Below, in pieces: positions 1 through 64,000 of a stretch of 64,000 nucleotides of DNA; the first letter of the stretch is position 1; each line of letters opens with the position of its first letter. The position numbers and the translations under genes are program-made. This DNA comes from Thermoleophilaceae bacterium. Lineage in GTDB: Bacteria > Actinomycetota > Thermoleophilia > Solirubrobacterales > Thermoleophilaceae. The notes under the pieces were generated by a model, which worked only from the letters and a program-made list of their open reading frames with translations, did no database searches and was not told where the DNA came from. The DNA is taken from positions 497,925 through 561,924 of the forward strand of contig JBBDYQ010000025.1 of assembly GCA_040901445.1 (NCBI GenBank), in the 5' to 3' direction.

Positions 1-279
1 CACGGCGAGCGTGGTGAGGATCGGGAGCGCGACGGCGAAGGCCGCCTGAGCTGCCGGCACCACTCGGGCCCGCGGGCGTCCCCATGGCACCGGGTGGGAG
101 GACGGAAGATCGCTGACGAGGCCGTCGAGCTCGCCGTAGGTGCGCGCCCTCAGCGCCACCTCGAGCCGCTGGTCCAGCTCCTCGGTCTCCAGCCGGCCCT
201 CGGCGGCGGCGGTGCGCAGGCGGTCGGTGACCGCATCGCGGTCGGCATCCGACGCCCTGAGCTTCGCGCGTGAGCTCAT
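1..279 (-). CDS. DUF1707 (SHOCT-like) domain protein, 3' end cut by window
   Basis: The reverse strand reads 93 codons from an ATG at 279 to the window edge without a stop, so the C-terminus is missing. Residues about 8-60 match the DUF1707 pattern: an R-A-S-D-x-D-R-D start, then a two-helix stretch containing GRLETEELDQRLEVAL and ending ARTYGELDGLVSDLP. In actinobacteria this domain usually sits before one or more membrane helices, and the visible end (AAFAVALPILTTLAV) looks like the beginning of one. A small membrane-linked protein of unknown role is likely. The family is clear; the function is not. Confidence 0.75.
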   Translation of the reverse strand, partial: MSSRAKLRASDADRDAVTDRLRTAAAEGRLETEELDQRLEVALRARTYGELDGLVSDLPSSHPVPWGRPRARVVPAAQAAFAVALPILTTLAV

Positions 280-437
280 CGACCTGACCGGGACGGGTAG
301 CGCGTGCGGCGGTCCTTGGCCAGGGACCGCGCTCGCGCCGGCTCGCGCGGTGCGCCCGCGAAGCCGACTCGGCGGCCGAACCGCGGCCCAACCCAAGCCG
401 TTGACCACCCAAACCCGGTTGTGAGAAGGTCGCCCGG

Positions 438-968
438 ATGGGGACTCGCGCTCGCCGTCGCCCGCTTCACGGGCTCCTGCCGCTCATCGCCTGCGCGCTC
501 GCGCTCGCGGCCGCCGGCTGCGGAGGCGACGACGAGCCGAGCGCGGACGACGCGAGCGCCGGTGGCCAGACGGACACGCTTCGCGCGGACGCCACCGGCG
601 GGGAGAGCGACGAGGCGGATGCCGCCGCGACGCTCGAGTCCTTCTTCTCCGCGCTCGTCGAGGGCGACGCCGCCGCGGCCTGCGAGCTGCTGAGCGAGGA
701 GGGGGCCTCTTATGTCGAGCAGGGCGCGCTCACCTCCTCGCCGCCGGGCGGAGGGGAATGTGAGCGCGTCGTGGTCGACAGCTATGGAGCCCCCACCGAC
801 GAGCTGCTCGACGGCCTGGAGGTCGTCTCCACGACGCGGTCCACCGACGGCTCCCTTCGGCTCACGTTCGTCAACGCCGCCACGCCGATCACAGGGGCCA
901 AGAACGCCGTCCTCCGCGAGGAGGCCGGGCGGTGGAAGCTCGATTCGGCGGGTGTGCTCAGCGGATAG
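438..968 (+). CDS. Predicted lipoprotein, NTF2-like/SnoaL-like
   Basis: 176 residues. The N-terminus has arginines (RARRR), a hydrophobic core LIACALALAAAGC and a lipobox with Cys about residue 29, so this should be a lipid-anchored exported protein. An acidic, Ala/Asp-rich linker follows. The folded part (about residue 60 on) starts ESFFSALVEGDAAAACELL and ends LREEAGRWKLDSAGVLSG; that pattern is typical of small NTF2-like or DUF4878-like domains found in actinobacterial lipoproteins. AGAAGG about ten bases before the ATG is a plausible ribosome site. It converges with the peptidase gene downstream, and a strong hairpin lies between the two. Function unknown. Confidence 0.75.
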   Translation: MGTRARRRPLHGLLPLIACALALAAAGCGGDDEPSADDASAGGQTDTLRADATGGESDEADAAATLESFFSALVEGDAAAACELLSEEGASYVEQGALTSSPPGGGECERVVVDSYGAPTDELLDGLEVVSTTRSTDGSLRLTFVNAATPITGAKNAVLREEAGRWKLDSAGVLSG

Positions 969-987
969 GCACGTCCTGCAAGCGGCG

Positions 988-1023
988 GCGGGAGGGACCG
1001 CAAGCCGTCACGGTCCCTCCCGC
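988..1023. terminator. Strong hairpin between convergent genes
   Basis: A 13-base perfect inverted repeat (988-1000 with 1011-1023) with a 10-base loop lies between two convergent genes. There is no T-tract on either side. Its position suggests a bidirectional terminator or an mRNA end-stabiliser. Confidence 0.6.
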
Positions 1024-1034
1024 GCCTCACCCGC

Positions 1035-4000
1035 CTACCGCAGCAGGTGCTGCATCGCCCGGCCCATCACGGCCTGGCGCGTATCCGCTCCCGTGATCCC
1101 CTCGAGCCCGAAGCCGAGCAGCAGGGAGTCCGGGGTCGTGATCGAGGCGCCCACCGGGAAGCCGGCCGCGGTCGTGCGCGTCCAGTTGTTCGCGTTCGGG
1201 CCGCTGCCCTCGGGCGGGCCGGACACCGTCCAGCCGCCCAGGCCGTCCTCGAACGACTCGACCGTCCCGCCGGGCAGCGTCACGTCGTCCACGAACACGC
1301 CGAGGTTCTGCACCGCCCAGTCGCTCGCGTAGGCGATCGAGATCTCGACGGTCTCGCCGGCGTAGGAGGAGAGGTCGATGCTCCACTCCTGCCAGCCGTT
1401 CGAGCTGCCCGACGCCGCGTTCCACTCGCCCGTGCTGCCCGTGGGCGTGCACGTGTTGTCGGCGTTGAGCGTCTGGTAGTGGTCCAGGTGCGGGTGCAGC
1501 TCGCGCCAGCCCGCCGCGCAGCTGTCGCCCGGCGTCGTCGTGGTGTGGCCGTTGGCGTCCGGCAGCGTCGTCCAGTCGTCGCCGCCGGCCGTCCGCGCCT
1601 CCACGAACATGTGGTCCCAGGCGGACTCGGTGTCGTAGGAGGTCCAGAACGAGAGCGTCTGGTCACCGCTGGCGGGCACCGCCACCTCCCGCGTCAGCCG
1701 CTTGTAGGAGACGTCGGCGATCTGCGAGTACACGTAGTGCTCGCCGGTGTGGGGGTCGAACGGCCCGCCCGGCTTGTCCCAGCGGCTCGACGGCGAGCTC
1801 TCGAACTGCGGGAACTCGTCCGGCGGGAGGATGCCGCTCGTCGAGACGAACGACGCGCTCATGTTCTGGTTGTCGGCGCTGTCGGGGCCGCCGAAGCCCC
1901 AGCGCAGCGTTTCGAACGGGTTGCCGATCCCGACGGCGTCGAAGTGCTCGCCCGTCTCGGGATCGTGCCCGTCGCCCGGCACCAGCACGTACGAGCCGAA
2001 CCAGTACTCGAGCACGTCGTTCACGCCGTCGCCCGAGCCGCGCAGCGCCAGGCAGCGCCGCGGGTCGAATGCCGGGTTGTCGCACGGGCCCTCGCCCTTC
2101 GGGTCGTAGAGCTGGGTGCCCACCACGCCCGTGTACTGGTGCCCGGCCCACGAGCCCGTGTAGAGCACACGCCCGCCCTCGTTCATGTAGGCGCGGGCCT
2201 CGAGGATCTCGTCCATGGCGAGCCTGTCCGCGTTGCCCGGCCCCTGCCCGGCCGGACGCGTGACCACGTCGTCGCCCGTGTACCAGACCACCGCGTCGTA
2301 GTGGCCGAGCACGCCCACGTGGTCGGGCGCGGTGCGCCCGCGGGCGTCCACGTCGTACACGTCGGCGTCGATCCCGTTGGCCTGCAGGGCGTCGAGGTAG
2401 TACTGGAGGTAGTGCGGGCCCGGGCCCTGGGCCGGCGAGGCGCCGGTGTAGTCCTCGGCCGCCACCACCAGCACCCGGTTGCCGGTCTCCGCGACGGCCT
2501 CGTAGGTGAACGACTCGCTGCGCTCACCGCCGCCCTCGAACCAGACCTCAACCTCGTCACCCGGCTCCGTGCCGGTCACCGTCCCGCGCACCTGCCGGTA
2601 GTACACGTCGGCCGGGTCGTAGCGCTCGCCGCCGTTCCACTCCGCCGTGGACGCGCTCCGCTCGTCCCCGCCGTTGACCCTGTACTTCAGCGTCACGTCG
2701 CCGAGGCTGCGCAGCGCCAGCGCCTGCACCGGCTGGGGGTCGCCGTAGGAGTAGTCGAACACGAAGTTCGAGCCCGGGAGGCCCTCCTTGTAGGGGTCGT
2801 CGCTCTGCAGGTAGAACGGCTTGGTCTCGATGCCGAGCGAGGAGTCCGGGTTCGCCGGGTCGTCGGCCGACTTCGCCACCGAGCGCGCGAACGGCAGGTT
2901 GCGCTCGAACTCCTCCTGCACCAGCGCGTCGTCGTCGGGGAATACGAAGCCGCAGCCGTCGCAGCCCTCCGACAGCTCGGGAGTCCACGCCAGCGCGCCG
3001 GTGGCCGCGTGGGCGTAGTCGGTGGTCTCGCCGTTGGTCACGTACAGCACGTCGGAGCTCAGCCCCGGGTGGAAGCCCTCGATCGCGGGCTCGTCGAGGT
3101 TGCCCGACAGCGCGTAGTAGATCGGGTCGTCCGCCGTGGGAGTGGCGATCTGCCAGCCCTCGGCGTACAGCAGCCACTGCCCGGCCGAGTGCCAGTTCAC
3201 CTGGAACTCGAAGCCGACCCGGTCGATCAGGCCCTTGAGCGCCTCGGTCTCGGGCTCCGACACCGGCCCGCTGCCGCGGTAGGTCTCGCTGGACTGGACC
3301 GAGGAGGATCCCTCCTCGTCGTACTTGAAGTGGTTGGGGTAGTTGCGGTTGAGGTCCACGCCGTCGCCCACCGAGACCTGGCCGTCGCCGTTGTTGTCGC
3401 GCAGGTTCTTGCGCCACAGCCGCTCGTTGTCGAACGTGTACTCGTAGCCGTCCGGGTTCGCGACGAGCACGAACCACAGCTCGGTCTCCCTGAGCAGCTC
3501 TCGGACGTCCCTGTCGTTCGCGCGCCAGCGGTCCACGTACCAGTTCATCAGCCGCCGGTTGGTCTCGGCGGCGATCCACTCGCGCGCATGCTGCGTGGCG
3601 CTGTAGAGCACGGCCGGCCGCGCGCCGTCCCTCTGCCCGCGCGCGCCCTGCGTGAGCTTGACCGCGAGGATCTCGCGGCCCTGGATCGTGGTGCCGATCC
3701 TCACGAGCTTGGCGAGCTGGGGGTTCTCCCGCGCGATCGCGCGCATCTGGTCGCGGATCCCGCCGTCCTCGTCCCAGGAGCGCCAGACGTCGAAACCGTC
3801 CTCGGACTGCGCCGTGGCGAACTGCTGGACGGTCTGGCCGCCCCTGACGCGGGTGAGCCTGGGCCTGATGCCTTGCCGGACGAGCTTCGCCCGCTGCTGC
3901 TTGGTGAGCACGAGGTCGACCTCGAGGCCGCCCGCGGTACGGCGCGGGGTGAGGTCGAAGCCCTGCTCGCGGAGCAGTCGCAGCTGTTCGGCATCGACCA

Positions 4001-4112
4001 CCGCGGTGTAGGCGTCGAGCTTGTCGCGCCCGCGCTCCTGGCCGATCGCGGCCGGAACGGTCAGCGCAAGGGCGAGCACGCCCACGATGGCCACGGACAA
4101 CAGTCGATGCAT
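1035..4112 (-). CDS. Secreted M14 zinc carboxypeptidase with C-terminal beta-sandwich domains
   Basis: 1025 residues with a signal peptide (residues 1-24, ending PAAIGQ). An N-terminal propeptide-like region precedes the M14 catalytic domain. The zinc ligands are H175 and E178 (QHAREW) and a later His in NWHSAGQ; substrate-binding motifs NPDGYEYTF and DLNRNYP are present, and the catalytic Glu lies in WTPELSEG. After residue about 480 come a region resembling a glutamine-amidotransferase-like fold and a sandwich domain of the type found in immune inhibitor A (M6) peptidases. The enzyme should remove C-terminal residues from peptides outside the cell. It is much longer than a bare M14 domain (about 300 residues), which is usual in soil actinobacteria. 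RBS GGGAGGGGAC precedes the ATG. Confidence 0.93.
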   Translation of the reverse strand: MHRLLSVAIVGVLALALTVPAAIGQERGRDKLDAYTAVVDAEQLRLLREQGFDLTPRRTAGGLEVDLVLTKQQRAKLVRQGIRPRLTRVRGGQTVQQFATAQSEDGFDVWRSWDEDGGIRDQMRAIARENPQLAKLVRIGTTIQGREILAVKLTQGARGQRDGARPAVLYSATQHAREWIAAETNRRLMNWYVDRWRANDRDVRELLRETELWFVLVANPDGYEYTFDNERLWRKNLRDNNGDGQVSVGDGVDLNRNYPNHFKYDEEGSSSVQSSETYRGSGPVSEPETEALKGLIDRVGFEFQVNWHSAGQWLLYAEGWQIATPTADDPIYYALSGNLDEPAIEGFHPGLSSDVLYVTNGETTDYAHAATGALAWTPELSEGCDGCGFVFPDDDALVQEEFERNLPFARSVAKSADDPANPDSSLGIETKPFYLQSDDPYKEGLPGSNFVFDYSYGDPQPVQALALRSLGDVTLKYRVNGGDERSASTAEWNGGERYDPADVYYRQVRGTVTGTEPGDEVEVWFEGGGERSESFTYEAVAETGNRVLVVAAEDYTGASPAQGPGPHYLQYYLDALQANGIDADVYDVDARGRTAPDHVGVLGHYDAVVWYTGDDVVTRPAGQGPGNADRLAMDEILEARAYMNEGGRVLYTGSWAGHQYTGVVGTQLYDPKGEGPCDNPAFDPRRCLALRGSGDGVNDVLEYWFGSYVLVPGDGHDPETGEHFDAVGIGNPFETLRWGFGGPDSADNQNMSASFVSTSGILPPDEFPQFESSPSSRWDKPGGPFDPHTGEHYVYSQIADVSYKRLTREVAVPASGDQTLSFWTSYDTESAWDHMFVEARTAGGDDWTTLPDANGHTTTTPGDSCAAGWRELHPHLDHYQTLNADNTCTPTGSTGEWNAASGSSNGWQEWSIDLSSYAGETVEISIAYASDWAVQNLGVFVDDVTLPGGTVESFEDGLGGWTVSGPPEGSGPNANNWTRTTAAGFPVGASITTPDSLLLGFGLEGITGADTRQAVMGRAMQHLLR

Positions 4113-4136
4113 GTCCCCTCCCTCAAGGTGACGCCG

Positions 4137-4156
4137 GTGGGAAAGGTCATTCCCAC
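4137..4156. repeat. Inverted repeat in the peptidase 5' leader
   Basis: GTGGGAA and TTCCCAC (7 bases each, perfect) flank AGGTCA, 25 bases upstream of the carboxypeptidase start. The site could be an operator or an mRNA stem in its leader. Confidence 0.4.
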
Positions 4157-4161
4157 ATCCG

Positions 4162-4190
4162 GGGATTGGCTAACGTCGTTGACCAATCCC
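4162..4190. repeat. 29-base near-perfect dyad between hydrolase and peptidase genes
   Basis: The dyad is centred on 4176: outer arms of 8 bases (GGGATTGG/CCAATCCC) and inner arms AACG/CGTT, with one mismatch and one G-T pair between them. It lies 16 bases after the glycoside hydrolase stop and 50 bases before the peptidase start, both on the reverse strand. It could end the first transcript or act as an operator for the second. Confidence 0.5.
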
Positions 4191-4205
4191 GCCGGGGGCG
4201 GGGTG

Positions 4206-5303
4206 CTACGGCGCCGCGAGCTCGCTCTGCACGGCCGCCCAGGCGGGCTTGCGGGAGCCGTCCAGGCGCGTGAGGCCGAAGTGGTGCTCGCGGTCGCAGC
4301 TTGCGAGCTGCCCGGAGTCGCGCGGGCGGTGGATGAAGTAGGACGAGACGTCGGGCATCGCGCTCACGTGCCGGATGGCGCGGGCCAGCTGGTCGGCCTG
4401 GAAGTCCTCGCTCACCCAGCCGTCCTGGCAGCCCGGCGCCGTGCCCGGGCTCTTGGTGTAGTAGCCCGACTCCGTGATCCAGATCTGTTCGGGAGCGCTG
4501 TGGACCCACTTCACGTAGCGCATCCACCACAGGTATTGGTTGAACCAGTTCTGCGGGTCGTCCACGCTGCGGTTGGTGCTGGCGTAGAGGTTGGTGCCGA
4601 TGGCGTCGATCACGTCGCCCGCGCCCAGGTTGTAGAGGTCGTGGAGGAAGAGCTCGGCGCGGGTGGTCTGGCTGTCGCGGGAGGGTGAGAGGGCGGTCAT
4701 CACCGGCACATCGGGGTCGACCGCGCTCACGCCCTCCTTCGTGGCGCGCAGCAGCTCGAGGTAGCGCGCGGGGTCGGGGCCCGTCTTCCAGTAGCGCCAC
4801 GAGTTGGCCTCGTTCCACACGCCCACGCCCAGCGGCTGCCAGTCCGCGTAGCGCCGCATGAGCTCGGTGACGAACCGGCTCCAGTCGTCAATCCGGTTCG
4901 TGGCCGGGGGGAGCCGGTAGCCGCACTGGCGCCAGCTCGTGGTGCCGGCGCAGCGCTGCTGCCACTCACCCAGGTCGGCCGCCCACAGCGGCGTGAACGA
5001 GATCTCGAAGAACGGCCGGATGCCGCGCGCCGCGAACGCGTCGCGCACCTTGTCGTAGTGGCTCCAGTCGAACGACTCCGGTCCGCCGCGCTGGATGAAC
5101 TCCCAGTCCACGATCACGACCTGGGAGCGGAAGCCGATGGCCTCGGCGTCCTGGGCGAGCTCCGGCGCGGTCATGAACTGGTCCCAGCGCGTCTCGCTCT
5201 CACTGGCGTAGCCCACGTGCGGCTCGGCGGCGGCGGGGGCGGCCGTGGCCAGCGCGAGTGCGAGCGCGGCGAGAAGCAGGACGATATGGCGGCGGGCGGT
5301 CAT
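4206..5303 (-). CDS. Secreted clan-A glycoside hydrolase-like protein (GH5/GH39-like)
   Basis: 365 residues with a clear signal peptide (residues 1-26, ALATAAPAAA). The rest looks like a TIM-barrel of glycoside hydrolase clan A. The acid/base Glu is probably E165 in VGVWNEANSW and the nucleophile E278 in IWITESGYYT; both sit at the ends of strands 4 and 7 with the usual spacing of about 110 residues. It probably acts on plant or microbial polysaccharide outside the cell. I cannot assign the exact GH family or substrate. It is upstream of, and on the same strand as, the carboxypeptidase gene, which suggests a scavenging role for the pair. Confidence 0.8.
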   Translation of the reverse strand: MTARRHIVLLLAALALALATAAPAAAEPHVGYASESETRWDQFMTAPELAQDAEAIGFRSQVVIVDWEFIQRGGPESFDWSHYDKVRDAFAARGIRPFFEISFTPLWAADLGEWQQRCAGTTSWRQCGYRLPPATNRIDDWSRFVTELMRRYADWQPLGVGVWNEANSWRYWKTGPDPARYLELLRATKEGVSAVDPDVPVMTALSPSRDSQTTRAELFLHDLYNLGAGDVIDAIGTNLYASTNRSVDDPQNWFNQYLWWMRYVKWVHSAPEQIWITESGYYTKSPGTAPGCQDGWVSEDFQADQLARAIRHVSAMPDVSSYFIHRPRDSGQLASCDREHHFGLTRLDGSRKPAWAAVQSELAAP

Positions 5304-5315
5304 CGGCGGCTGTTC

Positions 5316-5321
5316 AGCCTA
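5316..5321 (-). promoter_or_regulatory. -10 box TAGGCT for the glycoside hydrolase
   Basis: TAGGCT reads on the reverse strand, 12 bases before the ATG at 5303. This implies a very short leader or none. Confidence 0.4.
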
Positions 5322-5482
5322 TCGGCGCTCGTCACGCCGGTGTTTAGCGGTTCGGCCGCGCGCGGCCGGTTGCCGCGCGCCCACGGCGGCGGCGGTGGTC
5401 CGGGCCCGGGTCGGCGCTTGAACAGTCTCGTACCCGGAAGTTCGTGCACTTTGGGGTGAACCGTTAGGACCGTCTCTGGGGC

Positions 5483-5504
5483 GGGGAGTTAACCCCATAT
5501 GGGG
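5483..5504 (+). promoter_or_regulatory. Ribosome site and start codon in competing GGGG/CCCC pairs
   Basis: The ribosome site GGGGAG (5483-5488) is followed by CCCC (5493-5496), the ATG (5499) and GGGG (5501-5504). CCCC can pair upstream, hiding the ribosome site, or downstream, where bases 5493-5504 form the perfect palindrome CCCCATATGGGG across the start codon. Confidence 0.4.
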
Positions 5505-6884
5505 GGCAGGGATGGGGTACTGATCGCGGTCGCCGCGCTCGTCGCGGTCATGACTCCGCCGGTCTCCGCCTACGGCGCGCACCCCGTTCCCTCCACCCAC
5601 GGTCCCGACCCCGTCTCGATCGACCGCCTGCCGGAGCTTCCGGGGCCGGCGGGCGGCCCCGGTGGCCGGCCGCTGCCGCGGGGTGAGCGCGCCGGCTCCG
5701 AGCAGGTGCGCCTCAGTCTCCCGGAGGTCTGGTGCGGCCAGGTCGGCTCCGGCGACAACCTGCAGCAGGAGCTTGCCAACGGCATGCACAAGTACCACGC
5801 GGTCTACGCCGTGCCAAGCGACGGCCTGGATCGCTTTGCGCTCGTGGCCACCGGCCTGCACGTGGACCTGCTGCAGGCGTCGGCGCTGATCGAGCGGGTG
5901 TACGGCCGAGCGCTTCGGCTGGACATGGGCACGAGCTGCGGGCCGCAGTTTGTGGACATCTCCGCGGTCAGGCTGCGGTCATCCACGTCCGCCCTGGCGG
6001 CCCTCGCGGGGAGCCCGGACGCCCTCTTCAACCAGGTGGCCGCCGATCTGCGCGCGGCGGGGTTCGGGCTGATCACCGCGGGCGATACCTATGCCGCCGC
6101 CGCCGCGCGCACGAAGAACCTGATCGTGTGGCTGGACGGGCCCTCCCCGAGCGGGGTCTGCGGACAGGGCATGGAGTACGACGACCCGAGCCGGACGCTC
6201 GAGAACTGGAACAACCTGGCGGGCAAGCTCGCCCTCGTGTTCCGCTCGAGCGGCGGCTTCTGCAACTCCAACACGGTCCGTCACGAGATCGGGCACAACC
6301 TCGGTGCGCTCCAGCCGGGAGCGCCGAGTGCGTTCGACGGGGCGCACTGCAACGACGCCTACGAGGACACCATGTGCTATTCCCAGGCGCCCCGGCGAGC
6401 CACTGGCGAGTACCACGCGCTCTACTTCGACTACGGCAACGACGACTACTGGGACCCTGCCGGCGGTGCGCTGCCGCACTGGACCGTGAACCTCAGCCGC
6501 TTCGTCTGTCCGAGCGTGGACTGCAACCTGCCCGGCGGCTCGTCCGGCGGCGGGCTGCTCGACAGCGACACGGATGGCATCCCAGACGCTCTCGATCCCT
6601 GCCCCACGACGCCGGGCACGGCCTGCCCCGCCGGCGCCGACGCCACCGCCAACCGGGCCGGCAGCGCCCGCGCACGGGTGTCGCGGCGGAGGATGCGCGG
6701 CGGCCGCTGGCGCCTGCGAATCAGGGTGACGGGCCGCGGGCGCGCGCGCGTGGTCGTGAAATGCCGCCGCCGCACCGTGTACCGGCGGGCCGTGTCGATC
6801 CCGCGCACCGTGAGCCGGCGCGTGCGCTGCCGCCCGCGCCCGCGTGTGACCGTGACGGCGCTGCGTCCCGACCAGCGCCGCTAG
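5499..6884 (+). CDS. Secreted HEXXH metalloprotease (reprolysin-like) with calcium-binding TSP3 motif
   Basis: 461 residues. The N-terminus is hydrophobic (VLIAVAALVAVMTPPVSAYG) and should direct export. The active site is HEIGHNLGALQ with H262, E263 and H266. In metzincins the third zinc ligand would fall at residue 272, which here is Gln; a His at 283 (GAHCND) and a Met-turn-like DTMCYS at 291-295 follow. I recall other actinobacterial secreted proteins with the same HEXGHNLGAXQ pattern, so this looks like a family feature rather than a defect. After about residue 345, DSDTDGIPDALDPCP is a thrombospondin type 3 calcium-binding motif. The last 75 residues are very Arg-rich and may bind the cell wall or nucleic acid. 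Confidence 0.8.
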   Translation: MGGRDGVLIAVAALVAVMTPPVSAYGAHPVPSTHGPDPVSIDRLPELPGPAGGPGGRPLPRGERAGSEQVRLSLPEVWCGQVGSGDNLQQELANGMHKYHAVYAVPSDGLDRFALVATGLHVDLLQASALIERVYGRALRLDMGTSCGPQFVDISAVRLRSSTSALAALAGSPDALFNQVAADLRAAGFGLITAGDTYAAAAARTKNLIVWLDGPSPSGVCGQGMEYDDPSRTLENWNNLAGKLALVFRSSGGFCNSNTVRHEIGHNLGALQPGAPSAFDGAHCNDAYEDTMCYSQAPRRATGEYHALYFDYGNDDYWDPAGGALPHWTVNLSRFVCPSVDCNLPGGSSGGGLLDSDTDGIPDALDPCPTTPGTACPAGADATANRAGSARARVSRRRMRGGRWRLRIRVTGRGRARVVVKCRRRTVYRRAVSIPRTVSRRVRCRPRPRVTVTALRPDQRR

Positions 6885-6970
6885 CCGGCGCGCACGCGCA
6901 CGGTCGGCCACGCATCGGCGTGAGACCAACATGAGACCACGGAGATACTGACGCGCGGCCCGGGTGCGCT

Positions 6971-6976
6971 TACGGT
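6971..6976 (+). promoter_or_regulatory. -10 box TACGGT upstream of the Gln-rich protein pair
   Basis: TACGGT lies 33 bases before the ATG at 7010, giving an expected leader of about 26 bases that contains the ribosome site AGGAG. Confidence 0.45.
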
Positions 6977-7009
6977 CGAGTTGTCCCGGACTCGACCCAG
7001 GAGCTCACC

Positions 7010-7417
7010 ATGGGGATGTTCAAGCAGTTGAAGGACGCCAAGAAGATGGTCGAGGCCGCCCCGGGCCTCGTGGACCAGAGCATGCAGATGGCCAACCAGG
7101 CCCAGCAGATGGCGGCCGCCCAGCAGGCCGCCGCTCAACAGCAGATCGCCCAGCAGCAGGCCGCCGGCCAGGTGCCGGCGGGCGCCGCGGCGGGACCGGA
7201 CTTCGAGCCGATCGCCGGCGTGTCGCTCCAGCAGTTCGCCGAGGTGTCGAAGGGGCTGGCTGCGCACGGCTACGACCAGTCGAAGGCGGTCGAGGTGGCC
7301 GCGTCGAAGGGCATCTCGCCCGAGCGCTGGCAGCAGGCGCTCGACGGCTGGAACGCGCGCGTGACGGCCAACCCGGCCGTGGCCCAGCAGTTCAACCTGC
7401 ACTACCAGGGGGCCTGA
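7010..7417 (+). CDS. Gln/Ala-rich small protein of unknown function
   Basis: 135 residues, opening MGMFKQLKDAKKMVEAAPG. Residues about 27-60 are nearly all Gln, Ala and Met (an extended helix or coiled coil). A folded C-terminal part follows, with SLQQFAEVSKGLAAHGYDQSKAVEVAASKGISPERW. There is no signal peptide or membrane helix. AGGAG lies eight bases before the ATG. The next gene starts three bases after the stop and opens with a similar sequence (MGLFKGMRDLQKQ), so the two look like diverged relatives working together. I do not recognise the family. Confidence 0.75.
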   Translation: MGMFKQLKDAKKMVEAAPGLVDQSMQMANQAQQMAAAQQAAAQQQIAQQQAAGQVPAGAAAGPDFEPIAGVSLQQFAEVSKGLAAHGYDQSKAVEVAASKGISPERWQQALDGWNARVTANPAVAQQFNLHYQGA

Positions 7418-7419
7418 GC

Positions 7420-7818
7420 ATGGGCCTGTTCAAGGGCATGCGCGACCTGCAGAAGCAGGCGAACGAGATCAACAAGACCTGGGACCCCGGCGCCCAGCTG
7501 CAGCAGGCCCAGGCACAGATGGAGTCGGCCAACGAGCTCATGGCCCAGCAGACGGCGGCGGCGAACGCGGCCGTCACCGGCCTGGACGCCACCGCCATGA
7601 TCGTGGCCGTGCGCCAGGGGCACGGGATGGTCAACTTCCAGCCGATGATCGAGGTAGACCTGACGGTGAGCCCCGAGGGGCTGCCGCCCTATCCGGTCAC
7701 CGTCAAGCAGGTCATCCCGCAGGTCCAGCTGGGCCGTGCCCAGGCCGGGACGGCGGTGCACGTGAAGGTGGACCCGAACGACCCGGCCCTCGTCTGGATC
7801 GACTGGAACCGGGCCTGA
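7420..7818 (+). CDS. Small protein with N-terminal Gln-rich helix and C-terminal beta domain
   Basis: 132 residues from the ATG two bases after the preceding stop. The first 50 residues (MGLFKGMRDLQKQ, LQQAQAQMESANELMAQQ) form a Gln-rich helix like that of the preceding protein. The C-terminal half (FQPMIEVDLTVSPEGLPPYP, then VHVKVDPNDPALVWIDW) is a compact beta pattern I recall at the end of several actinobacterial proteins of unknown role. No export signal is visible. It is surely co-transcribed with the preceding gene. The biochemical function cannot be stated. Confidence 0.75.
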   Translation: MGLFKGMRDLQKQANEINKTWDPGAQLQQAQAQMESANELMAQQTAAANAAVTGLDATAMIVAVRQGHGMVNFQPMIEVDLTVSPEGLPPYPVTVKQVIPQVQLGRAQAGTAVHVKVDPNDPALVWIDWNRA

Positions 7819-7858
7819 CCGATGGCTTGTCCCGCCACGGCCGCCGGGGGGGCGCGGC

Positions 7859-7957
7859 ATGAGCCGGGTCGGCACGCACTCGTTCCTGCTCGCCATCGTG
7901 GTTGGCGTCGCGGCGGGCATCGCGCTCGGCCAGATGCTCGCCGACGCGCTCCTGTAG
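7859..7957 (+). CDS. 32-residue single-span membrane peptide
   Basis: ATG at 7859, stop TAG at 7955-7957. After MSRVGTH comes one hydrophobic helix (SFLLAIVVGVAAGIALG), then QMLADALL. GGGGGG a few bases before the ATG could serve as a ribosome site. It sits between the Gln-rich pair and cysK, 19 bases before the cysK start. The composition is typical of a real membrane helix, but the length is near the limit of chance, and homologs at the same place in relatives would be needed to prove it. Confidence 0.45.
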   Translation: MSRVGTHSFLLAIVVGVAAGIALGQMLADALL

Positions 7958-7964
7958 GAGCGGC

Positions 7965-7970
7965 TACGGT
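7965..7970 (+). promoter_or_regulatory. -10 box TACGGT, leaderless cysK promoter
   Basis: TACGGT ends six bases before the cysK GTG, with no ribosome site between. The transcript should start at or next to the start codon. Confidence 0.55.
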
Positions 7971-7976
7971 GCGCCC

Positions 7977-8921
7977 GTGGCCCGTGCCGCCGCGAACGCC
8001 ATCCCGGAGAACCTGGCCGACCTCGTAGGCGGCACGCCGCTGGTCCGCCTCACCCGCGTGGCGCCGGATTGCGGCGTCGAGCTGCTGGCCAAGCTGGAGG
8101 CGTACAACCCCGGCGGCAGCGTGAAGGACCGCATCGGCGTGGCCATGATCGAGGCCGCCGAGCGCGAGGGGAAGATCGAGCCGGGCCGCACCACGATCGT
8201 GGAGCCCACCTCGGGAAACACCGGCATCGCCCTGGCGTTCGTGTGCGCCGCCAAGGGCTACGACCTCGTGCTTGCCATGCCGCAGGGCATGAGCCGCGAG
8301 CGCGAGGGGCTGCTGCGCCTCTACGGCGCGGAGGTGCTGATCACGGAGTCGATGGGCGGGATGAACGAAGCCGTGGAGGCCGCGGAGCGGATCGCGGCCG
8401 AGCGCGGCGACTGCTTCATCCCCGACCAGTTCTCCAACCCCGCCAACCCCGAGGTCCACAGGCGCACGACGGCGGAGGAGATCTGGTCCGACACCGACGG
8501 CAACGTCGACGTGCTCGTGGCGGGTGTCGGCACCGGCGGCACGATCACCGGCGCGGGCGAGCGGCTGAAGGAGCACAACCCCGGCCTGCACGTGGTGGCG
8601 GTGGAGCCCAGGTCCTCGCCCGTCATCTCCGGCGGCATGCCCGGCCCGCACAAGATCCAGGGCATCGGGGCGGGCTTCGTGCCGTCCGTCCTCAACCGCG
8701 ACGTGCTCGACGAGATCGTCGGCGTGGACGACGAGGACGCGATCGACACCGCGCGCCTGGTCTCGCGTCGTGAGGGCATCCTCGCCGGCATCTCCGGCGG
8801 CGCGGCGCTGTGGGCGGCGATCGAGGTGGGCAACCGGCCCGAGCTCACCGGCAAGCGCGTCGTCGTGGTGATGCCGGACTCCGGCGAGCGCTACGTCTCC
8901 ACGCCCTTCTTCGCCCCGTGA
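7977..8921 (+). CDS. cysK: Cysteine synthase (O-acetylserine sulfhydrylase)
   Basis: 314 residues, the usual length. It replaces the acetyl group of O-acetylserine with sulfide to give cysteine, in the cytoplasm, with PLP. The PLP lysine is K50 in NPGGSVKDRIG; the substrate loop is TSGNTG (about 78-83); the phosphate loop is GTGGT. The start was chosen as the GTG at 7977 because VARAAANAIPENLADLVGGTPLVRL aligns with family N-termini, and the only upstream in-frame start adds an Arg/Ser-rich tail overlapping the preceding small gene. First gene of a five-gene sulfur operon; its stop overlaps the next start by four bases. CysM-type enzymes that use carrier-bound sulfur share this fold, so a carrier donor is possible. 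Confidence 0.93.
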   Translation: MARAAANAIPENLADLVGGTPLVRLTRVAPDCGVELLAKLEAYNPGGSVKDRIGVAMIEAAEREGKIEPGRTTIVEPTSGNTGIALAFVCAAKGYDLVLAMPQGMSREREGLLRLYGAEVLITESMGGMNEAVEAAERIAAERGDCFIPDQFSNPANPEVHRRTTAEEIWSDTDGNVDVLVAGVGTGGTITGAGERLKEHNPGLHVVAVEPRSSPVISGGMPGPHKIQGIGAGFVPSVLNRDVLDEIVGVDDEDAIDTARLVSRREGILAGISGGAALWAAIEVGNRPELTGKRVVVVMPDSGERYVSTPFFAP

Positions 8922-9118
8922 CGCTGGACCTGCGCGGCGTAGCGTGCCCCCTCAACTGGGTGCGGACCAAGCTGGCGCTGGAGGAGCTGGCCCCGGGGGA
9001 GCGGCTCGTGCTGCTGCTCGACCCCGGCGAGCCCATCGAGAGCGTGCCGGCCTCCGCGCGCGAGGTCGGGCACGAGGTGACGGTGGAGGGGGCGACCGTC
9101 ACCATCGTCAGGCGATGA
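8918..9118 (+). CDS. TusA-family sulfur carrier/sulfurtransferase
   Basis: 66 residues from the GTG that overlaps the cysK stop. The fold signature LDLRGVACPLNWVRTKLALE is TusA-like: the active Cys is in CPLN, where classical TusA has CPxP, and the sheet/helix pattern ends GHEVTVEGATVTIVRR. TusA proteins carry persulfide sulfur between donors and acceptors. The protein does not end in Gly-Gly, so it cannot be the ubiquitin-like partner that the next gene's E1-type enzyme would adenylate in the usual way. The CPLN variant belongs to a subfamily often found with sulfur-assimilation genes (from memory). Confidence 0.85.
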   Translation: MTLDLRGVACPLNWVRTKLALEELAPGERLVLLLDPGEPIESVPASAREVGHEVTVEGATVTIVRR

Positions 9119-9876
9119 GCCTGAGCGACGCCGACCTCGAGCGCTACTCGCGCCAGCTCGTGCTGCCCGAGTGGAGCGGCGCGGCGCAGCAGCGCCTGGC
9201 GGAGGCGAGCGCGGTGGTGGTCGGGGCGGGCGCGCTCGGCTGTCCCGCCGCGGCGTATCTCGCGGGCGCGGGCGTGGGGCGGCTCGGACTGGTGGACTCC
9301 GACGTCGTGGAGCTCTCCAACCTCCACCGCCAGCCTCTGCACTCCACGCCCGACATCGGGGTCGGCAAGGCGGAGAGCGCCGGGGCGAAGCTGCGCCTGC
9401 TCAACCCTGGCTGCCTGGTGGAGACCTATCCGGTGCGGATGGAGGAGATGAACGCGGAGGCCATCCTGGCCGGCGCCGACGTGGTGGTGGACTGCTCGGA
9501 CTCCTTCCCCACGCGTTACCTGGTGAACGACGCGTGCTGCGCCCAGGGGATCGCGCTGGTGGAGGGCGGCGTGCTCGGCTTCTCCGGCCTGGTGCTCGCC
9601 ATCCGGCCGGGGCAGAGCGCGTGCTACCGCTGCGCGTTCCCCAGCGAGCCGCCGGAGGGCTCGGTGCCGTCCTGTCGCGAGGCCGGCGTGCTTGGGGCCA
9701 CCGCGGGGATCGTGGGGTCGATGCAGGCGCTCGAGGCGCTCAAGCTGCTCACCGGCGCGATGCCCGCCCGCACCGACACGATCCTCTCCCTCGACGCCGC
9801 CACGATGGAGCTCACGCACGTGCGCACGGCCCGCCGCGGGGATTGCCCGGCATGTGCGCCACAATCTCGGGTGTAG
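9115..9876 (+). CDS. moeB: E1-like adenylyltransferase (MoeB/ThiF/HesA family)
   Basis: 253 residues. These enzymes adenylate the C-terminal glycine of a sulfur carrier (MoaD, ThiS or CysO). Features: YSRQLVLPEW opening, nucleotide loop GAGALG (37-42), the D-x-D-x-V-x-x-S-N-L-x-R-Q element around residues 61-73, and a zinc site of C170, C173 (CYRC) and C244, C247 (CPAC). A further Cys at 187 (PSCREAGVLG) matches the position of the catalytic Cys in ThiF. The start overlaps the tusA-like stop by four bases. No rhodanese domain is attached, and no MoaD, ThiS or CysO gene is visible in the window, so the partner is unknown. Confidence 0.88.
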   Translation: MSLSDADLERYSRQLVLPEWSGAAQQRLAEASAVVVGAGALGCPAAAYLAGAGVGRLGLVDSDVVELSNLHRQPLHSTPDIGVGKAESAGAKLRLLNPGCLVETYPVRMEEMNAEAILAGADVVVDCSDSFPTRYLVNDACCAQGIALVEGGVLGFSGLVLAIRPGQSACYRCAFPSEPPEGSVPSCREAGVLGATAGIVGSMQALEALKLLTGAMPARTDTILSLDAATMELTHVRTARRGDCPACAPQSRV

Positions 9877-9878
9877 CC

Positions 9879-10619
9879 ATGCTCGGCCTAGGCACCCTCA
9901 CCCGCGTCGCACGCGAGCTGCGCCAGGATCTCACGGCGGCGCAGGACCGCGACCCGGCGGCACGCGACATCGGGCGCGCGGAGATCCTCCTCACCTACGG
10001 GGGCGTGCAGGCGCTGCTGGCCCACCGGGTCGCGCACGCGCTTCACGAGCAGAGCGTGCCGCTGGCGCCGCGCGCCGTCGCCTACGTCAGCCGGCTTGCC
10101 ACCGGGGTCGAGATCCACCCGGCCGCCCAGATCGGCGACGCCCTGTTCATCGACCACGGCAGCGGTGTCGTGATCGGGGAGACGGCGGAGATCGGGCACA
10201 ACGTGACGCTCTACCAGGGCGTCACCCTCGGCGGCACGGGGTTCGCACGCGGCAAGCGCCATCCCAGCGTGGGGGACAACGTGGTGGTGGGCTCGGGCGC
10301 CAAGCTGCTCGGCCCGATCGAGGTGGGCCACTGCGCGAAGATCGGCGCCAACTCCGTCGTCATCGACGACGTCCCGCCCAACTCCACCGTGGTCGGCAAC
10401 CCCGGGCACACAGTGCGCGTGGACGGCCGCAAGCCCGACAGCCCCGACGCCGACTGGGCACACCTCCCCGACCCGGTAGCCGACGCCCTGAAGGGCCTCG
10501 CCGAGCGCATCGGCGAGCTCGAGTCCATGCTTGCCGACGTCACGGGGCGCGAGCAGAAGCGGCCGGCGGAGGTCAAGCCGCTGCGCCAGGGCAAGCGCCA
10601 CAACCCGGCCAGCGGGTGA
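9879..10619 (+). CDS. cysE: Serine O-acetyltransferase
   Basis: 246 residues. It transfers acetyl from acetyl-CoA to serine to make O-acetylserine, the CysK substrate. The C-terminal half is a left-handed beta-helix of hexapeptide repeats with the hallmark FIDHGSGVVIGETAEIG and GVTLGGTG. An alpha-helical N-terminal part precedes it, shorter than in E. coli CysE, as in the short bacterial form. A charged 50-residue tail ends KRHNPASG and lacks the usual C-terminal Ile that docks into CysK, so formation of a classical CysE-CysK complex is doubtful. It starts two bases after the moeB stop, and its own stop overlaps the MOSC start. Confidence 0.92.
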   Translation: MLGLGTLTRVARELRQDLTAAQDRDPAARDIGRAEILLTYGGVQALLAHRVAHALHEQSVPLAPRAVAYVSRLATGVEIHPAAQIGDALFIDHGSGVVIGETAEIGHNVTLYQGVTLGGTGFARGKRHPSVGDNVVVGSGAKLLGPIEVGHCAKIGANSVVIDDVPPNSTVVGNPGHTVRVDGRKPDSPDADWAHLPDPVADALKGLAERIGELESMLADVTGREQKRPAEVKPLRQGKRHNPASG

Positions 10620-11161
10620 GCGGCAGCGTCATCGCCGTCAGCTCCAGCGCCTCCCACGGGCCGGTCAAGGCCAACCGGGACGGCATCCGGCTGCTGGCCG
10701 GGCTCGGGGTGGAGGGCGACGCGCACCTGGGGGAGACGGTCATGCACCTTTCGCGGCGCAGGCGCGATGCCACGCAGCCCAACCTGCGCCAGGTGCACCT
10801 CATCCACTCCGAGCTGCACGGCGAGCTGGCCGCCGCGGGCTTCTCGGTGTCGGCCGGCCAGATGGGGGAGAACGTCACCACCCGCGGCGTGGACCTGCTC
10901 GGGCTGCCGGCCGGCGCGCGGCTGAGCCTCGGCCCGGGTGGAGCGGTGGTGGAGGTCACGGGCCTTCGCAACCCGTGTGCCCAGCTCGACGGCATCCAGC
11001 CGGGGCTGATGGAGGCCACGCTGGAGCGCCGTGAGAACGGCGAGCTGCTGCGCAAGGCGGGCGTGATGGCCGTGGTGGTCGAGGGCGGCGAAGTGCGGCC
11101 CGGCGATGCCATCCGCGTGGAGTTGCCGGACGGGCCCCACCGCCCGCTCGAACCCGTCTAG
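10616..11161 (+). CDS. MOSC-domain protein
   Basis: 181 residues, GTG start overlapping the cysE stop by four bases. MOSC domains handle sulfur on a conserved Cys, as in molybdenum cofactor sulfurases and YiiM-like detoxifying enzymes. Visible here: GVEGDAH near the N-terminus, QMGENVTTRG, and the conserved Cys in GLRNPCAQLDG. A stand-alone MOSC protein at the end of a cysteine/sulfur-carrier operon suggests a role in sulfur transfer or in reduction of N-hydroxylated compounds. The acceptor is unknown. Confidence 0.88.
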   Translation: MSGSVIAVSSSASHGPVKANRDGIRLLAGLGVEGDAHLGETVMHLSRRRRDATQPNLRQVHLIHSELHGELAAAGFSVSAGQMGENVTTRGVDLLGLPAGARLSLGPGGAVVEVTGLRNPCAQLDGIQPGLMEATLERRENGELLRKAGVMAVVVEGGEVRPGDAIRVELPDGPHRPLEPV

Positions 11162-11163
11162 CG

Positions 11164-12036
11164 CTAGTAGAAGACGGTCCGCGTGCGGTGGCGCGGCAGC
11201 GCCTTGTAGCGCGGCTCCTGGCCGCGGTTCCAGAGCATCACGTCGAGTGTGCGGGGCGGCACGCCCAGCTCGCGCGCGATCAGCTCGCAGGCATGCAGCG
11301 CACAGGCGCGGATCTCGCGCTCCCGCTCGCCCGGGGGCAGCAACTCGCCGCCGTCGATGTGCGCCGCGAGGTCGGGGTGGTAGCGCAGCACGCCGTCCAC
11401 GCGCAGGACGTGGGGGACGAGGTTGTCGGCGAAGATCGTGAGCCGGTCGAGATCCGCGAACTCGGCCACGCCCGCCAGCGCGAGGTCGTTCGCCGTGATC
11501 TGGGCGCGCTTGAAGAAGCCCGTGTCGTCGAAGAAGGGCATCCCGTGCGCCAGCAGCTCGGCCAGGCGCTCGGCCGAGCCGCCCGCCGCGTCGATCGCGT
11601 CCAGCGCGCTGCGCTCCCCGAGGAACGCGCCCAGGTCGCGCAGGGCGACCGCGTAGAGATCCATCAGCTCGTGCCCGGGCTCCTGGCCGAGGACGAGCGC
11701 CACGCGCTCGCCGTCTGTGGCGCGCAGGTCGGCGGGCGACCACGGGCCGTTCTCGCGCCAGTGGTCGGCCAGCGCCCAGGCCACCGTGTAGTAGCCGGAG
11801 CAGCCGGGACGCTTGCGCAGCGTGGGGAACCAGCCCGAGCCGAAGTTGATCGCGTCGAGCGCCAGCAGGTACGCGGCCACACCCTCGCGGGAGCCCTCCA
11901 GGTAGTGCTTCTCGGGGTCCAGCACGGGCTCAGGGCCGGGCTCGACATCGCCCAGCCGGCCGGCGTCGATCTCCACCCAGCGCGCGGTCGCGGCCACCTC
12001 CGCGCAGCGCTCGCGCACGTCGTCGCAGAGGCCCAC
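11164..12036 (-). CDS. Queuosine 5'-phosphate N-glycosylase/hydrolase (DUF2419, Qng1 family)
   Basis: 290 residues, GTG start. Members release the queuine base from queuosine or its 5'-phosphate for salvage. Recognised from LDAINFGSGWFPTLRK, KRAQITANDLALAG, FADNLVPHVLRVDGVLRYHP and the ending LWNRGQEPRYKALPRHRTRT, all landmark stretches of the DUF2419 family known from eukaryotes and some bacteria. The gene is convergent with the MOSC gene (two bases apart) and divergent from the helicase. No queuosine biosynthesis or tRNA-guanine transglycosylase gene is in the window. It appears to have its own leaderless promoter. Confidence 0.88.
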   Translation of the reverse strand: MGLCDDVRERCAEVAATARWVEIDAGRLGDVEPGPEPVLDPEKHYLEGSREGVAAYLLALDAINFGSGWFPTLRKRPGCSGYYTVAWALADHWRENGPWSPADLRATDGERVALVLGQEPGHELMDLYAVALRDLGAFLGERSALDAIDAAGGSAERLAELLAHGMPFFDDTGFFKRAQITANDLALAGVAEFADLDRLTIFADNLVPHVLRVDGVLRYHPDLAAHIDGGELLPPGEREREIRACALHACELIARELGVPPRTLDVMLWNRGQEPRYKALPRHRTRTVFY

Positions 12037-12043
12037 GCCGCCC

Positions 12044-12049
12044 AGGCTA
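12044..12049 (-). promoter_or_regulatory. -10 box TAGCCT, leaderless promoter for the queuosine-salvage gene
   Basis: TAGCCT on the reverse strand ends seven bases before the GTG at 12036. It stands 18 bases from the divergent helicase -10 box. Confidence 0.5.
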
Positions 12050-12067
12050 CGCGGCCGCAGCGCTCTC

Positions 12068-12073
12068 TATCCT
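12068..12073 (+). promoter_or_regulatory. -10 box TATCCT, leaderless helicase promoter
   Basis: TATCCT ends seven bases before the helicase GTG at 12081, with no ribosome site between. Confidence 0.55.
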
Positions 12074-12080
12074 CGAACGG

Positions 12081-14744
12081 GTGAGCACCACCGCCGCCGC
12101 CGACCAGCTCCTGGAGGGCCTCAACGAGCCCCAGCGCGCGGCGGTGCTGCACGGGGAGGGCCCGCTGCTCATCCTCGCGGGCGCCGGATCCGGCAAGACG
12201 CGCGTCCTCACCCACCGCATCGCCTACCTGGTCCAGACCGGCCGGGCGCACCCCGGCGAGATCCTCGCCATCACCTTCACCAACAAGGCCGCGGGGGAGA
12301 TGCGCGAGCGCGTGGAGCAGCTCGTGGGCGGCCAGGCGCGCCGGATGTGGGTCATGACCTTCCACTCGGCCTGCGCACGCATGCTCCGGGCCCACGCCGA
12401 GCGCCTGGGCTACAAGCGCGCCTTCACGATCTACGACGAGGACGACTCCCTGCGCCTGGTCAAGCGCTGCGTGGAGGAGCTGGACGTCGACCCCAAGCGC
12501 TTCACCCCGCGCGCCATCAAGCGCCAGATCTCCGACGCCAAGAACGACCTGAAGGACCCGGACGGCTACCGCGAGGGCATCGGCTCCTTCTTCGAGCAGA
12601 CGGTGGCCGACGTGTACGCGCTCTACGAGCGCCGCATGCTCGAGATGAACGCCATGGACTTCGACGACCTGCTCGTGCGCTGCGTCAACGTGCTCGAGCT
12701 CTTCCCCGAGGTCCGCGCCGGCTACCAGTCCACCTTCAAGCACGTGCTGGTGGACGAGTACCAGGACACCAACCGCGCCCAGTACCGCCTGCTGCAGCTC
12801 ATCGCGGGCGAGCACCGCAACCTGTGCGTGGTGGGCGACGACGACCAGTGCCTGATGGCGGGCACTCTGGTCACGATGGGCGACGGCTCTGTTGTGCCGA
12901 TCGAGAGTGTGCGAGAAGGGGACGAGGTGCTGTCGGTTCTCGCACCGGGGCAGTTCGGTCCATCGCGGGTGCTGCGGGTGCACGCCGCGCGGGCAACCGA
13001 CGGAATAGCAGTAAGGATGGAGTCCGGTCGGATGCTGGTGTCCACGCCCGAACACATGCACTTCGCCGCCGGTTGTACGGATCTGGGGGCTATACCAACC
13101 GAATCCGTTCAATCGACGTCGAACACCGCGGTCCTGGAGGCAATCGGTGCCCGGACGGGCCTTCCCCTCATTGTCGCCGTTGACGTCAGGCCCGGCATGG
13201 CGATGCTCGGAGAACAAGGCGAGTACGACCGAGTGCAGAGCGCACAGCGCATCGCCCTCAACGCCACCGTCCACGACCTCGACATCGCCGAGACCCACAA
13301 CTTCATCGCCAACGGCATCGTCACCCACAACTCGATCTACAGCTTCCGCGGCGCCGACATCCGCAACATCCTCGACTTCGAGGACGACTTCGAGACCGCC
13401 ACCGTCGTCAAGCTCGAGCAGAACTACCGCTCCACCCAGACCATCCTCGACGCCGCCAACGCGGTCATCGCCAACAACCGCGGGCGCAAGGAGAAGGCGC
13501 TCTGGTCGGAGCTGGGGCGCGGCGAGCCGGTGCACCTGCGCGAGCTCGAGGACGAGTTCGCCGAGGCGCGCTTCGTGGTGGGGGAGATCGAGCGCCGGGT
13601 GGACGAGGGCGAGTCGCGCGACGAGATGGCCGTCTTCTACCGCACCAACGCTCAGAGCCGGGTGCTGGAGGAGGTGCTGGTCCGCTACGACGTCGGCTAC
13701 CAGGTCATCGGCGGGCGCAAGTTCTACGAGCGCAAGGAGATCCGTGACGGGCTCGCCTACCTCACCTTTCTCGTCAACCCGAGCGACGCCATCGCCTTCC
13801 AGCGCATTGCCGGCTCGCCGCGGCGCGGCATCGGCGACACCACCCAGCAGCGCATCGTGGGGCACGCCAACACCATCGGCGAGCAGGTGTGGGAGATCGC
13901 GGCGCGGCCCGACCTCGTGCCCGGCCTGGGCGCGGCGGCGGTCAAGGCCGTGGGCCGCTTCATGTCCGTGATGGAGCGCCTGCGCGAGCGTGCCGAGGGC
14001 GGCGCCGCCGTGGGCGACCTGCTCGAGGAGACGCTCCACGAGGTCGGGTACATCGAGGCTCTGCAGGCGGAGCGCACGATCGAGGCGGAGGGCCGGCTGG
14101 AGAACCTCGAGCAGCTCGTGGAGGGCGCGCGCGAGTACCACGAGACGGAGGAGGAGCCGTCGGTCGACGGGTACCTGGAGAGCATCTCCCTGCGCGCCGA
14201 CACCGACGAGCTCACCGACGACGCCGGCATCGTTACGCTCATGACGCTGCACAGCGCGAAGGGGCTCGAGTACCCGGTGGTGTTCGTCATCGGCTGCGAG
14301 GACGGCGTGTTCCCGTCATCGCGCGCGATCGAGGCCGGAGACCTCGAGGAGGAGCGCCGGCTCTGCTACGTGGGGCTCACGCGCGCTCAGCGCGAGCTCC
14401 ATCTCACCTACGCGCGCACACGCGCGCGCCACGGTGCGCGCGAGTGGAACGCGCCCAGCCGGTTCCTCGCCGAGGTCCCGCCCGAGCTCACGGACGCCGA
14501 GGAGCACCTGGCGCCCGCCCGCGTATCGGCCACGAGCTGGGGCTCGCCCGCGCCCGCCGCCTCCCGGCCCGAGCCGCGCCCGTCCGGCGCGGCGTTCGCG
14601 ATCGGCGACGACGTGCTCCACGCCAAGTTCGGCGAGGGCGTGGTCACCGGCAAGGAGCCCGGCGGCATCGTCATCGTGCGCTTCCCGGCGGAGGGGGAGA
14701 AGAAGCTGATGGAGGACTACGCCCCGCTCAAGAAGGTGTCATGA
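12081..14744 (+). CDS. pcrA: UvrD/PcrA superfamily 1 DNA helicase with an in-frame intein
   Basis: 887 codons; removing the 161-residue intein leaves a 726-residue host protein, normal for PcrA/UvrD. It is an ATP-driven 3'-5' DNA helicase in repair and replication restart. Motifs: Q-motif LNEPQRAAV, Walker A GAGSGKT (34-40), motif Ia [11 protein letters not shown], motif II DEYQD (225-229), motif [17 protein letters not shown] split by the intein, motif [10 protein letters not shown], motif [15 protein letters not shown], motif [14 protein letters not shown]. The C-terminus [14 protein letters not shown] is the Tudor-like RNA-polymerase-binding region of PcrA. GTG start. The stop overlaps the folD start by four bases. 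Helicase activity should depend on intein splicing. Confidence 0.95.
12849..13331 (+). mobile_element. Class 1 mini-intein (161 residues) in helicase motif III
   Basis: The insert runs from C257 to N417 of the precursor, between GDDDQ and SIYSFRG. Splicing blocks: first residue Cys in [13 protein letters not shown] (block A), STPEHMHF with the block B Thr and His, [15 protein letters not shown] (block F), and VTHN followed by the extein Ser (block G, penultimate His then Asn). All residues needed for standard protein splicing are present. There is no room for, and no motif of, a LAGLIDADG or HNH homing endonuclease, so it cannot spread by itself. The coding is less GC-rich than its surroundings (35 of 60 bases at 13081-13140) and uses codons such as ATA and GTA, consistent with foreign origin. 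Confidence 0.92.
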
Positions 14745-15610
14745 CCCCCCAGGCGACCACCACGATCATCGACGGCAAGCAGGTGGCCGCGGACACGCGC
14801 GGGCGCATCCGCGGCGAGGTGTCCGCGTTCCGCGACGAGCACGGCTTCGCGCCCGGCCTGGCCACTGTGCTGGTGGGCGACGACCCCGCCTCGCACGTCT
14901 ACGTGGGCCACAAGCGCAGGGACTGCGCCGAGGTGGGGATGGAGTCCATCCACGCCGAGCTGCCCGCCGACGTCGCGCAGGACGAGCTGGCCGCCCGGCT
15001 GCGCGAGCTGGGCGAGGACCCGCGCGTGAACGGCATCATCCTCCAGCTGCCGCTGCCCGATGGCCTCGACGCCGACGCCCTCATCCCCCTCATCCACCCC
15101 GACAAGGACGTGGACGGCCTCACGCCGGTCAGCGCCGGCCGGCTGGTGCAGGGCCGCGAGGGCATGGTCCCGTGCACGCCCGCGGGGGTCATGGAGCTGC
15201 TGCGCCACGCCGGCGCGGAGCTGCGCGGGGCCGAGGCCGTGGTGGTCGGGCGCTCCAACCTCGTGGGCAAGCCCCTGGCCCACCTGCTGCTGGCCCGGCA
15301 CGCCACCGTCACCGTCTGCCACTCGCGCACGCGCGACCTCGCCGAGGTGTGCCGCCGCGCCGACGTGCTCGTGGCCGCAGTCGGCGTGCCGCGCCTGGTG
15401 ACGGGGGAGATGGTCAAGGAGGGCGCCGTGGTCATCGACGTGGGCATCAACCGCGTGGACGGCAAGCTCGTGGGCGACGTGGACTTCGACTCCGCCGCCC
15501 CGCGCGCGGGCGCAATCACCCCCGTCCCCGGCGGCGTCGGGCCCATGACGCGGGCGATGCTGCTGGCCAACACGCTCGAGGCGGCCCGCCTGCAGGCCGC
15601 CGCGCGGTAG
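14741..15610 (+). CDS. folD: Bifunctional methylenetetrahydrofolate dehydrogenase/cyclohydrolase
   Basis: 289 residues, the usual length. It oxidises 5,10-methylene-THF to methenyl-THF with NADP and hydrolyses that to 10-formyl-THF, supplying C1 units for purines and initiator tRNA. Visible: the catalytic [13 protein letters not shown] (Tyr and Lys), [42 protein letters not shown], the NADP loop [16 protein letters not shown] and the C-terminal [11 protein letters not shown]. The ATG overlaps the helicase stop (ATGA), so the two are translated together. The last codons overlap the -10 box of the next gene. Confidence 0.95.
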
Positions 15611-15613
15611 CGT
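15608..15613 (+). promoter_or_regulatory. Possible -10 box TAGCGT before the membrane protein pair
   Basis: TAGCGT ends ten bases before the ATG at 15624, but its first three bases are the folD stop codon, so coincidence is possible. Confidence 0.3.
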
Positions 15614-15623
15614 TCCGGCCCTG

Positions 15624-16082
15624 ATGGACCTCGGACGACTGCGCGGAACCGACTACGTGGTGGGCGTGCTGGCGGCGGCGCTGCTGGGCTCGCTGTTCCT
15701 GGACTGGTACGAGACCCCCACCGGCAGCACCCTGAGCGCCTTCGATGCCTACGGCGCCACCGACATCGTCCTTGCCCTCTTCGCCGTCATGGCGCTCGCC
15801 CTCGTCGGCCTCACCGCCACCCAGCGCACCTCGGCGGTGCCCGTCGCGTGGGGCGCTCTCAGCGCCGGGGTCTCCCTGGTGGTCCTTCCCTTCGTGGTCG
15901 TCGCCGCGCTGAGCGTGCCCGAGGACGGCTACACGCGCGGGGTCGGTCCCGTGCTCGGCCTCGCGCTGACGCTTGCCCTCATCGGCGCGGTCTGGTCCAC
16001 CCTCCGCAGCGAGCGGCCCGGCCCGGCCTTCGCCCGCACCAGCCGCGCCGAGGTCGAGAAGCTCCCCGCGCCGCGACCGTGA
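15624..16082 (+). CDS. Four-helix membrane protein of unknown function
   Basis: 152 residues with four predicted membrane helices: about residues 10-24, 43-60, 74-98 and 108-126. The first is followed by LFLDWYETPTGSTLSAFDAYGATD; the tail FARTSRAEVEKLPAPRP is cytoplasmic. The next gene has the same pattern (a helix then LALDWYGTQ), so these are tandem relatives. Its stop overlaps the next start by four bases. No enzyme motif is visible and I do not recognise the family. Confidence 0.75.
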   Translation: MDLGRLRGTDYVVGVLAAALLGSLFLDWYETPTGSTLSAFDAYGATDIVLALFAVMALALVGLTATQRTSAVPVAWGALSAGVSLVVLPFVVVAALSVPEDGYTRGVGPVLGLALTLALIGAVWSTLRSERPGPAFARTSRAEVEKLPAPRP

Positions 16083-16618
16083 CGTTCGAGCGCCTGAAGC
16101 GCGCCGATTGGATCGCCTGGGGCGCGGCGCTGGTGCTGGTCGCCTCGCTCGCCCTGGACTGGTACGGCACCCAGCTCGGCGACGAGGCCCGCCGCATCGA
16201 GGGCCTGGCCGAACCGTCGGAGACGCCGTCCGGCCAGGTGGAGCGCGACGTGCGCGAGGACGCCCGGGTCATCGCCGAGGGCGAGGAGCGCAACGCCTTC
16301 CAGGCCGACGGGGCCATCGACCGCGTGATCCTCGTCGTGCTGCTCGCGGCCGCGCTGCTCATCGTCGTCGCGGTGTTCGTCCGGGCCGGCGGCCGCAGCC
16401 CGGCAAAGCCGATGGCCGCGGCTGCCGTGGCCGGCGCGGCCGGCGCCGTGCTCGTGGCCTACCGGATCGTGCAGGAGCCGGGGCTGGACGCCGGCACCAC
16501 CGTCAAGGTCGGCGCGCTGCTCGCGCTGGTGGCCTCGGGTGTGCTCGCCCTCGCCGCACGCACCTCCGCGCGCGCGGAGCGAGAGGAGGTGCCCGCGGCA
16601 CCCACGAGCGCCGCGTGA
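16079..16618 (+). CDS. Membrane protein, relative of the preceding gene
   Basis: 179 residues, GTG start overlapping the previous stop. MTFERLKRADWIAWGAALVL opens the first helix, followed by SLALDWYGT as in the preceding protein. A hydrophilic acidic loop (about 40-80) separates helix 1 from three more helices (about 83-101, 112-127, 140-158). A charged tail ends AAPTSAA. The pair probably forms one complex; function unknown. Confidence 0.72.
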   Translation: MTFERLKRADWIAWGAALVLVASLALDWYGTQLGDEARRIEGLAEPSETPSGQVERDVREDARVIAEGEERNAFQADGAIDRVILVVLLAAALLIVVAVFVRAGGRSPAKPMAAAAVAGAAGAVLVAYRIVQEPGLDAGTTVKVGALLALVASGVLALAARTSARAEREEVPAAPTSAA

Positions 16619-16647
16619 TCCAGGTCGGCGGCTTCCAGGGCTCCTGA
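16615..16647 (+). pseudogene. Possible remnant of a QVGGFQG-type domain
   Basis: A ten-codon reading frame, VIQVGGFQGS then stop, overlaps the preceding stop. Twenty-one bases (16621-16641) are identical to 42419-42439, inside the secreted protein gene at 41951-42943, where they encode the same QVGGFQG motif. This may be the leftover end of a lost relative. Confidence 0.3.
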
Positions 16648-16654
16648 ACACCCA

Positions 16655-16700
16655 CGAACGTCGCTCGCCGGCCCCTATACGGGGCAGCGAGCGACGTTCG
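16655..16700. terminator. Long two-part hairpin after the membrane protein pair
   Basis: Perfect 14-base arms (16655-16668 and 16687-16700) enclose a second 5-base stem, GCCCC-TATAC-GGGGC (16671-16685). There is no T-tract. It separates the membrane gene pair from the RTX gene, so a terminator or mRNA-stabilising role is likely. A dispersed genomic repeat is also possible. Confidence 0.6.
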
Positions 16701-16745
16701 CCGCGGGAGTTGCGCGCTGGGGCGGGATGAGGGAGGCTCGGCGCA

Positions 16746-17762
16746 ATGCGCGCGACCTTCGCCATCCTCGTCCTCGCCGCTCTCCTGGCCCTCCCGAGCG
16801 CGGCGCACGCCGCCACGGTGAGCCGTACTGGCAGCGTGCTCACGTTCGTCGCCCACGCCGGTGAGCGCAACAACGTGAACGTGGAGGCCGCGAGCCCGCA
16901 GACCCTCATCATCACCGACCCGGGCCGCCCGGTGGTCATCGCCGCCGGCAGCGACTGCACCGAGCTCGACCCCGCGAGCCCGGGCTCGGGCGCCCAGTGC
17001 GCGGCCCCGCCCGGCACCGTGCTCGCGCTCGCGCTCGGCGACGCGGATGACCGCTACCTCGCGGAGGACGGCGTCACGCTCCCCGAGACCATCGCCGGGC
17101 AGGACGGCGACGACCGGATCGTGGCGGGTGCCGGCGCCGGCGGGTTGAGCGGCGGCGCGGGTGACGACACGCTCGACGGCGGCGACGGCAACGACACGCT
17201 GCGCGGCGATGACGGCGCCGACCTCCTTCGCGGCGGCAGCAGCGCCGACGACCTCGACGGCGGCCCCGGCGACGACCGCGTGGACGCGCGCACGGGCGGC
17301 GGGCACGACAGGGTCACCTGCGCACCCGACGGCGGTGACGACGCCATCATCCGCGGGCGCACCGAGACGCTCCAGGACTGCGGCTCGAGGCCGCGCGCCT
17401 CGCTGCGCGTGCCCCGCCAGCGCATCGGCGCGTTCTTCGACGACGACGGCTTCGACTTCCGCGTGCGCTGCAGCGAGCCCTGCGCGATCGAGTGGGAGAT
17501 CGTGGCGCGCGACCGCTCCACGCGCCGGCGCATCCACCAGCGCGACCGCCGCCTCGACAAGGCGCGGCCCCGTACCGACGCCGACGGCTTCCCGCGCTAC
17601 CTCGACGCGGGCGCCAACGAGCTGCACGCCCGCCCGAACGGGCGCGCCACCCGCCGCGACATCCGCGCGGCGCGCCGGCTGCGGCTGCGGCTGGTGGTCA
17701 CCGTGATCGGCCGCAACAGCGTCGAGCGCACGCTGGCGCGCAACATCACGCTGCGCCGCTGA
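16746..17762 (+). CDS. Secreted RTX-type calcium-binding repeat protein
   Basis: 338 residues with a signal peptide (residues 1-22, ALPSAAHA). Residues about 118-180 hold nine-residue glycine/aspartate repeats of the hemolysin type (GGAGDDTLDGGDGNDTLRG, GGSSADDLDGGPGDDRV), which bind calcium in a beta-roll. The flanking parts are beta-rich with an Arg-rich C-terminal half (residues 215-338). No protease or lipase motif is seen, so it is probably a surface or matrix protein rather than a toxin. GGGAGG before the ATG is the likely ribosome site. It stands alone between a hairpin and the gat operon. Confidence 0.8.
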   Translation: MRATFAILVLAALLALPSAAHAATVSRTGSVLTFVAHAGERNNVNVEAASPQTLIITDPGRPVVIAAGSDCTELDPASPGSGAQCAAPPGTVLALALGDADDRYLAEDGVTLPETIAGQDGDDRIVAGAGAGGLSGGAGDDTLDGGDGNDTLRGDDGADLLRGGSSADDLDGGPGDDRVDARTGGGHDRVTCAPDGGDDAIIRGRTETLQDCGSRPRASLRVPRQRIGAFFDDDGFDFRVRCSEPCAIEWEIVARDRSTRRRIHQRDRRLDKARPRTDADGFPRYLDAGANELHARPNGRATRRDIRAARRLRLRLVVTVIGRNSVERTLARNITLRR

Positions 17763-17766
17763 GACC

Positions 17767-17772
17767 TATCAT
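17767..17772 (+). promoter_or_regulatory. -10 box TATCAT, leaderless gatCAB promoter
   Basis: TATCAT ends nine bases before the gatC ATG at 17782. Confidence 0.5.
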
Positions 17773-17781
17773 CCCCGCCCG

Positions 17782-18069
17782 ATGATCGACCGCGACCAGG
17801 TCCTGCACGTCGCGCGCCTCGCCCGCCTGGAGCTGAGCGAGGACGAGGTCGAGCGCATGTCGGGCGAGCTGTCGAAGATCCTCGACCACATCGAGAAGAT
17901 CGGCGAGCTCGACGACCTCGACGGCGTAGAGCCCACCTCGCACGTCGTCGCGCTCGAGAACGTGCTGCGCCCCGACGAGCCGCGCCCGAGCTGGCCGCGC
18001 GAGCGGGTGCTGGCCGAGGCGCCCGACGCGGCCGGCAACGGCTTCCGCGTCCCGAGCCCGGGCGCGTGA
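17782..18069 (+). CDS. gatC: Asp/Glu-tRNA amidotransferase subunit C
   Basis: 95 residues. [20 protein letters not shown] is the standard GatC opening, and the C-terminal part ([10 protein letters not shown], then [11 protein letters not shown]) is the belt that wraps GatA and GatB. The complex amidates Glu-tRNA(Gln) and/or Asp-tRNA(Asn), which implies that at least one of these charged tRNAs is made indirectly here. The stop overlaps the gatA start by four bases. Confidence 0.95.
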
Positions 18070-19484
18070 GCGACGTCGCCGACCTGACCGCGGCGCAGGC
18101 CGCCGAGCGCGTGCGCGCCGGTGACGTCTCCGCAGGGGAGCTCTTCGACCTCTACCGGGAGCGAGCGGCCGCCGACGACCTCAACGCCTTTCTCTGGGTG
18201 GCCGGCGACGCGCCGGCCGACCCGCCACCCGACTCGCCACTGGGCGGCGTGCCGCTCGGCGTGAAGGACCTCTTCTGCGTTGAGGACGTGCCGAGCTGCG
18301 CCGGCTCGCGCATCCTCGAGGGCTACCGCCCGCCATACACGGCCACGGCCGTGCGCAAGCTCAGCGAGGCCGGGGCGCCCATGCTGGGCAAGACGAACAT
18401 GGACGAGTTCGCCATGGGCTCGTCCAACGAGAACTCGGGCTTCGGCCCGGTGAAGAACCCGTGGGACCCCACGCGCGTGCCCGGCGGATCCAGCGGCGGC
18501 TCGGCGGCCGCGGTGGCCGGCGGACTGGTGCCGTGGGCCATCGGCACCGACACCGGAGGCTCCATCCGCCAGCCCGCGGCGCTCTGCGGCATCGTCGGCC
18601 TCAAGCCCACCTACGGCGCCGTCTCGCGCTACGGGATGATCGCCTTCGCCTCCTCGCTGGACCAGTGCGGCCCACTGACCCGAGACGTCACCGACGCCGC
18701 GCTGCTGTTCCGCCACATGGTGGGCCGTGACACGTGCGACTCCACGAGCGTGGGCTTCCCCGAGGAGGTGGCGCTGCCAACCGCGGAGCGCCTGGACGGC
18801 ATGCGCTTCGGCGTTCCGCCCGAGCTCACCGGCGAGGGCATCGAGCCGGGGGTGCGCGAGGTGTTCGAGGCCACGCTGAAGCAGATCGAGGACCTGGGCG
18901 GCTCACTGGAGGAGGTCGCCCTGCCGCACGCCGGCCACGGCATCTCGGCCTACTACGTGCTGGCCCCCGCCGAGGCGTCCGCCAACCTCGCCCGCTACGA
19001 CGGCGTGCGCTTCGGCACGCGCAGCAGCGGCAACGGCGACCTGCTCTCGATGTACGAGAAGACGCGCGCGGAGGGCTTCGGAGCGGAGGTCAAGCGCCGC
19101 ATCATGCTCGGCACCTACGCGCTCTCCTCGGGCTACTACGACGCCTACTACGGGCGGGCGCAGAAGGTGCGCACGAAGATCGCGGAGGACTTCGCCACGG
19201 CGTTCGAGCGGGTGGACCTGATCGTCACGCCAACGTCGCCCACTGTGGCCTTCAAGCTGGGCGAGCGCACCGGCGACCCGCTGGCCATGTACATGTCGGA
19301 CTTCTGCACCGTGCCCATGCCGCTGGCGGGCATCCCGGCCATCTCCATCCCCGGCGGGCTGTCCGACGGCCTGCCGGTCGGCATCCAGCTGGCCGGCCCG
19401 GCCTTCAGCGAGAACCGTGTCCTCGACGCCGCCCACGCGCTGGAGGGGGCCATCGGCTTCGACGGGGAGCCCTGGCGTGCATAG
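18066..19484 (+). CDS. gatA: Asp/Glu-tRNA amidotransferase subunit A
   Basis: 472 residues, GTG start. It is the amidase that releases ammonia from glutamine. The Ser-cisSer-Lys centre is visible: Lys in [15 protein letters not shown], and the two serines in [17 protein letters not shown] and [35 protein letters not shown] is the strongly conserved stretch after the nucleophile. Length and motifs are standard. It overlaps gatC by four bases and gatB by eight. Confidence 0.96.
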
Positions 19485-20892
19485 GTACGAGCCGGTCATC
19501 GGGCTCGAGATCCACGTGCAGCTGCGCACGCGCACGAAGATGTTCTGCGGCTGCGCGCTGTCGTTCGGCGAGGAGCCCAACACCTACACGTGCCCCGTCT
19601 GCCTCGGCCACCCGGGCACGCTGCCGGTGCCCAACGCGGAGGCCATCCACTTCGCGCTGATGATCGGTATGGCGTTCGACTGCGAGATTGCGCCGCGCTC
19701 GATCTTCCACCGCAAGAACTACTTCTATCCCGACAACCCGAAGGCGTACCAGATCTCCCAGTACGACATTCCGCTTGCGCGCAACGGCCGGCTGGGGGAG
19801 GTGCGCATCCACCGCGTGCACGTGGAGGAAGACGCCGCCAAGCTCGTGCACGCCGGGGCGTCGGGCCGCATCCACGGCGCCGAGAGCTCCGTGGTGGACT
19901 TCAACCGCGGCGGCACCCCGCTGGTCGAGATCGTCACCGAGCCCGACATCAAGAGCCCCGCCGAGGCCGCCGACTTCGGCCGCCTGCTCCGGGCCACGCT
20001 GCGGGCCATGGGCGTCTCGGACGTGAACATGGAGGAGGGGTCGCTGCGCATCGACGGCAACGTGTCCATCCGCCCGGTGGGGGAGGCCACCCTCGGCACG
20101 AAGACCGAGCTCAAGAACATGAACTCCTTCCGCTTCCTCGAGCGCGGCCTGGACGCGGAGATCGCCCGCCAGGAGGCGCTCGTGCACGAGGGAGGGGAGG
20201 TGGAGCAGGAGACGCTGCACTTCGATCCCCAAAGCGGCGCGCTCACCAGCCTCCGCTCCAAGGAGGAGGCGCACGACTACCGCTACTTCCCCGAGCCCGA
20301 CCTGGTGCCGCTGGCGCCCACCGAGCAGATGCTGGAGCGCGCCCGCGCGGCGCTCCCCGAGCTGCCGGTGGCCCGGGCGGATCGCCTGGAGCGCGACCAC
20401 GGCCTCAACGCGGACACCGCCAGGCAGCTCGCCTTCCGCGGCGAGCTGGGCGACTACTTCGAGCAGGCCCTGGCGGCCGACGGCGCCGAGGCCGGCGCGC
20501 TCGCCAACTGGGTCACCAACGAGCTGGTGGCCCGTCTCGGCGACGAGGACCCGCTGGAGTCGAAGGTCGAGCCTGCCGCGCTCGCCCGCCTCGTGGGCCT
20601 GGTGGGGGAGAAGGCCATCTCCGCCTCCGCCGCCAAGGAGGTGCTCGCCACCCTGGCGGCCGAGGGCGGCGACCCCCAGGCGATCGTCGAGGCCAAGGGC
20701 CTGGCCATGGCCGGCGACGACGAGCTGGGCGGCATAGTGGACCGCGCGATGGCCGACAACGCGGACGCCGTCGAGAAGGTCCGCGCCGGCGAGGACAAGG
20801 CCATCGGCGCCATCGTCGGCGCGGTCATGCGCGAGACAAAAGGCCGCGCGGACGGCGGCGAGGTGCAGCGTATGATCCGGGACAGGCTCTGA
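19477..20892 (+). CDS. gatB: Asp/Glu-tRNA amidotransferase subunit B
   Basis: 471 residues. The GTG at 19477 ([16 protein letters not shown]) overlaps the gatA stop and gives the family N-terminus; longer in-frame starts lie inside gatA. GatB phosphorylates the tRNA-bound Glu or Asp and binds the tRNA. Visible: [18 protein letters not shown] and the [13 protein letters not shown] zinc-site region, the conserved DYNRGG-like [29 protein letters not shown] and YRYFPEPDL. The C-terminal helical/YqeY-like tail ends [11 protein letters not shown]. Standard length; last gene of the gat operon. Confidence 0.96.
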
Positions 20893-21006
20893 GACCGGCA
20901 CGAGGAGGTGCGCGGCTCGAGCGTGGCGCGTTCGGCGTCTGGCTCATCCACGCCTTCTCGGGCGCACCCTGGCGCCTTCGCCGGCGACTGCCACAGCGGA
21001 TGCGCC

Positions 21007-21021
21007 CGGCGCTCAGCGCCG
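21007..21021. terminator. Short GC hairpin after gatB
   Basis: CGGCGC-TCA-GCGCCG, six perfect base pairs with a three-base loop, lies 115 bases after gatB and just before the next promoter box. No T-tract. The 150 bases between gatB and ndh hold nothing else I can support. Confidence 0.35.
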
Positions 21022-21029
21022 CCCGCCGC

Positions 21030-21035
21030 TAGCCT
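21030..21035 (+). promoter_or_regulatory. -10 box TAGCCT, leaderless ndh promoter
   Basis: TAGCCT ends nine bases before the TTG at 21045. No ribosome site is present. Confidence 0.5.
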
Positions 21036-21044
21036 GCGGCCCCA

Positions 21045-22340
21045 TTGGCCTGGAACGTCGTCATCGCCGGGGGCGGCTTCGGGGGGCTGTACGCCGCCCG
21101 CCGCCTGGAGCGCAAGCTGCCGCGCCACAGCGCGCGCATCACGCTCGTTGCCGACAGCAACTTCCTCCTCTACACACCGCTGCTTCCCGGCGCGGCGGCC
21201 GGCACCCTGGAGCCGCGGCATGTGGTCGTGCCCGTCCGCGAGGAGCTCGAGTGGACCGACGTGCGCATCGGCCGCGTGGCCGGCGCCGACCCGCAGAAGA
21301 ACGAGCTGCGCTACTGCGGCTTCGACGGCGAGGAGCGTGTCGAGCGCTATGACCAGCTCGTGGTGGCGCTCGGCAGCGTCAGCCGCGTACTGCCCGTGCC
21401 GGGCCTGGCTGAGCACGGCCTCGGCTTCAAGACGCTCGCCGATGCCATCGCCCTGCGCAACCGCGCCCTGCTCAACCTCGAGATCGCGGAGACGCTCGAC
21501 GATCCGCAGCAGCGGCGCGAGTACCTCACCTTCGTCTTCGTGGGAGCCGGCTACGCCGGGCTGGAGGGCATCGCCGAGCTGCAGAACTACGTGGCCGACG
21601 TGATCGACCGCTACCCGCGCTGCCGGCTCGACGGCACCCGCTGGGTGCTGGTCGAGGCGCTGGACCGGGTCATGTACGAGATCCCGGCGCCGCTCGCCGA
21701 GTTCGCCTCGCGCGAGCTGCGCGGGCGCGGCATCGAGATCCGCACCAGCACGCGGCTGGACTCCCTCGACGCGCGCTCGGCCACGCTGTCCGACGGCGAG
21801 CGGATTCCCACGCGCACGGTCTGCTGGACCGCGGGCGTCAAGCCGCCGCCGGTGGTGGGAGAGCTGGGCCTGCCTCTCACCGACGGCGGCCGGATCGACG
21901 CCGACGAGACACTCCGGGTCAGGGGGCACGAGAGCGTGTGGGCCATCGGCGACGCCGCCGCGGTGCCCGACCCCGCCCGCAAGGGCAAGCCCTGCCCGCC
22001 CACCGCCCAGCACGCCATCCGCCAGGGCCGCCTGGTGGCCGACAACGTGGCGGCGGCCCTGGGGCGCGGTCGCATCAGGAAGTTCCGCTACCGGACGCTC
22101 GGCGTGTTCGTGGACATGGGCCAGCACGAGGCGGTGGCCACCATGGCCTTCGTGCGCCTGCGGGGCTTCCCGGCATGGTTCGCGGCGCGCACCTACCACC
22201 TGGCGATGATGCCGGGCTTCGTGCGCAAGCTGAGGTTGATGGCGGATTGGACGGTGGGTCTGCTCTTCGGCCGCGCCGCCGCCGAGCTGGGCCAGCTCGG
22301 CCATCCGCCGGGGCTCGACCCGCCCCCGGAGGCCGAGTGA
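21045..22340 (+). CDS. ndh: Type II NADH dehydrogenase (NDH-2)-like flavoprotein
   Basis: 431 residues, TTG start. This single-subunit FAD enzyme passes electrons from NADH to quinone without pumping protons, on the inner face of the membrane. FAD loop VIAGGGFGGLYAARRLE, NADH loop FVFVGAGYAGLEGIAEL, and the second FAD motif VWAIGDAAAVPDPARKG followed by the quinone-site-like PPTAQHAIRQG. The C-terminal 70 residues (FRYRTLGVFVDMGQHEAVA to LFGRAAAELG) form the usual amphipathic membrane-binding end. It fits the menaquinone genes downstream. Its stop overlaps the acetyltransferase start (TGATG). Confidence 0.88.
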   Translation: MAWNVVIAGGGFGGLYAARRLERKLPRHSARITLVADSNFLLYTPLLPGAAAGTLEPRHVVVPVREELEWTDVRIGRVAGADPQKNELRYCGFDGEERVERYDQLVVALGSVSRVLPVPGLAEHGLGFKTLADAIALRNRALLNLEIAETLDDPQQRREYLTFVFVGAGYAGLEGIAELQNYVADVIDRYPRCRLDGTRWVLVEALDRVMYEIPAPLAEFASRELRGRGIEIRTSTRLDSLDARSATLSDGERIPTRTVCWTAGVKPPPVVGELGLPLTDGGRIDADETLRVRGHESVWAIGDAAAVPDPARKGKPCPPTAQHAIRQGRLVADNVAAALGRGRIRKFRYRTLGVFVDMGQHEAVATMAFVRLRGFPAWFAARTYHLAMMPGFVRKLRLMADWTVGLLFGRAAAELGQLGHPPGLDPPPEAE

Positions 22341-23281
22341 TGCCGGAGCTGTCCTATCGCGAGGGCGGCCAGAGCGACCTGGAGGCCTCCTTCGACCTCT
22401 CCCAGCGGGCCATGCACGAGGCCGCTCGCCGGCAGCGCCTGACGAGCCGGGACCTCGGCGACGAGGAGATCGCCGACCACTGGAGCCGCCACCGGACGCT
22501 CGTGGAGTTCCTCACGGCGCAGCAGGACGCGCGCTTCTGGCTGTGCGAGGAGGGGGACGAGCTGGTGGGGTTCGCGCGTGTCGTGCGCTTTGGCGACATG
22601 GAGGAGCTCAACGAGCTCATGGTCCACTCCGAGTACCAACATCGCGGCATCGGCCGCTCGCTGCTGGAGCGCTGCTGGCCCGGCGACCCGTCGCCGGAGA
22701 TGGGCCGCGCGTGCGTGGCGCTGGGCACCCCGGACAACCTCTCCCTGTACACGGAGTTCGGCGTCATGCCGATAGCCGGCCACTGGCACCTGCTCCAGCC
22801 CACGAAGCAGTACGAGGAGCAGCGCTCGCTCGAGATCGACTCCACCGACCCGGGGGTGAGCATGCTGAAGGGCGACCGCGCAGCGGCGGAGTGGAAGCGG
22901 CTCGAGCCCGCCGCCCTCGGCTACGACCGCTCCGCGCTGCACGACTTCTTCGGGCGCGACCGCGTCTGCCTGGCATCGATGGATCTCGAGGCGGGCCATG
23001 CCCGCGCGCTCTGCTGGGTGTCGAGCCGGGGCGAGATCGGTCCGGCGGTGGGCACCACCACCGAGGATCTCGTCCCGGTGGTGCTCGCCGCCCTCGACCG
23101 CGTGGCGCGCACGCAGGAGCCCGAGAACCTGCGCGTGTTCTGCACGACCACGAGCTGGTGGCTGCTGCGGCGCCTGCGCGGGCTCGGCTTCCAGGTGTTC
23201 TGGCCCGCCTGGATCATGAGCTCGGTGCCCATCCCGGGCCTGGACCGGTACACGCCCGCCATGCCGCCACAGCTACTCTGA
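22340..23281 (+). CDS. GNAT-family N-acetyltransferase
   Basis: 313 residues, ATG overlapping the ndh stop. The N-terminal GNAT domain (about 1-150) has WLCEEGDELVGFARVV and ELMVHSEYQHRGIGRSLLER, the acetyl-CoA-binding Q/RxxGxG/A motif (QHRGIG). Residues about 165-313 look like a second, degenerate GNAT-like half with no clear CoA motif (LCWVSSRGEIGPAVG, RLRGLGFQVFWPAWIMSS), so it may be a tandem GNAT as seen in several actinobacteria. The substrate cannot be read from the sequence. Confidence 0.78.
   Translation: MPELSYREGGQSDLEASFDLSQRAMHEAARRQRLTSRDLGDEEIADHWSRHRTLVEFLTAQQDARFWLCEEGDELVGFARVVRFGDMEELNELMVHSEYQHRGIGRSLLERCWPGDPSPEMGRACVALGTPDNLSLYTEFGVMPIAGHWHLLQPTKQYEEQRSLEIDSTDPGVSMLKGDRAAAEWKRLEPAALGYDRSALHDFFGRDRVCLASMDLEAGHARALCWVSSRGEIGPAVGTTTEDLVPVVLAALDRVARTQEPENLRVFCTTTSWWLLRRLRGLGFQVFWPAWIMSSVPIPGLDRYTPAMPPQLL
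23274..23279 (+). promoter_or_regulatory. -10 box TACTCT, leaderless
   Basis: TACTCT ends six bases before the ATG at 23286. It lies inside the last codons of the acetyltransferase gene. Confidence 0.4.
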
Positions 23282-23285
23282 GGAC

Positions 23286-23459
23286 ATGAGCGAAGCAATC
23301 GCCGACATCGGCAAGAAGGGACTCGCCCTCGGCGTCCTCCTCGTCGGGGCCTGGCTGCTGTTCAAGGTCGTCATCGGAGTTGTCGCCACGGTCGCGTGGA
23401 TCGTGGTCGCCGTGCTCGCCGTCGTGGCCGTGATCTGGGCCATCGGCGTGCTGCGCTGA
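23286..23459 (+). CDS. 57-residue membrane protein of unknown function
   Basis: MSEAIADIGKKG is followed by two hydrophobic segments (LALGVLLVGAWLLFKVVIG, then VAWIVVAVLAVVAVIWAIG) and LR. It is probably a small two-helix inner-membrane protein. It lies between the acetyltransferase (four bases upstream) and the zinc-ribbon membrane protein (16 bases downstream). There are no catalytic residues, and the family is not recognised. Confidence 0.7.
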   Translation: MSEAIADIGKKGLALGVLLVGAWLLFKVVIGVVATVAWIVVAVLAVVAVIWAIGVLR

Positions 23460-23475
23460 CGACCGCGCCCACAGC

Positions 23476-23730
23476 GTGGAGTTCCTGGTCATCCTGTTCT
23501 TCTTCGGCCTGTCGGCCGGGACGGTCGGGAAGATCAAGGGCAGCTCGTTCCTGCTCTGGTTCCTGATCGGCTTCTGCCTCCCGGTGCTGGGCACGCTCGC
23601 GGCCATCTTCTACCGCTGGGAGCGCGAGGAGCCCAAGCGCACCTGCGACGAGTGCGGCAACGTCGTCGGACTGCACGTGCAAGTGTGCACCCGCTGCGGC
23701 AATGACCTGGATTTCCCGGCGGTAGACTGA
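23476..23730 (+). CDS. Small membrane protein with C-terminal zinc ribbon
   Basis: 84 residues, GTG start. Two membrane helices (FLVILFFFGLSAGTVG; SFLLWFLIGFCLPVLGTLAAI) are followed by a cytoplasmic zinc ribbon with two CxxC knuckles, CDECGN and CTRCGN. A charged stretch (RWEREEPKR) separates them. Such proteins are common and uncharacterised in actinobacteria; a regulatory or scaffolding role is possible. Its last codons overlap the -10 box for ilvB. Confidence 0.75.
   Translation: MEFLVILFFFGLSAGTVGKIKGSSFLLWFLIGFCLPVLGTLAAIFYRWEREEPKRTCDECGNVVGLHVQVCTRCGNDLDFPAVD
23723..23728 (+). promoter_or_regulatory. -10 box TAGACT for ilvBN
   Basis: TAGACT lies 36 bases before the ilvB GTG, giving a leader of about 30 bases with the ribosome site AAAGGAG. 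No leader peptide or attenuator is visible there. Confidence 0.45.
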
Positions 23731-23764
23731 CTCGTTCGGACCCGCCAAGTCCCCGAAAGGAGCA

Positions 23765-25450
23765 GTGCCGAGCATGCGAGCCGTCGACGCCATCATGGAG
23801 TGCCTCAAGGCCGAGGGCGTCGAGCACGTATTCGGCATCCCCGGCGGGGCCAACCTCCCCACCTACGACGCGCTCTATGACGCGGGCATCCGGCACATCC
23901 AGTGCCGCCACGAGCAGGGCGCGGGCCACGCGGCGGAGGGCTACGCCAAGGCCTCGGGCAAGGTCGGAGTGGCGCTCGCCACCTCGGGGCCCGGCGCCAC
24001 CAACCTCATCACCGCGATCGCGGACGCGATGATGGACTCGGTGCCCACCGTGTTCATCACGGGCCAGGTGCGCACGGAGCTCATCGGCACCGACGGCTTC
24101 CAGGAGGCCGACATCACCGGCATCACCATGCCGGTGGTCAAGCACTCCATCCTCATCCAGGACCCGCGCGACATCCCGACGGCGATCCACGAGGCGTTCC
24201 ACATCGCCCGCACCGGCCGGCCCGGCCCCGTGCTGGTGGACGTCCCTCAGGACCTCTCGCGCGCGGACATCCCCTACGAGCCGGTGGACCGGGTCCACCT
24301 GCCGGGCTACCAGCCCACAACGGAGGGCAACGCCAAGCAGATCCGCCTGGCGGCCAAGGCACTCGCCAACGCCCGCCGGCCCGTGATCTATGCCGGCGGT
24401 GGGGTCATCAACGCCGAGGCGGCCAGGGAGCTGGTCGAGTTCGCCACCAGCGACCGCTTCCCGGTCACCTGCACGCTCATGGGGCTGGGCGGCTTCCCGG
24501 CGCCGCACGAGCACTGGCTGGGCATGCTCGGCATGCACGGCACGCGCAGCGCCAACTACGCGATGGACGAGGCCGACCTGATCTGCGCGGTCGGCGCCCG
24601 CTTCGACGACCGCATCACGGGCAAGCTGTCCGAGTTCGCGCCGCGGGCCAAGTTCATCCACATCGACATCGACCCCGCGGAGATCTCCAAGAACATCCCC
24701 GCGCACATCCCGATCGTCGGCGACGCCAAGAACATCCTGACCAAGCTCACGCGCGAGTACCGGGCGCTGGAGGCCGACTCGTCGCGGCTCGACGAGTGGT
24801 GGTCGCGCATCCGCAACTGGCAGGACAAGCACCCCCTGCGCTACGACGACTCCGAGGACTCGGAGATCAAGCCGCAGTACATGGTCCAGGCCATGTACGA
24901 GGCCACGGGCGGCGACGCCATCATCACCTCCGACGTCGGCCAGCACCAGATGTGGGCTGCGCAGTGGTACCACTTCCGCGAGCCGCGCCGGTGGATCAAC
25001 TCGGGCGGCCTCGGCACGATGGGCTTCGGCCTCCCGTCGGCGCTCGGCGCCAAGGCGGCGATGCCGGACAGGGATGTGGTGTGCCTGGCCGGCGACGGGT
25101 CGCTGATCATGACCTGCCAGGAGTTGGCCACCTGCGTCACCGAGAACATCCCGGTGAAGGTGTTCATCATGAACAACGGCTATCTCGGCATGGTCCGCCA
25201 GTGGCAGGAGCTGTTCTGGGACAAGCGCTACTCCTCGGTCGAGATGGGCGCGAGCCCCGACTGGGTCAAGCTCGCCGACGCGTTCGGAGCGCTTGGCATG
25301 CGGGTCACGCACAAGGGCGAGCTGCTGGACGCCATGAAGACCGCCCTCGCGGAGGACGGGCCGGTGGTGGTGGACGTGCACGTCAGCCGCGAGGAGAACT
25401 GCTACCCGATGATCCCCGCAGGCCAGGCCGCGCGGGACATGGTGGGCTGA
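23765..25450 (+). CDS. ilvB: Acetolactate synthase large subunit
   Basis: 561 residues, GTG start with AAAGGAG about five bases upstream. With ThDP, FAD and Mg it condenses two pyruvates to 2-acetolactate (Val, Leu) or pyruvate with 2-ketobutyrate (Ile). The ThDP-activating Glu lies in CRHEQGAGHAAEGYAKASG; FAD-contact region GMLGMHGTRSANYAM; ThDP/Mg motif GDGSLIMTCQEL to NNGYLGMVRQWQ. Full length and intact. It is followed five bases later by the regulatory subunit. ilvC is 10 kb away and ilvD is not in the window. Confidence 0.96.
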   Translation: MPSMRAVDAIMECLKAEGVEHVFGIPGGANLPTYDALYDAGIRHIQCRHEQGAGHAAEGYAKASGKVGVALATSGPGATNLITAIADAMMDSVPTVFITGQVRTELIGTDGFQEADITGITMPVVKHSILIQDPRDIPTAIHEAFHIARTGRPGPVLVDVPQDLSRADIPYEPVDRVHLPGYQPTTEGNAKQIRLAAKALANARRPVIYAGGGVINAEAARELVEFATSDRFPVTCTLMGLGGFPAPHEHWLGMLGMHGTRSANYAMDEADLICAVGARFDDRITGKLSEFAPRAKFIHIDIDPAEISKNIPAHIPIVGDAKNILTKLTREYRALEADSSRLDEWWSRIRNWQDKHPLRYDDSEDSEIKPQYMVQAMYEATGGDAIITSDVGQHQMWAAQWYHFREPRRWINSGGLGTMGFGLPSALGAKAAMPDRDVVCLAGDGSLIMTCQELATCVTENIPVKVFIMNNGYLGMVRQWQELFWDKRYSSVEMGASPDWVKLADAFGALGMRVTHKGELLDAMKTALAEDGPVVVDVHVSREENCYPMIPAGQAARDMVG

Positions 25451-25455
25451 TCGGG

Positions 25456-26013
25456 ATGGGCGAGCCAGGCACCAAGGAGGTCCTGAACCTCGAGGACCTC
25501 GAGGCCGCGGGCGGAATCCACACCGGCCGCACGCACATCCTGTCGATCCTGGTGGAGAACAAGCCGGGCGTGCTCGCGCGGGTGGCCGGCCTGTTCTCCC
25601 GCCGCGGCTTCAACATCGCGACGCTGGCGGTGGGCCCCACCGACGACACCACGATCTCGCGCATCACGCTCACGGTCGACGGCGCCACCCACCCCATCGA
25701 CCAGGTCACGAAGCAGCTCCACAAGCTGGTCAACGTGATCAAGATCCGCGACCTCGAGCCCGAGGAGAGCGTGGCGCGGGAGCTGGCGCTGTTCAAGGTC
25801 TCGGCAGACCCCGAGACCCGCGGTCAGATCATGCAGTTCACCGACATCTTCCGCGGGAAGGTGGTGGACGTGTCCAAGCGCTCCGTCACGGTCGAGATCA
25901 CCGGCACGGACGACAAGATCGAGGCGTTCGAGCGCATGATCCGCCCGTTCGGGCTGATCGAGATGGTCCGTACCGGGGAAGTGGCGGTATCTCGCGGCAG
26001 GTCCGCGACCTAG
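25456..26013 (+). CDS. ilvN: Acetolactate synthase regulatory subunit
   Basis: 185 residues. The ACT domain begins THILSILVENKPGVLARVAGLFSRRGFNIATLAVG, the classic valine-binding small-subunit pattern; the C-terminal half (LALFKVSADPETRGQIMQFTDIFRG) activates the catalytic subunit. A 25-residue N-terminal extension (MGEPGTKEVLNLEDLEAAGG) precedes the ACT domain. Valine feedback should act here. The isochorismate synthase frame follows immediately. Confidence 0.95.
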   Translation: MGEPGTKEVLNLEDLEAAGGIHTGRTHILSILVENKPGVLARVAGLFSRRGFNIATLAVGPTDDTTISRITLTVDGATHPIDQVTKQLHKLVNVIKIRDLEPEESVARELALFKVSADPETRGQIMQFTDIFRGKVVDVSKRSVTVEITGTDDKIEAFERMIRPFGLIEMVRTGEVAVSRGRSAT

Positions 26014-26129
26014 CGGGCGCGGGCCCCTTCGCCCTCGACCCGGCGGACCGGGAGCTGCTCGATCGCCGGCTGGCGGCGGCGATCGCGCGCGCCCGCCGCG
26101 AGCGGCGGCGGGTCCTCGCTGCGGTCACG

Positions 26130-27446
26130 GTGCGCCTGGACCCGTCGCTCGACCTGTCCGCCGTCGTGCTCCGCTCGCGCCGGCCCGACGACCGCTTCTT
26201 CTGCCTGGAGCAGCCCGATCGCGACGGCTTCGCGCTCGCCGCCCTCGGTCAGGCGGCGGTGGTGGAGGCCCGCGGGGAGCGGCGGCTGAGCGAGCTCACC
26301 GCCGCCTGCCGCGCCATCGGCCGCGACGCCGAGACGGGCGATCCCGCGGCCGACGCCCGCGCGCCCGCTGCGAGCGGGCCCGTCTGGGTGGGCGGCGTGG
26401 CGTTCGCGCCGGATGGCGGCGCGGCACCCGAATGGCGCTCGCTGGCCCCGGCCCAGCTCGTGATGCCGGAGGTGTCGGTGGCGCGCGGCGGCTCGGAGGC
26501 GCGGCTCACCGTCACCGCCGTCGTGGACGGCGACGAGGACGCGTCGCGCATGGCCCACCGCCTGCTCGCCCGGCTGGCGGAGCTGGCGCCCGCGGACATG
26601 CCTCTCTCAGACCCCGACCCCGTCCGGACGCCGCGCGTCTCCAGCGCTGCCCCGCCCGAGCACTACGAGGCCGCCGTCGAGAGCGCGGTGGAACGCATCG
26701 TCCGCGGGGAGATCGAGAAGGTCGTGCTCGCGCGCGAGGTGCGCGTGCATGCGCCCGCGCCCATCGACCCGGCGCCCGTGCTCGATGGGCTGCGCACCGG
26801 CTTTCCCGCCTGCTACTGCTACTGCGTCGGCACCCCGGAGCTCGCCTTCGTGGGCGCCAGCCCGGAGCTGCTGGTGCGCCGCGACGGCGCCCGCGCCCAG
26901 ACCGTGGCCCTCGCGGGCACCACGCGGCGCAGCGCCGATCCCGCGGTGGACGACCACCTGGGCGAGCAGCTGCGACAGAGCGCGAAGGACCGCGCCGAGC
27001 AGGCCATCGTCAGCCGCCGGATCGAGCGCGCCCTGCGCCCGCTGAGCGTGTGGGTGGCCGCCGCCGGCGAGCCCGTGCTCGTCAAGGTTCAGAACGTCCA
27101 GCACCTGGCCACGCCGATCCGGGCGCAGCTCCGCAACCCGGTGGCGCTGCTCGAGCTCGCCGAGCGCCTGCATCCCACGCCCGCCGTGGGCGGCGAGCCA
27201 GCGGCGGGCGCGCTGCCCCTCATCCCCGCGCTCGAGGGACTCGACCGGGGCTGGTACGCGGGGGCGGTGGGCTGGACCGACCTCCACGAGGACGGCGAGC
27301 TGTGCGTGGCGCTGCGCTGTGCGCTGCTGCGCGACGGCGTGGCCCACCTCTTCGCGGGCTGCGGCATCGTGCGCGACTCGGTCCCGGCGGCGGAGCTCGC
27401 CGAGACCGAGGTCAAGCTGCAGGCGCTGTTGCCGCTGCTGGCCTGA
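26130..27446 (+). CDS. menF: Isochorismate synthase (menaquinone pathway)
   Basis: 438 residues from a GTG. It converts chorismate to isochorismate, the first step toward menaquinone. Chorismate-binding domain signatures are clear: the Lys in RGEIEKVVLAREV, FVGASPELLVRR, ALAGTTRRS, VKVQNVQHLATPI, LHPTPAVGG and FAGCGIVRDSVP. The reading frame is open back to the ilvN stop (encoding LAGAGPFALDPADRELLDRR), so translation could start further upstream at a rarer codon; no ATG, GTG or TTG is available there. EntC-type siderophore enzymes are related, but the men genes around it support MenF. Convergent with the acyltransferase gene. Confidence 0.9.
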   Translation: MRLDPSLDLSAVVLRSRRPDDRFFCLEQPDRDGFALAALGQAAVVEARGERRLSELTAACRAIGRDAETGDPAADARAPAASGPVWVGGVAFAPDGGAAPEWRSLAPAQLVMPEVSVARGGSEARLTVTAVVDGDEDASRMAHRLLARLAELAPADMPLSDPDPVRTPRVSSAAPPEHYEAAVESAVERIVRGEIEKVVLAREVRVHAPAPIDPAPVLDGLRTGFPACYCYCVGTPELAFVGASPELLVRRDGARAQTVALAGTTRRSADPAVDDHLGEQLRQSAKDRAEQAIVSRRIERALRPLSVWVAAAGEPVLVKVQNVQHLATPIRAQLRNPVALLELAERLHPTPAVGGEPAAGALPLIPALEGLDRGWYAGAVGWTDLHEDGELCVALRCALLRDGVAHLFAGCGIVRDSVPAAELAETEVKLQALLPLLA

Positions 27447-27455
27447 GCCGGGCGC

Positions 27456-28859
27456 TCAGACGAGTGCCGGCTCGGGGTGGGGGTCGCGCTCCGGGCGGGC
27501 GGCAAGCTCCACGAGCTCGTCCAGGGCGCCGTCCACGGCGGCCGCCAGGTCGTCGGCGTCCGGCAGCGCAGCGCGGTCGGCGTAGACGCCGAAGAACGCG
27601 CCGTCGCGCACCGTGGTCATCCCCACCGACAGCGCGTGGCGGTCGGCCAGCGGCACCACCGGGTAGGCCTCCTCGAGCTCGCAGCCGAGCATGTAGAGAG
27701 GCTCGGCTGGCCCGGGGATGTTGGACACCACGAGGTTGAAGGTCCGCGGGCTGGCCACGAGCCGGGACACGGCGGCCTGCAGCGTGCGCGGCGCGTAGTC
27801 GAAGGCGCGCAGCACGGTGTCGCCGCCCTCGGCGTCTCCCCGGCGCTTGCAGTTGCTCGTCGCCAGGTGCACGTTCATCAGGCGCCGCACCGGGTCGGGC
27901 TCGTCGCAGGGGAGCGGGACGAACATGAACGAGATGCGGTTGCCCAGCGCCCCCGCGTCGCCGCCTCCGCGCACGTTCACGGGGACCATTGCCTTGAGTC
28001 GCGGCGGCGCGACACCGCGGTGCATGAGGAAGTGGCGCAGCCCTCCCGACACGGCGGCCAGCACCACATCGTTGACCGTGCACCCGAAGCGCGCGCGCAC
28101 GGCGCGCAGCTCGTCGAGCCCGCGGCCGATCATGGCAAGCCGGCGGTCGGGGGAGATGGGGTCGTTCAACCCGCCGTCCGCGGGCGCCGGGGTCATCGAG
28201 CTGCCCAGCGCGTCGGCGGCGCGGCGTGCGTCGCCGATCAGCCCGGCCAGGCGGCGCGGCCTGCTCACAAGCCCGGCGGCTCGCCCGGCGAGCCGGGCGC
28301 CCTCGAGCACGCGGTCTCGCACCGCAGAGGCCAGCAGGTCCATCCCCTCCGGGCCCGGGCGCGGGCGCCAGCCGTCGTCGGGCTCGCCCGGCGGGTCGGG
28401 AGAGGCGTCGAGCAGCAGCGAGGCCAGCTCCACGGCCGCGATGCCATCCACCATGCAGTGGTGCGCCTTGCCCACGATCCCCACCCGGCCGTCGGCCAGC
28501 CGGTCGGCCACCCACAGCTCCCAGAGCGGCCTGTCGTGGCGCAGAGGCACCGACAGCACCTCGTCCACCACCTGGCCGATCTCGGCGGCCGGGCTATGCA
28601 CCACGTGCTCGTCGATGTCGAAGCGGGTGTCGTCCACCCAGATCGGGTCGTTCAGCCTCAGGGGCACCCGGAGCAGGCGCTGGCGGTAGCGAGGCGCGCG
28701 CGGCAGCCGGGCCGCCACGTGCTCGCGCAGCGCGCGGAAGTCGGGTAAGGGACGATCCCCCTGCGGCCGGAAGAGCGCCACCCAGCCCACGTGCATGTGA
28801 GCCGTCGGGCTCTCGACCTCGAGGAACGACGCGTCCATTGATGTGAGTCGCGTCTGCAT
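27456..28859 (-). CDS. Wax ester synthase/diacylglycerol acyltransferase (WS/DGAT) family
   Basis: 467 residues. These enzymes move fatty acyl groups from acyl-CoA to diacylglycerol or long-chain alcohols to make storage lipids. The catalytic HHxxxDG is HHCMVDG (H133, H134, D138), and the opening LTSMDASFLEVESPTAHMHVG is typical. The second half has NDVVLAAVSGGLRHFL and VSNIPGP-like elements (NLVVSNIPGPAEPLYMLG). AAGGGAG precedes the ATG. The gene lies between menF and menD but has no obvious menaquinone role. Confidence 0.92.
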   Translation of the reverse strand: MQTRLTSMDASFLEVESPTAHMHVGWVALFRPQGDRPLPDFRALREHVAARLPRAPRYRQRLLRVPLRLNDPIWVDDTRFDIDEHVVHSPAAEIGQVVDEVLSVPLRHDRPLWELWVADRLADGRVGIVGKAHHCMVDGIAAVELASLLLDASPDPPGEPDDGWRPRPGPEGMDLLASAVRDRVLEGARLAGRAAGLVSRPRRLAGLIGDARRAADALGSSMTPAPADGGLNDPISPDRRLAMIGRGLDELRAVRARFGCTVNDVVLAAVSGGLRHFLMHRGVAPPRLKAMVPVNVRGGGDAGALGNRISFMFVPLPCDEPDPVRRLMNVHLATSNCKRRGDAEGGDTVLRAFDYAPRTLQAAVSRLVASPRTFNLVVSNIPGPAEPLYMLGCELEEAYPVVPLADRHALSVGMTTVRDGAFFGVYADRAALPDADDLAAAVDGALDELVELAARPERDPHPEPALV

Positions 28860-28886
28860 CAGGGGGCTCCCTTCGAGACGCTCGGG

Positions 28887-28892
28887 ACCGTA
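28887..28892 (-). promoter_or_regulatory. -10 box TACGGT for the WS/DGAT gene
   Basis: TACGGT on the reverse strand stands 27 bases before the ATG at 28859. The leader contains the ribosome site AAGGGAG. Confidence 0.45.
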
Positions 28893-28902
28893 CGCTCGTC
28901 AC

Positions 28903-28914
28903 GGGTACCTACCC
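28903..28914. promoter_or_regulatory. Palindrome GGGTACCTACCC near the WS/DGAT -35 region
   Basis: Five-base perfect arms around CC, ten bases upstream of the -10 box on the reverse strand. Its position would let a bound regulator block the promoter. Confidence 0.3.
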
Positions 28915-28964
28915 ACCTCGGGTGATGTCTATCGTCCGAGAATCCCGCTCTTTGCGGAGAAAGC

Positions 28965-30692
28965 TCAGGCGATCGCGGCGCCGATTCGCGCGTGCAGCTC
29001 GCGATGCAGCTCCACGTTGCCCGTGCGGTCGGTGCGCACCTCCACGAGCGCGGGCTCGGCGGCGGCCTCGCGCACCTCGGCCGGGGTGCCCGCGACGCGA
29101 TGGGGGAGGCCCGCGAGCGCGGCCACCTGCTCGAGCTCGAGGGCCGAGGGCGTCGCCACGTGCTCCTCGTAGGAAGCGGCGGCGGCGTGCTCGGCCACCG
29201 GAAGGAAGTCGAAGATGCCGCCGCCCCCGTTGTTCACGCACACGATCGTCAGCGGCACGCCGGCGCGAGCCGCCGCAGCCACGCCGCCGAGGTCGTGCAG
29301 GAGCGCCAGCTCGCCCGTGAGCAGAAAGGTGCGTCCGCCGCGGGCGAGGGCCGCGCCGAGCGCGGAGGAGACGGTGCCGTCGATCCCGTTGGCGCCGCGA
29401 TTGGCGAGCACCACCACGTCGGCGTCGAGGCGGGGCAAGAAGGTCTCCACGTCGCGGATCGCCATCGACGACGCCACCCAGACGGTGTCGCCATCGCGCA
29501 GGGCGGGAGCGAGCGCCGTGTAGGCGCCCGGCTCACTCGACTCGCCGTCCAGCGCCGCGGCGGCTGCGGCCGCGGCGGCATCCGCCCCGCGCCACGAGGC
29601 CATCCAGTCGGGGTCTACCGTCCCGGTGCGGGCCTCCAGGGCGCCGGCCAGCGCCGTGCAGGTGCGCAGCGGGTCCGCCACGAGCAGCGTCCGGGCGCTG
29701 CGGGTGGGCTCGTGCCAGTCGGCGTGCGGGTCCACCACCACCTGACGGGCTCCGGCGAGCCATGCGCGCAGCGGCTTGGAGGTGGGCATGTCGCCCAGGC
29801 GCAGCACGAGCTCGGGGGCTTGGGCCTCGGCGAAGGCGTCGTGGCGCAGCAGCGCGTCGTAGTGGGCCACCACGCGCGAGCCGTCGTGGCGGCCGCAGCG
29901 CAGCCCGGAGGTGGGCTCCGCCAGCACGGGCCAGCCCGCGAGCTCCGCCAGGCGGGCGATCGCCTCGGCGGGCGCACACGGCGCAAGCCCAGCGCCCGCC
30001 ACGATCACTCCGCGCGGCGCGCCGGCGAGCGTGCTCGCCACGCGGTCGAGCGTCCTGGCGTCCGGCTCGCGCGCACCCTCGCGCACCAGCGTCCATGCCC
30101 GCCCGCCGGGGCGGCCCTCCCAATCCGCGCGGTCCAGCTCCTCGGCCACCGGCGCCAGCGGCTCGCGCAGCGCCACGTTCAGGTGCACCGGGCCGGGCCG
30201 GCCGCCGGCAGCGGTGGCGTACGCGCGGCAGCCGAGGGCGCGGAAGTGCACCGCGGTTTCCCGCGACGGCTCGTGGCCGCCCACCTCACAGAACCACTTG
30301 GCGAAGCCGCCGTAGAGCTTGATCTGGTCGATCGCCTGCCCCGCGCCCACGCCGCGCAGCTCCGGCGGGCGGTCGGCCGTGAGCACCACGAGCGGCACTC
30401 GCGACTCCCAGGCCTCCGCCACCGCGGGGAGGAGGTTGGCCGCCGCCGTCCCCGACGTGCAGGTGACCGCCACCGGCCGCCCGCTCGCCTTCGCCAGCCC
30501 CAGCGCCACGAAGCCGGCGGAGCGCTCGTCGATCACCGAAACGCTGCGGACCCGCTGCTGGGCGGCCAGCGCCAGCACGATCGGAGCGTTGCGCGAGCCG
30601 GGACAGGTGACCGCGTGCGTCATGCCACAGCGGGCCAGCTCGTCGACGAGCACCTGCAGCGGCGCGTATGTTCGGTTGGTGGGCGAGCTCAT
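28965..30692 (-). CDS. menD: SEPHCHC synthase (menaquinone pathway)
   Basis: 575 residues from the ATG at 30692 (MSSPTNRTYAP); ATGs at 30698 and 30710 would add two or six residues. 30692 was chosen for its nearby GGGG. This ThDP enzyme joins isochorismate and 2-oxoglutarate. Visible: VLVDELARCGMTHAVTCPGS, RNAPIVLAL, the ThDP Glu in VIDERSAGFVALGLAKASG, and the cofactor motif GELALLHDLGG to VNNGGGGIFDFLP. Full length. Its 5' end overlaps the divergent menH gene, so its promoter lies inside menH. Confidence 0.93.
   Translation of the reverse strand: MSSPTNRTYAPLQVLVDELARCGMTHAVTCPGSRNAPIVLALAAQQRVRSVSVIDERSAGFVALGLAKASGRPVAVTCTSGTAAANLLPAVAEAWESRVPLVVLTADRPPELRGVGAGQAIDQIKLYGGFAKWFCEVGGHEPSRETAVHFRALGCRAYATAAGGRPGPVHLNVALREPLAPVAEELDRADWEGRPGGRAWTLVREGAREPDARTLDRVASTLAGAPRGVIVAGAGLAPCAPAEAIARLAELAGWPVLAEPTSGLRCGRHDGSRVVAHYDALLRHDAFAEAQAPELVLRLGDMPTSKPLRAWLAGARQVVVDPHADWHEPTRSARTLLVADPLRTCTALAGALEARTGTVDPDWMASWRGADAAAAAAAAALDGESSEPGAYTALAPALRDGDTVWVASSMAIRDVETFLPRLDADVVVLANRGANGIDGTVSSALGAALARGGRTFLLTGELALLHDLGGVAAAARAGVPLTIVCVNNGGGGIFDFLPVAEHAAAASYEEHVATPSALELEQVAALAGLPHRVAGTPAEVREAAAEPALVEVRTDRTGNVELHRELHARIGAAIA
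30667..30672 (+). promoter_or_regulatory. -10 box TATGTT, leaderless menH promoter
   Basis: TATGTT ends six bases before the GTG at 30679 and lies inside the first codons of the opposite menD gene. Confidence 0.45.
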
Positions 30693-31386
30693 CTTCATCC
30701 CCGGCTTCATGCAGCGCGCGGACGCCTGGAGGGCGGTCGCGGAGCGGGTGGGAGAACGCTATCCCAGCACCTGCCTCGACCATCGCTCCCACGACTTCGA
30801 GGGACGCCTGGCCGAGATCGCGGAGGCCTGCCCTCCGGGTTCGGTGCCGGTGGGCTACTCGATGGGCGGGCGGCTGGCGCTCCACGCTGCCCTGCGCGAG
30901 CCCGGGCGCTTCGCGGCGCTCGTGCTGGTGGGAGCCTCGGCCGGCATCGAGCACGCCGGCGAGCGCGCCGCCCGCGCCCGGGTGGACGAGGAGCTGGCGG
31001 CGTGGATCGAGAGCCGGCCCATCGAGAGCGTGGTGCAGCGCTGGGAGCGCAACGCCGTCTTCGCGAGCCAGGCGCCCGAGCTCATGGCCGCCCAGCGCGC
31101 CGGCCGCCTCGCGCACGACCCCCGCGACCTCGCGCGGCTCCTGCGCAGCGCCGGCCAGGCGGCCTGTCCGCCCGTCTGGGACCGCCTCGGCGGGCTCGAA
31201 TGTCCCCTGCTCGCGCTGGCCGGCCAAGCCGACGAGCACTACGCGGCCGCGGCCGGCCGCATGGCCGGCGGCACGCGATGCGGGGCGGCCGCGCTCGTGC
31301 CCGGCGCCGGCCACGCCCCCCACCTGGAGGCGCCGGATGCCACCGCCGAGCTCCTACTGGAGCTGCTCGACGAGCACCTCGGCTAG
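30679..31386 (+). CDS. menH: Alpha/beta hydrolase, probable SHCHC synthase
   Basis: 235 residues, GTG start (VGELIFIPGFMQRADAW); a TTG three bases earlier is possible. The oxyanion region is FIPGFMQ, the nucleophile Ser lies in VPVGYSMGGRLALHAAL, the Asp in LALAGQADEHY, and the His in PGAGHAPHLEAP: a complete catalytic triad. Between menD and menC the likely job is elimination of pyruvate from SEPHCHC. Many hydrolases share this fold, so the assignment rests on the neighbours. Both ends overlap genes on the other strand: menD at the 5' end (14 bases) and menC at the 3' end (33 bases). Confidence 0.82.
   Translation: MGELIFIPGFMQRADAWRAVAERVGERYPSTCLDHRSHDFEGRLAEIAEACPPGSVPVGYSMGGRLALHAALREPGRFAALVLVGASAGIEHAGERAARARVDEELAAWIESRPIESVVQRWERNAVFASQAPELMAAQRAGRLAHDPRDLARLLRSAGQAACPPVWDRLGGLECPLLALAGQADEHYAAAAGRMAGGTRCGAAALVPGAGHAPHLEAPDATAELLLELLDEHLG
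30756..30761 (-). promoter_or_regulatory. Possible -10 box TAGCGT for menD inside menH
   Basis: TAGCGT on the reverse strand lies 45-63 bases before the possible menD starts and within the menH coding region. Confidence 0.3.
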
Positions 31387-32364
31387 GTCCTCATCCTCCA
31401 CGTCCACGCCCAGCCCGGACCCCGGGGGCACCTCGAGCACGCCGGCCATGGGCCGGCGGACCGCCTTCGCCAGCCGTGCGGCGAACAGGTCCAGCGTGGC
31501 CAGCCCGCAGGCCAGGGTCAGCCGCTCGGCGGCCGCCACGTGGAGCGCGGCGGCGATTCCCCACGGGCCGTCCAGCGTGGAGGTGAGGATGGGCTCGAGC
31601 CCCTCCTCGCGAGCGGCACGGATGGCGTCTCGCGTGGGCAGCACGCCGCCGAGCGTGGCGAGCTTGAGGCTCACGGCATCGCAGGCGCCCGCGGCCGCCG
31701 CCGCGCGCACGTCGCCGGCGCCGCGGATGGGCTCGTCGGCGGCGATCGGCACCGAAACGCGGCGGCGCACCAGCGCCAGCTCCTCGAGCGTGGGGCAGGG
31801 CTGCTCCACGAGCTGGAGGTCGTGCTCGGCCAGCGCGTCGATTCGCTCCACGGCCTCCTCCACGCCCCAGGCGCCGTTGGCGTCCAGGCGCAGCGCGGGC
31901 CAGGGCCCGAGCGCCCCGCGCACGGCCGCCACGCGATCCGCGTCGTCGGGCAGGCCCACCTTCAGCTTGAAGCACGAGTAGCCCTTGCGCAGGCCCTCCT
32001 TGGCCTTTGCCACCGCCTCGTCGGGCGGGCCGGCCGCCACCGTGTAGTTCACGGCGATCGCGTCGGCACCCGGCTCGCACAGGGGACGCCCCTCGCGACG
32101 CGCCTCGAGGTCGAGCAGCGCCATCTCCTCCGCCGCCCGGGCCTGCGGCGGCACGGGCCCGTCGCCGGGGTCGAGCAGCGCCGCCGCCACGGGGGCCAGC
32201 GGGGTGCCGTCGTAGGGCTCGAACGGGGCGGCCTCGCCCAGGCCCACGGCGCCGTCGTCGTCCTCCAGGCGCAGCAGCAGAAGCTCGCGGGTCAGGACCG
32301 TGCCCGTGGCCGTGACGTAGGGCTCACGGAACGGGATTGCGAGCGACGCGAGCGAGCGCCTCAC
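31354..32364 (-). CDS. menC: o-Succinylbenzoate synthase (enolase superfamily)
   Basis: 336 residues from the GTG at 32364, which overlaps the menA stop by four bases; the longer open frame upstream is noise antisense to other genes. It dehydrates SHCHC to o-succinylbenzoate. Enolase-superfamily residues: the KxK pair in CFKLKVG, the metal ligands Asp in LRLDANGAW, Glu in LVEQPCP and Asp in AADEPIRG, and the second base Lys in AVSLKLATLGG. The N-terminal cap (IPFREPYVTATG) is typical. Its 3' end overlaps that of menH by 33 bases on the opposite strand. Confidence 0.92.
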   Translation of the reverse strand: MRRSLASLAIPFREPYVTATGTVLTRELLLLRLEDDDGAVGLGEAAPFEPYDGTPLAPVAAALLDPGDGPVPPQARAAEEMALLDLEARREGRPLCEPGADAIAVNYTVAAGPPDEAVAKAKEGLRKGYSCFKLKVGLPDDADRVAAVRGALGPWPALRLDANGAWGVEEAVERIDALAEHDLQLVEQPCPTLEELALVRRRVSVPIAADEPIRGAGDVRAAAAAGACDAVSLKLATLGGVLPTRDAIRAAREEGLEPILTSTLDGPWGIAAALHVAAAERLTLACGLATLDLFAARLAKAVRRPMAGVLEVPPGSGLGVDVEDEDLAEVLVEQLQ

Positions 32365-33242
32365 GACAGCAGCACTCCTCCCGCGAGGAGCAGCGAGAAG
32401 ACCGCCAGCAGCCGCCCGGTGTCGGCCAGCGCCCGGTTGAGCGACGGTCCGTCGGTGCGCGACGCGACGGTGCGCACGACGGGCGGGGCCAGGGGGAGCG
32501 CCACCAGCGCCAGCAGCACCCAGGCCGAGAGCCCGCCGGCGGCCCACACGGCCGGCGGCACGGCGAAGGCGAGGTACACGCAGGCGGCGTAGAGCCGCCG
32601 CGCGCGGTCGCGGCCGAGCCGTACCGCGAGCGTGCGCTTGCCCGCGCGCCGGTCCGTGTCGGCGTCGCGCACGTTGTTCGCCACAAGGATCGCGGCGGCC
32701 AGGAGCCCCACCGGCACCGACAGCGCGAACGCCTCCCACGTCAGCTCCTCGGTCTGCACGAAGTAGGAGCCCGTCACGGCCACCACGCCGAAGAACAGGA
32801 ACACGAACAGCTCGCCCAGGCCCTCGTAGCCGTAGGGCCGGGGGCCGCCCGTGTAGAGGACCCCGGCGAGGATGGAGGCCGCGCCCACCAGCAGCAGCTC
32901 CCACCCGGCCACCGCCACGAGGTAGGCCCCGGCGGCCACCGCCACGCCGAACGCCACGTAGGTGCCCACGAGCACCGTGCGCGGGGGCATGAGGCCGCCG
33001 GCGGTCACCCGCACGGGACCCAGGCGGTCCTCGGTGTCCGCGCCGCGCCGTGCGTCCGAGTAGTCGTTGGAGAGGTTCGTCCCGATCTGGATGAAGATGC
33101 TCCCCACGAGCGCCGCGGCGAAGGCCAGCGCGCGGAACTTGTCCTCGCTGCCCGCCAGCGCGGTGCCCACGAGCACGGGCGCCACCGCCGCGGGCAGCGT
33201 CCGCGGGCGCGCCGCCATGGCCCACAGCCGCAGCGGGCTCAA
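32361..33242 (-). CDS. menA: 1,4-Dihydroxy-2-naphthoate prenyltransferase
   Basis: 293 residues if translation starts at the TTG (33242) that overlaps the menB stop, giving [20 protein letters not shown]; the next option is an ATG at 33218 (285 residues). It is a UbiA-type integral membrane enzyme that attaches the polyprenyl tail. The two Asp-rich diphosphate/Mg sites are [18 protein letters not shown] and [18 protein letters not shown]. About eight or nine membrane helices are visible. It is translationally coupled to menB upstream and menC downstream. Confidence 0.93.
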
Positions 33243-34096
33243 GGCCGCTTGGGGAACTGCCCGAAGTCGGGCCGGCGCTTCTCGAGGTACGCCGTGCGGC
33301 CCTCGCGCGCCTCGTCGGAGCCGTAGAAGAGCAGGTTGGTGTCGTGGGCCAGCTGCTGGAGCCCGGTGAGCCCGTCCTCGGTCGCGTTGAAGCTGGCCTT
33401 GAGCAGCCGCAGCGCGAAGGGGGATAGCGCGAGCATCTCGCGGCTCCAGCGCACGGTTTCCTCCTCGAGCTCCTCGAGCGCGACGACGGCGTTCACCAGC
33501 CCCATCTCCAGCGCCTGCGTCGCGTCGTACTGGCGGCAGAGGAACCAGATCTCCTTGGCGCGCTTGGGACCGACGAGGTTGGCCAGCACGCCGGCGCCGA
33601 AGCCGCCGTCGAAGCTGCCCACCTTGGGCCCGGTCTGGCCGAAGCGGGCGTTGTCGGCGGCGATCGTCAGGTCGCAGACCACGTGCAGGACGTGGCCGCC
33701 GCCCACGGCGTAGCCGGCCACCATGGCCACCACCGGCTTGGGCGTGCGCCGGATCTGCACCTGCAGGTCCGTGACGTGGAAGCGGCCCACGCCGCGCTGG
33801 GCGGCCTCGTCCTCGGCGAGGTAGCCCTGGTCGCCGCGGACGCGCTGGTCGCCCCCCGAGCAGAAGGCCAGGGGCCCCTCCCCGGTGAACACGATCACGC
33901 CCACGTCGAGGTCCTCGCGTGCCCGGGTGAAGGCGTCGGACAGCTCGATCAGGGTCTGTGGCCGGAACGCGTTGCGCACCTCCGGGCGGTCGATCGTGAT
34001 CTTCGCGATCCCGCCGGCAAGCTCGTAGCGGATGTCCTCGTATTCGCCGGCGGGCTGCCAGTCTGCGGCGCGACGGATGGTCCTCTCGGCGGCCAT
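33239..34096 (-). CDS. menB: 1,4-Dihydroxy-2-naphthoyl-CoA synthase
   Basis: 285 residues from the ATG at 34096 ([15 protein letters not shown]); the frame is open further upstream but runs across the divergent menE start. It is a crotonase-fold enzyme that cyclises o-succinylbenzoyl-CoA. Visible: [40 protein letters not shown], the oxyanion region [20 protein letters not shown] and [15 protein letters not shown]. The C-terminus FGQFPKRP is typical of MenB. First gene of the menB-menA-menC operon; its promoter is shared back to back with menE. Confidence 0.95.
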
Positions 34097-34105
34097 GAGG
34101 GCCCT

Positions 34106-34112
34106 TACGATA
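34106..34112. promoter_or_regulatory. Overlapping divergent -10 boxes between menB and menE
   Basis: The near-palindrome CTTACGATAAG (34104-34114) gives TACGAT forward (12 bases before the menE GTG) and TATCGT in reverse (ten bases before the menB ATG). The two boxes share five base pairs, in a gene gap of only 27 bases. Confidence 0.5.
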
Positions 34113-34123
34113 AGACACTCGGC

Positions 34124-35407
34124 GTGTCGGACTGGCTCAGCCACAGCGCGGATCGGGCGCCCGGAGCCCTCGCGGTCCGGGCCCCCGAGGGCGACGTCAC
34201 CTACGCCGAGCTGGCGGAGGGTGCGGCGCGCGCGGCCGGCCGCCTCGCCGCCCATGGCGTCCGCCGCGGCGACCGCGTGGCCGTCACTCTCGCGCCGGGC
34301 CGTGCATTCGCCGAGCTGCTCCACGCCATGCCCCTGCTCGGGACGGTGCTGGTCCCGCTCAACACCAGGCTCTCGGCGGCGGAGCTGCGCGCCCAGGTCG
34401 AGCAGGCGGCCCCGCGGATCGTGGTGGAGGAGCCGCTGGACGGGCCGGGCGCCGAGCTTCCCGCGCAGCCTGGCGCCGCGCCCGGCGACGCATTCACCCT
34501 GCTCTTCACGTCCGGCAGCACGGCGCGGCCCAAGCCGGTCGTCCTCACCTACGCCAACCACGCCGCAAGCGCGGCCGCCTCCCACGCGAACCTCCCGCTC
34601 GGCCCTGACGACCGCTGGCTCTGCGTGCTTCCGCTCTTCCACGTGGGCGGCCTCGCCATCCTCGTGCGCTGTGCGATTGCGGGCGCGTGCGCGGTCGTGC
34701 ACGACGGATTCCACGCGGATGCGGTGCGGCGCTCATTGGAGTCGGGCGAGGCCACGCTCGCCTCCCTGGTGCCCACGATGCTGCGCCGCCTCGCCGCCGC
34801 CGGGCTGCGCGAGGCGCCGGCGCTGCGGGCCGCGCTGCTCGGCGGCGGGCCGATCCCGCGCGACCTGCTCGACTGGGCGCGCGCGCACGGCATCCCGGTG
34901 CTCCCCACCTACGGGATGACCGAGACCGCGTCCCAGGTGGTCACCGGAGACGGCCCGCTGCCCGGCGTCGAGCTGCGGATCGGTCCCGGCGGAGAGATCC
35001 TCCTGCGCGGCCCGATGGTGTCCGAGGGGGCGCTGGCTGCGGACGGCTGGCTTCACACCGGCGACCGCGGCAGCCTCGACCCCGCGGGCCGCCTTCACGT
35101 GGAGGGCCGTCTGAAGGAGGTGATCGTCACGGGCGGGGAGAACGTCTCCATGGCGGAGGTCGAGGAGGCCCTCCTGGCCCATCCCGCCGTGGCCGACGCC
35201 GGCGTGGCCGGGAGGCCGGACACGGAATGGGGGGAGGTCGTGGTGGCCCACGTGGTGGTCGCCGGCGACGTGAGCGACCACGACCTGGCCGCCCACTGCC
35301 GTGCGCTCCTCGCCGGCTACAAGGTCCCGAAGGCCTTCGTCCGCCACGAGTCGCTGCCCCGCAACGCCGCCGGCAAGCTGCTTCGCGGAAGGCTCTCGGC
35401 CGTTTAG
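34124..35407 (+). CDS. menE: o-Succinylbenzoate-CoA ligase
   Basis: 427 residues from the GTG at 34124 ([19 protein letters not shown]); the upstream open frame is antisense to menB. An acyl-adenylate-forming enzyme that makes OSB-CoA for MenB. The ATP loop is [17 protein letters not shown], the adenine motif [11 protein letters not shown], the hinge [20 protein letters not shown], and the catalytic Lys lies in NAAGKLLRG near the end. It is shorter than many acyl-CoA ligases, as usual for MenE. ilvC follows after 56 bases. Confidence 0.92.
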
Positions 35408-35448
35408 CGCCCCGTGCCTCGGGAAGGCGCATGGGCGCGGCGCTTGGC

Positions 35449-35454
35449 TAGAGT
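35449..35454 (+). promoter_or_regulatory. -10 box TAGAGT, leaderless ilvC promoter
   Basis: TAGAGT ends nine bases before the ilvC ATG at 35464; no ribosome site lies between. Confidence 0.5.
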
Positions 35455-35463
35455 GCCGCGCCC

Positions 35464-36453
35464 ATGATCTACGACAAGGACGCGGACCTCTCCAAGCTCG
35501 ACGGCACGACCGTCGCCGTACTCGGCTACGGCTCCCAGGGCCACGCTCACGCCCTCAACCTCTCCGACTCCGGTGTCAGCGTCGTCGTCGGCCTCCGCGA
35601 TGACTCGTCCTCGGTGGACAAGGTTCGGGGCGACGGCCTCGAGGTGGCGTCGATCGGCGACGCCGCCAGCCGCGGCGACATCGTCATGGTGCTCCTTCCC
35701 GACGAGAAGCAGGCGGATGTCTGGCAGGCCGAGATCGCCGACGGCATCGCGCCCGGCAACCTGCTCCTCTTCGCCCACGGCTTCTCCATCCACTTCGGGC
35801 AAGTGGAGCCGGGCTCCGAGGTCGACGTGGGCATGGTCGCTCCCAAGGGGCCCGGCCATCTGGTGCGGCGCCAGTATGCGGAGGGCAACGGCGTCCCCGG
35901 CCTGATGGCCGTGCACCAGGACGCCACCGGTCACGCCCGCGACCTGGTGCTGGCCTACGCCAAGGGCATCGGCTGCACGCGCGCGGGCGTGATCGAGACC
36001 AGCTTCAAGGACGAGACCGAGACCGACCTCTTCGGTGAGCAGGCGGTGCTCTGCGGCGGGGTCACCGAGCTGGTGCGCGCGGGCTACGAGACGCTCGTCG
36101 ACGCCGGCTACGACCCCCGTCTCGCCTACTTCGAGTGCCTCCACGAGCTGAAGCTGATCGTGGACCTCATGTACGAGAAGGGCATCACCGGCATGCGCTA
36201 CTCGATCTCCAACACGGCCGAGTACGGCGACCTCACGCGCGGCCGGCGGGTGATCACCGACGACACTCGCCAGGCCATGCGCGACATCCTCGGCGAGATC
36301 CAGTCCGGCGAGTTCGCCAAGGAGTGGATCGCCGAGAACCGGGCCGGCCAGGAGAGCTTCCAGCGCATGCGCCAGGAGGGCAAGGACCACCAGATCGAGC
36401 GCGAGGGACGCGAGCTGCGCTCGATGATGGACTGGATCGACCAGGAGTTCTGA
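35464..36453 (+). CDS. ilvC: Ketol-acid reductoisomerase
   Basis: 329 residues, the short class I form. It converts acetolactate to 2,3-dihydroxyisovalerate with NADPH and Mg. The nucleotide loop is [16 protein letters not shown]; the cofactor-binding region after it is [11 protein letters not shown]; catalytic and metal residues lie in [30 protein letters not shown] and the C-terminal knot segment [19 protein letters not shown]. It stands alone, with its own promoter box and a hairpin after it, away from ilvBN. Confidence 0.96.
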
Positions 36454-36488
36454 CGGTCCGTCTATGACCGTTCGGTGACGAGCTGCGG

Positions 36489-36514
36489 GGAGGGGATGGC
36501 GAAGCCTTCCCTCC
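36489..36514 (+). terminator. Hairpin after ilvC
   Basis: GGAGGGGATGGC pairs with GCCTTCCCTCC around a GAA loop (one bulge and imperfect pairing), 36 bases after the ilvC stop. No T-tract. It just precedes the next promoter box. Confidence 0.4.
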
Positions 36515-36519
36515 TCGGT

Positions 36520-36525
36520 TAGATT
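36520..36525 (+). promoter_or_regulatory. -10 box TAGATT, leaderless promoter of the first FHA gene
   Basis: TAGATT ends eight bases before the GTG at 36534. Confidence 0.5.
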
Positions 36526-36533
36526 GGCGCCTC

Positions 36534-37616
36534 GTGACCGACGTCCAGCTCAAGATCGTCGACGGCCCAGACAGCGGTCGCGAGTTTCCCATCGCGGGCG
36601 CGCTCGTGATCGGGCGCGACCCGAGCGCGGGCATCGTGCTCGAGGACACGGAGGTCTCCCGCCGCCATGCGCAGGTGGCTCCCCGCTCGTCGGGGGTGGT
36701 CATCGAGGACCTCGGCTCCACCAACGGCACCTTCGTCAACGGGGAGCAGATCGAGGGGGAGCGGCCGCTGCACGGCGGGGAGAAGGTGCGCATCGGCACG
36801 ACGGTGCTCGAGGTCAGCGTGCCCGTCCAGGCCACCAAGATCGCTTCGGTCATCCCGGAGGAGCCGGCGGACCCGAACGCCACCAGGATGGCGTCGATCA
36901 TGAGCCCCGAGGAGGCCGAGCGCGCCGCCGCGGCCGCCGAGGACGCTCCCGCCGCAGAGGAGGACGACGAGGCCACCGTCGTGCCGGAGGAGGCCGAGGC
37001 CGCCGCCGGCGGCACCGAGGCCCCCGCCACCGAGGCGCCGCCCGCCCCCCAGCCGCCGCCCGCGGCAGCCCCGGAGCCGCCCACCCCGCCCCCCATCGCG
37101 CCGCCCCCCGCCGTCGCCGGCCCGCAGAGCCCCGCAACGCCTCCGCCGCCCGCGGGCTTCCAGAGCCCGCCTCCGCCGCCCCCCGCGGGCGGCCCGCAGG
37201 CGCCGCTGCCGGCGCCGCCCGCCCAGGCCCAGCCACCCGCCGGCTACCAGGCCGGTCCGGGCTTCTGTGTGCGCGGCCCCGGCGAGCAGTGGGCCCTCTG
37301 CGCGCTCGTGCCCTTCTACAGCCTCATCTGGTACTACCGCCTCTGCAAGGAGATCGGCGAGTGGTCGGCGGGGCGCATACCCACCAACCCGACCACCAGC
37401 ATCCTGGCGATGACGCTCGGAGCCTTCATCGTCGTCCCGCCGTGGGTCAGCCTCGCCGGCACGATGGGGCGCATCCGCCAGTGCCAGCAGATGGCCGGGC
37501 TCCAGCCCCAGGCCAGCTTCTGGGGATTCTTCGGCCGCGCGCTGTTGCTCGGCTACGGCTACAAGTGGCTCACCGAGCAGCTCAACGAGCTCGCCGTGCG
37601 CCGGCCAGTCCAATAG
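36534..37616 (+). CDS. FHA-domain membrane protein with DUF4234-like C-terminus
   Basis: 360 residues, GTG start. The FHA domain (about 5-95) has the phosphothreonine-binding landmarks VIGRDPSAG, EDTEVSRRHAQV and EDLGSTNGTFVNGEQI. A long low-complexity linker rich in Ala/Glu, then Pro (about 115-240), leads to a membrane-bound C-terminal domain starting EQWALCALVPFYSLIWYYRL and ending ALLLGYGYKWLTEQLNEL, a DUF4234-like region with about three helices. It should bind phosphorylated partners at the membrane, plausibly substrates of the kinases nearby. Followed 13 bases later by another FHA gene. Confidence 0.85.
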   Translation: MTDVQLKIVDGPDSGREFPIAGALVIGRDPSAGIVLEDTEVSRRHAQVAPRSSGVVIEDLGSTNGTFVNGEQIEGERPLHGGEKVRIGTTVLEVSVPVQATKIASVIPEEPADPNATRMASIMSPEEAERAAAAAEDAPAAEEDDEATVVPEEAEAAAGGTEAPATEAPPAPQPPPAAAPEPPTPPPIAPPPAVAGPQSPATPPPPAGFQSPPPPPPAGGPQAPLPAPPAQAQPPAGYQAGPGFCVRGPGEQWALCALVPFYSLIWYYRLCKEIGEWSAGRIPTNPTTSILAMTLGAFIVVPPWVSLAGTMGRIRQCQQMAGLQPQASFWGFFGRALLLGYGYKWLTEQLNELAVRRPVQ

Positions 37617-37629
37617 GAAAGGAGCCGAT

Positions 37630-38241
37630 GTGGCCGACCTGATCCTGGAGATCGTCGAGGGTGGCGAGGCGGGGCGGCAGCTCCCGCTCACCGGCGCCGT
37701 GGACATCGGGCGCGATCCGTCGCTGCAGCTCGCGCTCGAGGACACGCAGATCTCGCGCCGTCACGCACGCGTGTCGATCCAGAACAACCAGCCGGTGGTC
37801 GAGGACCTGGGCTCCACGAACGGCACCTACGTCAACGACCAGCCGATCCAGGCACCGCGCGCCCTGGCGCCCGGCGACCGCGTGCGGGTCGGCCTCACGG
37901 TCCTGCTCCTGCGCGACTCCCAGCAGGTGGCGCGCCAGCCCTCCGCCGTGCAGCCGTCCCCACAGCTCACCGCGGTCGGGCAGGACGTGCTCCAGCCGGC
38001 GACGGCGCAGGAGCTCGCGCCCCCCGTGGCGGCGGCTCCGGGGGTGCCGCAGTTCGGCGTCGAGGAGACCGAGCCCGCCTTCGTCCCGCCCGAGGTCGTG
38101 GAGGACATCGAGGCCCAGTCCGACTACGCCGCCGTCCAGCGCCTCGTGGACACGCGGGTCAAGCGCCAGACCAACATCGCGGTCTTCGCGCTGCTCGGCG
38201 GCGCGGGCCTCGCGGTGCTCCTGGTCTTCGGCCTGCAGTAG
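37630..38241 (+). CDS. FHA-domain protein with C-terminal membrane anchor
   Basis: 203 residues, GTG start with AGGAAAGGAG upstream. The FHA domain (about 1-97) has DIGRDPSLQLALEDTQISRR and VEDLGSTNGTYVNDQPI, close to the preceding FHA. A Gln/Pro-rich linker and an acidic stretch follow, and one C-terminal membrane helix (TNIAVFALLGGAGLAVLLVFG) ends the chain, so the FHA domain faces the cytoplasm with a tail anchor. Co-transcribed with the preceding gene and convergent with the reverse-strand kinase operon. Confidence 0.85.
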   Translation: MADLILEIVEGGEAGRQLPLTGAVDIGRDPSLQLALEDTQISRRHARVSIQNNQPVVEDLGSTNGTYVNDQPIQAPRALAPGDRVRVGLTVLLLRDSQQVARQPSAVQPSPQLTAVGQDVLQPATAQELAPPVAAAPGVPQFGVEETEPAFVPPEVVEDIEAQSDYAAVQRLVDTRVKRQTNIAVFALLGGAGLAVLLVFGLQ

Positions 38242-38268
38242 TTCAGTGGCGGGCAATCGGCGTGGCGA

Positions 38269-38994
38269 TCACTCCTCCACCTGAATGCTGACGTCCTCCT
38301 CGAAGGGCTCGATCACGTAGTACGCGACCACGCCGGCCGCGGTGAGCGCCACCGCGATCGTGGCCAGCAGCGTGGCGCCCAGGCGCGTGGCGGCCGAGCC
38401 CTTCTGGCGCCCGGGCCCCTGCTCCCGGAACGCGGCGGGGCCGCCGGGCGGCGGCACCACGCGGCGGATGGCCGAGGGCTGGATGTCCGGAGCCGGCACG
38501 TCGCCGCGGGCGGCCCCCGGCGCGGGCGGCTGCGGGGCCGGGGGCTTGGGCACCTCCGGCTGCTGGGCCGTGGGCGGCGCCGGGACCGGGGGTGCGGGAG
38601 CGGGCGGGGCCTGCGGTGGCGGCGAGGGCGCGGCGTCCGGCACCTGCCGTGCGGCGGTGACCTGTGGGGGCGCCGCGCCGGGGGCGTCCGCGGTCGCCGT
38701 GGCCTGCGACGACGGCTGCACGCGCCAGACGGTGTTGCCCAGGCGCACCTCGTCCCCTTCGGAGAGCGTCTGGGTGCCCTGCACCTGCTGGCCGTTGACG
38801 AACGTGCCGTTGGTCGAGCCGAGGTCCTCGATCGAGAGCTGTTCCCCCGCCACGTGGATCGTGGCGTGGCGGCGCGAGACCTCCGGGTCCGCGAGGTTGA
38901 TCTCGCAGCCCTCGCGCCCTATCACGGCTCCTTCCTCGGGCACGTGCTCCTTGCCCTGCATGGGCTTCTGCTCGACAAAGATCAGCTGGCTCAC
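38269..38994 (-). CDS. FHA-domain protein with Pro-rich linker and membrane helix
   Basis: 241 residues from the GTG overlapping the kinase stop (GTGA). The N-terminal FHA domain has AVIGREGCEINLADPEVSRR and SIEDLGSTNGTFVNGQQV. A Pro/Ala-rich linker of about 75 residues is followed by a membrane helix (LGATLLATIAVALTAAGVVAYYV) and a short acidic outside tail (EDVSIQVEE). Direct coupling to the kinase suggests it is the kinase's substrate reader or scaffold. The longer open frame upstream is antisense noise inside the kinase gene. Confidence 0.85.
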   Translation of the reverse strand: MSQLIFVEQKPMQGKEHVPEEGAVIGREGCEINLADPEVSRRHATIHVAGEQLSIEDLGSTNGTFVNGQQVQGTQTLSEGDEVRLGNTVWRVQPSSQATATADAPGAAPPQVTAARQVPDAAPSPPPQAPPAPAPPVPAPPTAQQPEVPKPPAPQPPAPGAARGDVPAPDIQPSAIRRVVPPPGGPAAFREQGPGRQKGSAATRLGATLLATIAVALTAAGVVAYYVIEPFEEDVSIQVEE

Positions 38995-39845
38995 TCTCCA
39001 CCTCCACTGGGGGTCATCCCCGCCGCGATCTGGATCATCCGCGCGTACGCGCTGGCCGTTGGGGGCCGGTTCTCGGGTTCCTTCTCGAGGGCCCGGCTCA
39101 TGGCCCAGGCCACGTCCTGGCTCACGTCGCTCCGCTGCTCCCGGAGGTCCGGCGGATCGTCCTGCAGGTGCGCCCACAGGATGCGCATGCCCTGCCGGTC
39201 GGCAAACGGCGGCGAGCCCGTCATGCACTCGTACATGACGCAGCCGAGCGCGTACACGTCCGTTGCGGCGTCGACCTCCACGCCGCGGATCTGCTCCGGG
39301 GCCATGTAGTCCATGGAGCCGAGGGCCTGGCCGGGCTTGGTGAGGATGCTGGCGTCGCGGTCCTTGGCGAGGCCGAAGTCGGTGATGTAGGCCGCGCCCT
39401 CTTCGTCCAGCAGGATGTTGCCCGGCTTGACGTCACGGTGGACGAGGCCGCCGTCGTGCAGCGCGTCGAGGCCGCCGGCCACCTCGATGCAGAGGCGGAT
39501 GACGTCCTCGAGCGGAAGCTGCTTCTCGCGCTCGATGCGCTGCTCGAGCGAGCCGCCGCGGATGAACTGCTGCGCGAGGAATGGGATGCCCTCGTGCTCG
39601 CCCCGGTCGACGATCGGCACGACGTGGGGATGGATCACGCGCGCGGCGATGTCGGCCTCGCGGTCGAAGCGGCGCCGGAAGATGTCGTCGCTCGCCAGAT
39701 CGGCCTTGACGAGCTTCAGAGCGACCTCCGAGCCATCCGCGGCCGCGGCGCGGTACACGCGCCCCATGCCGCCCTCTCCGATCAGCGACTCCACGCGGTA
39801 CGAGCCGACGACAGAGCCCTCCTTCGGTTGGTCCGGCGACGCCAC
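38991..39845 (-). CDS. Soluble Ser/Thr protein kinase (PknB-like)
   Basis: 284 residues, GTG start. A complete Hanks-type kinase: Gly loop GEGGMGRV, ATP Lys K44, HRD loop HRDVKPGN (136-138), DFG 156-158, activation segment ending MDYMAPEQIRG, and the conserved Asp in DVYALGCVMYECMTG. The chain stops soon after the kinase fold, with no membrane helix or sensor domain, unlike PknB. Membrane location may come from the partner FHA protein, which starts inside its stop codon. Upstream genes of the same operon are a membrane protein and a flavin oxidoreductase. Confidence 0.93.
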   Translation of the reverse strand: MASPDQPKEGSVVGSYRVESLIGEGGMGRVYRAAAADGSEVALKLVKADLASDDIFRRRFDREADIAARVIHPHVVPIVDRGEHEGIPFLAQQFIRGGSLEQRIEREKQLPLEDVIRLCIEVAGGLDALHDGGLVHRDVKPGNILLDEEGAAYITDFGLAKDRDASILTKPGQALGSMDYMAPEQIRGVEVDAATDVYALGCVMYECMTGSPPFADRQGMRILWAHLQDDPPDLREQRSDVSQDVAWAMSRALEKEPENRPPTASAYARMIQIAAGMTPSGGGE

Positions 39846-39850
39846 CAGGC

Positions 39851-40426
39851 CTACGGTGCGGGCTGCGGCGCCGCCGGCACCTGATGGACGCCGGACGGGG
39901 CGGGCAGTGACTCGAGCGGCGTGGCGTGCAGGCCGGAGGCGGCGCGCACCAGCTCACCGGGCCCGCGACGGGCCTCCGCCGCGGAGGCCAGGACAGGCAG
40001 CGCCACCTGGGACGCCGGGATCGACCATTCGGTCGTGCGGAACTCGCCGGCCGACTCGAGGTAGGTGAGCGACAGGATGGGCAGGACCGCGATCTTCCCG
40101 CTGACCGCCAGCAGGTAGGAGGCCCAGTAGAAGATGGTGGCCTCGATGATCGAGATGTTCGGGAAGCCCTCCAGCAACTGGGTGACCGCCAGCAGCAGCC
40201 CGTACTCGGCCAGGGCGAGCACGCCCGTCATCCACGGCGGCTGGTACTTGAGGAGCCAGGAGTAGACGGCCGTGTCGAGGAAGACGGCGAGAAGCAGGTA
40301 TACGCCGATGAGCACGATCCAGTCGAGGTGGCCGGAGATCAGCGTGAGGATCAGCCCGAGGGCCGCGGGGCCCATGAGGATGGTCGCGACGCGGGTGTGG
40401 ACGCGGCCGATGGGTGTGGGGCACAT
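39851..40426 (-). CDS. Multi-span membrane protein of unknown function, in kinase operon
   Basis: 191 residues from the ATG at 40426, with GAGGAG upstream. Four or five hydrophobic segments: ATILMGPAALGLILTLISG, WIVLIGVYLLLAVFLDTAVY, TGVLALAEYGLLLAVTQLL, a segment around ATIFYWASYLLAVSGKIAVL, and a weaker one. The C-terminal 45 residues (ARRGPGELVRAASG on) are hydrophilic and Pro-rich. It lies 23 bases after the oxidoreductase and five before the kinase. I do not recognise the family; a membrane partner or electron-carrier anchor for the oxidoreductase is one guess. Confidence 0.72.
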   Translation of the reverse strand: MCPTPIGRVHTRVATILMGPAALGLILTLISGHLDWIVLIGVYLLLAVFLDTAVYSWLLKYQPPWMTGVLALAEYGLLLAVTQLLEGFPNISIIEATIFYWASYLLAVSGKIAVLPILSLTYLESAGEFRTTEWSIPASQVALPVLASAAEARRGPGELVRAASGLHATPLESLPAPSGVHQVPAAPQPAP

Positions 40427-40449
40427 GGTGGTGGTCTCCTCTCTCGGCC

Positions 40450-41808
40450 CTAGGCGAGCTGCTGGGTCTTGCGGATTTGCCGGAGCGCCTTGACGGTCTG
40501 GCGGGCCATGCCGACCTGCATGCCCACCCGCGACGGGAACGATGGCTGCTTGACGCCCTCGGCGCGGACGCAGTCGCCCACGAAGCGGCGGGCGATGTAC
40601 TTGAGCCCGGCGATCGTGTCCCCATTCGGGACCACGGTGTTCGCGTTGAGGCCCATCATGCAGAGCCGGGAGTCGTCGCGGTCCAGCGGCGGCACGCCGC
40701 AGTTGGTCTTGAGCACCACCCGCTCGCGTTCGACGGGCACGTTGTAGGTCTGGGCCAGGCGCCGCACCAGCGGCAGCGAGAAGGCCGACTTCACGAATCC
40801 CGTGCCGCACACGATGCCCGTGACGTCGAGCGTGAGCGTCTCGTCCGAGTCGTAGGGCTTGAAGTCGACCGTGAGGCCGGCGGGGCCCGGGCGGATGTCG
40901 GCGATGTTGCCGATGGCCTCCTCGAACAGCCCCTGCTGGCGACCCTGGCTGATGACCTCGTTCCAGCCCCGGCGGGCCGGCGAGGTGCCCTTGAGCGCGG
41001 CTCCCAGGAAGTCGAGCCGGTCGTCGAACGAGAGGCCCTGGAAGGCATCGATGCCGCTGCCGTCGAAGAGGCACCGCGGCACGTTGAGGTCCTGCTCCTC
41101 CGGGTGGGGGTTGCGCCGCAGCGCGATGCACTGGGCGCCGGCCTCGATGGCGTTGGCCCACTCGTTCACCGACGCGATGCCGGAGCCAACGACGATGTAG
41201 CGCCCGCCGCGGAAGTACTGCTTGGGCTCGTAGGCCTGAACCACGCGGTCGCTGGTGGCCGGGTTCTCCTTGGCCTTGCCGTACGCGCCCGGGAACGCGA
41301 GGGGTCCGTGCCCGATCGCGATCATGGCGTGCTTGCAGCGGCCGATGAGGCTGGCCTCCTCGTCGTAGAGCGAGAAATGGGCCGGCGGCCCGGGCTCACG
41401 CACGACCCAGCCGACCTTTGTGCCCCCCAGGACCCGGTCGGCGAAGCCGAGCCGCTTGGCGACGATGTTGGCCTCGGCCATGACGTCGGGCACGCCCGGG
41501 TTGAACTTGCGGCCTGCGGAACGGAAGAGGGGGGACGGGTCGCGGCGCGCCCACGCGTCGAGCTGGGCGAAGGTGGGCCAGTCCGCCGGCAGGAAGTGCG
41601 ACTCCGACTCCGACCGCAACACGGTCTGGCCGAGGTTCCAGGCGAACTGCTGATAGGTCTGGACCGGATTGACGTTCTCGCCGAACATCCCGACCTGCTC
41701 CGGCCGGAACCCCAGATACATGGCCGTGGTGTAGACGAGGAGGGCGCCGAACCCGTCCCCGATCACCCCGATCGTCACGTCTTGCGGATTTCCGTTCTGC
41801 GTGTTCAA
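40450..41808 (-). CDS. FAD/NAD(P)-dependent oxidoreductase of uncertain substrate
   Basis: 452 residues if started at the TTG (41808, MNTQNGNPQDVTIG) with GGGGGA upstream; the open frame runs further, but the extra residues are unlike a real N-terminus. A dinucleotide motif lies at VTIGVIGDGFGALLVYTTA and a second at YIVVGSGIASVNEWANAIEA, with IVCGTGFVKSAF near residue 340; the layout resembles flavin monooxygenases and pyridine-nucleotide oxidoreductases. The conserved-looking YQQFAWNLGQTVLRSESESH stretch near the N-terminus may shape the substrate site. First gene of a four-gene operon with a membrane protein, kinase and FHA protein. No substrate can be named. Confidence 0.78.
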   Translation of the reverse strand: MNTQNGNPQDVTIGVIGDGFGALLVYTTAMYLGFRPEQVGMFGENVNPVQTYQQFAWNLGQTVLRSESESHFLPADWPTFAQLDAWARRDPSPLFRSAGRKFNPGVPDVMAEANIVAKRLGFADRVLGGTKVGWVVREPGPPAHFSLYDEEASLIGRCKHAMIAIGHGPLAFPGAYGKAKENPATSDRVVQAYEPKQYFRGGRYIVVGSGIASVNEWANAIEAGAQCIALRRNPHPEEQDLNVPRCLFDGSGIDAFQGLSFDDRLDFLGAALKGTSPARRGWNEVISQGRQQGLFEEAIGNIADIRPGPAGLTVDFKPYDSDETLTLDVTGIVCGTGFVKSAFSLPLVRRLAQTYNVPVERERVVLKTNCGVPPLDRDDSRLCMMGLNANTVVPNGDTIAGLKYIARRFVGDCVRAEGVKQPSFPSRVGMQVGMARQTVKALRQIRKTQQLA

Positions 41809-41839
41809 CTGTCCCCCAGGAAGCGGATTGACGGCGGCC

Positions 41840-41845
41840 AGCCTA
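41840..41845 (-). promoter_or_regulatory. -10 box TAGGCT for the oxidoreductase/kinase operon
   Basis: TAGGCT on the reverse strand lies 31 bases before the TTG start at 41808, leaving room for a leader with a ribosome site. Confidence 0.4.
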
Positions 41846-41950
41846 CCCGCGACCCGGTCGGATCGCGAGGCCCCGTCCCAACTTTTTCTCCCTTCGCAAT
41901 CTCTGGCCTGGCACCATGCACCCATCCCACGTAGGAGACGACCCGCGACC

Positions 41951-42943
41951 ATGACCATGAGAGCACTCGTGCTGGCCACCGTGGCTGCCCTCGCGGCAGT
42001 GCCGGCGACGGCGTTCGCCCAGGCCCCGCCGCCCAACGACAACTACCTCGAGTCCCTGCGGGTCAACGAGGCGGGAGACGCGCTCCCCCGCGGCTCGACG
42101 GTCCAGGACATCCAGGACACCACGTTGGCCACCGTGCAGGCCGACATGTTCGCGCCGCCTGCGCAGGGCGGCCCGCAGGAGCCCACCCAGTGCGAGTCGA
42201 GCGCCTACGGCGCGACCATCTGGTACGACTTCTACCCGGATCGCAGCGCCATCGCCCGCATCACCGTCAACGGCAACGGCTTCGACCCGGTGATCGGGAT
42301 CCTCAACTTCAACGCGCGCGACGCGCAGCCCAACTTCCCGGGCACCTGCATCGACCGGCTCTCGTTCACCAACGAGGTCCTCGAGGTGCCCGTGCTGCGC
42401 GGGCGTGCCTACACCGTGCAGGTCGGCGGCTTCCAGGGCGCCGGCGGGGTCACCGAGACGCTGTTCGACTTTCTCCGCCTGCCCACGGTCGACGCCAGCC
42501 CCACGCTGCGCGCGCGGCCCACGTCCAGCGGCATCCGGGTGTCCAGCTTGAAGGTCAACGCTCCGCGCGGCGCCCGCGTCGAGGTCACCTGCACGCGTCG
42601 TGCCTGCCGCAAGCAGGCACGACGGGCGTCCACGGACTTCGTGGGCTATCAGCGGCTCGGCCGGCTCGAGCCCGGCCGCCCGCAGGCGCAGCCCACTGCC
42701 AGCTGGTCCAAGAACGGCGACGGTGGCTCCTCCGTCGAGCCGCGCGCCAACGCGTCGCGCACCGTGAGCTTCAGGAACGTTCGCGCCAAGCGCATGCGCT
42801 CCGGCACCCGCATCCGCATCCGGGTCACGCAGCAGAACAACATCGGCCGCTACATCGAGTACCGCGTCGTGCGCGGCAACTTCCGCCGCACGAACCGCTG
42901 CCTCGAGCCGGGCTCGACGCGCCCGCGGACGCGCTGCACGTGA
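41951..42943 (+). CDS. Secreted protein with PPC-like beta-sandwich domain
   Basis: 330 residues; ATG at 41951 (a second ATG two codons later is also possible). Signal peptide MTMRALVLATVAALAAVPATAFAQ in effect covers residues 1-24. The mature protein opens PPPNDNYLESLRVNEAG, then WYDFYPDRSAIARITVNGNG and RGRAYTVQVGGFQGAGG, the pattern of pre-peptidase C-terminal-type sandwiches in secreted actinobacterial proteins. The rest is beta-rich, with Arg-rich stretches and a Cys pair (CTRRAC). The next gene starts inside its stop codon. Role unknown; possibly cell-surface. Confidence 0.75.
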   Translation: MTMRALVLATVAALAAVPATAFAQAPPPNDNYLESLRVNEAGDALPRGSTVQDIQDTTLATVQADMFAPPAQGGPQEPTQCESSAYGATIWYDFYPDRSAIARITVNGNGFDPVIGILNFNARDAQPNFPGTCIDRLSFTNEVLEVPVLRGRAYTVQVGGFQGAGGVTETLFDFLRLPTVDASPTLRARPTSSGIRVSSLKVNAPRGARVEVTCTRRACRKQARRASTDFVGYQRLGRLEPGRPQAQPTASWSKNGDGGSSVEPRANASRTVSFRNVRAKRMRSGTRIRIRVTQQNNIGRYIEYRVVRGNFRRTNRCLEPGSTRPRTRCT

Positions 42944-43338
42944 CCCCCGGCCGGGTCATCGCGGTCGGGGCCGTCGCGGCCATCGTCGCGTTCGGCGCCG
43001 CCTTCGGCGTCGGCAAGGTCACCGGCGGCGAGGAGGAGGCTTCGGCCTCCCAGGCCGCGCAGAGCATCCAGCTCGACGACGCGCAGCCGCGCGCCGCGAC
43101 GCTCGACCGCGCCGCCCCGCTCCCGCAGCTCCGCTCTGAGCCGCGCCGCCGGTCCCGGCCCTCCGGTGGCGGTGGCGGTGGTGGCGGCGGCGGAAGCGCC
43201 CCGGCGCCCGCTCCGAGCCCCTCGCCTGCCCCTGCTCCCGCGCCGGCCCCCGCGCCCGCTCCCGCACCCGCCCCGTCGCCCGGAGGAGGCGGTGGTGGTG
43301 GCGGTGGCGGCGGTGGCGGCGGGATCATCGAGGGCTAG
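42940..43338 (+). CDS. Membrane-anchored low-complexity Gly/Pro protein
   Basis: 132 residues, GTG start overlapping the preceding stop. One N-terminal helix (RVIAVGAVAAIVAFGAAFGVG) is followed by an acidic patch, an Arg-rich patch, a run of about ten Gly, a PAPAPSPSPAPAPAPA repeat, and a longer Gly run ending IIEG. The Gly/Pro tail should be extended and lie outside the membrane. Such simple sequence may change length by slippage. The coupling to the secreted protein gene supports translation. Function unknown. Confidence 0.6.
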   Translation: MTPGRVIAVGAVAAIVAFGAAFGVGKVTGGEEEASASQAAQSIQLDDAQPRAATLDRAAPLPQLRSEPRRRSRPSGGGGGGGGGGSAPAPAPSPSPAPAPAPAPAPAPAPAPSPGGGGGGGGGGGGGGIIEG

Positions 43339-43362
43339 ATGGCTGATCCCAAGACCATCTAG
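43335..43362. promoter_or_regulatory. Inverted repeat CTAGATGG/CCATCTAG before the kinase gene
   Basis: Eight-base perfect arms (43335-43342 and 43355-43362) include the preceding stop codon and overlap the first bases of the kinase -10 box (43360-43365). A hairpin terminator and an operator that would block the kinase promoter are both possible. Confidence 0.45.
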
Positions 43363-43365
43363 ACT
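43360..43365 (+). promoter_or_regulatory. -10 box TAGACT, leaderless promoter of the membrane kinase
   Basis: TAGACT ends nine bases before the TTG at 43375. Confidence 0.5.
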
Positions 43366-43374
43366 CCCGCCGCT

Positions 43375-45459
43375 TTGCTCGACAAGGGGACAACCGTTGC
43401 GGGGTACCGCATCGACGGCGTGCTGGGCGAGGGCGGCATGGGGGTGGTGTACGAGGCCACCCAGCTGTCGCTCGACCGCAGGGTCGCCCTGAAGCTGCTG
43501 GCCACCCACCTGGGCGAGGACCCGCAGTTCCGCGAGCGCTTCCGGCGGGAGGCGCTCATCCAGGCGGGCATCGACCACCCGCACATCGTCACCGTCTACG
43601 AGGCCGGCGAAGACCCCCAGGGCCTGTTCATGGCCATGCGCCTCGTCCGCGGGCCCAACCTCAAGGACATGGTCCTCGCGCGGGAGCTGGACGCCGGGCG
43701 CTCGCTGCGCATCCTGACTCCGGTGGCGGAGGCGCTCGACGCGGCGCACGAGGCCGAGCTCATCCACCGCGACATCAAGCCGCAGAACATCCTGGTCTCG
43801 GGCCGCGACCACGCCTACCTCGCGGACTTCGGCCTCACCAAGGCGCCGGGGGAGAAGAGCCTCACCAAGACCGGGCAGTTCGTCGGCACGCTCGACTACA
43901 TCTCGCCGGAGCAGATCCGCGGCCTGAAGGCCACGTCGGCGAGCGACATCTACGCGCTCGCGGCGGTGCTGTACGAGTGCCTCAGCGGCGTGGTGCCCTA
44001 TCCCAAGGACTCCGAGGCGGCGGTGCTGTTCGCGCACATGTCGGACCAGCCGCCCAAGGTCACCGACGAGCGCCCGGAGCTCCCCGCGGAGCTCGACGCG
44101 GTCATCGCCCGCGCCATGGCCAAGGACCCCGAGCAGCGGCACCCCTCCGCCGGCGAGCTGCTGCGCGACGCCGAGGAGGCCTTCGGCCGGCGCCTGCGCG
44201 GCGTCATCTCCACGCCGGGCCCGCTGGAGGGGCCCGAGGAGACGGGCATACGCGCACCCGAGGGCGCAGTGGGCACGCGCGAGTCCAGCGTGCAGAGCTC
44301 CGATCAGGTCGCCGGCGCCACCTCGCCCGGCGGGCCCGAGGCCACCAAGCTCGCAGGGGCCGCCGACGCCACGAAGCTTGCCGCCGGGGCTGACGCCACC
44401 AAGCTCGCGGCGGGTGTGGACGCCACCAAGCCCGCCGGCGTCGCCGACGCGACCGCGCTCGGCACGACGCCCTCGGAGGCCGGCACCGCGCCGCTTCCCG
44501 TCACGGACGCAACGGACGAGCGCGCGCTGCCCGCAGCCGGCCGCAAGGCGCCCGCCGGCGCCATCGTCGCGGTGGCCGCTGGTGTGGTGGCGCTGGCCGT
44601 GGCCGGGTTCATCCTCGGAAGCTCGGGCGGCAGCTCGGAGCCCGAGGGCACGAACTCCGTCTCCGCGGGCATGCTCCGCGTGAGCTACCCCGACGGCTGG
44701 CAGGAGGGCGGCAACGTGGCGGAGGTACCGGGCCTCGAGCCGGCCGACCCCATCCAGCTCGCCGCGCCCGGCAGCGCCGGCGGCGGGCTCGTGGCGGGCC
44801 GCGTCGAGGCCGCCGGGCCCACCCTGCTGCCGGCGAGCTTCCTCGAGCGCCTCGACCAGCCGCCCGCCACGGACGATGCCGTGCAGCTCGGGGAGTACGA
44901 GGCGTACCGCTACCGCAACCTCGAGCCCGAGGGCGCCGACGACCCCGTCACCGTCTACGTGGTGCCCAGCACCGGGGGCGTGGCCGCGCTCGCCTGCGTG
45001 GGCGCACCCGAGGCCCAGCGAGAGTGCGAGGAGGTGGCCGCGTCGATCGAGCTTCGCGACGCCGAGCCGGTTGGGCTCGGGCCGAGCCAGGAGTACGCCG
45101 ACGCCCTCAGCGCCGCCATGGGACGCCTGAACTCCACCCGCGCCGCCGGGCGTTCCACCCTCCGGGGGGCCCGCACCCCGGACGGGCAGGCGCGCGCCGC
45201 GGGCAACCTCCAGCAGGCCTATCGCCAGGCCGCCCAGGCGCTCGAGGAGGCGCCGGCGGGGCCCGCCGCGGCGGGGGCCAACGCGGCCATCGTCTCGGCC
45301 CTGGCCGACACCGCCAGCGCCTACGAGCGCCTCGCAGCGGCGGCCAACCGCGGCGAGCGCGGCAGGTACAGCTCCGCCCGTGCCGCGGTCGGCCGTGGCG
45401 AGCAGCGGGTGCAGCGCGCCGTCCAGACCCTGAGGGACCTGGGCTACAGCGTTTCCTGA
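43375..45459 (+). CDS. Transmembrane Ser/Thr protein kinase (PknB family) with repeat linker
   Basis: 694 residues, TTG start. The kinase domain covers residues about 9-275: GEGGMGVVYEA, K40, HRD 131-133, DFG 151-153, and GTLDYISPEQIRG. A linker carries five copies of an ADATKLAAG-like repeat (residues about 323-362) whose threonines could be autophosphorylation sites for the FHA proteins nearby. A single membrane helix (GAIVAVAAGVVALAVAGFIL, about 396-416) leads to an outside domain of about 275 residues: a beta part resembling a DUF1795/PsbP-like fold (VSAGMLRVSYPDGWQ) and a helical end. No PASTA repeats are present, so the signal sensed is not simply muropeptide. Confidence 0.92.
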   Translation: MLDKGTTVAGYRIDGVLGEGGMGVVYEATQLSLDRRVALKLLATHLGEDPQFRERFRREALIQAGIDHPHIVTVYEAGEDPQGLFMAMRLVRGPNLKDMVLARELDAGRSLRILTPVAEALDAAHEAELIHRDIKPQNILVSGRDHAYLADFGLTKAPGEKSLTKTGQFVGTLDYISPEQIRGLKATSASDIYALAAVLYECLSGVVPYPKDSEAAVLFAHMSDQPPKVTDERPELPAELDAVIARAMAKDPEQRHPSAGELLRDAEEAFGRRLRGVISTPGPLEGPEETGIRAPEGAVGTRESSVQSSDQVAGATSPGGPEATKLAGAADATKLAAGADATKLAAGVDATKPAGVADATALGTTPSEAGTAPLPVTDATDERALPAAGRKAPAGAIVAVAAGVVALAVAGFILGSSGGSSEPEGTNSVSAGMLRVSYPDGWQEGGNVAEVPGLEPADPIQLAAPGSAGGGLVAGRVEAAGPTLLPASFLERLDQPPATDDAVQLGEYEAYRYRNLEPEGADDPVTVYVVPSTGGVAALACVGAPEAQRECEEVAASIELRDAEPVGLGPSQEYADALSAAMGRLNSTRAAGRSTLRGARTPDGQARAAGNLQQAYRQAAQALEEAPAGPAAAGANAAIVSALADTASAYERLAAAANRGERGRYSSARAAVGRGEQRVQRAVQTLRDLGYSVS
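44341..44460 (+). repeat. Tandem ADATKLAAG-like coding repeat in the kinase linker
   Basis: Five imperfect units of roughly 24 bases encode A-T-K-L/P-A repeats (ATKLAGAAD, ATKLAAGAD, ATKLAAGVD, ATKPAGVAD, ATALG). The threonines may be phosphorylated. Confidence 0.7.
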
Positions 45460-45511
45460 CGGGCCGGTGAACTGCGGGAAACCCGAGTTGCGATCTGTCC
45501 CCGATCCGGGT

Positions 45512-45517
45512 TAGGTT
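45512..45517 (+). promoter_or_regulatory. -10 box TAGGTT, leaderless antiporter promoter
   Basis: TAGGTT ends six bases before the ATG at 45524. Confidence 0.55.
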
Positions 45518-45523
45518 CGCTCC

Positions 45524-47311
45524 ATGAACAACCTCCTGGCGCAGATGCCCGTGCCCAATCCTCCCGAAGCCCTGCCGGGCGGGGAGGTGGTCGCATACGT
45601 CCTCGCGGCGCTGGCGATCATCCTGATCTCGGCGCGCATCGTCGGCGGGCTGTTCGTCCGCATCGGCCAGCCGCGCGTGGTCGGGGAGATCATCGCGGGC
45701 ATCCTGATCGGGCCGACGGTGCTCGGAGGCAAGCTCGCCACCCCGGCCGTCACGAGCCTCGAGCGGCAGGCGGTGGACGGCAGCGGGCTGGTCAACGACA
45801 TCTACCCGCTGCAGGCGTTCGCGTTCCTCAACCTGCTCGGCGTCCTCACGCTCGTCTTCTTCATGTTCCTCGTGGGCCTCGAGGTCCAGCAGCGCTTCCT
45901 CAAGGGCAAGGGACCCCAGATCCTCACGGTGGCGCTGGCCGTGACGATCATCCCGGTCGCACTCGGCTTCGTTTTCAACGCGCTGTTCTCCGGCGCCGAG
46001 TACAAGCCGGGTGGGATCTCGGCGGGCACGCAGGGCCTGATCCTCGGAGCCGCGATAGCGGTCACCGCGTTCCCCGTCATGGCGCGCATCCTCCAGGAGA
46101 AGCGCCAGATCGCCACGCCCATGGGCGCGGTCGGCGTGGGGGCGGCGGCAATCGTCACGCCGCTCATGTTCCTCGTGCTCGCGGGCGCCTCCGCGTCGGC
46201 CAAGGGGCAGGGCGCGCCCAACGCGATCGCCACGAAGCTCGCGCTCGCCGTCGGGTTCGCGGCGCTCTGCTTCTTCGTCGTGCGGCCGCTGCTGCAGCGC
46301 TTCGTGCTGAAGGACTTCGACGCGGAGAAGCCGCTGAGCAACCACGTCCTCGCCGTGCTGCTCGCCGGCGCGGTGCTCGGCGGCCTGGCGGGCGACCGCA
46401 TCGGCATCCACTCCCTCAACGGCGCGTTCATCTTCGGCGCCTGCGTGCCGCAGATCGCGGGCCTGGGCAAGGCCGTGATCGACCGGATGAGCGACTTCGT
46501 CGCCGTCTTCCTGATCCCGGTCTTCCTCGCCGTCGCCGGTCTTCAGACGGACTTCCGCGTGCTGACCGTGGAGCTGATCCCGGGCATCCTCGTGTTCCTG
46601 GCGTTCATGATCGCGGGCAAGTGGGCCGTGGGCTACGGCGCTGCGCGCGCCGTCGGGCTCAAGTCGAGCGAGGCCAACACGATCGGCGTGCTCATGAACT
46701 GCCGCGGGCTCATGCTGCTCGTGGTGGCGATCGTGGCCGGGCAGTTCGACGGCATCACGCCCGAGATGCGCGTGATCTTCGCCCTCGGCGCGATCGTCAC
46801 CACCATGATGACCGGCCCGCTCGTGGACCTCTTCCTGCCCAAGGAGGACGTCGAGGCCGAGCGTGACAAGTCGATCCAGGGCTCCATTGCCGGCCTCCCG
46901 GCCATGACCGGTGGGCCGCGCGTGGTGATCGCCCCGTCGGAGGCGGGACACGCCTCGGCGGCGGTGTCGGCAGCCGTGGAGCGCTTCCTCGGCGCCGAGG
47001 GGCCCAAGCCGCAGTTCCTCGTCACCAGCCTCCCCGGCCTGTCGCCGGCGGGAGACTACGTGGGGGCGCTGCTCGAGTCCGGGGAGGAGCGCAGCGTCAC
47101 CCAGACGCTCGGCTGGCTCGGGCCGGCCGCCGCGCGCCTGTCGGCGGCGGGGGCGGATGCCGAGGCGGTCTCGTTCCAGACGCCCGAGCCGGACGCCGAC
47201 CTGGCCAAGCTGGCCACCGACTGGGCGGCCACCGACGCGGTGGTCACCGACGTGGACCAGGCCGGCGCGCTCGAGGAGGCCGGCCTCACGGTGCACCGGG
47301 TCTCCGCCTGA
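45524..47311 (+). CDS. CPA2-family cation:proton antiporter
   Basis: 595 residues. About 12 membrane helices cover residues 20-440, starting VAYVLAALAIILISARIVGG then GQPRVVGEIIAGILIGPTVLG, the signature of KefB/NapA-type Na+(K+)/H+ exchangers. LVFFMFLVGLEVQQRFL is the conserved second-repeat opening, and AFPVMARILQE is the usual unwound-helix region of helix 4/5. The C-terminal 130 residues are hydrophilic (GGPRVVIAPSEAGHASAAVS), resembling a degenerate universal-stress-like regulatory domain. The ion cannot be read from the sequence. Confidence 0.88.
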   Translation: MNNLLAQMPVPNPPEALPGGEVVAYVLAALAIILISARIVGGLFVRIGQPRVVGEIIAGILIGPTVLGGKLATPAVTSLERQAVDGSGLVNDIYPLQAFAFLNLLGVLTLVFFMFLVGLEVQQRFLKGKGPQILTVALAVTIIPVALGFVFNALFSGAEYKPGGISAGTQGLILGAAIAVTAFPVMARILQEKRQIATPMGAVGVGAAAIVTPLMFLVLAGASASAKGQGAPNAIATKLALAVGFAALCFFVVRPLLQRFVLKDFDAEKPLSNHVLAVLLAGAVLGGLAGDRIGIHSLNGAFIFGACVPQIAGLGKAVIDRMSDFVAVFLIPVFLAVAGLQTDFRVLTVELIPGILVFLAFMIAGKWAVGYGAARAVGLKSSEANTIGVLMNCRGLMLLVVAIVAGQFDGITPEMRVIFALGAIVTTMMTGPLVDLFLPKEDVEAERDKSIQGSIAGLPAMTGGPRVVIAPSEAGHASAAVSAAVERFLGAEGPKPQFLVTSLPGLSPAGDYVGALLESGEERSVTQTLGWLGPAAARLSAAGADAEAVSFQTPEPDADLAKLATDWAATDAVVTDVDQAGALEEAGLTVHRVSA

Positions 47312-47318
47312 GCCGCGC

Positions 47319-47324
47319 TAGGCT
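47319..47324 (+). promoter_or_regulatory. -10 box TAGGCT, leaderless
   Basis: TAGGCT ends nine bases before the ATG at 47334. Confidence 0.45.
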
Positions 47325-47333
47325 CGGACGACG

Positions 47334-47990
47334 ATGGAAGGCAAGCCGCCCGAGGACCAGGAACGCGACGACACTCCGCCCGGCGGGTGGCTGCCGCCGG
47401 TGCCCCCGGGCCAGCCGCACGACCCCGGCGTGTTCGCCCCGCCGCCGTACCAGCAGCCCGCACAGCAGCCGCCGCCGGCGGCGGCGCAGCCTCCGCCGGG
47501 GCAGTACCAGGCGCCGCCGCCCGCGCCCGGCTACCAGCCGCCGCCCCCGCCCGGCTGGAACCAGCCGCCGTGGCAGCAGCAGGGCGGCTTGCAGCAGCCC
47601 GGCTGGCAGGCCGCTCCGCAGGGCCCCGGCAACGGCACGGCCATCACCGGCTTCGTCCTGTCGGTCTCCTCGATCGCGCTCCTGTTCTTCTCCGCGGGCC
47701 TGTCCAGCGTCATCTCGCTGGGCCTGGCCATCGCGGGCGCAATCGTCGGGCGCAACGGCCGCCAGAAGGTCGACCGCGGCGAGACCACCCAGCACCGCGG
47801 CCTCGGCCAGGCCGGGTTCATCGTGGGCATCGTGGGCGCGGTGCTGTCGGTGCTCGCCATAGTCACCTGGACCCTGATCTTCACCCTCGTCGACGACTTC
47901 GGCGACGACGACGACCTCTTCGACGAGGACTTCCAGACCACGCGCGCGGCAGGCGCCGTGCTCGCCGCGGCGCTGCGCCTGACGCTCTAG
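47334..47990 (+). CDS. Pro/Gln-rich DUF4190-type membrane protein
   Basis: 218 residues. The first 100 are Pro, Gln and Tyr-rich (repeated PPPGYQPPPPP-like units). Two membrane segments follow, GTAITGFVLSVSSIALLFF with AIAGAIVGRNGRQK, and GLGQAGFIVGIVGAVLSVLA, the DUF4190 pattern. A short acidic loop (DDFGDDDDLFDEDF) and a small tail end the chain. DUF4190 proteins are of unknown role and common in actinobacteria. Confidence 0.8.
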   Translation: MEGKPPEDQERDDTPPGGWLPPVPPGQPHDPGVFAPPPYQQPAQQPPPAAAQPPPGQYQAPPPAPGYQPPPPPGWNQPPWQQQGGLQQPGWQAAPQGPGNGTAITGFVLSVSSIALLFFSAGLSSVISLGLAIAGAIVGRNGRQKVDRGETTQHRGLGQAGFIVGIVGAVLSVLAIVTWTLIFTLVDDFGDDDDLFDEDFQTTRAAGAVLAAALRLTL

Positions 47991-48050
47991 CGACGGGCCG
48001 GGGAGCCGCCCGGCCGTTCGCTATCCTCGGCCGCCCTCCGAGAGCACCAC

Positions 48051-49244
48051 ATGGCCGCCGACCCCTACATCAAGGACTACCTCATGACCGCCGGGCCCAC
48101 GCCCGTGCCGCCCGCGGTCACGCAGGCCATGGCGGGCCCGGCCATGTACCACCGCGCCCCCGCGTTCGTCGAGGTCTACGCCCGCGCGCTCGACAACCTG
48201 AAGAAGGTCTTCCAGACCCGGAACGACGTGCTGGTGTTCGCCGCGTCGGGCTCGGGCGCCATGGAGTCGGCCGTTGCCAACCTCGCCCGGCGCGACCAGC
48301 CCGCGGTGGTGGCCTCGTGCGGCAAGTTCGGCGAGCGCTGGGCCGAGCTGTGCGACGCCTTCGGCGCCCGCACGGTCCACCACGAGACCGAGTGGGGTCA
48401 GAAGATCGACCCCGTCGAGCTCGACCGCGTCCTCGGCGAGAACGAGGGGGTCGAGGTGGTGTTCACCACCCTCTCGGAGACCTCCACCGGCGTGGTCAAT
48501 GACGTCCCCGCGCTCACCGAGGTGGCCCACCGGCATGGCGCGCTCATCGCGGTGGACGCCGTGTCGGGCCTGGGTGCGGTGCCCGTGAAGATGGACGAGT
48601 GGGGCGTGGACGCCGTGGTGGCCGGCTCGCAGAAGGCGCTCATGTGCCCGCCCGGCCTGGGCTTCGCCGCAGTCGGCGAGCGCGCGCTCGAGCGCGCCGA
48701 GGCCGGCCCCGGCGGCCGTTACTACTTCGACTGGGTCAAGACGGCCAGGGGCCAGCGCAAGGACCCGCCGGACAGTCCGTTCACGCCCGCGGCCACGCTG
48801 TTCGTCGGGCTCGACGTAGCCCTGCAGATGATCGAGACCGAGGGCCTCGAGCAGGTCTTCGCGCGCCATGCGCTGCTCGGCCGCGCCGCGCGCGAGGCCG
48901 TCAAGGGACTCGACCTCGAGCTGTTCGGGCCCGAGGACGAGGGCGCCAACGTGGTCACCGCCATCAAGCTGCCCGACACCATCGACGGCGGCAAGGTCCC
49001 CAAGCTCATGCGCGACCGCTACGGCGTCACCATCGCGGGCGGCCAGGCCCAGCTCAAGGGCAAGATCGCCCGCATCGCGCACTGCGGCTACTTCGGCGCG
49101 TTCGACATCATCACCACGATCGCCGCCTTCGAGATGGCCATGCGCGAGCTGGGGCATGAGCTCGAGCTCGGCGCAGGCGTCGCGGCGGCCCAGCGCGTCT
49201 TCCTGGAGTCCGGGGTGCCCGTGCCGGCGCCCGCGCCGGCTTGA
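48051..49244 (+). CDS. Class V aminotransferase, probable phosphoserine or serine-pyruvate type
   Basis: 397 residues. It opens DYLMTAGPTPVPPAVTQAMAG; the PLP lysine is in DAVVAGSQKALMCPPGLGF, the PLP Asp in LIAVDAVSGLGAVPV, and VVFTTLSETSTGVVNDV is the typical substrate-side stretch. This family covers serine-glyoxylate, alanine-glyoxylate and SerC-like transaminases. serA follows 76 bases later, so the likely role is amination of 3-phosphohydroxypyruvate in serine synthesis, as in species that use this type in place of the classical SerC. TATCCT at 48022-48027 is a possible promoter box. Confidence 0.85.
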   Translation: MAADPYIKDYLMTAGPTPVPPAVTQAMAGPAMYHRAPAFVEVYARALDNLKKVFQTRNDVLVFAASGSGAMESAVANLARRDQPAVVASCGKFGERWAELCDAFGARTVHHETEWGQKIDPVELDRVLGENEGVEVVFTTLSETSTGVVNDVPALTEVAHRHGALIAVDAVSGLGAVPVKMDEWGVDAVVAGSQKALMCPPGLGFAAVGERALERAEAGPGGRYYFDWVKTARGQRKDPPDSPFTPAATLFVGLDVALQMIETEGLEQVFARHALLGRAAREAVKGLDLELFGPEDEGANVVTAIKLPDTIDGGKVPKLMRDRYGVTIAGGQAQLKGKIARIAHCGYFGAFDIITTIAAFEMAMRELGHELELGAGVAAAQRVFLESGVPVPAPAPA

Positions 49245-49293
49245 TCATGCGGCCGGCCGCGAAAACCAAGCCTGCCAAGGAAGCAGGGACGAA

Positions 49294-49312
49294 GCCTTGC
49301 TGGTCGCAAGGC
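49294..49312 (+). promoter_or_regulatory. Hairpin just before the serA ribosome site
   Basis: GCCTTGC-TGGTC-GCAAGGC, seven perfect base pairs, ends at the first base of GAGGA, the serA ribosome site (49312-49316). Upstream CCAAGG (49276-49281) could compete for CCTTG, allowing two alternative folds. Confidence 0.4.
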
Positions 49313-49320
49313 GAGGACCG

Positions 49321-50934
49321 ATGACGCAGGCAGGCGACGGTTTGCAGCGGCCGCGCATTCTCGTAAAGGAGACGATCGCCGAGACCGGCGTGGCGCTCCT
49401 GCGCGAGCACTTCGACGTGGACGTCGGGGTGGACTGGGACGATGCCGACCTCCCTGAGCGCATCGGCGACTACGACGGGATCCTCATCCGCTCGGCCACC
49501 AAGCTCACCCCGGAGCTGATCGAGCGCGCCACCCGCCTCAAGGTCATAGGCCGGGCCGGCACCGGGGTGGACAACGTGGACGTGCCGGCGGCCACCAAGC
49601 GCGGCATCGTGGTGGCCAACGCGCCCGAGTCCAACTCGATCGCCGCCGCCGAGCACGCCGTGGCGCTCATGCTCGCCCTCTGCCGCAACATCCCGCAGGC
49701 GCATGGCTCGCTCACCAGCGGCAAGTGGGAGCGCTCCAAGTTCGGCGGCGTCGAGGTGTACCGCAAGACGCTCGGCGTGCTCGGCTTCGGCCGCATCGGC
49801 CAGCTCGTGGCCGAGCGGGCCAAGGCGTTCGACATGGAGGTCCTCTCCTTCGACCCGTTCGTCGCGGCCGAGCGCTTCCGCGAGCTGGGCGTGGAGCAGG
49901 CCGAGACCTCGGCGGAGGTGTACGCGCGGGCGGACATCATCACCCTGCACCTGCCCAAGACGCCCGACACGGTGCACTGGCTCGACGCCGAGGCGTTCGC
50001 CCAGATGAAGGACGGCATGAAGATCGTCAACTGCGCCCGCGGCGAGCTGGTGGACCACGACGCGCTCGTTGCGGCGCTGGAGTCGGGCAAGGTCGGCGGC
50101 GCCGCGCTCGACGTCTTCCCCTCCGAGCCCATCACCGAGCACGCGCTGTTCGGCATGGACGGCGTCATCGTCACCCCGCACCTGGGCGCATCCACCGTCG
50201 AGGCGCAGGACCGCGCGGGCGTGGTCACCGCCGAGCAGGTGGTGGCCGCCCTCACCGGCGGGCTCGTCACCAACGCGGTCAACATCCCCGCGATGCGTCC
50301 CGAGGACATGGAGGCGCTGGCGCCCTTCCTGCCGCTCTGCAAGCGGCTCGGCAAGCTCGCCATGGCGCTGGCCGAGAGCTCGTCGGTCGAACGCATCGAC
50401 GTGGCGTACGAGGGCGGCCTGGCGGACCAGGACACGCGGCTGCTCACGATCACGATCCTCAACGGCGTGCTCGAGGGCCACACCGAGGAGCAGGTCAACC
50501 TCGTGAACGCCCACACGCTCGCGGAGGACCGCGGCATCGTCGTGGCCGAGAGCAAGGAGCCGGTCGCCGAGGACTTCAACGAGCTCGTGCGGGTGGCGAT
50601 CACGGCCGGCCGCGAGCGGATCGAGGTGGCCGGCACGGGCTTCGGCCCGCGCAACGTGCCGCATCTCGTGTCCGTGTACGGCCAGAGCTTCAACCTCGAG
50701 ATCCAGGATCACCTGGCGTTCTTCCGCTACCGCGACCAGCCGGGCATGATCGGTCGCGTCGGCACCATCTTCGGCGAGCGCGGCGTGAACATCCACTCGG
50801 CCGCGGTCGGCGCCCAGGAGGGCGACGACCAGGCGGTCATGGCCGTCACGTCGGACGCGCCCGTGCCCCAGGACCTCATCGAGGCCATCGTCGGGCGCGA
50901 CGACTTCCACGACGGGCGCGCGGTCGACCTCTGA
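49321..50934 (+). CDS. serA: D-3-phosphoglycerate dehydrogenase
   Basis: 537 residues, the long actinobacterial form. It oxidises 3-phosphoglycerate with NAD as the first step to serine. NAD loop LGVLGFGRIGQLVAERAKAF; catalytic Arg in NCARGELVDHDAL, Glu in DVFPSEPITEH and His in VTPHLGASTVEAQDR. After residue about 320 come the ASB (allosteric substrate-binding) domain and a C-terminal ACT domain (FFRYRDQPGMIGRVGTIFGE), so serine feedback is likely. GAGGA precedes the ATG by four bases, directly after a hairpin. Confidence 0.96.
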   Translation: MTQAGDGLQRPRILVKETIAETGVALLREHFDVDVGVDWDDADLPERIGDYDGILIRSATKLTPELIERATRLKVIGRAGTGVDNVDVPAATKRGIVVANAPESNSIAAAEHAVALMLALCRNIPQAHGSLTSGKWERSKFGGVEVYRKTLGVLGFGRIGQLVAERAKAFDMEVLSFDPFVAAERFRELGVEQAETSAEVYARADIITLHLPKTPDTVHWLDAEAFAQMKDGMKIVNCARGELVDHDALVAALESGKVGGAALDVFPSEPITEHALFGMDGVIVTPHLGASTVEAQDRAGVVTAEQVVAALTGGLVTNAVNIPAMRPEDMEALAPFLPLCKRLGKLAMALAESSSVERIDVAYEGGLADQDTRLLTITILNGVLEGHTEEQVNLVNAHTLAEDRGIVVAESKEPVAEDFNELVRVAITAGRERIEVAGTGFGPRNVPHLVSVYGQSFNLEIQDHLAFFRYRDQPGMIGRVGTIFGERGVNIHSAAVGAQEGDDQAVMAVTSDAPVPQDLIEAIVGRDDFHDGRAVDL

Positions 50935-51041
50935 GCCGGGCGCCGCGGCCCTCTTGCGGGATCGCGGATTTGGGCCGATAGTGAGACTGACCGTCTGACC
51001 GTTGCGGCAGCCCACCGCATCCGAAAGGAAGAACTCCGCCC

Positions 51042-52463
51042 ATGTTTGACTCGCGCACTCCGCGCCTGGCGCCGCTCGCCGCCATCCTCGCCCTGCTGGC
51101 CACCGCCGCCCTGGCCGTGGCGCAGACCAACGGCACCCGCGACAGCGTTATCGCAAGTCCCATCGGCGGCGGCACCGCTGCTGACGGCGACAGCGACAAC
51201 GTCGCCTTCTCGGGCGACAACCGGCGCACCCGCTACATCGGCTTCGACTCCACGTCCACCAATCTGGTGTCCGGTGACACCAACAGCTCCCGCGACGTCT
51301 TCCTGATCGCGCGAAGCAGCCAGGAGGGTTCGCTCAGCGGGCGCATGACCCGCGCCAGCGTGTCGAGCCGCGGCCGCCAGGGCAACGCCGACAGCCGGCT
51401 GCCCTCGATTTCGGGCGAAAGCGGGCGTTCCGCGCGCTGCGTGGCCTTCGAGTCGCAGGCCACGAACCTCGCGTCCGGCGACCGCTCGCGCGACTGGGAC
51501 GTCTACGTGCGCGACCTCAAGCGCCGGAGCACGACGCTCGTGAGCCGCGGCCGCAGCAACGCTCGCACCCCCGTGGTGGACGGCGCGTGCGAATTCGTGA
51601 CCTTCGAGTCCGCCGGGCGCATCTACGTGTACGACATCAAGTCGCGCAAGGCAACGCGGATCGCCCGCGGCACCAATCCCGATCAGCAGACCAACGGCAA
51701 GGGCGTCGCCTACGAGCGCAGCGGCCAGGTCTATTACCAGGCATACCTCCGCAAGTTCCGCTCCCGCAAGCGCGGCGGCCCGTACGTCAAGCGCAGCGGG
51801 CGCGAGCAGCTCGTGAGCCGCAGCGCAGCGGCCGCCAGGGGCAACGGGGTGAGCCGCAACCCCAGCCTCGACGACGCGGGTCTCTACGTGGCCTTCGAGT
51901 CCACCGCCACGAACCTCTGCGAGGGCGGCTCGGGTTGTGCCGGTGTGGGCAGCGCCGACCGCAACGGCGCCGTCAGCGACGTCTTCCGGCGCACGCTCAA
52001 CAGCCGGAGGGCACCGAGCAAGGACTACATGCAGATAGTCAGCTACTCGCAGGGCTGCAGCGCTGCGAGCCCGAGCGCCGCGGCTGTCGATGCCCAGGGC
52101 GACGGCCCCAGCAACAACCCCCAGATGACAGGGGCCGGCGAGAACATCGTGTTCGACTCCGAGGCCACGAACCTCAAGGAGTCCTCGGGTATCGCCGTTG
52201 CCGACGCCAACGGCGCGGCCCGCGACGTCTTCTACTGGAACTTCCCGCGCGGGCGGCGGTGCGGCAACGTCTCCAGGGAGAGCCGCGGGTCTCAGCCCCG
52301 CGAGGCCGGGAGCGGACAGCCGCTGAACGGTGCGAGCACGAACCCCGCCACGAGCAACCGGGCGAACTACATCGGCTTCACGAGCACCCAGTCGGGCGAC
52401 CTCGGCGAGCTCAACGGCCCCGGCATCCCCGACGTCTTCGTCCGCTTCCTGGGTGGGGAGTAG
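51042..52463 (+). CDS. Secreted TolB-like beta-propeller protein
   Basis: 473 residues with a signal peptide (residues 1-27, ATAALAVAQ). About five or six blade-like repeats recur, each with an F-E/D-S-x-A/S-T-N-L pattern (FDSTSTNLVSGD, FESQATNLASGD, FESTATNLCEGG, FDSEATNLKESS) followed by D-V-F/Y; this is the WD40-like PD40/TolB repeat style. Basic linkers (RKFRSRKRGGPYVKRSGR) lie in the middle. AAAGGAAG precedes the ATG. It is probably an extracellular binding protein; no catalytic motif is visible. Confidence 0.78.
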   Translation: MFDSRTPRLAPLAAILALLATAALAVAQTNGTRDSVIASPIGGGTAADGDSDNVAFSGDNRRTRYIGFDSTSTNLVSGDTNSSRDVFLIARSSQEGSLSGRMTRASVSSRGRQGNADSRLPSISGESGRSARCVAFESQATNLASGDRSRDWDVYVRDLKRRSTTLVSRGRSNARTPVVDGACEFVTFESAGRIYVYDIKSRKATRIARGTNPDQQTNGKGVAYERSGQVYYQAYLRKFRSRKRGGPYVKRSGREQLVSRSAAAARGNGVSRNPSLDDAGLYVAFESTATNLCEGGSGCAGVGSADRNGAVSDVFRRTLNSRRAPSKDYMQIVSYSQGCSAASPSAAAVDAQGDGPSNNPQMTGAGENIVFDSEATNLKESSGIAVADANGAARDVFYWNFPRGRRCGNVSRESRGSQPREAGSGQPLNGASTNPATSNRANYIGFTSTQSGDLGELNGPGIPDVFVRFLGGE

Positions 52464-52486
52464 GGGCAGACCGCCTCACGGCACGG

Positions 52487-52492
52487 TAGCGT
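52487..52492 (+). promoter_or_regulatory. -10 box TAGCGT, leaderless
   Basis: TAGCGT ends seven bases before the GTG at 52500. Confidence 0.5.
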
Positions 52493-52499
52493 CCGCGCC

Positions 52500-53519
52500 G
52501 TGAGGGCGCTGGTAATCGCCAAGCACGGACCGCCCGAGGTGCTCACGGTCCAGGACCGCCCGGACCCCGTTGCGGGTCCGGGCGAGGTGCGCGTGAGCGT
52601 TCGCGCCGCGGGCATCAACTTCGCGGACCTGATGGCGCGGATCGGCGTGTACCCCGATGCGCCCAAGCCGCCCTGCGTCGTGGGCTACGAGGTGGCCGGC
52701 GAGGTCGAGTCGGTGGGGGAGGGTGTCGAGGGCGTGGCCGTGGGGGACCGTGTGATGGCCGGCACGCGCTTCGGCGGCTACGCCGAGCTGGCGGTGGCCA
52801 AGGCATCGGCCGCGGTGGCGCTGCCGGACGGCTGGAGCTTCGAGGAGGGCGCGTCCTTCCCGGTGAACTACACCACGGCGTATGCCGGGCTGGTGCGCTA
52901 CGGCGCATTGCAGCCGGGCGAGCGGGTGCTCCTGCACGCGGCCGCCGGCGGGGTGGGCATCGCATCCACCCAGATCGCCAAGCTCGTGGGCGCGGAGGTG
53001 TACGGCACCGCCTCGGGAGCGAAGCACGAGGCCATCCGCGGCGTCGGCGTGGACCACCCGGTGGACTACCGCGAGCGCGACTTCGTGGCCGAGGTCCGGC
53101 GGATCGCGGGGGAGGAGCGGCCGCTCGACCTGGTGATGGACGCCATCGGCGGCAGGAGCTGGAAGAAGAGCTTCTCCCTACTGCGCCCGGGCGGGCGCCT
53201 GGTGGCGTTCGGCGCCTCTCAGATAGTGAGCGGGGACCGCCGCGACATCCCGCGGGCGCTGCGCACCCTCGCGCAGACGCCGCGCTTCAACCCGATCAAG
53301 CTCGCCTCGGAGTCGGTGGCGGTCATCGGGCTCAACCTGCTGCGGCTGTGGGACTCCAAGGGCTCCATCGAAGAGTGGATGGAGCCGCTGAGCGGCTGGC
53401 TGGAGGCCGGCGCGCTGCGACCGGTGGTGTCCGACGCCGTGCCGCTCGAGCAGGGCGCGGACGCGCATCGGATCATCCAAGAGCGCCGCAACGTGGGCAA
53501 GGTCGTGCTCACGCTGTAG
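52500..53519 (+). CDS. NADPH:quinone reductase-like MDR oxidoreductase
   Basis: 339 residues, GTG start. It belongs to the zinc-free medium-chain dehydrogenase/reductase group (quinone reductase, QOR-like): N-terminal GroES-like domain with AAGINFADLMARIGVYP, GYEVAGEVESVGEGV and GDRVMAGTRFGGYAE; nucleotide loop LLHAAAGGVGIASTQIAKL; and the late LVMDAIGGRSWKKSF. The Cys/His zinc ligands of alcohol dehydrogenases are absent. Its stop codon forms the start of the leucine leader promoter box. Confidence 0.9.
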   Translation: MRALVIAKHGPPEVLTVQDRPDPVAGPGEVRVSVRAAGINFADLMARIGVYPDAPKPPCVVGYEVAGEVESVGEGVEGVAVGDRVMAGTRFGGYAELAVAKASAAVALPDGWSFEEGASFPVNYTTAYAGLVRYGALQPGERVLLHAAAGGVGIASTQIAKLVGAEVYGTASGAKHEAIRGVGVDHPVDYRERDFVAEVRRIAGEERPLDLVMDAIGGRSWKKSFSLLRPGGRLVAFGASQIVSGDRRDIPRALRTLAQTPRFNPIKLASESVAVIGLNLLRLWDSKGSIEEWMEPLSGWLEAGALRPVVSDAVPLEQGADAHRIIQERRNVGKVVLTL

Positions 53520-53522
53520 GCT
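53517..53522 (+). promoter_or_regulatory. Possible -10 box TAGGCT, leaderless promoter of the leu leader
   Basis: TAGGCT ends ten bases before the leader-peptide ATG at 53533. Its first three bases are the stop codon of the preceding gene, so coincidence must be weighed. Confidence 0.4.
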
Positions 53523-53532
53523 TGGACGGCCG

Positions 53533-53589
53533 ATGTCGTTCCTGGTGGACCTTCGACTTCTCCTTCTCCTCCCCCTCCGGGGGGAGTAA
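53533..53589 (+). CDS. leuL: Leucine leader peptide (18 residues)
   Basis: ATG at 53533 and TAA at 53587 encode MSFLVDLRLLLLLPLRGE: eight leucines in 18 residues, five of them consecutive (codons 9-13, CTT CTC CTT CTC CTC). It ends 65 bases before leuA on the same strand. A leucine-rich leader before leuA is the known signature of ribosome-mediated leucine attenuation, reported for actinobacterial leuA. Slow translation of the Leu run when Leu-tRNA is scarce would change the fold of the RNA that follows. It has no evident ribosome site and may be leaderless. Confidence 0.85.
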   Translation: MSFLVDLRLLLLLPLRGE

Positions 53590-53653
53590 CGCGCGGGCGG
53601 CCGCAGGTGCCGCGAACCGAAGGAGAACTCGAGGCAGGACCCGAAAGGAACGA
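53536..53653 (+). promoter_or_regulatory. Leucine attenuator RNA: nested pairings masking the leuA ribosome site
   Basis: Four nested helices are visible. P1: 53536-53542 (TCGTTCC) with 53647-53653 (GGAACGA), which covers part of the leuA ribosome site AAAGGA (53644-53649). P2: 53558-53566 (TTCTCCTTC, inside the Leu codons) with 53619-53627 (GAAGGAGAA). P3: 53569-53575 with 53580-53586, seven pairs and a TCCG loop. P4: 53597-53601 with 53609-53613. A ribosome stalled on the Leu codons would block P1 and P2 and free the leuA site. No U-tract follows, so control of translation is more likely than transcription termination. Confidence 0.65.
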
Positions 53654-53654
53654 G

Positions 53655-55238
53655 ATGGATCGCAGCGAGCCCAACCGAGTACGAATCTTCGACACGACGC
53701 TGCGCGACGGGGAGCAGTCGCCCGGCATCTCGCTCAACAAGCAGGAGAAGCTGGAGATCGCACACCAGCTCGCGCGGCTCGGGGTCGACGTGATCGAGGC
53801 CGGCTTTCCGATCACCTCGCCCGGCGACTTCGAGTCGGTGCAGGCGATCGCCCGCCAGGTGGAGGGCCCGGTCATCTGCGGGCTTGCCCGCACCCACACC
53901 CAGGACATCGACGCTGCGTGGAACGCGATCAAGGACGCCGAGCGCAAGCGCATCCACACGTTCATCGCGACGAGTGACATCCACATCGAGCGCAAGCTCC
54001 AGACCACGCGCGAGGACGTGAAGGGCCAGGCCCGCGCCGCGGTTGCGCACGCGCGTCAGCACACCGACGACGTGGAGTTCTCGCCCGAGGACGGCTCGCG
54101 CTCGGATGTCGAGTTCATGGCTGAGGTCATCCAGATCGCCATCGACGAGGGCGCCACCACCATCAACGTGCCCGACACCGTGGGCTACACGATGCCCGGG
54201 GAGTACGCCGCCATGTTCGCGCGCCTGTACGAGCTCGTGCCGGCCCTGCGCGACGTCGTCGTCTCGGTGCACTGCCACAACGACCTCGGGCTGGCCGTGG
54301 CCAACTCCCTCGCGGGAGTCGGCGCCGGCTGCCGCCAGGTGGAATGCGCGATCAACGGCATCGGCGAGCGCGCGGGCAACGCGTCGCTGGAGGAGATCGT
54401 GATGCTCATGCACACGCGCGAGTCCTCGCTCGGGCTGTGGACGGGCATCGACACCCGCGAGATCGCCCGCAGCAGCCGGCTCGTGTCCCGCCTCACCGGC
54501 TATCCGGTCCAGCCCAACAAGGCCATCGTCGGGCGCAACGCATTCGCCCACGAGGCCGGCATCCACCAGGACGGCGTGCTGAAGGAGCGCACGACGTACG
54601 AGATCATGGACGCCACCACCATCGGGCTGGAGACCAACTCGATCGTGCTCGGCAAGCACTCCGGCCGGCACGCGCTGCGCAAGGCCCTGGAGGAGCTGGG
54701 CCTGCAGGTGGAGGGGGCCGCGCTCAACACCGCCTTCAAGCGCTTCAAGGAGATCGCGGACAAGAAGAAGAAGGTCACCGCGCTCGACCTGGAGGCCATC
54801 GTCTCGGACGAGATGCGCGAGGCCGCCACCGACGCGTACGAGATCGTGAGCTTCGACGTGGAGGCCTCCTCGGCGCGCTCCCCGCTGGCCAAGGTGGTCG
54901 TGCGGATGCCGGACGGGGAGGTGCGCGAGGGCAGCTTCACCGGCGACGGCCCGGTCGATGCCTTCTTCTCGGCCATCAACGCCGCCATCGGGCGCGAGGC
55001 ACGGCTCAAGGAGTTCCACGTGAGCGCGGTGACCGGCGGCCGGGACGCCCTCGGCGAGACCACCGTGCTGCTCGAGCTCGACGGCCGGCTGGCGTCCGGC
55101 CAGGGCGTGTCCACCGACATCCTCGAGGCGGCGGGCAAGGCGTACCTGCGTGCGTTCAACAACGTGCTGCGCGACTCGGCCGTGGCCGAGGCCGAGCATC
55201 ACCTCGAGCGCGAGGCGCAGTCCACGCCAACGCCGTAG
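53655..55238 (+). CDS. leuA: 2-Isopropylmalate synthase
   Basis: 527 residues from the ATG at 53655 ([20 protein letters not shown]), with AAAGGA six bases upstream; a start 48 bases earlier would swallow the attenuator. It condenses acetyl-CoA with 2-ketoisovalerate, committing to leucine. Metal and substrate residues: [13 protein letters not shown], the [16 protein letters not shown] motif, and [14 protein letters not shown]. The linker [20 protein letters not shown] and the C-terminal regulatory domain (about 390-520) suggest leucine feedback. It is followed with a one-base overlap (TAGTG) by the dehydrogenase gene. Confidence 0.96.
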
Positions 55239-56218
55239 TGGCGGAGCCGTTCACCTGGGTCGACGGCGAGCGGGTCATCCGCTTCGGCCGCGGCTCTGTG
55301 GCTGAGGCCACGACGCTGCTCGCCGAGCACGGTTTCGGGGGGTTCGCGCTGCTCACCACCGAGCGCGCCCGGGCTTCGGCGCCGGAGGTCGTGGCGGCCG
55401 CGGCGGTGGAGCTGCTCGTGCCGTCCGGCGAGGTGCCCGACGCCGCCGCGGCAGTGCGCGCCGGCGTGGGCGGCCGGCCGCTGGTGGCGCTCGGCGGCGG
55501 GCGGGTGATCGACGCCGCCAAGGGGATCGCGGGCGCGGACGGCCTGTCCTGCGCGGCCATCCCCACCACGCTGTCGGGCGCGGAGATCACCCGGATCCAC
55601 CGGATGCCGGCGGGCGCGGACGAGTTCACGCTGGTGCGGCCGCGGCTGGTCGTGGCGGACCCCGCGCTCATGGCCTCGCAGCCGCTGCCGGCGCTGGCCG
55701 CCAGCGCGATGAACGCCCTCGCTCACGCCCTGGAGGCGCTGTATGTGCCGCTGCGAAACCCTGTGGCCGATATTGCGGCGCTGGAGGCCGCCGAGCGCAT
55801 CGGGCGCGGATTGGGCGCGGACCAGCCCGATCGCGACTCGCTCGCCCTGGGCTCGCTCCTCGGGGCCTACGCGCTCGGCGCCACGGGCTACGCCGTGCAC
55901 CACGTGGTCTGCCAGACACTCGTGCGCGTTGCGGGCACGCCCCATGCGGAGACCAACGCGGTGATGCTGCCGCACACGCTCGCGCTGATGGAGAAGCGCG
56001 TGCCGTCGGTGGTTGCGCGCTTCCGGGCGCGCCTCGGCGCCGACCTGGGCGACCTCGCGGCGCGCTCCGGCGGACCGCGCACACTGGCCGACCTCGGTGT
56101 GGGGGAAGAGCACGTAGGGGCGGTGGTCGAGGGCGCGCTGGCACGCCCGCAGCTGGCCAACACCCCCGACCCCCCGGGCCGCGACGAGCTGCTGGCCTAC
56201 GTCCGCGCCGCCCTCTAG
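55238..56218 (+). CDS. Iron-containing alcohol dehydrogenase family protein (maleylacetate reductase-like)
   Basis: 326 residues, GTG start overlapping the leuA stop by one base. Nucleotide region VALGGGRVIDAAKGIA and AIPTTLSGAEIT; metal-binding residues include the Asp/His positions in [36 protein letters not shown] and NAVMLPHTLALM. It most resembles maleylacetate reductases of this family. No ring-cleavage genes are near. The tight coupling to leuA suggests a substrate near the leucine pathway, but nothing in the sequence proves it. Confidence 0.82.
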   Translation: MAEPFTWVDGERVIRFGRGSVAEATTLLAEHGFGGFALLTTERARASAPEVVAAAAVELLVPSGEVPDAAAAVRAGVGGRPLVALGGGRVIDAAKGIAGADGLSCAAIPTTLSGAEITRIHRMPAGADEFTLVRPRLVVADPALMASQPLPALAASAMNALAHALEALYVPLRNPVADIAALEAAERIGRGLGADQPDRDSLALGSLLGAYALGATGYAVHHVVCQTLVRVAGTPHAETNAVMLPHTLALMEKRVPSVVARFRARLGADLGDLAARSGGPRTLADLGVGEEHVGAVVEGALARPQLANTPDPPGRDELLAYVRAAL

Positions 56219-56273
56219 CTATAGGGCATAAGGAGCGACGTTCGATGCAAAAGGGAGCTCCGGTGGCAGACAA

Positions 56274-56293
56274 TCGTACGTGATAACGTACGA
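56274..56293. promoter_or_regulatory. Operator-like palindrome before the XRE regulator
   Basis: TCGTACGT-GATA-ACGTACGA, eight perfect base pairs, lies seven bases before the regulator's ATG and overlaps its -10 box. This is the expected place for self-repression. Confidence 0.6.
56284..56289 (+). promoter_or_regulatory. -10 box TAACGT of the XRE regulator
   Basis: TAACGT ends ten bases before the ATG at 56300, inside the palindrome 56274-56293. Confidence 0.45.
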
Positions 56294-56299
56294 CCAGCC

Positions 56300-56890
56300 A
56301 TGGCAACCGCAGCGCCTCCCGAGCACGCCCACGTCGGCCCGCGCGTCCGCGCCCTGCGCGAGGCCATGGACCTCTCGCTGCGCGACCTGGCCGAGCGCTC
56401 CGGCGTCTCGGCGCCCATGCTGTCGCAGGTGGAGAGGGGGGAGACCAGCCCCACGCTCGCCATCGCGGCCCGCATCGCGGCGGGCCTCGAGCTGTCGCTG
56501 TCCCAGTTGCTGCGCCTCGACGAGGGCGACGGCATCACGGTCGTCCGCGCCGCGGGCCGCCTGAGCGGCGGCAACGCCCGGCGCGGCCACCGCTACGAGG
56601 TGGTCACCCCGCCGATCCCCGGTCAGCGCGCGGAGGTGTCCGAGCACACGCTCGCGCCGGGCGCCGCCACCGGCGGGCCCGGTGACCCGCCCATGCACGA
56701 GCCCGGCGCGCGCGAGACCGCACTCGTGACTGCCGGCACCGTCCGCCTGGTGTGCGCGGGCGAGCCCCACGACCTGCAGGAGGGCGACAGCGTCACGTTC
56801 GACGCCGACCTTCCCCACCACTTCGAGAACCCCGGCGGCGGTCAGGCGCGCTTCCTGTCCGTCGTAGCCGCCGGCCTGAGGAGGAGCTGA
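56300..56890 (+). CDS. XRE-family regulator with C-terminal cupin domain
   Basis: 196 residues. The helix-turn-helix domain (about 12-67) reads [20 protein letters not shown] and [17 protein letters not shown], the standard XRE/SinR pattern. A cupin (about 100-190) with [11 protein letters not shown] and [11 protein letters not shown] should bind a small effector or metal. Such regulators control metabolism of amino acids, polyamines or sugars. It precedes leuC by two bases in the same transcript and has a palindrome over its own promoter, so it probably controls itself and leuCD-leuB downstream. The effector could be a leucine intermediate (inference). Confidence 0.88.
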
Positions 56891-56892
56891 CC

Positions 56893-58248
56893 ATGCCCAA
56901 GACGCTGTTCGACAAGATCTGGGAGGCCCACGAGGTGGCGCCCGGGCTGATCTACATCGACCTGCACCTCGTGCACGAGGTCACCTCGCCGCAGGCCTTC
57001 GACGCTCTCCGCATGGCCGGCCGCACGGTGCGCCGGCCCGACCGCACGCTGGCCACGGCCGACCACAACGTGCCCACCGACGGCTCGAAGGTGGCGGCCC
57101 AGATCGCCGACCACCTCTCGCGCGTGCAGGTCGAGACCCTGGAGCGCAATTGCGCCGAGTTCGGCATCCCGGCCTACTCGATCGGTTCCGAGCGCCAGGG
57201 CATCGTGCACGTGATCGGCCCCGAGCTGGGGGTCACCCAGCCCGGCATGACCATCGTCTGCGGGGACTCGCACACGTCCACCCACGGGGCGTTCGGGGCG
57301 CTTGCGTTCGGCATCGGGACGAGCGAGGTCGAGCACGTGCTCGCCACGCAGACCCTGCAGCAGGGCAAGCCCAGGTCGATGCTCATCCGATACGAGGGCG
57401 AGCTCGGCTTCGGGATCACCGCCAAGGACCTCATCCTCTCGACGATCGGCCGCATCGGGACCGGCGGGGGCGTCGGCCACGTGATCGAGTACGCGGGACC
57501 GGCCATCGAGGCGCTTTCGATGGAGGGCAGGATGACGGTCTGCAACATGACCATCGAGGCCGGCGGCAGGGCCGGGATGGTCGCGCCCGACGACACCACC
57601 TTCGAGTGGGTCATCGGCCGCGACGCCGCCCCGGCGGAGCTGCCGGGGACCTGGCGCGACCTGAACACGGACGAAGGCGCTGAGTTCGACAGCGACGTCG
57701 TGATCGACGCCTCCGCAGTCTCACCGCAGGTCACGTGGGGCACGAACCCGGGCCAGGTCACCGGCGTCACCGCGGCGGTGCCGGAGCCCGTGGACGACGG
57801 TGATGAGCGGGCGCTCACCTACATGGACCTGCGCCCCGGCACGCCGATCGAGGAGATCCGGCTGGACCGGGTGTTCATCGGCTCCTGCACGAACTCGCGC
57901 ATCGGCGATCTGCGTGCGGCCGCCGAAGTCGTCAAGGGGCGTCGCGTGTCGTCGAGTGTCGACGCGATGGTCGTGCCGGGCTCCAACCAGGTGAAGGAGC
58001 AGGCCGAGGCGGAGGGCCTTGACGAGGTCTTCCGCAAGGCCGGATTCGACTGGCGCTCGGCGGGCTGCTCCATGTGCCTGGGCATGAACCCCGACACCCT
58101 CGACGCGGGCGAGCGCTGCGCGTCCACGTCCAACCGCAACTTCGAGGGGCGCCAGGGCCGCGGCGGGCGCACCCACCTCGTCAGTCCCCAGATGGCGGCC
58201 GCCGCGGCGATCGAGGGCCGCTTCGTGGACATCAGGAGCTGGGAATGA
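56893..58248 (+). CDS. leuC: 3-Isopropylmalate dehydratase large subunit
   Basis: 451 residues, ATG at 56893 with GAGGAG. It isomerises 2-isopropylmalate to 3-isopropylmalate with LeuD using a 4Fe-4S cluster. The three cluster cysteines are visible: [20 protein letters not shown], and the pair [12 protein letters not shown] with [31 protein letters not shown] is the usual N-terminal stretch. Length is close to the family norm. The stop overlaps leuD by four bases. Confidence 0.96.
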
Positions 58249-58805
58249 ACCCCGTGAAGATGATCGAGGGCGCCGTGTCGGTGCTCGACCGCGCCGACGT
58301 GGACACCGACCAGATCATGCCCAAGCAGTTCCTGAAGCGGGTGGAGCGCACCGGCTACGGCGAGTTCCTCTTCCACGATTGGGCCAAGGAGCCCGGCTGG
58401 GACCTCCCGCGCAACCCGATCCTCGCCGCGGGGCGCAACTTCGGCTGCGGCTCGTCGCGCGAGCACGCGCCCTGGGGGCTGCAGGACTACGGCTTCGACG
58501 CCGTCGTCGCGCCGTCGTTCAGCGACATCTTCTACTCCAACTGCACCAAGATCGGGCTGCTGCCGGTGGTGCTGTCCGAGCCCGACGTCAAGGCGGTGAT
58601 GGCCGCCGGCGCCGCGCGCGTGGACCTGGAGTCCCAGACGGTCTCCTGGGAAGGGGGAGAGGCGCACTTCGAGATCGACACCGAGATCAGGCACCGGCTG
58701 CTCAACGGCCTCGACGACATCGGGGTCACGCTCCAGCAGGCCGGGGGAATCGATGCCTACGAGGCCGAGCGCGAGCGCTCAGGGCCGGTGACCACGAGCC
58801 TGTGA
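58245..58805 (+). CDS. leuD: 3-Isopropylmalate dehydratase small subunit
   Basis: 186 residues. The swivelling domain partner of Leu[39 protein letters not shown] (substrate-binding Ser/Arg loop) and [21 protein letters not shown]. The ATG overlaps the leuC stop (ATGA) and its own stop overlaps the methyltransferase GTG. Confidence 0.96.
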
Positions 58806-59548
58806 GCCGCGACTGGGACGCCGCCACCTACGACCGGGTCTCCGACCCGCAGGTGGCCATGGCCGAGGTCGTTCTGGAGCGCCTGGCGCTGCAGCCCGGC
58901 GAGCGCGTGCTGGACGCCGGCTGCGGCAGCGGCCGGGTCACCGAGCTGCTGCTGGAGTCCGGCGCCGAGGTGATCGCGGCCGACCAGTCGCAGTCGATGG
59001 TGGAGGCGGCCCGCGCCCGCCTCAACGGCCGGGGTCAGGTCTTGCAATCCGACATCGCCGAGATCGAGCTCGACGCGCCGGTGGACGCCGTCTTCTCCAA
59101 CGCGGTGTTCCACTGGGTGCCCGACCACGACCGCCTGTTCGCCACCCTGCACCGGGCGCTGCGGCCCGGCGGGCGCCTGGTGGCGCAGTGCGGCGGCCGC
59201 GGCAACGTGGAGAGCTTCCACGCCGGCGCGCGGGTGGTGGGTCACCGTGAGCCCTATGCGCCATACCTGGGCGGCTGGGTGGGGCCGTGGAACTTCGCCG
59301 GCCCCGAGGAGACCTCCGAGCGCCTGCGGCGAGCCGGTTTCACCGAGGTCGCCTGCCGGCTCGAGCCCTGGCCCGTGGTCCCCGACGACCCGACGGGCTA
59401 CCTGCGCTCGGTCTGTCTCGGCTACCACGTCGAGCGCCTGCCCGAGGAGCTGCGTGCCCCGTACGTGCGCGACGTGGTGGCGGAGCTGGCCAACCCGCTC
59501 GAGCTCGACTACGTGCGCCTGAACATCGACGCGCGGAGGCCCGCATGA
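58802..59548 (+). CDS. Class I SAM-dependent methyltransferase, Tam-like
   Basis: 248 residues, GTG start inside the leuD stop; its own stop overlaps leuB. The SAM site is VLDAGCGSGRVTELLLE (motif I, 36-44), followed by VIAADQSQSMVEAARARL (acidic loop) and AVFSNAVFHWVPDHDRLFA. The layout, from the WDAATYDRVSDPQ opening to the HWVPDH stretch, resembles trans-aconitate methyltransferase. The yeast relative Tmt1 methylates both trans-aconitate and 3-isopropylmalate. Here the gene sits exactly between the enzymes that make and use 3-isopropylmalate, so action on a leucine intermediate or a toxic by-product of LeuCD is a testable idea. Confidence 0.85.
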   Translation: MSRDWDAATYDRVSDPQVAMAEVVLERLALQPGERVLDAGCGSGRVTELLLESGAEVIAADQSQSMVEAARARLNGRGQVLQSDIAEIELDAPVDAVFSNAVFHWVPDHDRLFATLHRALRPGGRLVAQCGGRGNVESFHAGARVVGHREPYAPYLGGWVGPWNFAGPEETSERLRRAGFTEVACRLEPWPVVPDDPTGYLRSVCLGYHVERLPEELRAPYVRDVVAELANPLELDYVRLNIDARRPA

Positions 59549-60558
59549 GAGTCGTCACCCTGCCCGGCGACGGCATCGGTCCCGAGATCATGCGCGCCGC
59601 GCGGCGCCTGCTCGACGCCGTGGGCGACTTCGACCTCGACGAGCGCCTGGTGGGCGGTGCCTCCATCGACGCCCACGGCACCGCGCTGACGGACGAGACG
59701 CTGGAGGCCTGCCGCGGCGCCGACGCCGTGCTGCTCGCGGCGGTGGGCGGCCCCAAGTGGGACACGACGGACCCCGGGGCGCCCCGTCCGGAGGAGGGGC
59801 TGCTCGGCCTGCGCAAGGAGCTGGAGCTGTTCGCCAACCTGCGCCCGGTCCGTCCCAGCCCGGCGCTGCTCGACGCCAGCCCGCTGCGCCGGGAGCGCAT
59901 CGAGGGCACGGACCTCCTGGTGGTGCGCGAGCTCACCGGCGGCATCTACTTCGGCGACCGCGGCCGCAGCGGCGGCCGCGCGCACGACACCTGCGTGTAC
60001 AGCGTCGAGGAGGTCGAGCGCATCGCCGAGGTGGCCTTCCGCTTCGCCCGCCGCAAGGTCACCAGCGTGGACAAGGCCAACATCCTCGAGACATCGCGGC
60101 TCTGGCGCGAGACCGTCACCCGCCTCGCCGTGGCCCGCGACGTGACCGTCGAGCACCTGCTCGTGGACAACGCCGCCATGCAGCTGGTGTCCCGTCCCGG
60201 CGACTTCGACGTGATCCTCACGGAGAACATGTTCGGCGACATCCTGAGCGACGAGGCCGCCATGCTCACGGGCTCGATCGGGATGCTCCCGAGCGCCTCG
60301 GTGGGGGCCGGCAAGCCGGGCCTTTTCGAGCCGGTGCACGGCTCGGCCCCCGACATCGCGGGCACGGGGAAGGCCAACCCGCTGGCGATGTTCGGCTCGG
60401 TGGCGATGATGCTGCGCTTCGGACTGGCTATGGAGGACGCCGCCGCGGGGATAGAATCGGCCATCGATCGCGCGCTCGAGGAAGGGCTACGGACGCCCGA
60501 CCTCGGCGGCGACGCATCCACCGAGGACGCCACCGAGGCAGTTCTCACACACCTCTGA
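59545..60558 (+). CDS. leuB: 3-Isopropylmalate dehydrogenase
   Basis: 337 residues, ATG overlapping the methyltransferase stop. It oxidises and decarboxylates 3-isopropylmalate with NAD. Visible: LPGDGIGPEIMRAARRLL, LGLRKELELFANLRPVR (substrate Arg residues), VVRELTGGIYFGDRG, the catalytic Lys region KVTSVDKANILETSRLWRE, and the metal Asp residues in ENMFGDILSDEAAMLTGSIG. HGSAPDIAGTGKANPLA is the NAD-binding loop. Slightly short of the usual 350-370 residues but complete. Confidence 0.95.
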   Translation: MRVVTLPGDGIGPEIMRAARRLLDAVGDFDLDERLVGGASIDAHGTALTDETLEACRGADAVLLAAVGGPKWDTTDPGAPRPEEGLLGLRKELELFANLRPVRPSPALLDASPLRRERIEGTDLLVVRELTGGIYFGDRGRSGGRAHDTCVYSVEEVERIAEVAFRFARRKVTSVDKANILETSRLWRETVTRLAVARDVTVEHLLVDNAAMQLVSRPGDFDVILTENMFGDILSDEAAMLTGSIGMLPSASVGAGKPGLFEPVHGSAPDIAGTGKANPLAMFGSVAMMLRFGLAMEDAAAGIESAIDRALEEGLRTPDLGGDASTEDATEAVLTHL

Positions 60559-60576
60559 GGAAGGAGGCGAGAAGAC

Positions 60577-61503
60577 GTGAACACCGCGGACACGATCTGG
60601 ATGAACGGCGAGTTCGTCGCCTGGGAGGACGCGAAGGTACACGTCCTCACGCACTGCCTTCACTACGGCACCGGGGTCTTCGAGGGCATCCGCTGCTACG
60701 AGACCGGCAGCGGCCCGGCGGTCTTCCGCCATGCCGAGCATCTCGAGCGGCTCGAGCTCTCGTCCAAGCTCTACTACATGGATCTCCCGTTCACGCGGGA
60801 GCAGATTCGCGAGGCAACGCACGAGCTCATCGCCAAGAGCGGCTTCTCGTCCTGCTACATCCGCCCGCTCGTCTTCCGGGGCGCGGGACCCATGGGGCTC
60901 TTCCCCCTCGACAACCCGGTGGAGATCGCCGTCGCGGTTTGGGAGTGGGGGGCCTATCTCGGCGAGGAGGGGCAGCGGAACGGGATCCGGGCCACCATGT
61001 CGTCCTGGCGGCGGATCTCGCCCGACTCCCTGATCCCCCACTCCAAGGCCTCGGGTCAGTACCTCAACTCGGTCCTGGCCAAGGTGGTCGCCAGCAAGGC
61101 GGGCTACGAGGAGGCCATCCTCCTGGACGACAACGGCTACGTCTGCGAGGGCACCGGCGAGAACATCTTCGTCGTGCGCGACGGGCGGATCGTCACCCCG
61201 TGCCAGACCAACGGCATCCTCGACGGCATCAACCGCAAGTCGGTGATGGAGATCGCACGCGACCTCGGCTATGAGCTCACCGAGCGCAACCTGGCGCGTG
61301 CCGAGTTGCTGCTGGCGGACGAGATCTTCCTCACCGGCACCGCGGCCGAGCTCACGCCCGTCCGCGAGATCGACGGCATCGAGATCGGCCCGCCGGGCCC
61401 GGTCACGCGCGAGGTGCAGCAGGTCTTCACCGACGCGTTGCACGGCCGCGTCGAGCGCTACGCGGGCTGGCTGGATCACGTTCGCGTACCGTCCAAGGCG
61501 TGA
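60577..61503 (+). CDS. ilvE: Branched-chain amino acid aminotransferase
   Basis: 308 residues, GTG start with AAGGAGG upstream. Fold type IV PLP enzyme that makes Leu, Ile and Val from their keto acids. WMNGEFVAWEDAKVHVLTH and GTGVFEGIRCYET open the chain; the PLP lysine is in IPHSKASGQYLNSVLAK; EGTGENIFVVRDG and TNGILDGINRKSVMEIA follow. The last base of its coding region overlaps the cimA GTG (GTGA). Placement after leuB completes the leucine route. Confidence 0.95.
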   Translation: MNTADTIWMNGEFVAWEDAKVHVLTHCLHYGTGVFEGIRCYETGSGPAVFRHAEHLERLELSSKLYYMDLPFTREQIREATHELIAKSGFSSCYIRPLVFRGAGPMGLFPLDNPVEIAVAVWEWGAYLGEEGQRNGIRATMSSWRRISPDSLIPHSKASGQYLNSVLAKVVASKAGYEEAILLDDNGYVCEGTGENIFVVRDGRIVTPCQTNGILDGINRKSVMEIARDLGYELTERNLARAELLLADEIFLTGTAAELTPVREIDGIEIGPPGPVTREVQQVFTDALHGRVERYAGWLDHVRVPSKA

Positions 61504-63098
61504 CGCTCGTCCACATCTACGACACGACGCTCCGCGACGGCATGGGCGGGGAGGGGATGTCCCTGTCCGTCGAGGAGAAGCTGCGGGTCGCGCACGCCCT
61601 GGACGGGCTCGGCATCCCGTTTGTCGAGGCGGGCTTCCCGAGCAGCAACCCCAAGGAGACGGCGCTGTTCGAGCTGCTCGCGCGCGAGACGTTCCAGAAC
61701 GCCGAGATCGTGGCCTTCGGCATGACCCGCCGACGCGATCTGGCGGCGGCGGACGATCCCGCGCTGCGGCTGCTGGCCGACTGCTTCGCACCCGTCTGCA
61801 CGCTGGTGGGCAAGACGTGGAAGCTCCATCTCGAGAAGGTCACGAAGGTGGACGCGGAGGAGAACCTGCGCATGATCGCCGATGCCGTGGGCTTCCTCCG
61901 CGGGCAGGACAAGCGCGTGATCTACGACGCCGAGCACTTCTTCGACGCCTTCCGCGACGACGAGCCCTATGCGCTGCGCTGCCTGCGGGCAGCGGTCGAC
62001 GCGGGCGCCGAGAACGTCACGCTCTGCGACACGAACGGCTCCTCCCTGCCCTCGCAGGTGGCCCACGCCACCGAGCGGGTCGTGGCAGAGCTCGGCGAGC
62101 ACGCGCAGGTCGGCATCCACACCCATGACGACGCCGGCTGCGGCGTGGCCAACACGCTCGTGGCCGTCGAGCGCGGTGCGCGGCTCGTTCAGGGCACGAT
62201 GAACGGCTACGGCGAGCGCTGCGGCAACGCCAACCTCGTCTCGATCATCCCGGCGCTCCAGCTCAAGATGGGCTACGAGTGCCTCGAGCCGGACCAGCTC
62301 GCCCGCCTCACCGAGACCTCGCACTTGATGGACGAGCTCTGCAACGTCGCTCCCGATCCCAACCAGCCGTACGTCGGGCGCAACGCCTTCGCCCACAAGG
62401 CCGGGCTGCACGCGGCCGGGGTGGCGGAGGACGCACGGACCTTCGAGCACATCGACCCGGCCGCCGTCGGCAACCACAGCGAACTGCTGATCTCCGAGCT
62501 CTCGGGCAAGAACACGGTGCAGGCGCGGGCGGGCGAGACCGGCGTCGAGCTCGACGCGCCCACTGCTGCACGGGTGGTCGAGCGCGTCAAGGACCTCGAG
62601 CACCGCGGCTACCAGTTCGAGGCGGCCGACGGCTCGTTCGACCTGCTCATCCGCCGCGAGACCGGCGAGTACGAGCCGCTGTTCACCCTCGAGTCATGGC
62701 GGGTGATCGTCGAGAAGCGCGCCGACGGCAAGGTCGAGACCGAGGCCACCATCAAGATCTGGGTTGGCGGCGAGCGCTACGTGCGCACGGCCGAGGGCAA
62801 CGGGCCGGTGAACGCGCTGGACCGCGCGCTGCGCTCGGCCATCGGCGAGACCTACCCGCACCTGCACGACATCGAGCTCGTCAACTTCAAGGTGCGCATC
62901 CTCGACGAGGCCAAGGGCACGGCCGCGGTCACCCGGGTGCTGCTCGACGCCAGCGACGGGACCGACACCTGGGGCACGATCGGGGTGTCGGAGAACGTCA
63001 TCGAGTCGAGCTGGGAGGCGCTGGTGGACTCGCTCGAGGCGGGCATGCTGCCCACCCGCGCCCACCACCGCCGGGCGAGCGCCGCTTCGGCGCCGTGA
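61500..63098 (+). CDS. cimA: (R)-Citramalate synthase
   Basis: 532 residues, GTG start overlapping ilvE. It condenses acetyl-CoA with pyruvate to citramalate, giving a threonine-independent route to 2-ketobutyrate and isoleucine via LeuCD and LeuB. YDTTLRDGMGGEGMSLSVEE opens the barrel; GIHTHDDAGCGVANTLVAVE and NGYGERCGNANLVSIIP carry metal and substrate residues; FAHKAGLHAAGV is the linker. The SLSVEEKLRVAHALDGLGI wording, the YDAEHFFDAFRDD stretch and the DIELVNFKVRILDEAKGT C-terminal domain match CimA rather than LeuA, and leuA is present separately. Confidence 0.93.
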   Translation: MTLVHIYDTTLRDGMGGEGMSLSVEEKLRVAHALDGLGIPFVEAGFPSSNPKETALFELLARETFQNAEIVAFGMTRRRDLAAADDPALRLLADCFAPVCTLVGKTWKLHLEKVTKVDAEENLRMIADAVGFLRGQDKRVIYDAEHFFDAFRDDEPYALRCLRAAVDAGAENVTLCDTNGSSLPSQVAHATERVVAELGEHAQVGIHTHDDAGCGVANTLVAVERGARLVQGTMNGYGERCGNANLVSIIPALQLKMGYECLEPDQLARLTETSHLMDELCNVAPDPNQPYVGRNAFAHKAGLHAAGVAEDARTFEHIDPAAVGNHSELLISELSGKNTVQARAGETGVELDAPTAARVVERVKDLEHRGYQFEAADGSFDLLIRRETGEYEPLFTLESWRVIVEKRADGKVETEATIKIWVGGERYVRTAEGNGPVNALDRALRSAIGETYPHLHDIELVNFKVRILDEAKGTAAVTRVLLDASDGTDTWGTIGVSENVIESSWEALVDSLEAGMLPTRAHHRRASAASAP

Positions 63099-64000
63099 TC
63101 CCCCTCGCCAAGCCCGTCCTCGGCGAGCGCGAGGAGGAGCTGGTGCTCGAGGTACTGCGGTCCGGGCGGCTGTCGCTGGGGCCCAGGGCCACGGAATTCG
63201 AGCACGCCTTCGCCGCGCGGATAGGGGCGGCGCACGCCTCTGCCGTCTCGAGCGGCACCGCGGGCCTCCACCTCGCGGTGCGCGGGGCGGGTGTCCAGCC
63301 GGGCGACGAGGTGGTCACCACCCCCTTCAGCTTCGTGGCCTCGGCCAACTCCGTGCTGTACGAGGGGGCCCACCCGGTGTTCTGCGACATCGACAGGCGC
63401 ACGCTCAACATCGACCCCGAGGCGGCCGCCGCGGCCGTGGGGCCACGGACCACCGGGCTGCTGCCGGTGCACATCTTCGGCTACCCCGCAGATATCGGTG
63501 CCCTGGAGCGCCTGGCCGCGCAGCGCGGCCTCTGGATCGTGGAGGACGCCTGCGAGGCGCTCGGTGCCACCCACGCCGACGGCACGACGGTGGGCGCCCG
63601 TGGCAACCCGGCGGTGTTCGCCTTCTACGCCAACAAGCAGCTCACCACGGGGGAAGGGGGGATGGTGTGCTGCGGCGACTCCGCCCTCAAGGCTCGCTAC
63701 GACTCCGAGCGCAATCAGGGCCGGGCGCCCGACATGGGCTGGCTCGACCACGACCGCCTCGGCTTCAACTACCGCCTGTCGGACATCGCGTGCGCCCTTG
63801 GCATAGCCCAGCTCGAGCGGCTCGGAGAGCTGCTGGCCGCCCGGACCGCGGCGGCCGCGCTCTACGGGCAGGCGCTCGCGGACATCGAGGGGCTGGAGCT
63901 CCCCTGCCCCGACGTGGGCGAGGAGCGTCGCGGCTGGTTCGTGTACGTGGTGCAGCTCCCGGGCCACGCCGACCGCGACGCCACGATCGAGGCGCTGCGC
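63095..64000 (+). CDS. DegT/DnrJ/EryC1-family PLP aminotransferase, 3' end cut by window
   Basis: 302 codons are open from the GTG overlapping the cimA stop to the window end, with no stop, so about 60-90 residues are missing. It opens IPLAKPVLGEREEELVLEVL; SSGTAGLHLAVRGAGVQPGD is the PLP phosphate region; IVEDACEALGA has the PLP Asp (151); and the PLP lysine is K181 in FAFYANKQLTTGEGG. NYRLSDIACALGIAQLERL is the typical late motif. The family makes amino sugars for lipopolysaccharide, glycans or antibiotics. Its place after cimA may mark the start of a different, sugar-related cluster. Confidence 0.93.
   Translation, partial: MIPLAKPVLGEREEELVLEVLRSGRLSLGPRATEFEHAFAARIGAAHASAVSSGTAGLHLAVRGAGVQPGDEVVTTPFSFVASANSVLYEGAHPVFCDIDRRTLNIDPEAAAAAVGPRTTGLLPVHIFGYPADIGALERLAAQRGLWIVEDACEALGATHADGTTVGARGNPAVFAFYANKQLTTGEGGMVCCGDSALKARYDSERNQGRAPDMGWLDHDRLGFNYRLSDIACALGIAQLERLGELLAARTAAAALYGQALADIEGLELPCPDVGEERRGWFVYVVQLPGHADRDATIEALR

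What the first reader, a model, noticed from the sequence alone, without database searches (positions are those of the whole stretch)
38269..41808. Operon of flavin oxidoreductase, multi-span membrane protein, soluble kinase and FHA protein
Four reverse-strand genes are packed with gaps of 23 and 5 bases and a four-base overlap. The kinase lacks its own membrane anchor, while the FHA partner has one. Coupling a phosphothreonine circuit to an unassigned FAD/NAD(P) enzyme and an unknown membrane protein does not match a pathway I know, so this is a candidate undescribed redox-signalling unit.
Basis: partly seen in the sequence, partly recalled or inferred. Interest (0 to 1): 0.58.

Follow-up and report, generated by a model that had tools for sequence, protein, structure and literature searches.

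The report
Flavoenzyme–membrane pair with phospho-signalling partners
In some little-studied actinobacteria an undescribed flavoenzyme and its dedicated membrane partner sit beside membrane-anchored phosphoprotein-reading proteins and a protein kinase, which suggests a phosphorylation-controlled redox enzyme at the cell membrane.

Summary
The four reverse-strand genes are exactly as described. Relatives show what is conserved. The core is a two-gene cassette: a predicted FAD/NAD(P)H flavoprotein (OXR) and a four-helix membrane protein (TM), neither matching a Pfam or NCBIfam family above cut-off. TM follows OXR in 33 of 36 public loci; the other three stop at contig ends. In the OXR group closest to the window, FHA domains lie within 3 kb in 9 of 12 genomes (0.21 expected) and kinases within 6 kb in 8 of 12 (0.41 expected). 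The tightest partner is not the FHA gene of the finding but a convergent tail-anchored FHA gene at 37630-38241: its full-length form was found in 6 of 399 class genomes, all six with OXR. One relative fuses kinase, FHA and anchor. OXR's model folds like N-hydroxylating monooxygenases (PvdA Z 28) but misses their hallmarks. The TM tail carries a Ser/Thr motif resembling one in the FHA partner. Among 14 loci the exact four-gene run is seen only in the window, in an insertion of about 10 kb between ilvC and serA. Best reading: a membrane flavoenzyme controlled by Ser/Thr phosphorylation; substrate and direction of control unproven.

The parts
40450..41808 (-). OXR: predicted FAD/NAD(P)H flavoprotein, 452 aa, model with the fold of N-hydroxylating / class B flavin monooxygenases, no named family
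39851..40426 (-). TM: four-helix membrane protein, 191 aa, no named family, partner of OXR; conserved R12, D51, Y55, Q62, E74, E124, E128; cytosolic tail by positive-inside rule (inference)
39875..39898 (-). Ser/Thr motif PSGVHQVP in the TM tail (residues 177-184); at residue 178 the 14 group A tails have Ser (13) or Thr (1), read by eye from the printed tails
38991..39845 (-). Ser/Thr protein kinase without membrane span; GEGGMG, ALK, HRDVKPGN and DFG motifs present
38269..38994 (-). FHA-b: FHA domain, proline-rich linker, membrane span near the C-terminus
37630..38241 (+). FHA-a: tail-anchored FHA protein, convergent with FHA-b; the best conserved signalling partner of OXR-TM (outside the finding's coordinates)
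37939..37962 (+). Motif PSAVQPSP in the FHA-a linker (residues 104-111), similar to the TM-tail motif
36534..37616 (+). FHA protein with a DUF4234-like C-terminal membrane part (E 0.068, below cut-off); may belong to the host gene cluster rather than to the insertion
43375..45459 (+). Second Ser/Thr kinase (694 aa), same insertion
45524..47311 (+). Na+/H+ exchanger (PF00999), same insertion; in relatives the linked form is mostly a larger antiporter-Usp protein
37630..47311 (.). Approximate insertion: genes between ilvC (35464-36453) and the aminotransferase/serA genes (48051, 49321) that are not found between them in family relatives

Best explanation
OXR and TM form a membrane-bound NADPH-flavoenzyme unit: OXR docks on the cytosolic face of the four-helix TM protein, which supplies the membrane site or substrate. 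In the OXR group of the window (group A) the unit has been placed under Ser/Thr phosphorylation control. The kinase phosphorylates the cytosolic TM tail (P-S/T-G-V-x-x-V-P type motif) and/or the similar motif in FHA-a; the tail-anchored FHA proteins read the mark in the membrane plane and hold kinase, flavoenzyme and, in several relatives, a Na+/H+ antiporter-Usp protein together, switching the unit on or off. Shown: the cassette, its near-invariable pairing, the FHA/kinase/antiporter neighbourhood, the predicted C-terminal spans of most neighbouring FHA proteins, one kinase-FHA fusion, the predicted fold of OXR. Inferred: FAD binding, NADPH preference, docking of OXR on TM, topology and phosphorylation of the tail, direction of control, substrate.
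For: TM directly follows OXR in 33 of 36 genome-contig loci, in L109 and in the window; the three misses are contig ends. FHA within 3 kb in 9 of 12 genomes (expected 0.21), kinase within 6 kb in 8 of 12 (0.41); antiporter within 5 kb in 6 of 12 (0.19). Full-length FHA-a in 6 of 399 class genomes, all six among the 11 with group A OXR (hypergeometric 9e-11). Convergent FHA-b/FHA-a pair in the window and in L073-L078, 7 of 14 group A loci. Kinase+FHA+membrane span in one 469-aa protein in L077/G244; searches place both domains in a 486-aa open frame. Of 18 neighbouring FHA proteins of relatives, 14 end in a membrane span. Motif P[ST][AG][VI]..[VI]P in 5 of 14 group A TM proteins and 3 of 20 FHA proteins, 0 of 162 other proteins, 0 of 20 group B TM proteins; a looser form in 4 of 17 FHA linkers, shuffle mean 0.48, P 0.0015. 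Group B loci show no FHA or kinase hit (0 of 24) and their TM proteins run on into a beta-helix. OXR: no conserved Cys, PvdA/SidA-like model, homology to an N-hydroxylase profile at 95% over residues 98-269. Precedent: kinase PpkA and Fha with phosphothreonine of the membrane protein TssL (PMC3953482; title and start of abstract seen).
Against: The exact four-gene run is seen only in the window. Three of 12 genomes show no kinase near OXR (G032 on a 5-kb contig, G086 and G096 on long contigs), G384 only at 14 kb, and two no FHA within 10 kb (G106 on a 7-kb contig, G153). FHA domains prefer phosphothreonine (established knowledge), while the tail residue is Ser in 13 of 14. The motif was defined after looking at the sequences, both regions are proline-rich, and the strict form is in a minority of TM tails. 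My first figure for its conservation (96% of alignment A5) was partly an artefact: group B rows there align a Ser of their beta-helix. A short GVHxGP segment lies before the beta-helix in 14 of 20 group B TM proteins, so part of the tail may be older than the link to FHA genes. 4 of the 18 neighbouring FHA proteins do not end in a span. Genomes are related, so the neighbourhood probabilities are overstated. The first Rossmann fold has Gly where the FAD-ribose acid usually stands, so FAD binding itself is unproven.
Confidence: 0.4

Rival explanations
1. Sensor in the other direction: OXR-TM monitors NADPH, quinone or membrane redox state and feeds the kinase, whose output (read by the FHA proteins) sets the antiporter-Usp protein or other targets.
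For: Same neighbourhood data; antiporter-Usp genes near the cassette in several relatives; the OXR profile also touches FSP1-type NAD(P)H:quinone reductases at E 0.003. Precedent for FHA reading a Usp protein: Rv1747 FHA I with Rv2623 pT237 (PMC5549992, abstract read).
Against: Group B has the same cassette with no kinase or FHA hit in the loci held (0 of 24), so the core seems to work without them; OXR has no conserved Cys and TM no conserved His or Cys, leaving mainly flavin or quinone chemistry as sensor.
Confidence: 0.23
2. Hitch-hiking: OXR-TM is an autonomous envelope- or lipid-modifying monooxygenase pair; it travels in stretches rich in kinase/FHA genes without functional contact.
For: Patchy distribution (TM in 1 of 31 genomes of the window's family), an insertion of about 10 kb between ilvC and serA (gap 12.9 kb against 1.2-3.8 kb in 16 of 16 relatives where both were found), gene order around the core not fixed.
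Against: Full-length FHA-a occurs only in genomes with OXR, 6 of 6; clear FHA-a lies within about 2 kb of the pair in 8 of 14 group A loci and weaker relatives in two more; the same kinds of partner recur in different families and in one genome outside the class (G444).
Confidence: 0.27
3. OXR is an ordinary siderophore-type amine N-hydroxylase (PvdA/SidA/DfoA) and the cluster is a metabolite pathway.
For: Best fold matches are N-hydroxylases over nearly the whole chain (PvdA Z 28.0, 377 aligned residues; SidA Foldseek E 1.5e-20).
Against: 11% identity; no Lys_Orn_oxgnase match for P0001 and only 2 of 27 OXR members at E up to 1, best 0.0083; the GxGPxN and DPTSPxSFLNYL stretches of six N-hydroxylases are absent; no siderophore family was reported for the proteins scanned.
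Confidence: 0.05

Closest known systems
PpkA-Fha-TssL phospho-switch of type VI secretion (Agrobacterium; PMC3953482, title and start of abstract seen)
   Same: A Ser/Thr kinase, an FHA protein and a membrane protein that carries the phosphosite
   Different: No secretion family was reported for the proteins scanned here beyond the FHA-related Yop-YscD_cpl domain; the membrane protein pairs with a flavoenzyme; whether a phosphosite exists is untested
PknF-Rv1747 operon and Rv1747 FHA I with the Usp protein Rv2623 (PMC3908365 start of abstract, PMC5549992 abstract)
   Same: Kinase and FHA-bearing membrane protein in an operon; FHA contact with a universal stress protein
   Different: Rv1747 is an ABC transporter with its own FHA domains; here most FHA proteins are separate and tail-anchored, and the Usp-like region sits on an antiporter
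PknG-OdhI/GarA control of 2-oxoglutarate dehydrogenase (PMC8546545, search listing)
   Same: STPK and FHA protein acting on an oxidoreductase in actinobacteria
   Different: OdhI/GarA are soluble (recalled); P0004 and P0005 have a membrane span and score far below the OdhI cut-off (46.9 and 52.6 against 200 bits)
N-hydroxylating monooxygenases PvdA, SidA, KtzI, DfoA
   Same: Nearly whole-chain fold of the model and detectable profile homology
   Different: Family motifs missing, membrane partner present, phospho-signalling neighbours

Membership tests
Lys_Orn_oxgnase / N-hydroxylating monooxygenases (PF13434) | Match over the curated Pfam cut-off | tested here: not met
   P0001 no match at E up to 1; 2 of 27 members match at E up to 1, best 0.0083
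Lys_Orn_oxgnase / N-hydroxylating monooxygenases (PF13434) | Whole-chain fold | tested here: met
   PvdA Z 28.0, 377 residues aligned, rmsd 3.4, model residues 9-418
Lys_Orn_oxgnase / N-hydroxylating monooxygenases (PF13434) | GxGPxN and DPTSPxSFLNYL stretches (consensus of six actinobacterial members) | tested here: not met
   Motifs from alignment A6; the OXR alignment shows GxG[FLM][GAS] and, in most rows, RSES[ED][SG]H instead
Lys_Orn_oxgnase / N-hydroxylating monooxygenases (PF13434) | N-hydroxylation of an amine | not testable with these tools
   needs an enzyme assay
Pyridine nucleotide-disulphide / thioredoxin reductases | Redox-active Cys pair | tested here: not met
   No Cys column at 60% or more among 27 OXR sequences; Pyr_redox_2 11.5 bits against 26.1 for P0001
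Hanks-type Ser/Thr kinase | Pkinase domain with Gly loop, Lys, HRD, DFG | tested here: met
   166.3 bits against 31.7; motifs read in P0003
PknB/Stk1 PASTA kinase (NF033483) | Full-length equivalog score, PASTA repeats, membrane span | tested here: not met
   269.7 bits against 450, only profile positions 7-266 of 563 match, no span
FHA domain (PF00498) | Curated domain score | tested here: met
   P0004 73.4, P0005 72.3, P0006 66.2 bits against 20.7
FhaB/FipA (NF049868) and OdhI/GarA (NF041660) | Equivalog cut-off | tested here: not met
   63.2-85.4 against 125 and 46.9-52.6 against 200 bits for P0004-P0006
DoxX four-helix partners of oxidoreductases (PF07681) | Sequence-profile homology | tested here: not met
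   DoxX is not among the families matched by the 23 TM members; profile-profile probability 0.2%
DoxX four-helix partners of oxidoreductases (PF07681) | Fold | tested here: inconclusive
   Foldseek PDB search of the TM model returned nothing at E up to 10

The most novel reading that the evidence does not exclude
A previously undescribed kind of membrane redox unit: an NADPH flavoprotein of a new monooxygenase-like family, docked on a new four-helix membrane family, whose cytosolic tail and a dedicated tail-anchored FHA protein share a phosphorylatable motif, so that a phosphothreonine/serine relay in the plane of the membrane gates the flavoenzyme and a partner Na+/H+ antiporter-Usp protein.
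Probability: 0.2. Interest if true: 0.8.

Novelty: new variant of a known kind. Interest (0 to 1): 0.58.

Why it matters
It joins two protein families without a database name into a near-obligate pair, and ties that pair to Ser/Thr kinase and FHA signalling in lineages met here only as metagenome bins (record titles). If right, it gives another FHA-controlled oxidoreductase next to OdhI/GarA, this time at the membrane, and small peptides (the TM tail, the FHA-a linker) on which it can be tested directly.

Tried and rejected
DoxX-type partner: DoxX not among the Pfam matches of 23 TM members and profile comparison 0.2%. TM fold: Foldseek against PDB gave no match at E up to 10; the TM sequence profile matched no PDB chain at E up to 1. 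The first genome-contig scan, with P0001 alone, confirmed nothing; the alignment scan did. tRNA at the insertion: none between 34000 and 50000. Repeats at 36300-48100: what I looked at were low-complexity stretches and related FHA or kinase stretches; I saw no obvious flanking direct repeat and did not test the point further. G+C of the stretch (0.69-0.77 in 1-kb steps) does not differ from its surroundings. Promoter and terminator scan uninformative. Amphipathic helix at the OXR C-terminus: moment up to 0.56 but mean hydrophobicity zero or negative in nearly all windows, so no membrane helix is claimed. Literature (listings only unless said): no paper in the held library with Thermoleophilia and 'FHA domain', none with Solirubrobacter, protein kinase and forkhead-associated; among the papers listed (12 of 48; 8 of 8; 8 of 19) no title or abstract start describes this set. 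PMC1262709 was searched for terms only.

'All FHA proteins end in a span' became 14 of 18. Confidence in the best explanation was lowered from 0.42 to 0.40 for this, and the two main rivals raised by 0.01 each.

Rows left out: OXR alignment A1 used 17 relatives and A4 26 of the 36 loci (fragments and loci where my gene caller failed were dropped; L083 entered as the matched stretch only); TM alignment A5 22 of 36; DoxX alignment 13 of 16 loci; the motif count used 14 TM proteins, two of them (L081, L083) added by translating the open frame; ilvC surroundings were fetched for 17 of 24 genomes with a match and one (L116) ends before serA. The gene caller is home-made and gave some over-long starts (for example OXR in L045/L076, FHA in L083) and missed genes (for example in L081). 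In the gap list the entry for L044 is a placeholder, not a gap.
Full report
Observation. Four minus-strand genes at 41808-38269 have the spacing claimed (23, 5, overlap 4). The kinase is a complete Hanks-type kinase domain with no membrane span; the FHA protein has a span near its C-terminus. The oxidoreductase matches no Pfam model above its cut-off and no NCBIfam model, and the membrane protein matches neither library at E up to 1. Beyond the stated coordinates, two more FHA genes (36534-37616 and 37630-38241, plus strand), a probably secreted protein (41951-42943), a second kinase (43375-45459) and a Na+/H+ exchanger (45524-47311) complete a signalling-rich stretch.

The core pair. P0001 has a single match in its genome. 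Of 399 class genomes, 40 hold a relative at E up to 0.001: 11 at 42-100% identity over nearly the whole length (group A, window included), the other 29 at 24-37% (group B and weaker). A search of 396 genomes of the phylum with the alignment gave 12 with a match at 1e-15; one full-length relative lies outside the class (G444), five other genomes outside the class gave partial matches of 62-79 bits. An alignment scan of named genomes gave 36 loci, nearly all titled Thermoleophilia, Solirubrobacterales, Actinobacteria or Actinomycetota metagenome bins; one is titled Burkholderiales. With profiles on six-frame translations, TM follows OXR directly in 33 of these 36 (in L099 only its start is held), and the three misses (L101, L104, L108) stop at a contig end; it also follows in L109 (G444) and the window. 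Gaps between OXR and TM are 1 to 166 bases, or a 1-base overlap, in the 11 group A loci measured. In group B the TM protein continues into a beta-helix domain (Beta_helix or NosD in 12 of the 23 members of A5, the 12 being its group B rows), and the pair lies near sugar-type ABC transporter genes: 10 of 10 group B loci examined have at least one of the three transporter clusters.

What OXR is. AlphaFold2 on 27 window and the search for related loci sequences gave pLDDT 90.4. The best structural matches are ornithine, lysine and diamine N-hydroxylases over nearly the whole chain: PvdA Z 28.0, rmsd 3.4, 377 residues, 11% identity; SidA Foldseek E 1.5e-20; other flavin monooxygenases, YpdA and thioredoxin reductases follow. 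A profile of six actinobacterial N-hydroxylases found by family search aligns with the OXR profile at 95% probability (E 2.9e-8) over residues 98-269; with the smaller alignment A1 the probability is 87%. But the N-hydroxylase hallmarks (GxGPxN; DPTSPxSFLNYL) are absent and the Pfam family matches only 2 of 27 members, best E 0.0083. Invariant features of A4 are Q61, H71, H167, a second Rossmann motif (G208, G210, A212) followed by R232, and TGF (336-338); the RSES[ED][SG]H stretch is kept in most rows but not in L049/L050. No Cys is conserved, so disulfide chemistry is unlikely; a Gly follows the second strand of the first Rossmann fold in most rows, where an acid usually holds FAD ribose (the usual acid is recalled knowledge). 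NADPH preference from R232 is inference.

What TM is. Four predicted helices (10-residue means of pLDDT 80-95 from residue 11 to 120) and a low-confidence tail, overall 76.5; no PDB fold or sequence relative found, not DoxX by sequence profile. Conserved polar residues R12, D51, Y55 and E74 lie in helices; no His or Cys column reaches 60%, which argues against a haem or thiol relay. By charge the N-terminus, the middle loop and the tail face the cytosol (inference).

Signalling partners. The 12 group A genomes searched have 6-13 FHA and 7-23 kinase domain matches each. An FHA domain lies within 3 kb of OXR in 9 of 12 (expected 0.21) and within 6 kb in 10 of 12 (0.36); a kinase within 3 kb in 6 of 12 (0.25) and within 6 kb in 8 of 12 (0.41); a PF00999 antiporter within 5 kb in 6 of 12 (0.19) and within 10 kb in 7 of 12 (0.31). 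The expectation assumes random positions; relatedness and gene clustering make the probabilities too small. Misses: G106 has no FHA on its 7.3-kb contig, G153 one only at 14.3 kb; G032 (5.2-kb contig), G086 and G096 have no kinase near, G384 one at 14.1 kb; five genomes have no antiporter within 10 kb (though a 96-aa C-terminal piece of one lies beside OXR at the contig end in G032). Group B shows no FHA or kinase hit in any of 24 loci, by my gene calls and a phmmer threshold of 1e-4.

Which FHA. Two types recur. FHA-a (window 37630-38241) has the FHA domain, a linker and a membrane span at the very end; FHA-b (window 38269-38994) has a span near its end. They stand convergent in the window and in L073-L078, 7 of 14 group A loci. 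Clear FHA-a (236 bits or more) lies within about 2 kb of the pair in 8 of 14 group A loci; two more (L083, L084) have a weaker relative there (89 and 100 bits), L077 has FHA-a at about 6 kb, and L079 (7-kb contig), L080 and L081 have none that close. A profile of nine FHA-a proteins searched in 399 class genomes at 1e-30 matched seven: full-length in six (223-288 bits; G000, G032, G244, G269, G371, G384), all of which have group A OXR; G021, and a second gene of G000, match in the FHA domain part only (113 and 122 bits). The five group A genomes of family f5 did not match at that threshold, so the co-occurrence is complete only within the order; the profile was built from these loci, only the eight best candidates per genome are scored, and I assume that the two 399-genome samples are the same. 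Of 18 neighbouring FHA proteins of relatives, 14 end in a membrane span, G032's FHA-b has a span 28 residues before its end, L077_13 an internal one, and two of L076 none.

Kinase and FHA-b. In L077/G244 one protein of 469 aa holds kinase, FHA and C-terminal span (open frame of 486 aa in both family searches). The best kinase relatives of P0003 near the cassette are at G269 (4e-105) and G371 (2e-89, with a second kinase at 7e-87), against 5e-61 to 8e-63 in f5. The window's run OXR-TM-kinase-FHA-b is seen nowhere else among the 14 loci; G032 has OXR-TM-FHA-b without a kinase and G106 kinase-OXR-TM.

Shared tail motif. P[ST][AG][VI]..[VI]P occurs in 5 of 14 group A TM proteins, each time in the tail, in 3 of 20 FHA proteins, each time just after the FHA domain, and in 0 of 162 other proteins, 0 of 9 kinases and 0 of 12 OXR, nor in 20 group B TM proteins. 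All 14 group A tails have Ser (13) or Thr (1) at the place of S178. A looser form is in 4 of 17 FHA linkers against a shuffle mean of 0.48 (P 0.0015). The pattern was chosen after seeing the sequences, both regions are rich in proline, and a GVHxGP segment in 14 of 20 group B TM proteins resembles part of the tail, so this is a lead, not proof.

Origin. In 16 of 16 family relatives where both genes were found (17 fetched), ilvC and serA lie 1.2-3.8 kb apart; in the window 12.9 kb. The extra stretch holds the genes discussed here. One relative (G027) has a piece similar to the window's first FHA gene in the gap, and six have a relative of 47334-47990 there, so those two genes may be native. TM is in 1 of 31 genomes of the window's family, some of them incomplete. 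The pattern fits acquisition as an island, without visible mobile genes.

How it may work. Best reading: a membrane NADPH flavoenzyme under Ser/Thr phosphorylation control, by analogy with PpkA-Fha-TssL (PMC3953482, start of abstract) and PknF-Rv1747-Rv2623 (PMC3908365 start of abstract; PMC5549992 abstract). Group B suggests that the pair can do without the signalling genes, so control would be a lineage-specific addition. Rival readings are a redox sensor feeding the kinase, and hitch-hiking in an island. The substrate is unknown.

Verdict. The finding is a pair without a database name plus a new use of a known signalling toolkit.

Noticed in passing
L059:7310-8653; L051-L060: Group B cassettes lie near sugar-type ABC transporter genes; in L059 one permease (447 aa, BPD_transp_1) carries an SdrD_B/carboxypeptidase-regulatory-like domain, and the OXR-partner membrane protein is fused to a beta-helix.
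   Followed up: partly
L042:10897-13872, L043:3957-6716, L044:5373-8447, L109, L111:7874-10825: A large antiporter-Usp protein (about 900-1030 aa) with an N-terminal stretch that looks repeated by eye in L042-L044 sits near the cassette in relatives; a 983-aa protein of that kind in the window's genome lies on another contig (C14).
   Followed up: partly
L092 (JAICUZ010000201.1): A record titled Burkholderiales carries a group B cassette; perhaps a mis-binned or mislabelled contig.
   Followed up: no
window 44327-44461: The second kinase gene (43375-45459) has a tandem repeat with 27-base spacing (DATKLA-type) downstream of its kinase domain.
   Followed up: no
L077:9969-11696: A 575-aa protein with FHA domain, membrane span and a lactonase-type beta-propeller directly follows OXR-TM.
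   Followed up: no
L047:13165-14139, L048:10539-12443, L049:8389-9348: Sigma-70-like factors neighbour the cassette in three f5 genomes.
   Followed up: no

What the first reader, a model, noticed from the sequence alone, without database searches (positions are those of the whole stretch)
53533..53654. Leucine leader peptide with a nested translational attenuator before leuA
An 18-codon frame (8 Leu, five in a row) lies before leuA. Its RNA shows four nested helices; one pairs the Leu-codon run with 53619-53627 and another pairs the second to fourth codons with the leuA ribosome site (53647-53653). Ribosome stalling on the Leu run would expose the leuA site. There is no U-tract, so this differs from the classical leu terminator and looks like translation control.
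Basis: partly seen in the sequence, partly recalled or inferred. Interest (0 to 1): 0.75.

Follow-up and report, generated by a model that had tools for sequence, protein, structure and literature searches.

The report
Leucine-sensing leader before leuA
A tiny gene rich in leucine codons sits just before the leucine-biosynthesis gene leuA, and its RNA can fold over the leuA start signal; the arrangement is conserved across an order of actinobacteria and is probably a leucine-controlled switch, a new variant of a known type.

Summary
The 18-codon ORF (53533-53589, MSFLVDLRLLLLLPLRGE*), P1 and P2 are exact, and the RNA folds better than all 200 shuffles (z -3.55). The element is real: a Leu-run leader plus two core hairpins is found in 139 of 151 Solirubrobacterales genomes. 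Of 38 Thermoleophilia hits with readable downstream sequence, 37 lie directly before leuA (either of two leuA types); the other precedes leuS.

A TANNNT (-10-like) box lies just upstream of the leader start in 46 of 47 relatives, so the leader is probably (nearly) leaderless. And topology differs between families. In the window's family and a sister family the leader folds back in nested helices onto the leuA ribosome site; own arms pair better than swapped arms. In a third family the Leu run pairs with the leuA Shine-Dalgarno while the leader start pairs with a different segment, a crossing (pseudoknot-like) layout.

There is no U-tract terminator. Leucine-responsive translational attenuation is the best reading, but no expression data exist and my stall simulation did not beat its control. 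The kind is known (LEU element, PMC1262725; Streptomyces leuL1, PMC8079986). This form matches no Rfam family, and I found no report of it.

The parts
53517..53522 (+). -10-like promoter hexamer TAGGCT (TANNNT) 16 nt before the leader start; overlaps the stop codon of the upstream zinc-dehydrogenase gene. Implies a (nearly) leaderless leader mRNA
   Evidence: TANNNT at -12 to -22 in 46 of 47 relatives, in nearly all as the only such box; start site itself inferred
53533..53589 (+). Leader peptide ORF MSFLVDLRLLLLLPLRGE*
   Evidence: conserved in family and order with in-frame length changes and three different stop codons
53557..53571 (+). Leu codon run (codons 9-13: CTT CTC CTT CTC CTC)
   Evidence: CTT is 32% of leader Leu codons against 3% in window genes
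53536..53542 (+). P1 5' arm (codons 2 to 4)
   Evidence: covariation
53647..53653 (+). P1 3' arm, overlapping the leuA ribosome-binding site
   Evidence: covariation
53551..53556 (+). Middle helix 5' arm (codons 7-8)
   Evidence: MFE; genus-level swap test p < 5e-5
53629..53634 (+). Middle helix 3' arm
   Evidence: MFE; genus-level swap test p < 5e-5
53558..53566 (+). P2 5' arm (within the Leu run)
   Evidence: n = 50 p < 5e-5, sister family alone p < 5e-5
53619..53627 (+). P2 3' arm (GAAGGAGAA)
53569..53586 (+). P3 hairpin CTCCCCC-TCCG-GGGGGAG over the end of the leader ORF; kept although the peptide end differs among relatives (PLRGE, PSGS, PR)
53597..53613 (+). P4 hairpin GCGGC/GCCGC inside a very conserved core
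   Evidence: RNAalifold, alignment; swapped to GGCCGC/GCGGCC-type stems in L008 and L010
53644..53649 (+). leuA Shine-Dalgarno (AAAGGA)
   Evidence: sequence
53655..55238 (+). leuA, 2-isopropylmalate synthase (527 aa)
   Evidence: Pfam HMGL-like, HCS_D2, LeuA_dimer

Best explanation
A leucine-responsive translational attenuator. Transcription starts a few bases before the leader ATG, so ribosomes load on a nearly leaderless 18-codon ORF. With enough charged tRNA-Leu the ribosome runs to the stop codon and leaves; the leader RNA then folds back (P2, middle helix, P1) and P1 covers the leuA ribosome-binding site. When charged tRNA-Leu is short the ribosome pauses on the Leu run, holds the 5' arms of P2 and the middle helix open, P1 loses its support and leuA is translated. 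Shown: the leader, its conservation, the promoter-like box, the covarying helices, the place before leuA or leuS, absence of a U-tract. Inferred: the start of transcription, translation of the leader, the pause and the direction of the response.
For: Leu run conserved before leuA in the family and order; model hits in 139 of 151 order genomes, usually one strong hit each; 37 of 38 readable Thermoleophilia hits directly precede leuA of type 1 or type 2 and one precedes leuS followed by leuA type 2. Own arms pair better than swapped arms: P1, P2 and middle helix. Leader ORF varies by whole codons, with ATG/GTG starts and TAA/TAG/TGA stops. TANNNT box at the leader start in 46 of 47. No + strand terminator. 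A sister family sequesters the leuA Shine-Dalgarno directly with the Leu run, with covariation. Precedent: leaderless Leu leader without terminator before leuA in Streptomyces lividans (PMC8079986); leaderless poly-Cys ORFs that attenuate downstream genes in mycobacteria (reported in PMC9031893).
Against: No expression data. The predicted drop in the cost of opening the leuA site when a ribosome is placed on the Leu run was equally large after the intercistronic segment was shuffled with the ribosome site kept, so it is no evidence for the nested design. P1 can in principle re-form with the stalled ribosome in its loop. In S. coelicolor, mutations of the leuA leader gave effects not consistent with classical attenuation (Craster 1999, as described in PMC1262725).
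Confidence: 0.72

Rival explanations
1. Transcriptional control: the same leader decides between Rho-dependent early termination (no ribosome cover) and read-through, and the RNA helices serve mainly to hide or expose a Rho loading site.
For: No intrinsic terminator, as in the mycobacterial cys leaders for which Rho was proposed (PMC1262725).
Against: The covarying helices end on the leuA ribosome site (P1) in two families and on the Shine-Dalgarno in a third, which Rho control alone would not need.
Confidence: 0.12
2. A protein-binding or ligand-binding RNA (as proposed for the LEU element), with the short ORF incidental.
For: The core between the leader stop and P4 is more conserved in sequence than plain hairpins need. 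The authors of the LEU element favoured a regulatory protein.
Against: The Leu run and reading frame are conserved with whole-codon changes and different stop codons, and the element sits only before leuA or leuS among the hits examined.
Confidence: 0.1
3. Ordinary structured leader without regulation: the leader only raises leuA translation by ribosome re-initiation.
For: Leader genes can raise downstream translation by re-initiation (PMC4833913, listed); the gap from leader stop to leuA is short (65 nt here).
Against: Selection for a Leu run specifically, for CTT codons that are rare in nearby genes (32% against 3%), and for pairing with the leuA site.
Confidence: 0.06

Closest known systems
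LEU element of Actinobacteria (Seliverstov et al. 2005, PMC1262725)
   Same: Leader peptide with a Leu run directly before leuA; RNA that can occlude the leuA Shine-Dalgarno; no obvious terminator.
   Different: Described as a pseudoknot with a base stem made by the Leu run and the Shine-Dalgarno. In the window's family the helices are nested, the Leu run pairs with a segment 28-36 nt before the leuA start and the Shine-Dalgarno is covered by codons 2-4. Sequence of the core differs, and model R1 gives no convincing hit at the Mycobacterium or Streptomyces leuA leaders. Those leaders sit before leuA type 2; here usually type 1. A third Solirubrobacterales family does have a crossing layout.
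Streptomyces leuL1 (PMC8079986)
   Same: Leaderless Leu-rich leader (MRFGLLLLSCRGEGL) before leuA without a typical terminator.
   Different: Different hairpins; leuA type 2; mechanism also unproven.
Enterobacterial leu leader (Rfam Leu_leader)
   Same: Leu-run leader peptide controlling leucine genes (from general knowledge).
   Different: Classical transcription terminator with U-tract; here absent and no Rfam match.
Mycobacterial poly-Cys leaderless ORFs (Canestrari et al. 2020, as reported in PMC9031893)
   Same: Leaderless short ORF with a run of the regulated amino acid, attenuating downstream genes.
   Different: Cysteine, other genes; the 2020 paper itself was not read here.

Membership tests
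[quoted passage not shown]
LEU element (Actinobacteria) | Base stem between the Leu codon run and the leuA Shine-Dalgarno | tested here: not met
   In the window the Leu run pairs with 53619-53627, not with the Shine-Dalgarno; support for Leu run x Shine-Dalgarno in the two nested families is weak (p 0.04), strong only in the third family (p 0.0004 and 0.006)
LEU element (Actinobacteria) | Pseudoknot | tested here: not met
   Crossing helix not supported in the window's family (p 0.66) nor in the two nested families together (p 0.72); supported in the third family (p 0.0001)
LEU element (Actinobacteria) | Sequence similarity to known LEU elements | tested here: not met
   Model R1 gives no convincing match at Mycobacterium or Streptomyces leuA leaders; sequences differ by eye
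Classical amino-acid attenuator (Leu_leader type) | Intrinsic terminator with U-tract between leader and structural gene | tested here: not met
Translational attenuator driven by a leader peptide | Leader RNA can pair with the ribosome-binding site of the downstream gene | tested here: met
   P1 and middle helix with covariation
Translational attenuator driven by a leader peptide | Ribosome stalling on the leader raises downstream translation | not testable with these tools
   needs experiments; in-silico stall test did not discriminate

The most novel reading that the evidence does not exclude
A class-wide leucine attenuator of Thermoleophilia, distinct from described LEU elements, in which the first codons of a leaderless leader ORF are themselves the blocker of the leuA ribosome site, so each ribosome that starts on the leader also opens leuA; the same cassette has switched between a nested and a crossing RNA topology in sister families while keeping its parts, and has been carried over to leuA type 2 and leuS.
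Probability: 0.5. Interest if true: 0.62.

Novelty: new variant of a known kind. Interest (0 to 1): 0.5.

Why it matters
It extends amino-acid attenuation to a deep-branching actinobacterial class in which I found no report of it, gives an attenuator without a terminator whose helices are supported by covariation, and offers a natural comparison (nested against crossing layout, leuA type 1 against type 2 against leuS) for how such switches evolve. It also makes the long-unclear leuA control in Actinobacteria testable in a simpler version.

Tried and rejected
1) Stall simulation: opening the leuA site costs less with a ribosome on the Leu run than at the stop codon in 33 of 43 sequences, but shuffled intercistronic segments with the ribosome site kept show the same or more. 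Rejected as evidence. 2) RNAalifold on the MAFFT alignment finds only P3 and P4, because the 3' arms differ in length; replaced by alignment-free arm-swap tests. 3) The pooled 'mid' row has impossible energies (empty segments) and is not used; the middle-helix result is. 4) Crossing helix in the window's family: not supported. 5) First scans of minus-strand loci missed leaders because those loci were not oriented; corrected. 6) A similar leader before the gene at 45524 was looked for: that gene does not look like ilvB, and no leader was found. 7) Weak model hits outside Thermoleophilia: the best one (G071, E 2.8e-6) is not before leuA (L228); treated as chance. 8) Rfam: no match.

Full report
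Observation. The window holds an 18-codon ORF at 53533-53589 (MSFLVDLRLLLLLPLRGE*), 65 nt before the leuA ATG at 53655. P1 and P2 are exactly complementary as stated. Folding of 53533-53657 gives -63 kcal/mol, below all 200 dinucleotide shuffles (z -3.55), with P1, a middle helix (53551-53556/53629-53634), P2, a local hairpin P3 and a smaller hairpin in the P4 region. No + strand terminator-like site and no relevant Rfam match. The downstream protein is 2-isopropylmalate synthase by Pfam domains.

Who carries it. leuA was searched in 60 relatives and the upstream regions read (minus-strand loci had to be turned). Nearly all have a short ORF with a Leu run, consensus close to M-S-F-x-L-D-L-R-L-L-L-L-P-L-R-G-E in the window's family, followed by P3 and P4. 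A covariance model of leader plus P3 and P4 (R1; built from 42 of these sequences) finds 139 of 151 genomes of the order, usually one strong hit each, weaker hits in the class and nothing convincing outside it. Forty further hits were fetched. Of 38 Thermoleophilia hits with readable downstream sequence, 37 lie directly before leuA: mostly type 1 as in the window, twice type 2 (L192, L206); one (L190) lies before leuS, followed by leuA type 2. One genome (G261) has one element before each type.

Is it translated? The ORF varies by whole codons in the alignment of three families; starts are ATG or GTG and stops TAA, TAG or TGA. P3 is kept although the peptide ends differently (PLRGE*, PSGS*, PR*), so P3 is selected as RNA, not only through the peptide. 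CTT is 32% of Leu codons in leaders against 3% in window genes; this fits pairing with purine-rich segments, rare-codon sensing, or both.

Promoter. In 46 of 47 relatives a TANNNT hexamer begins 12-22 nt before the leader start; in the window it is TAGGCT, 53517-53522, overlapping the stop codon of the upstream dehydrogenase gene. Transcription should start within a few bases of the leader ATG (inferred), so the leader is leaderless or nearly so, as measured for leuL1 of Streptomyces lividans (PMC8079986).

Structure across relatives. MAFFT cannot align the 3' arms (indels), so I used arm swapping: the duplex energy of each 5' segment with its own 3' segment against those of other members of the same family. 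In the window's family (n = 24) the segment before the Leu run prefers its own downstream segment (-21.8 against -18.8, permutation p < 1e-4); with one genome per genus (n = 15) p = 0.0012, and codons 5-8 against the middle segment p < 5e-5. In the sister family f2 (n = 26) the Leu run prefers its own post-P4 segment (p < 5e-5) and P1 gives p = 0.024. Pooling the two families with swaps within family (n = 50): P1 p < 5e-5 in the strict window and 0.005 in the wider one, P2 p < 5e-5, crossing helix p = 0.72. The first P1 pair is U-A in 17, C-G in 7, G-C in 5. In family f3 (n = 19) the result is different: leader start against the post-P4 segment p = 0.0001, Leu run against the leuA Shine-Dalgarno p = 0.006, P1-like pairing p = 0.82. 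These two f3 helices cross, so they form a pseudoknot or exclude one another. These permutation values do not fully account for relatedness.

Mechanism. Best reading: leucine-responsive translational attenuation as set out in Best explanation. The step from conserved anatomy to response is inferred. A simulation placing a ribosome on the Leu run lowered the cost of opening the leuA site in 33 of 43 sequences, but the control with the intercistronic segment shuffled and the ribosome site kept did the same, so I do not use it as evidence.

Known or new. The LEU element (PMC1262725) is the nearest described system: Leu leader, leuA, Shine-Dalgarno occlusion, no clear terminator. Two of its defining features (base stem of Leu run with the Shine-Dalgarno; pseudoknot) were tested and not met in the window's family, although the sister family f3 comes close. 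The Mycobacterium and Streptomyces leaders read here differ in sequence and precede leuA type 2. I therefore call it a new variant of a known kind, not a member of the LEU element as described. Literature searches found no report for this class, within an open-access library only.

Unexplained. The stretch between the leader stop and P4 is near-invariant over three families, including bases not in any supported pair.

Noticed in passing
L190 (G031:C85:22800-26100, minus strand): The same element stands before leuS, with leuA type 2 behind it, in a Solirubrobacterales genome; independent support for a leucine signal.
   Followed up: partly
L191 (G238:C50:4100-8000): Two tandem copies of the element about 1.1 kb apart; the first is followed by what looks like a duplicated and broken start of leuA, the second by intact leuA.
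   Followed up: partly
L192 and L193 (G261): One genome carries one element before leuA type 1 and another before leuA type 2.
   Followed up: yes
53587-53613: Core between leader stop and P4 (GCGYGUGGCGGCCGC..GCCGC) is more conserved than simple hairpins need; possible tertiary or binding site.
   Followed up: no
L172, L174, L175, L177: Another actinobacterial family (f29) has a Leu leader before leuA type 2 that is followed by a hairpin and a T-run, like a classical attenuator; seen by eye only.
   Followed up: no
window 55238-56890: Between leuA and leuC lie an iron-alcohol-dehydrogenase-like gene and an HTH-cupin regulator gene.
   Followed up: no
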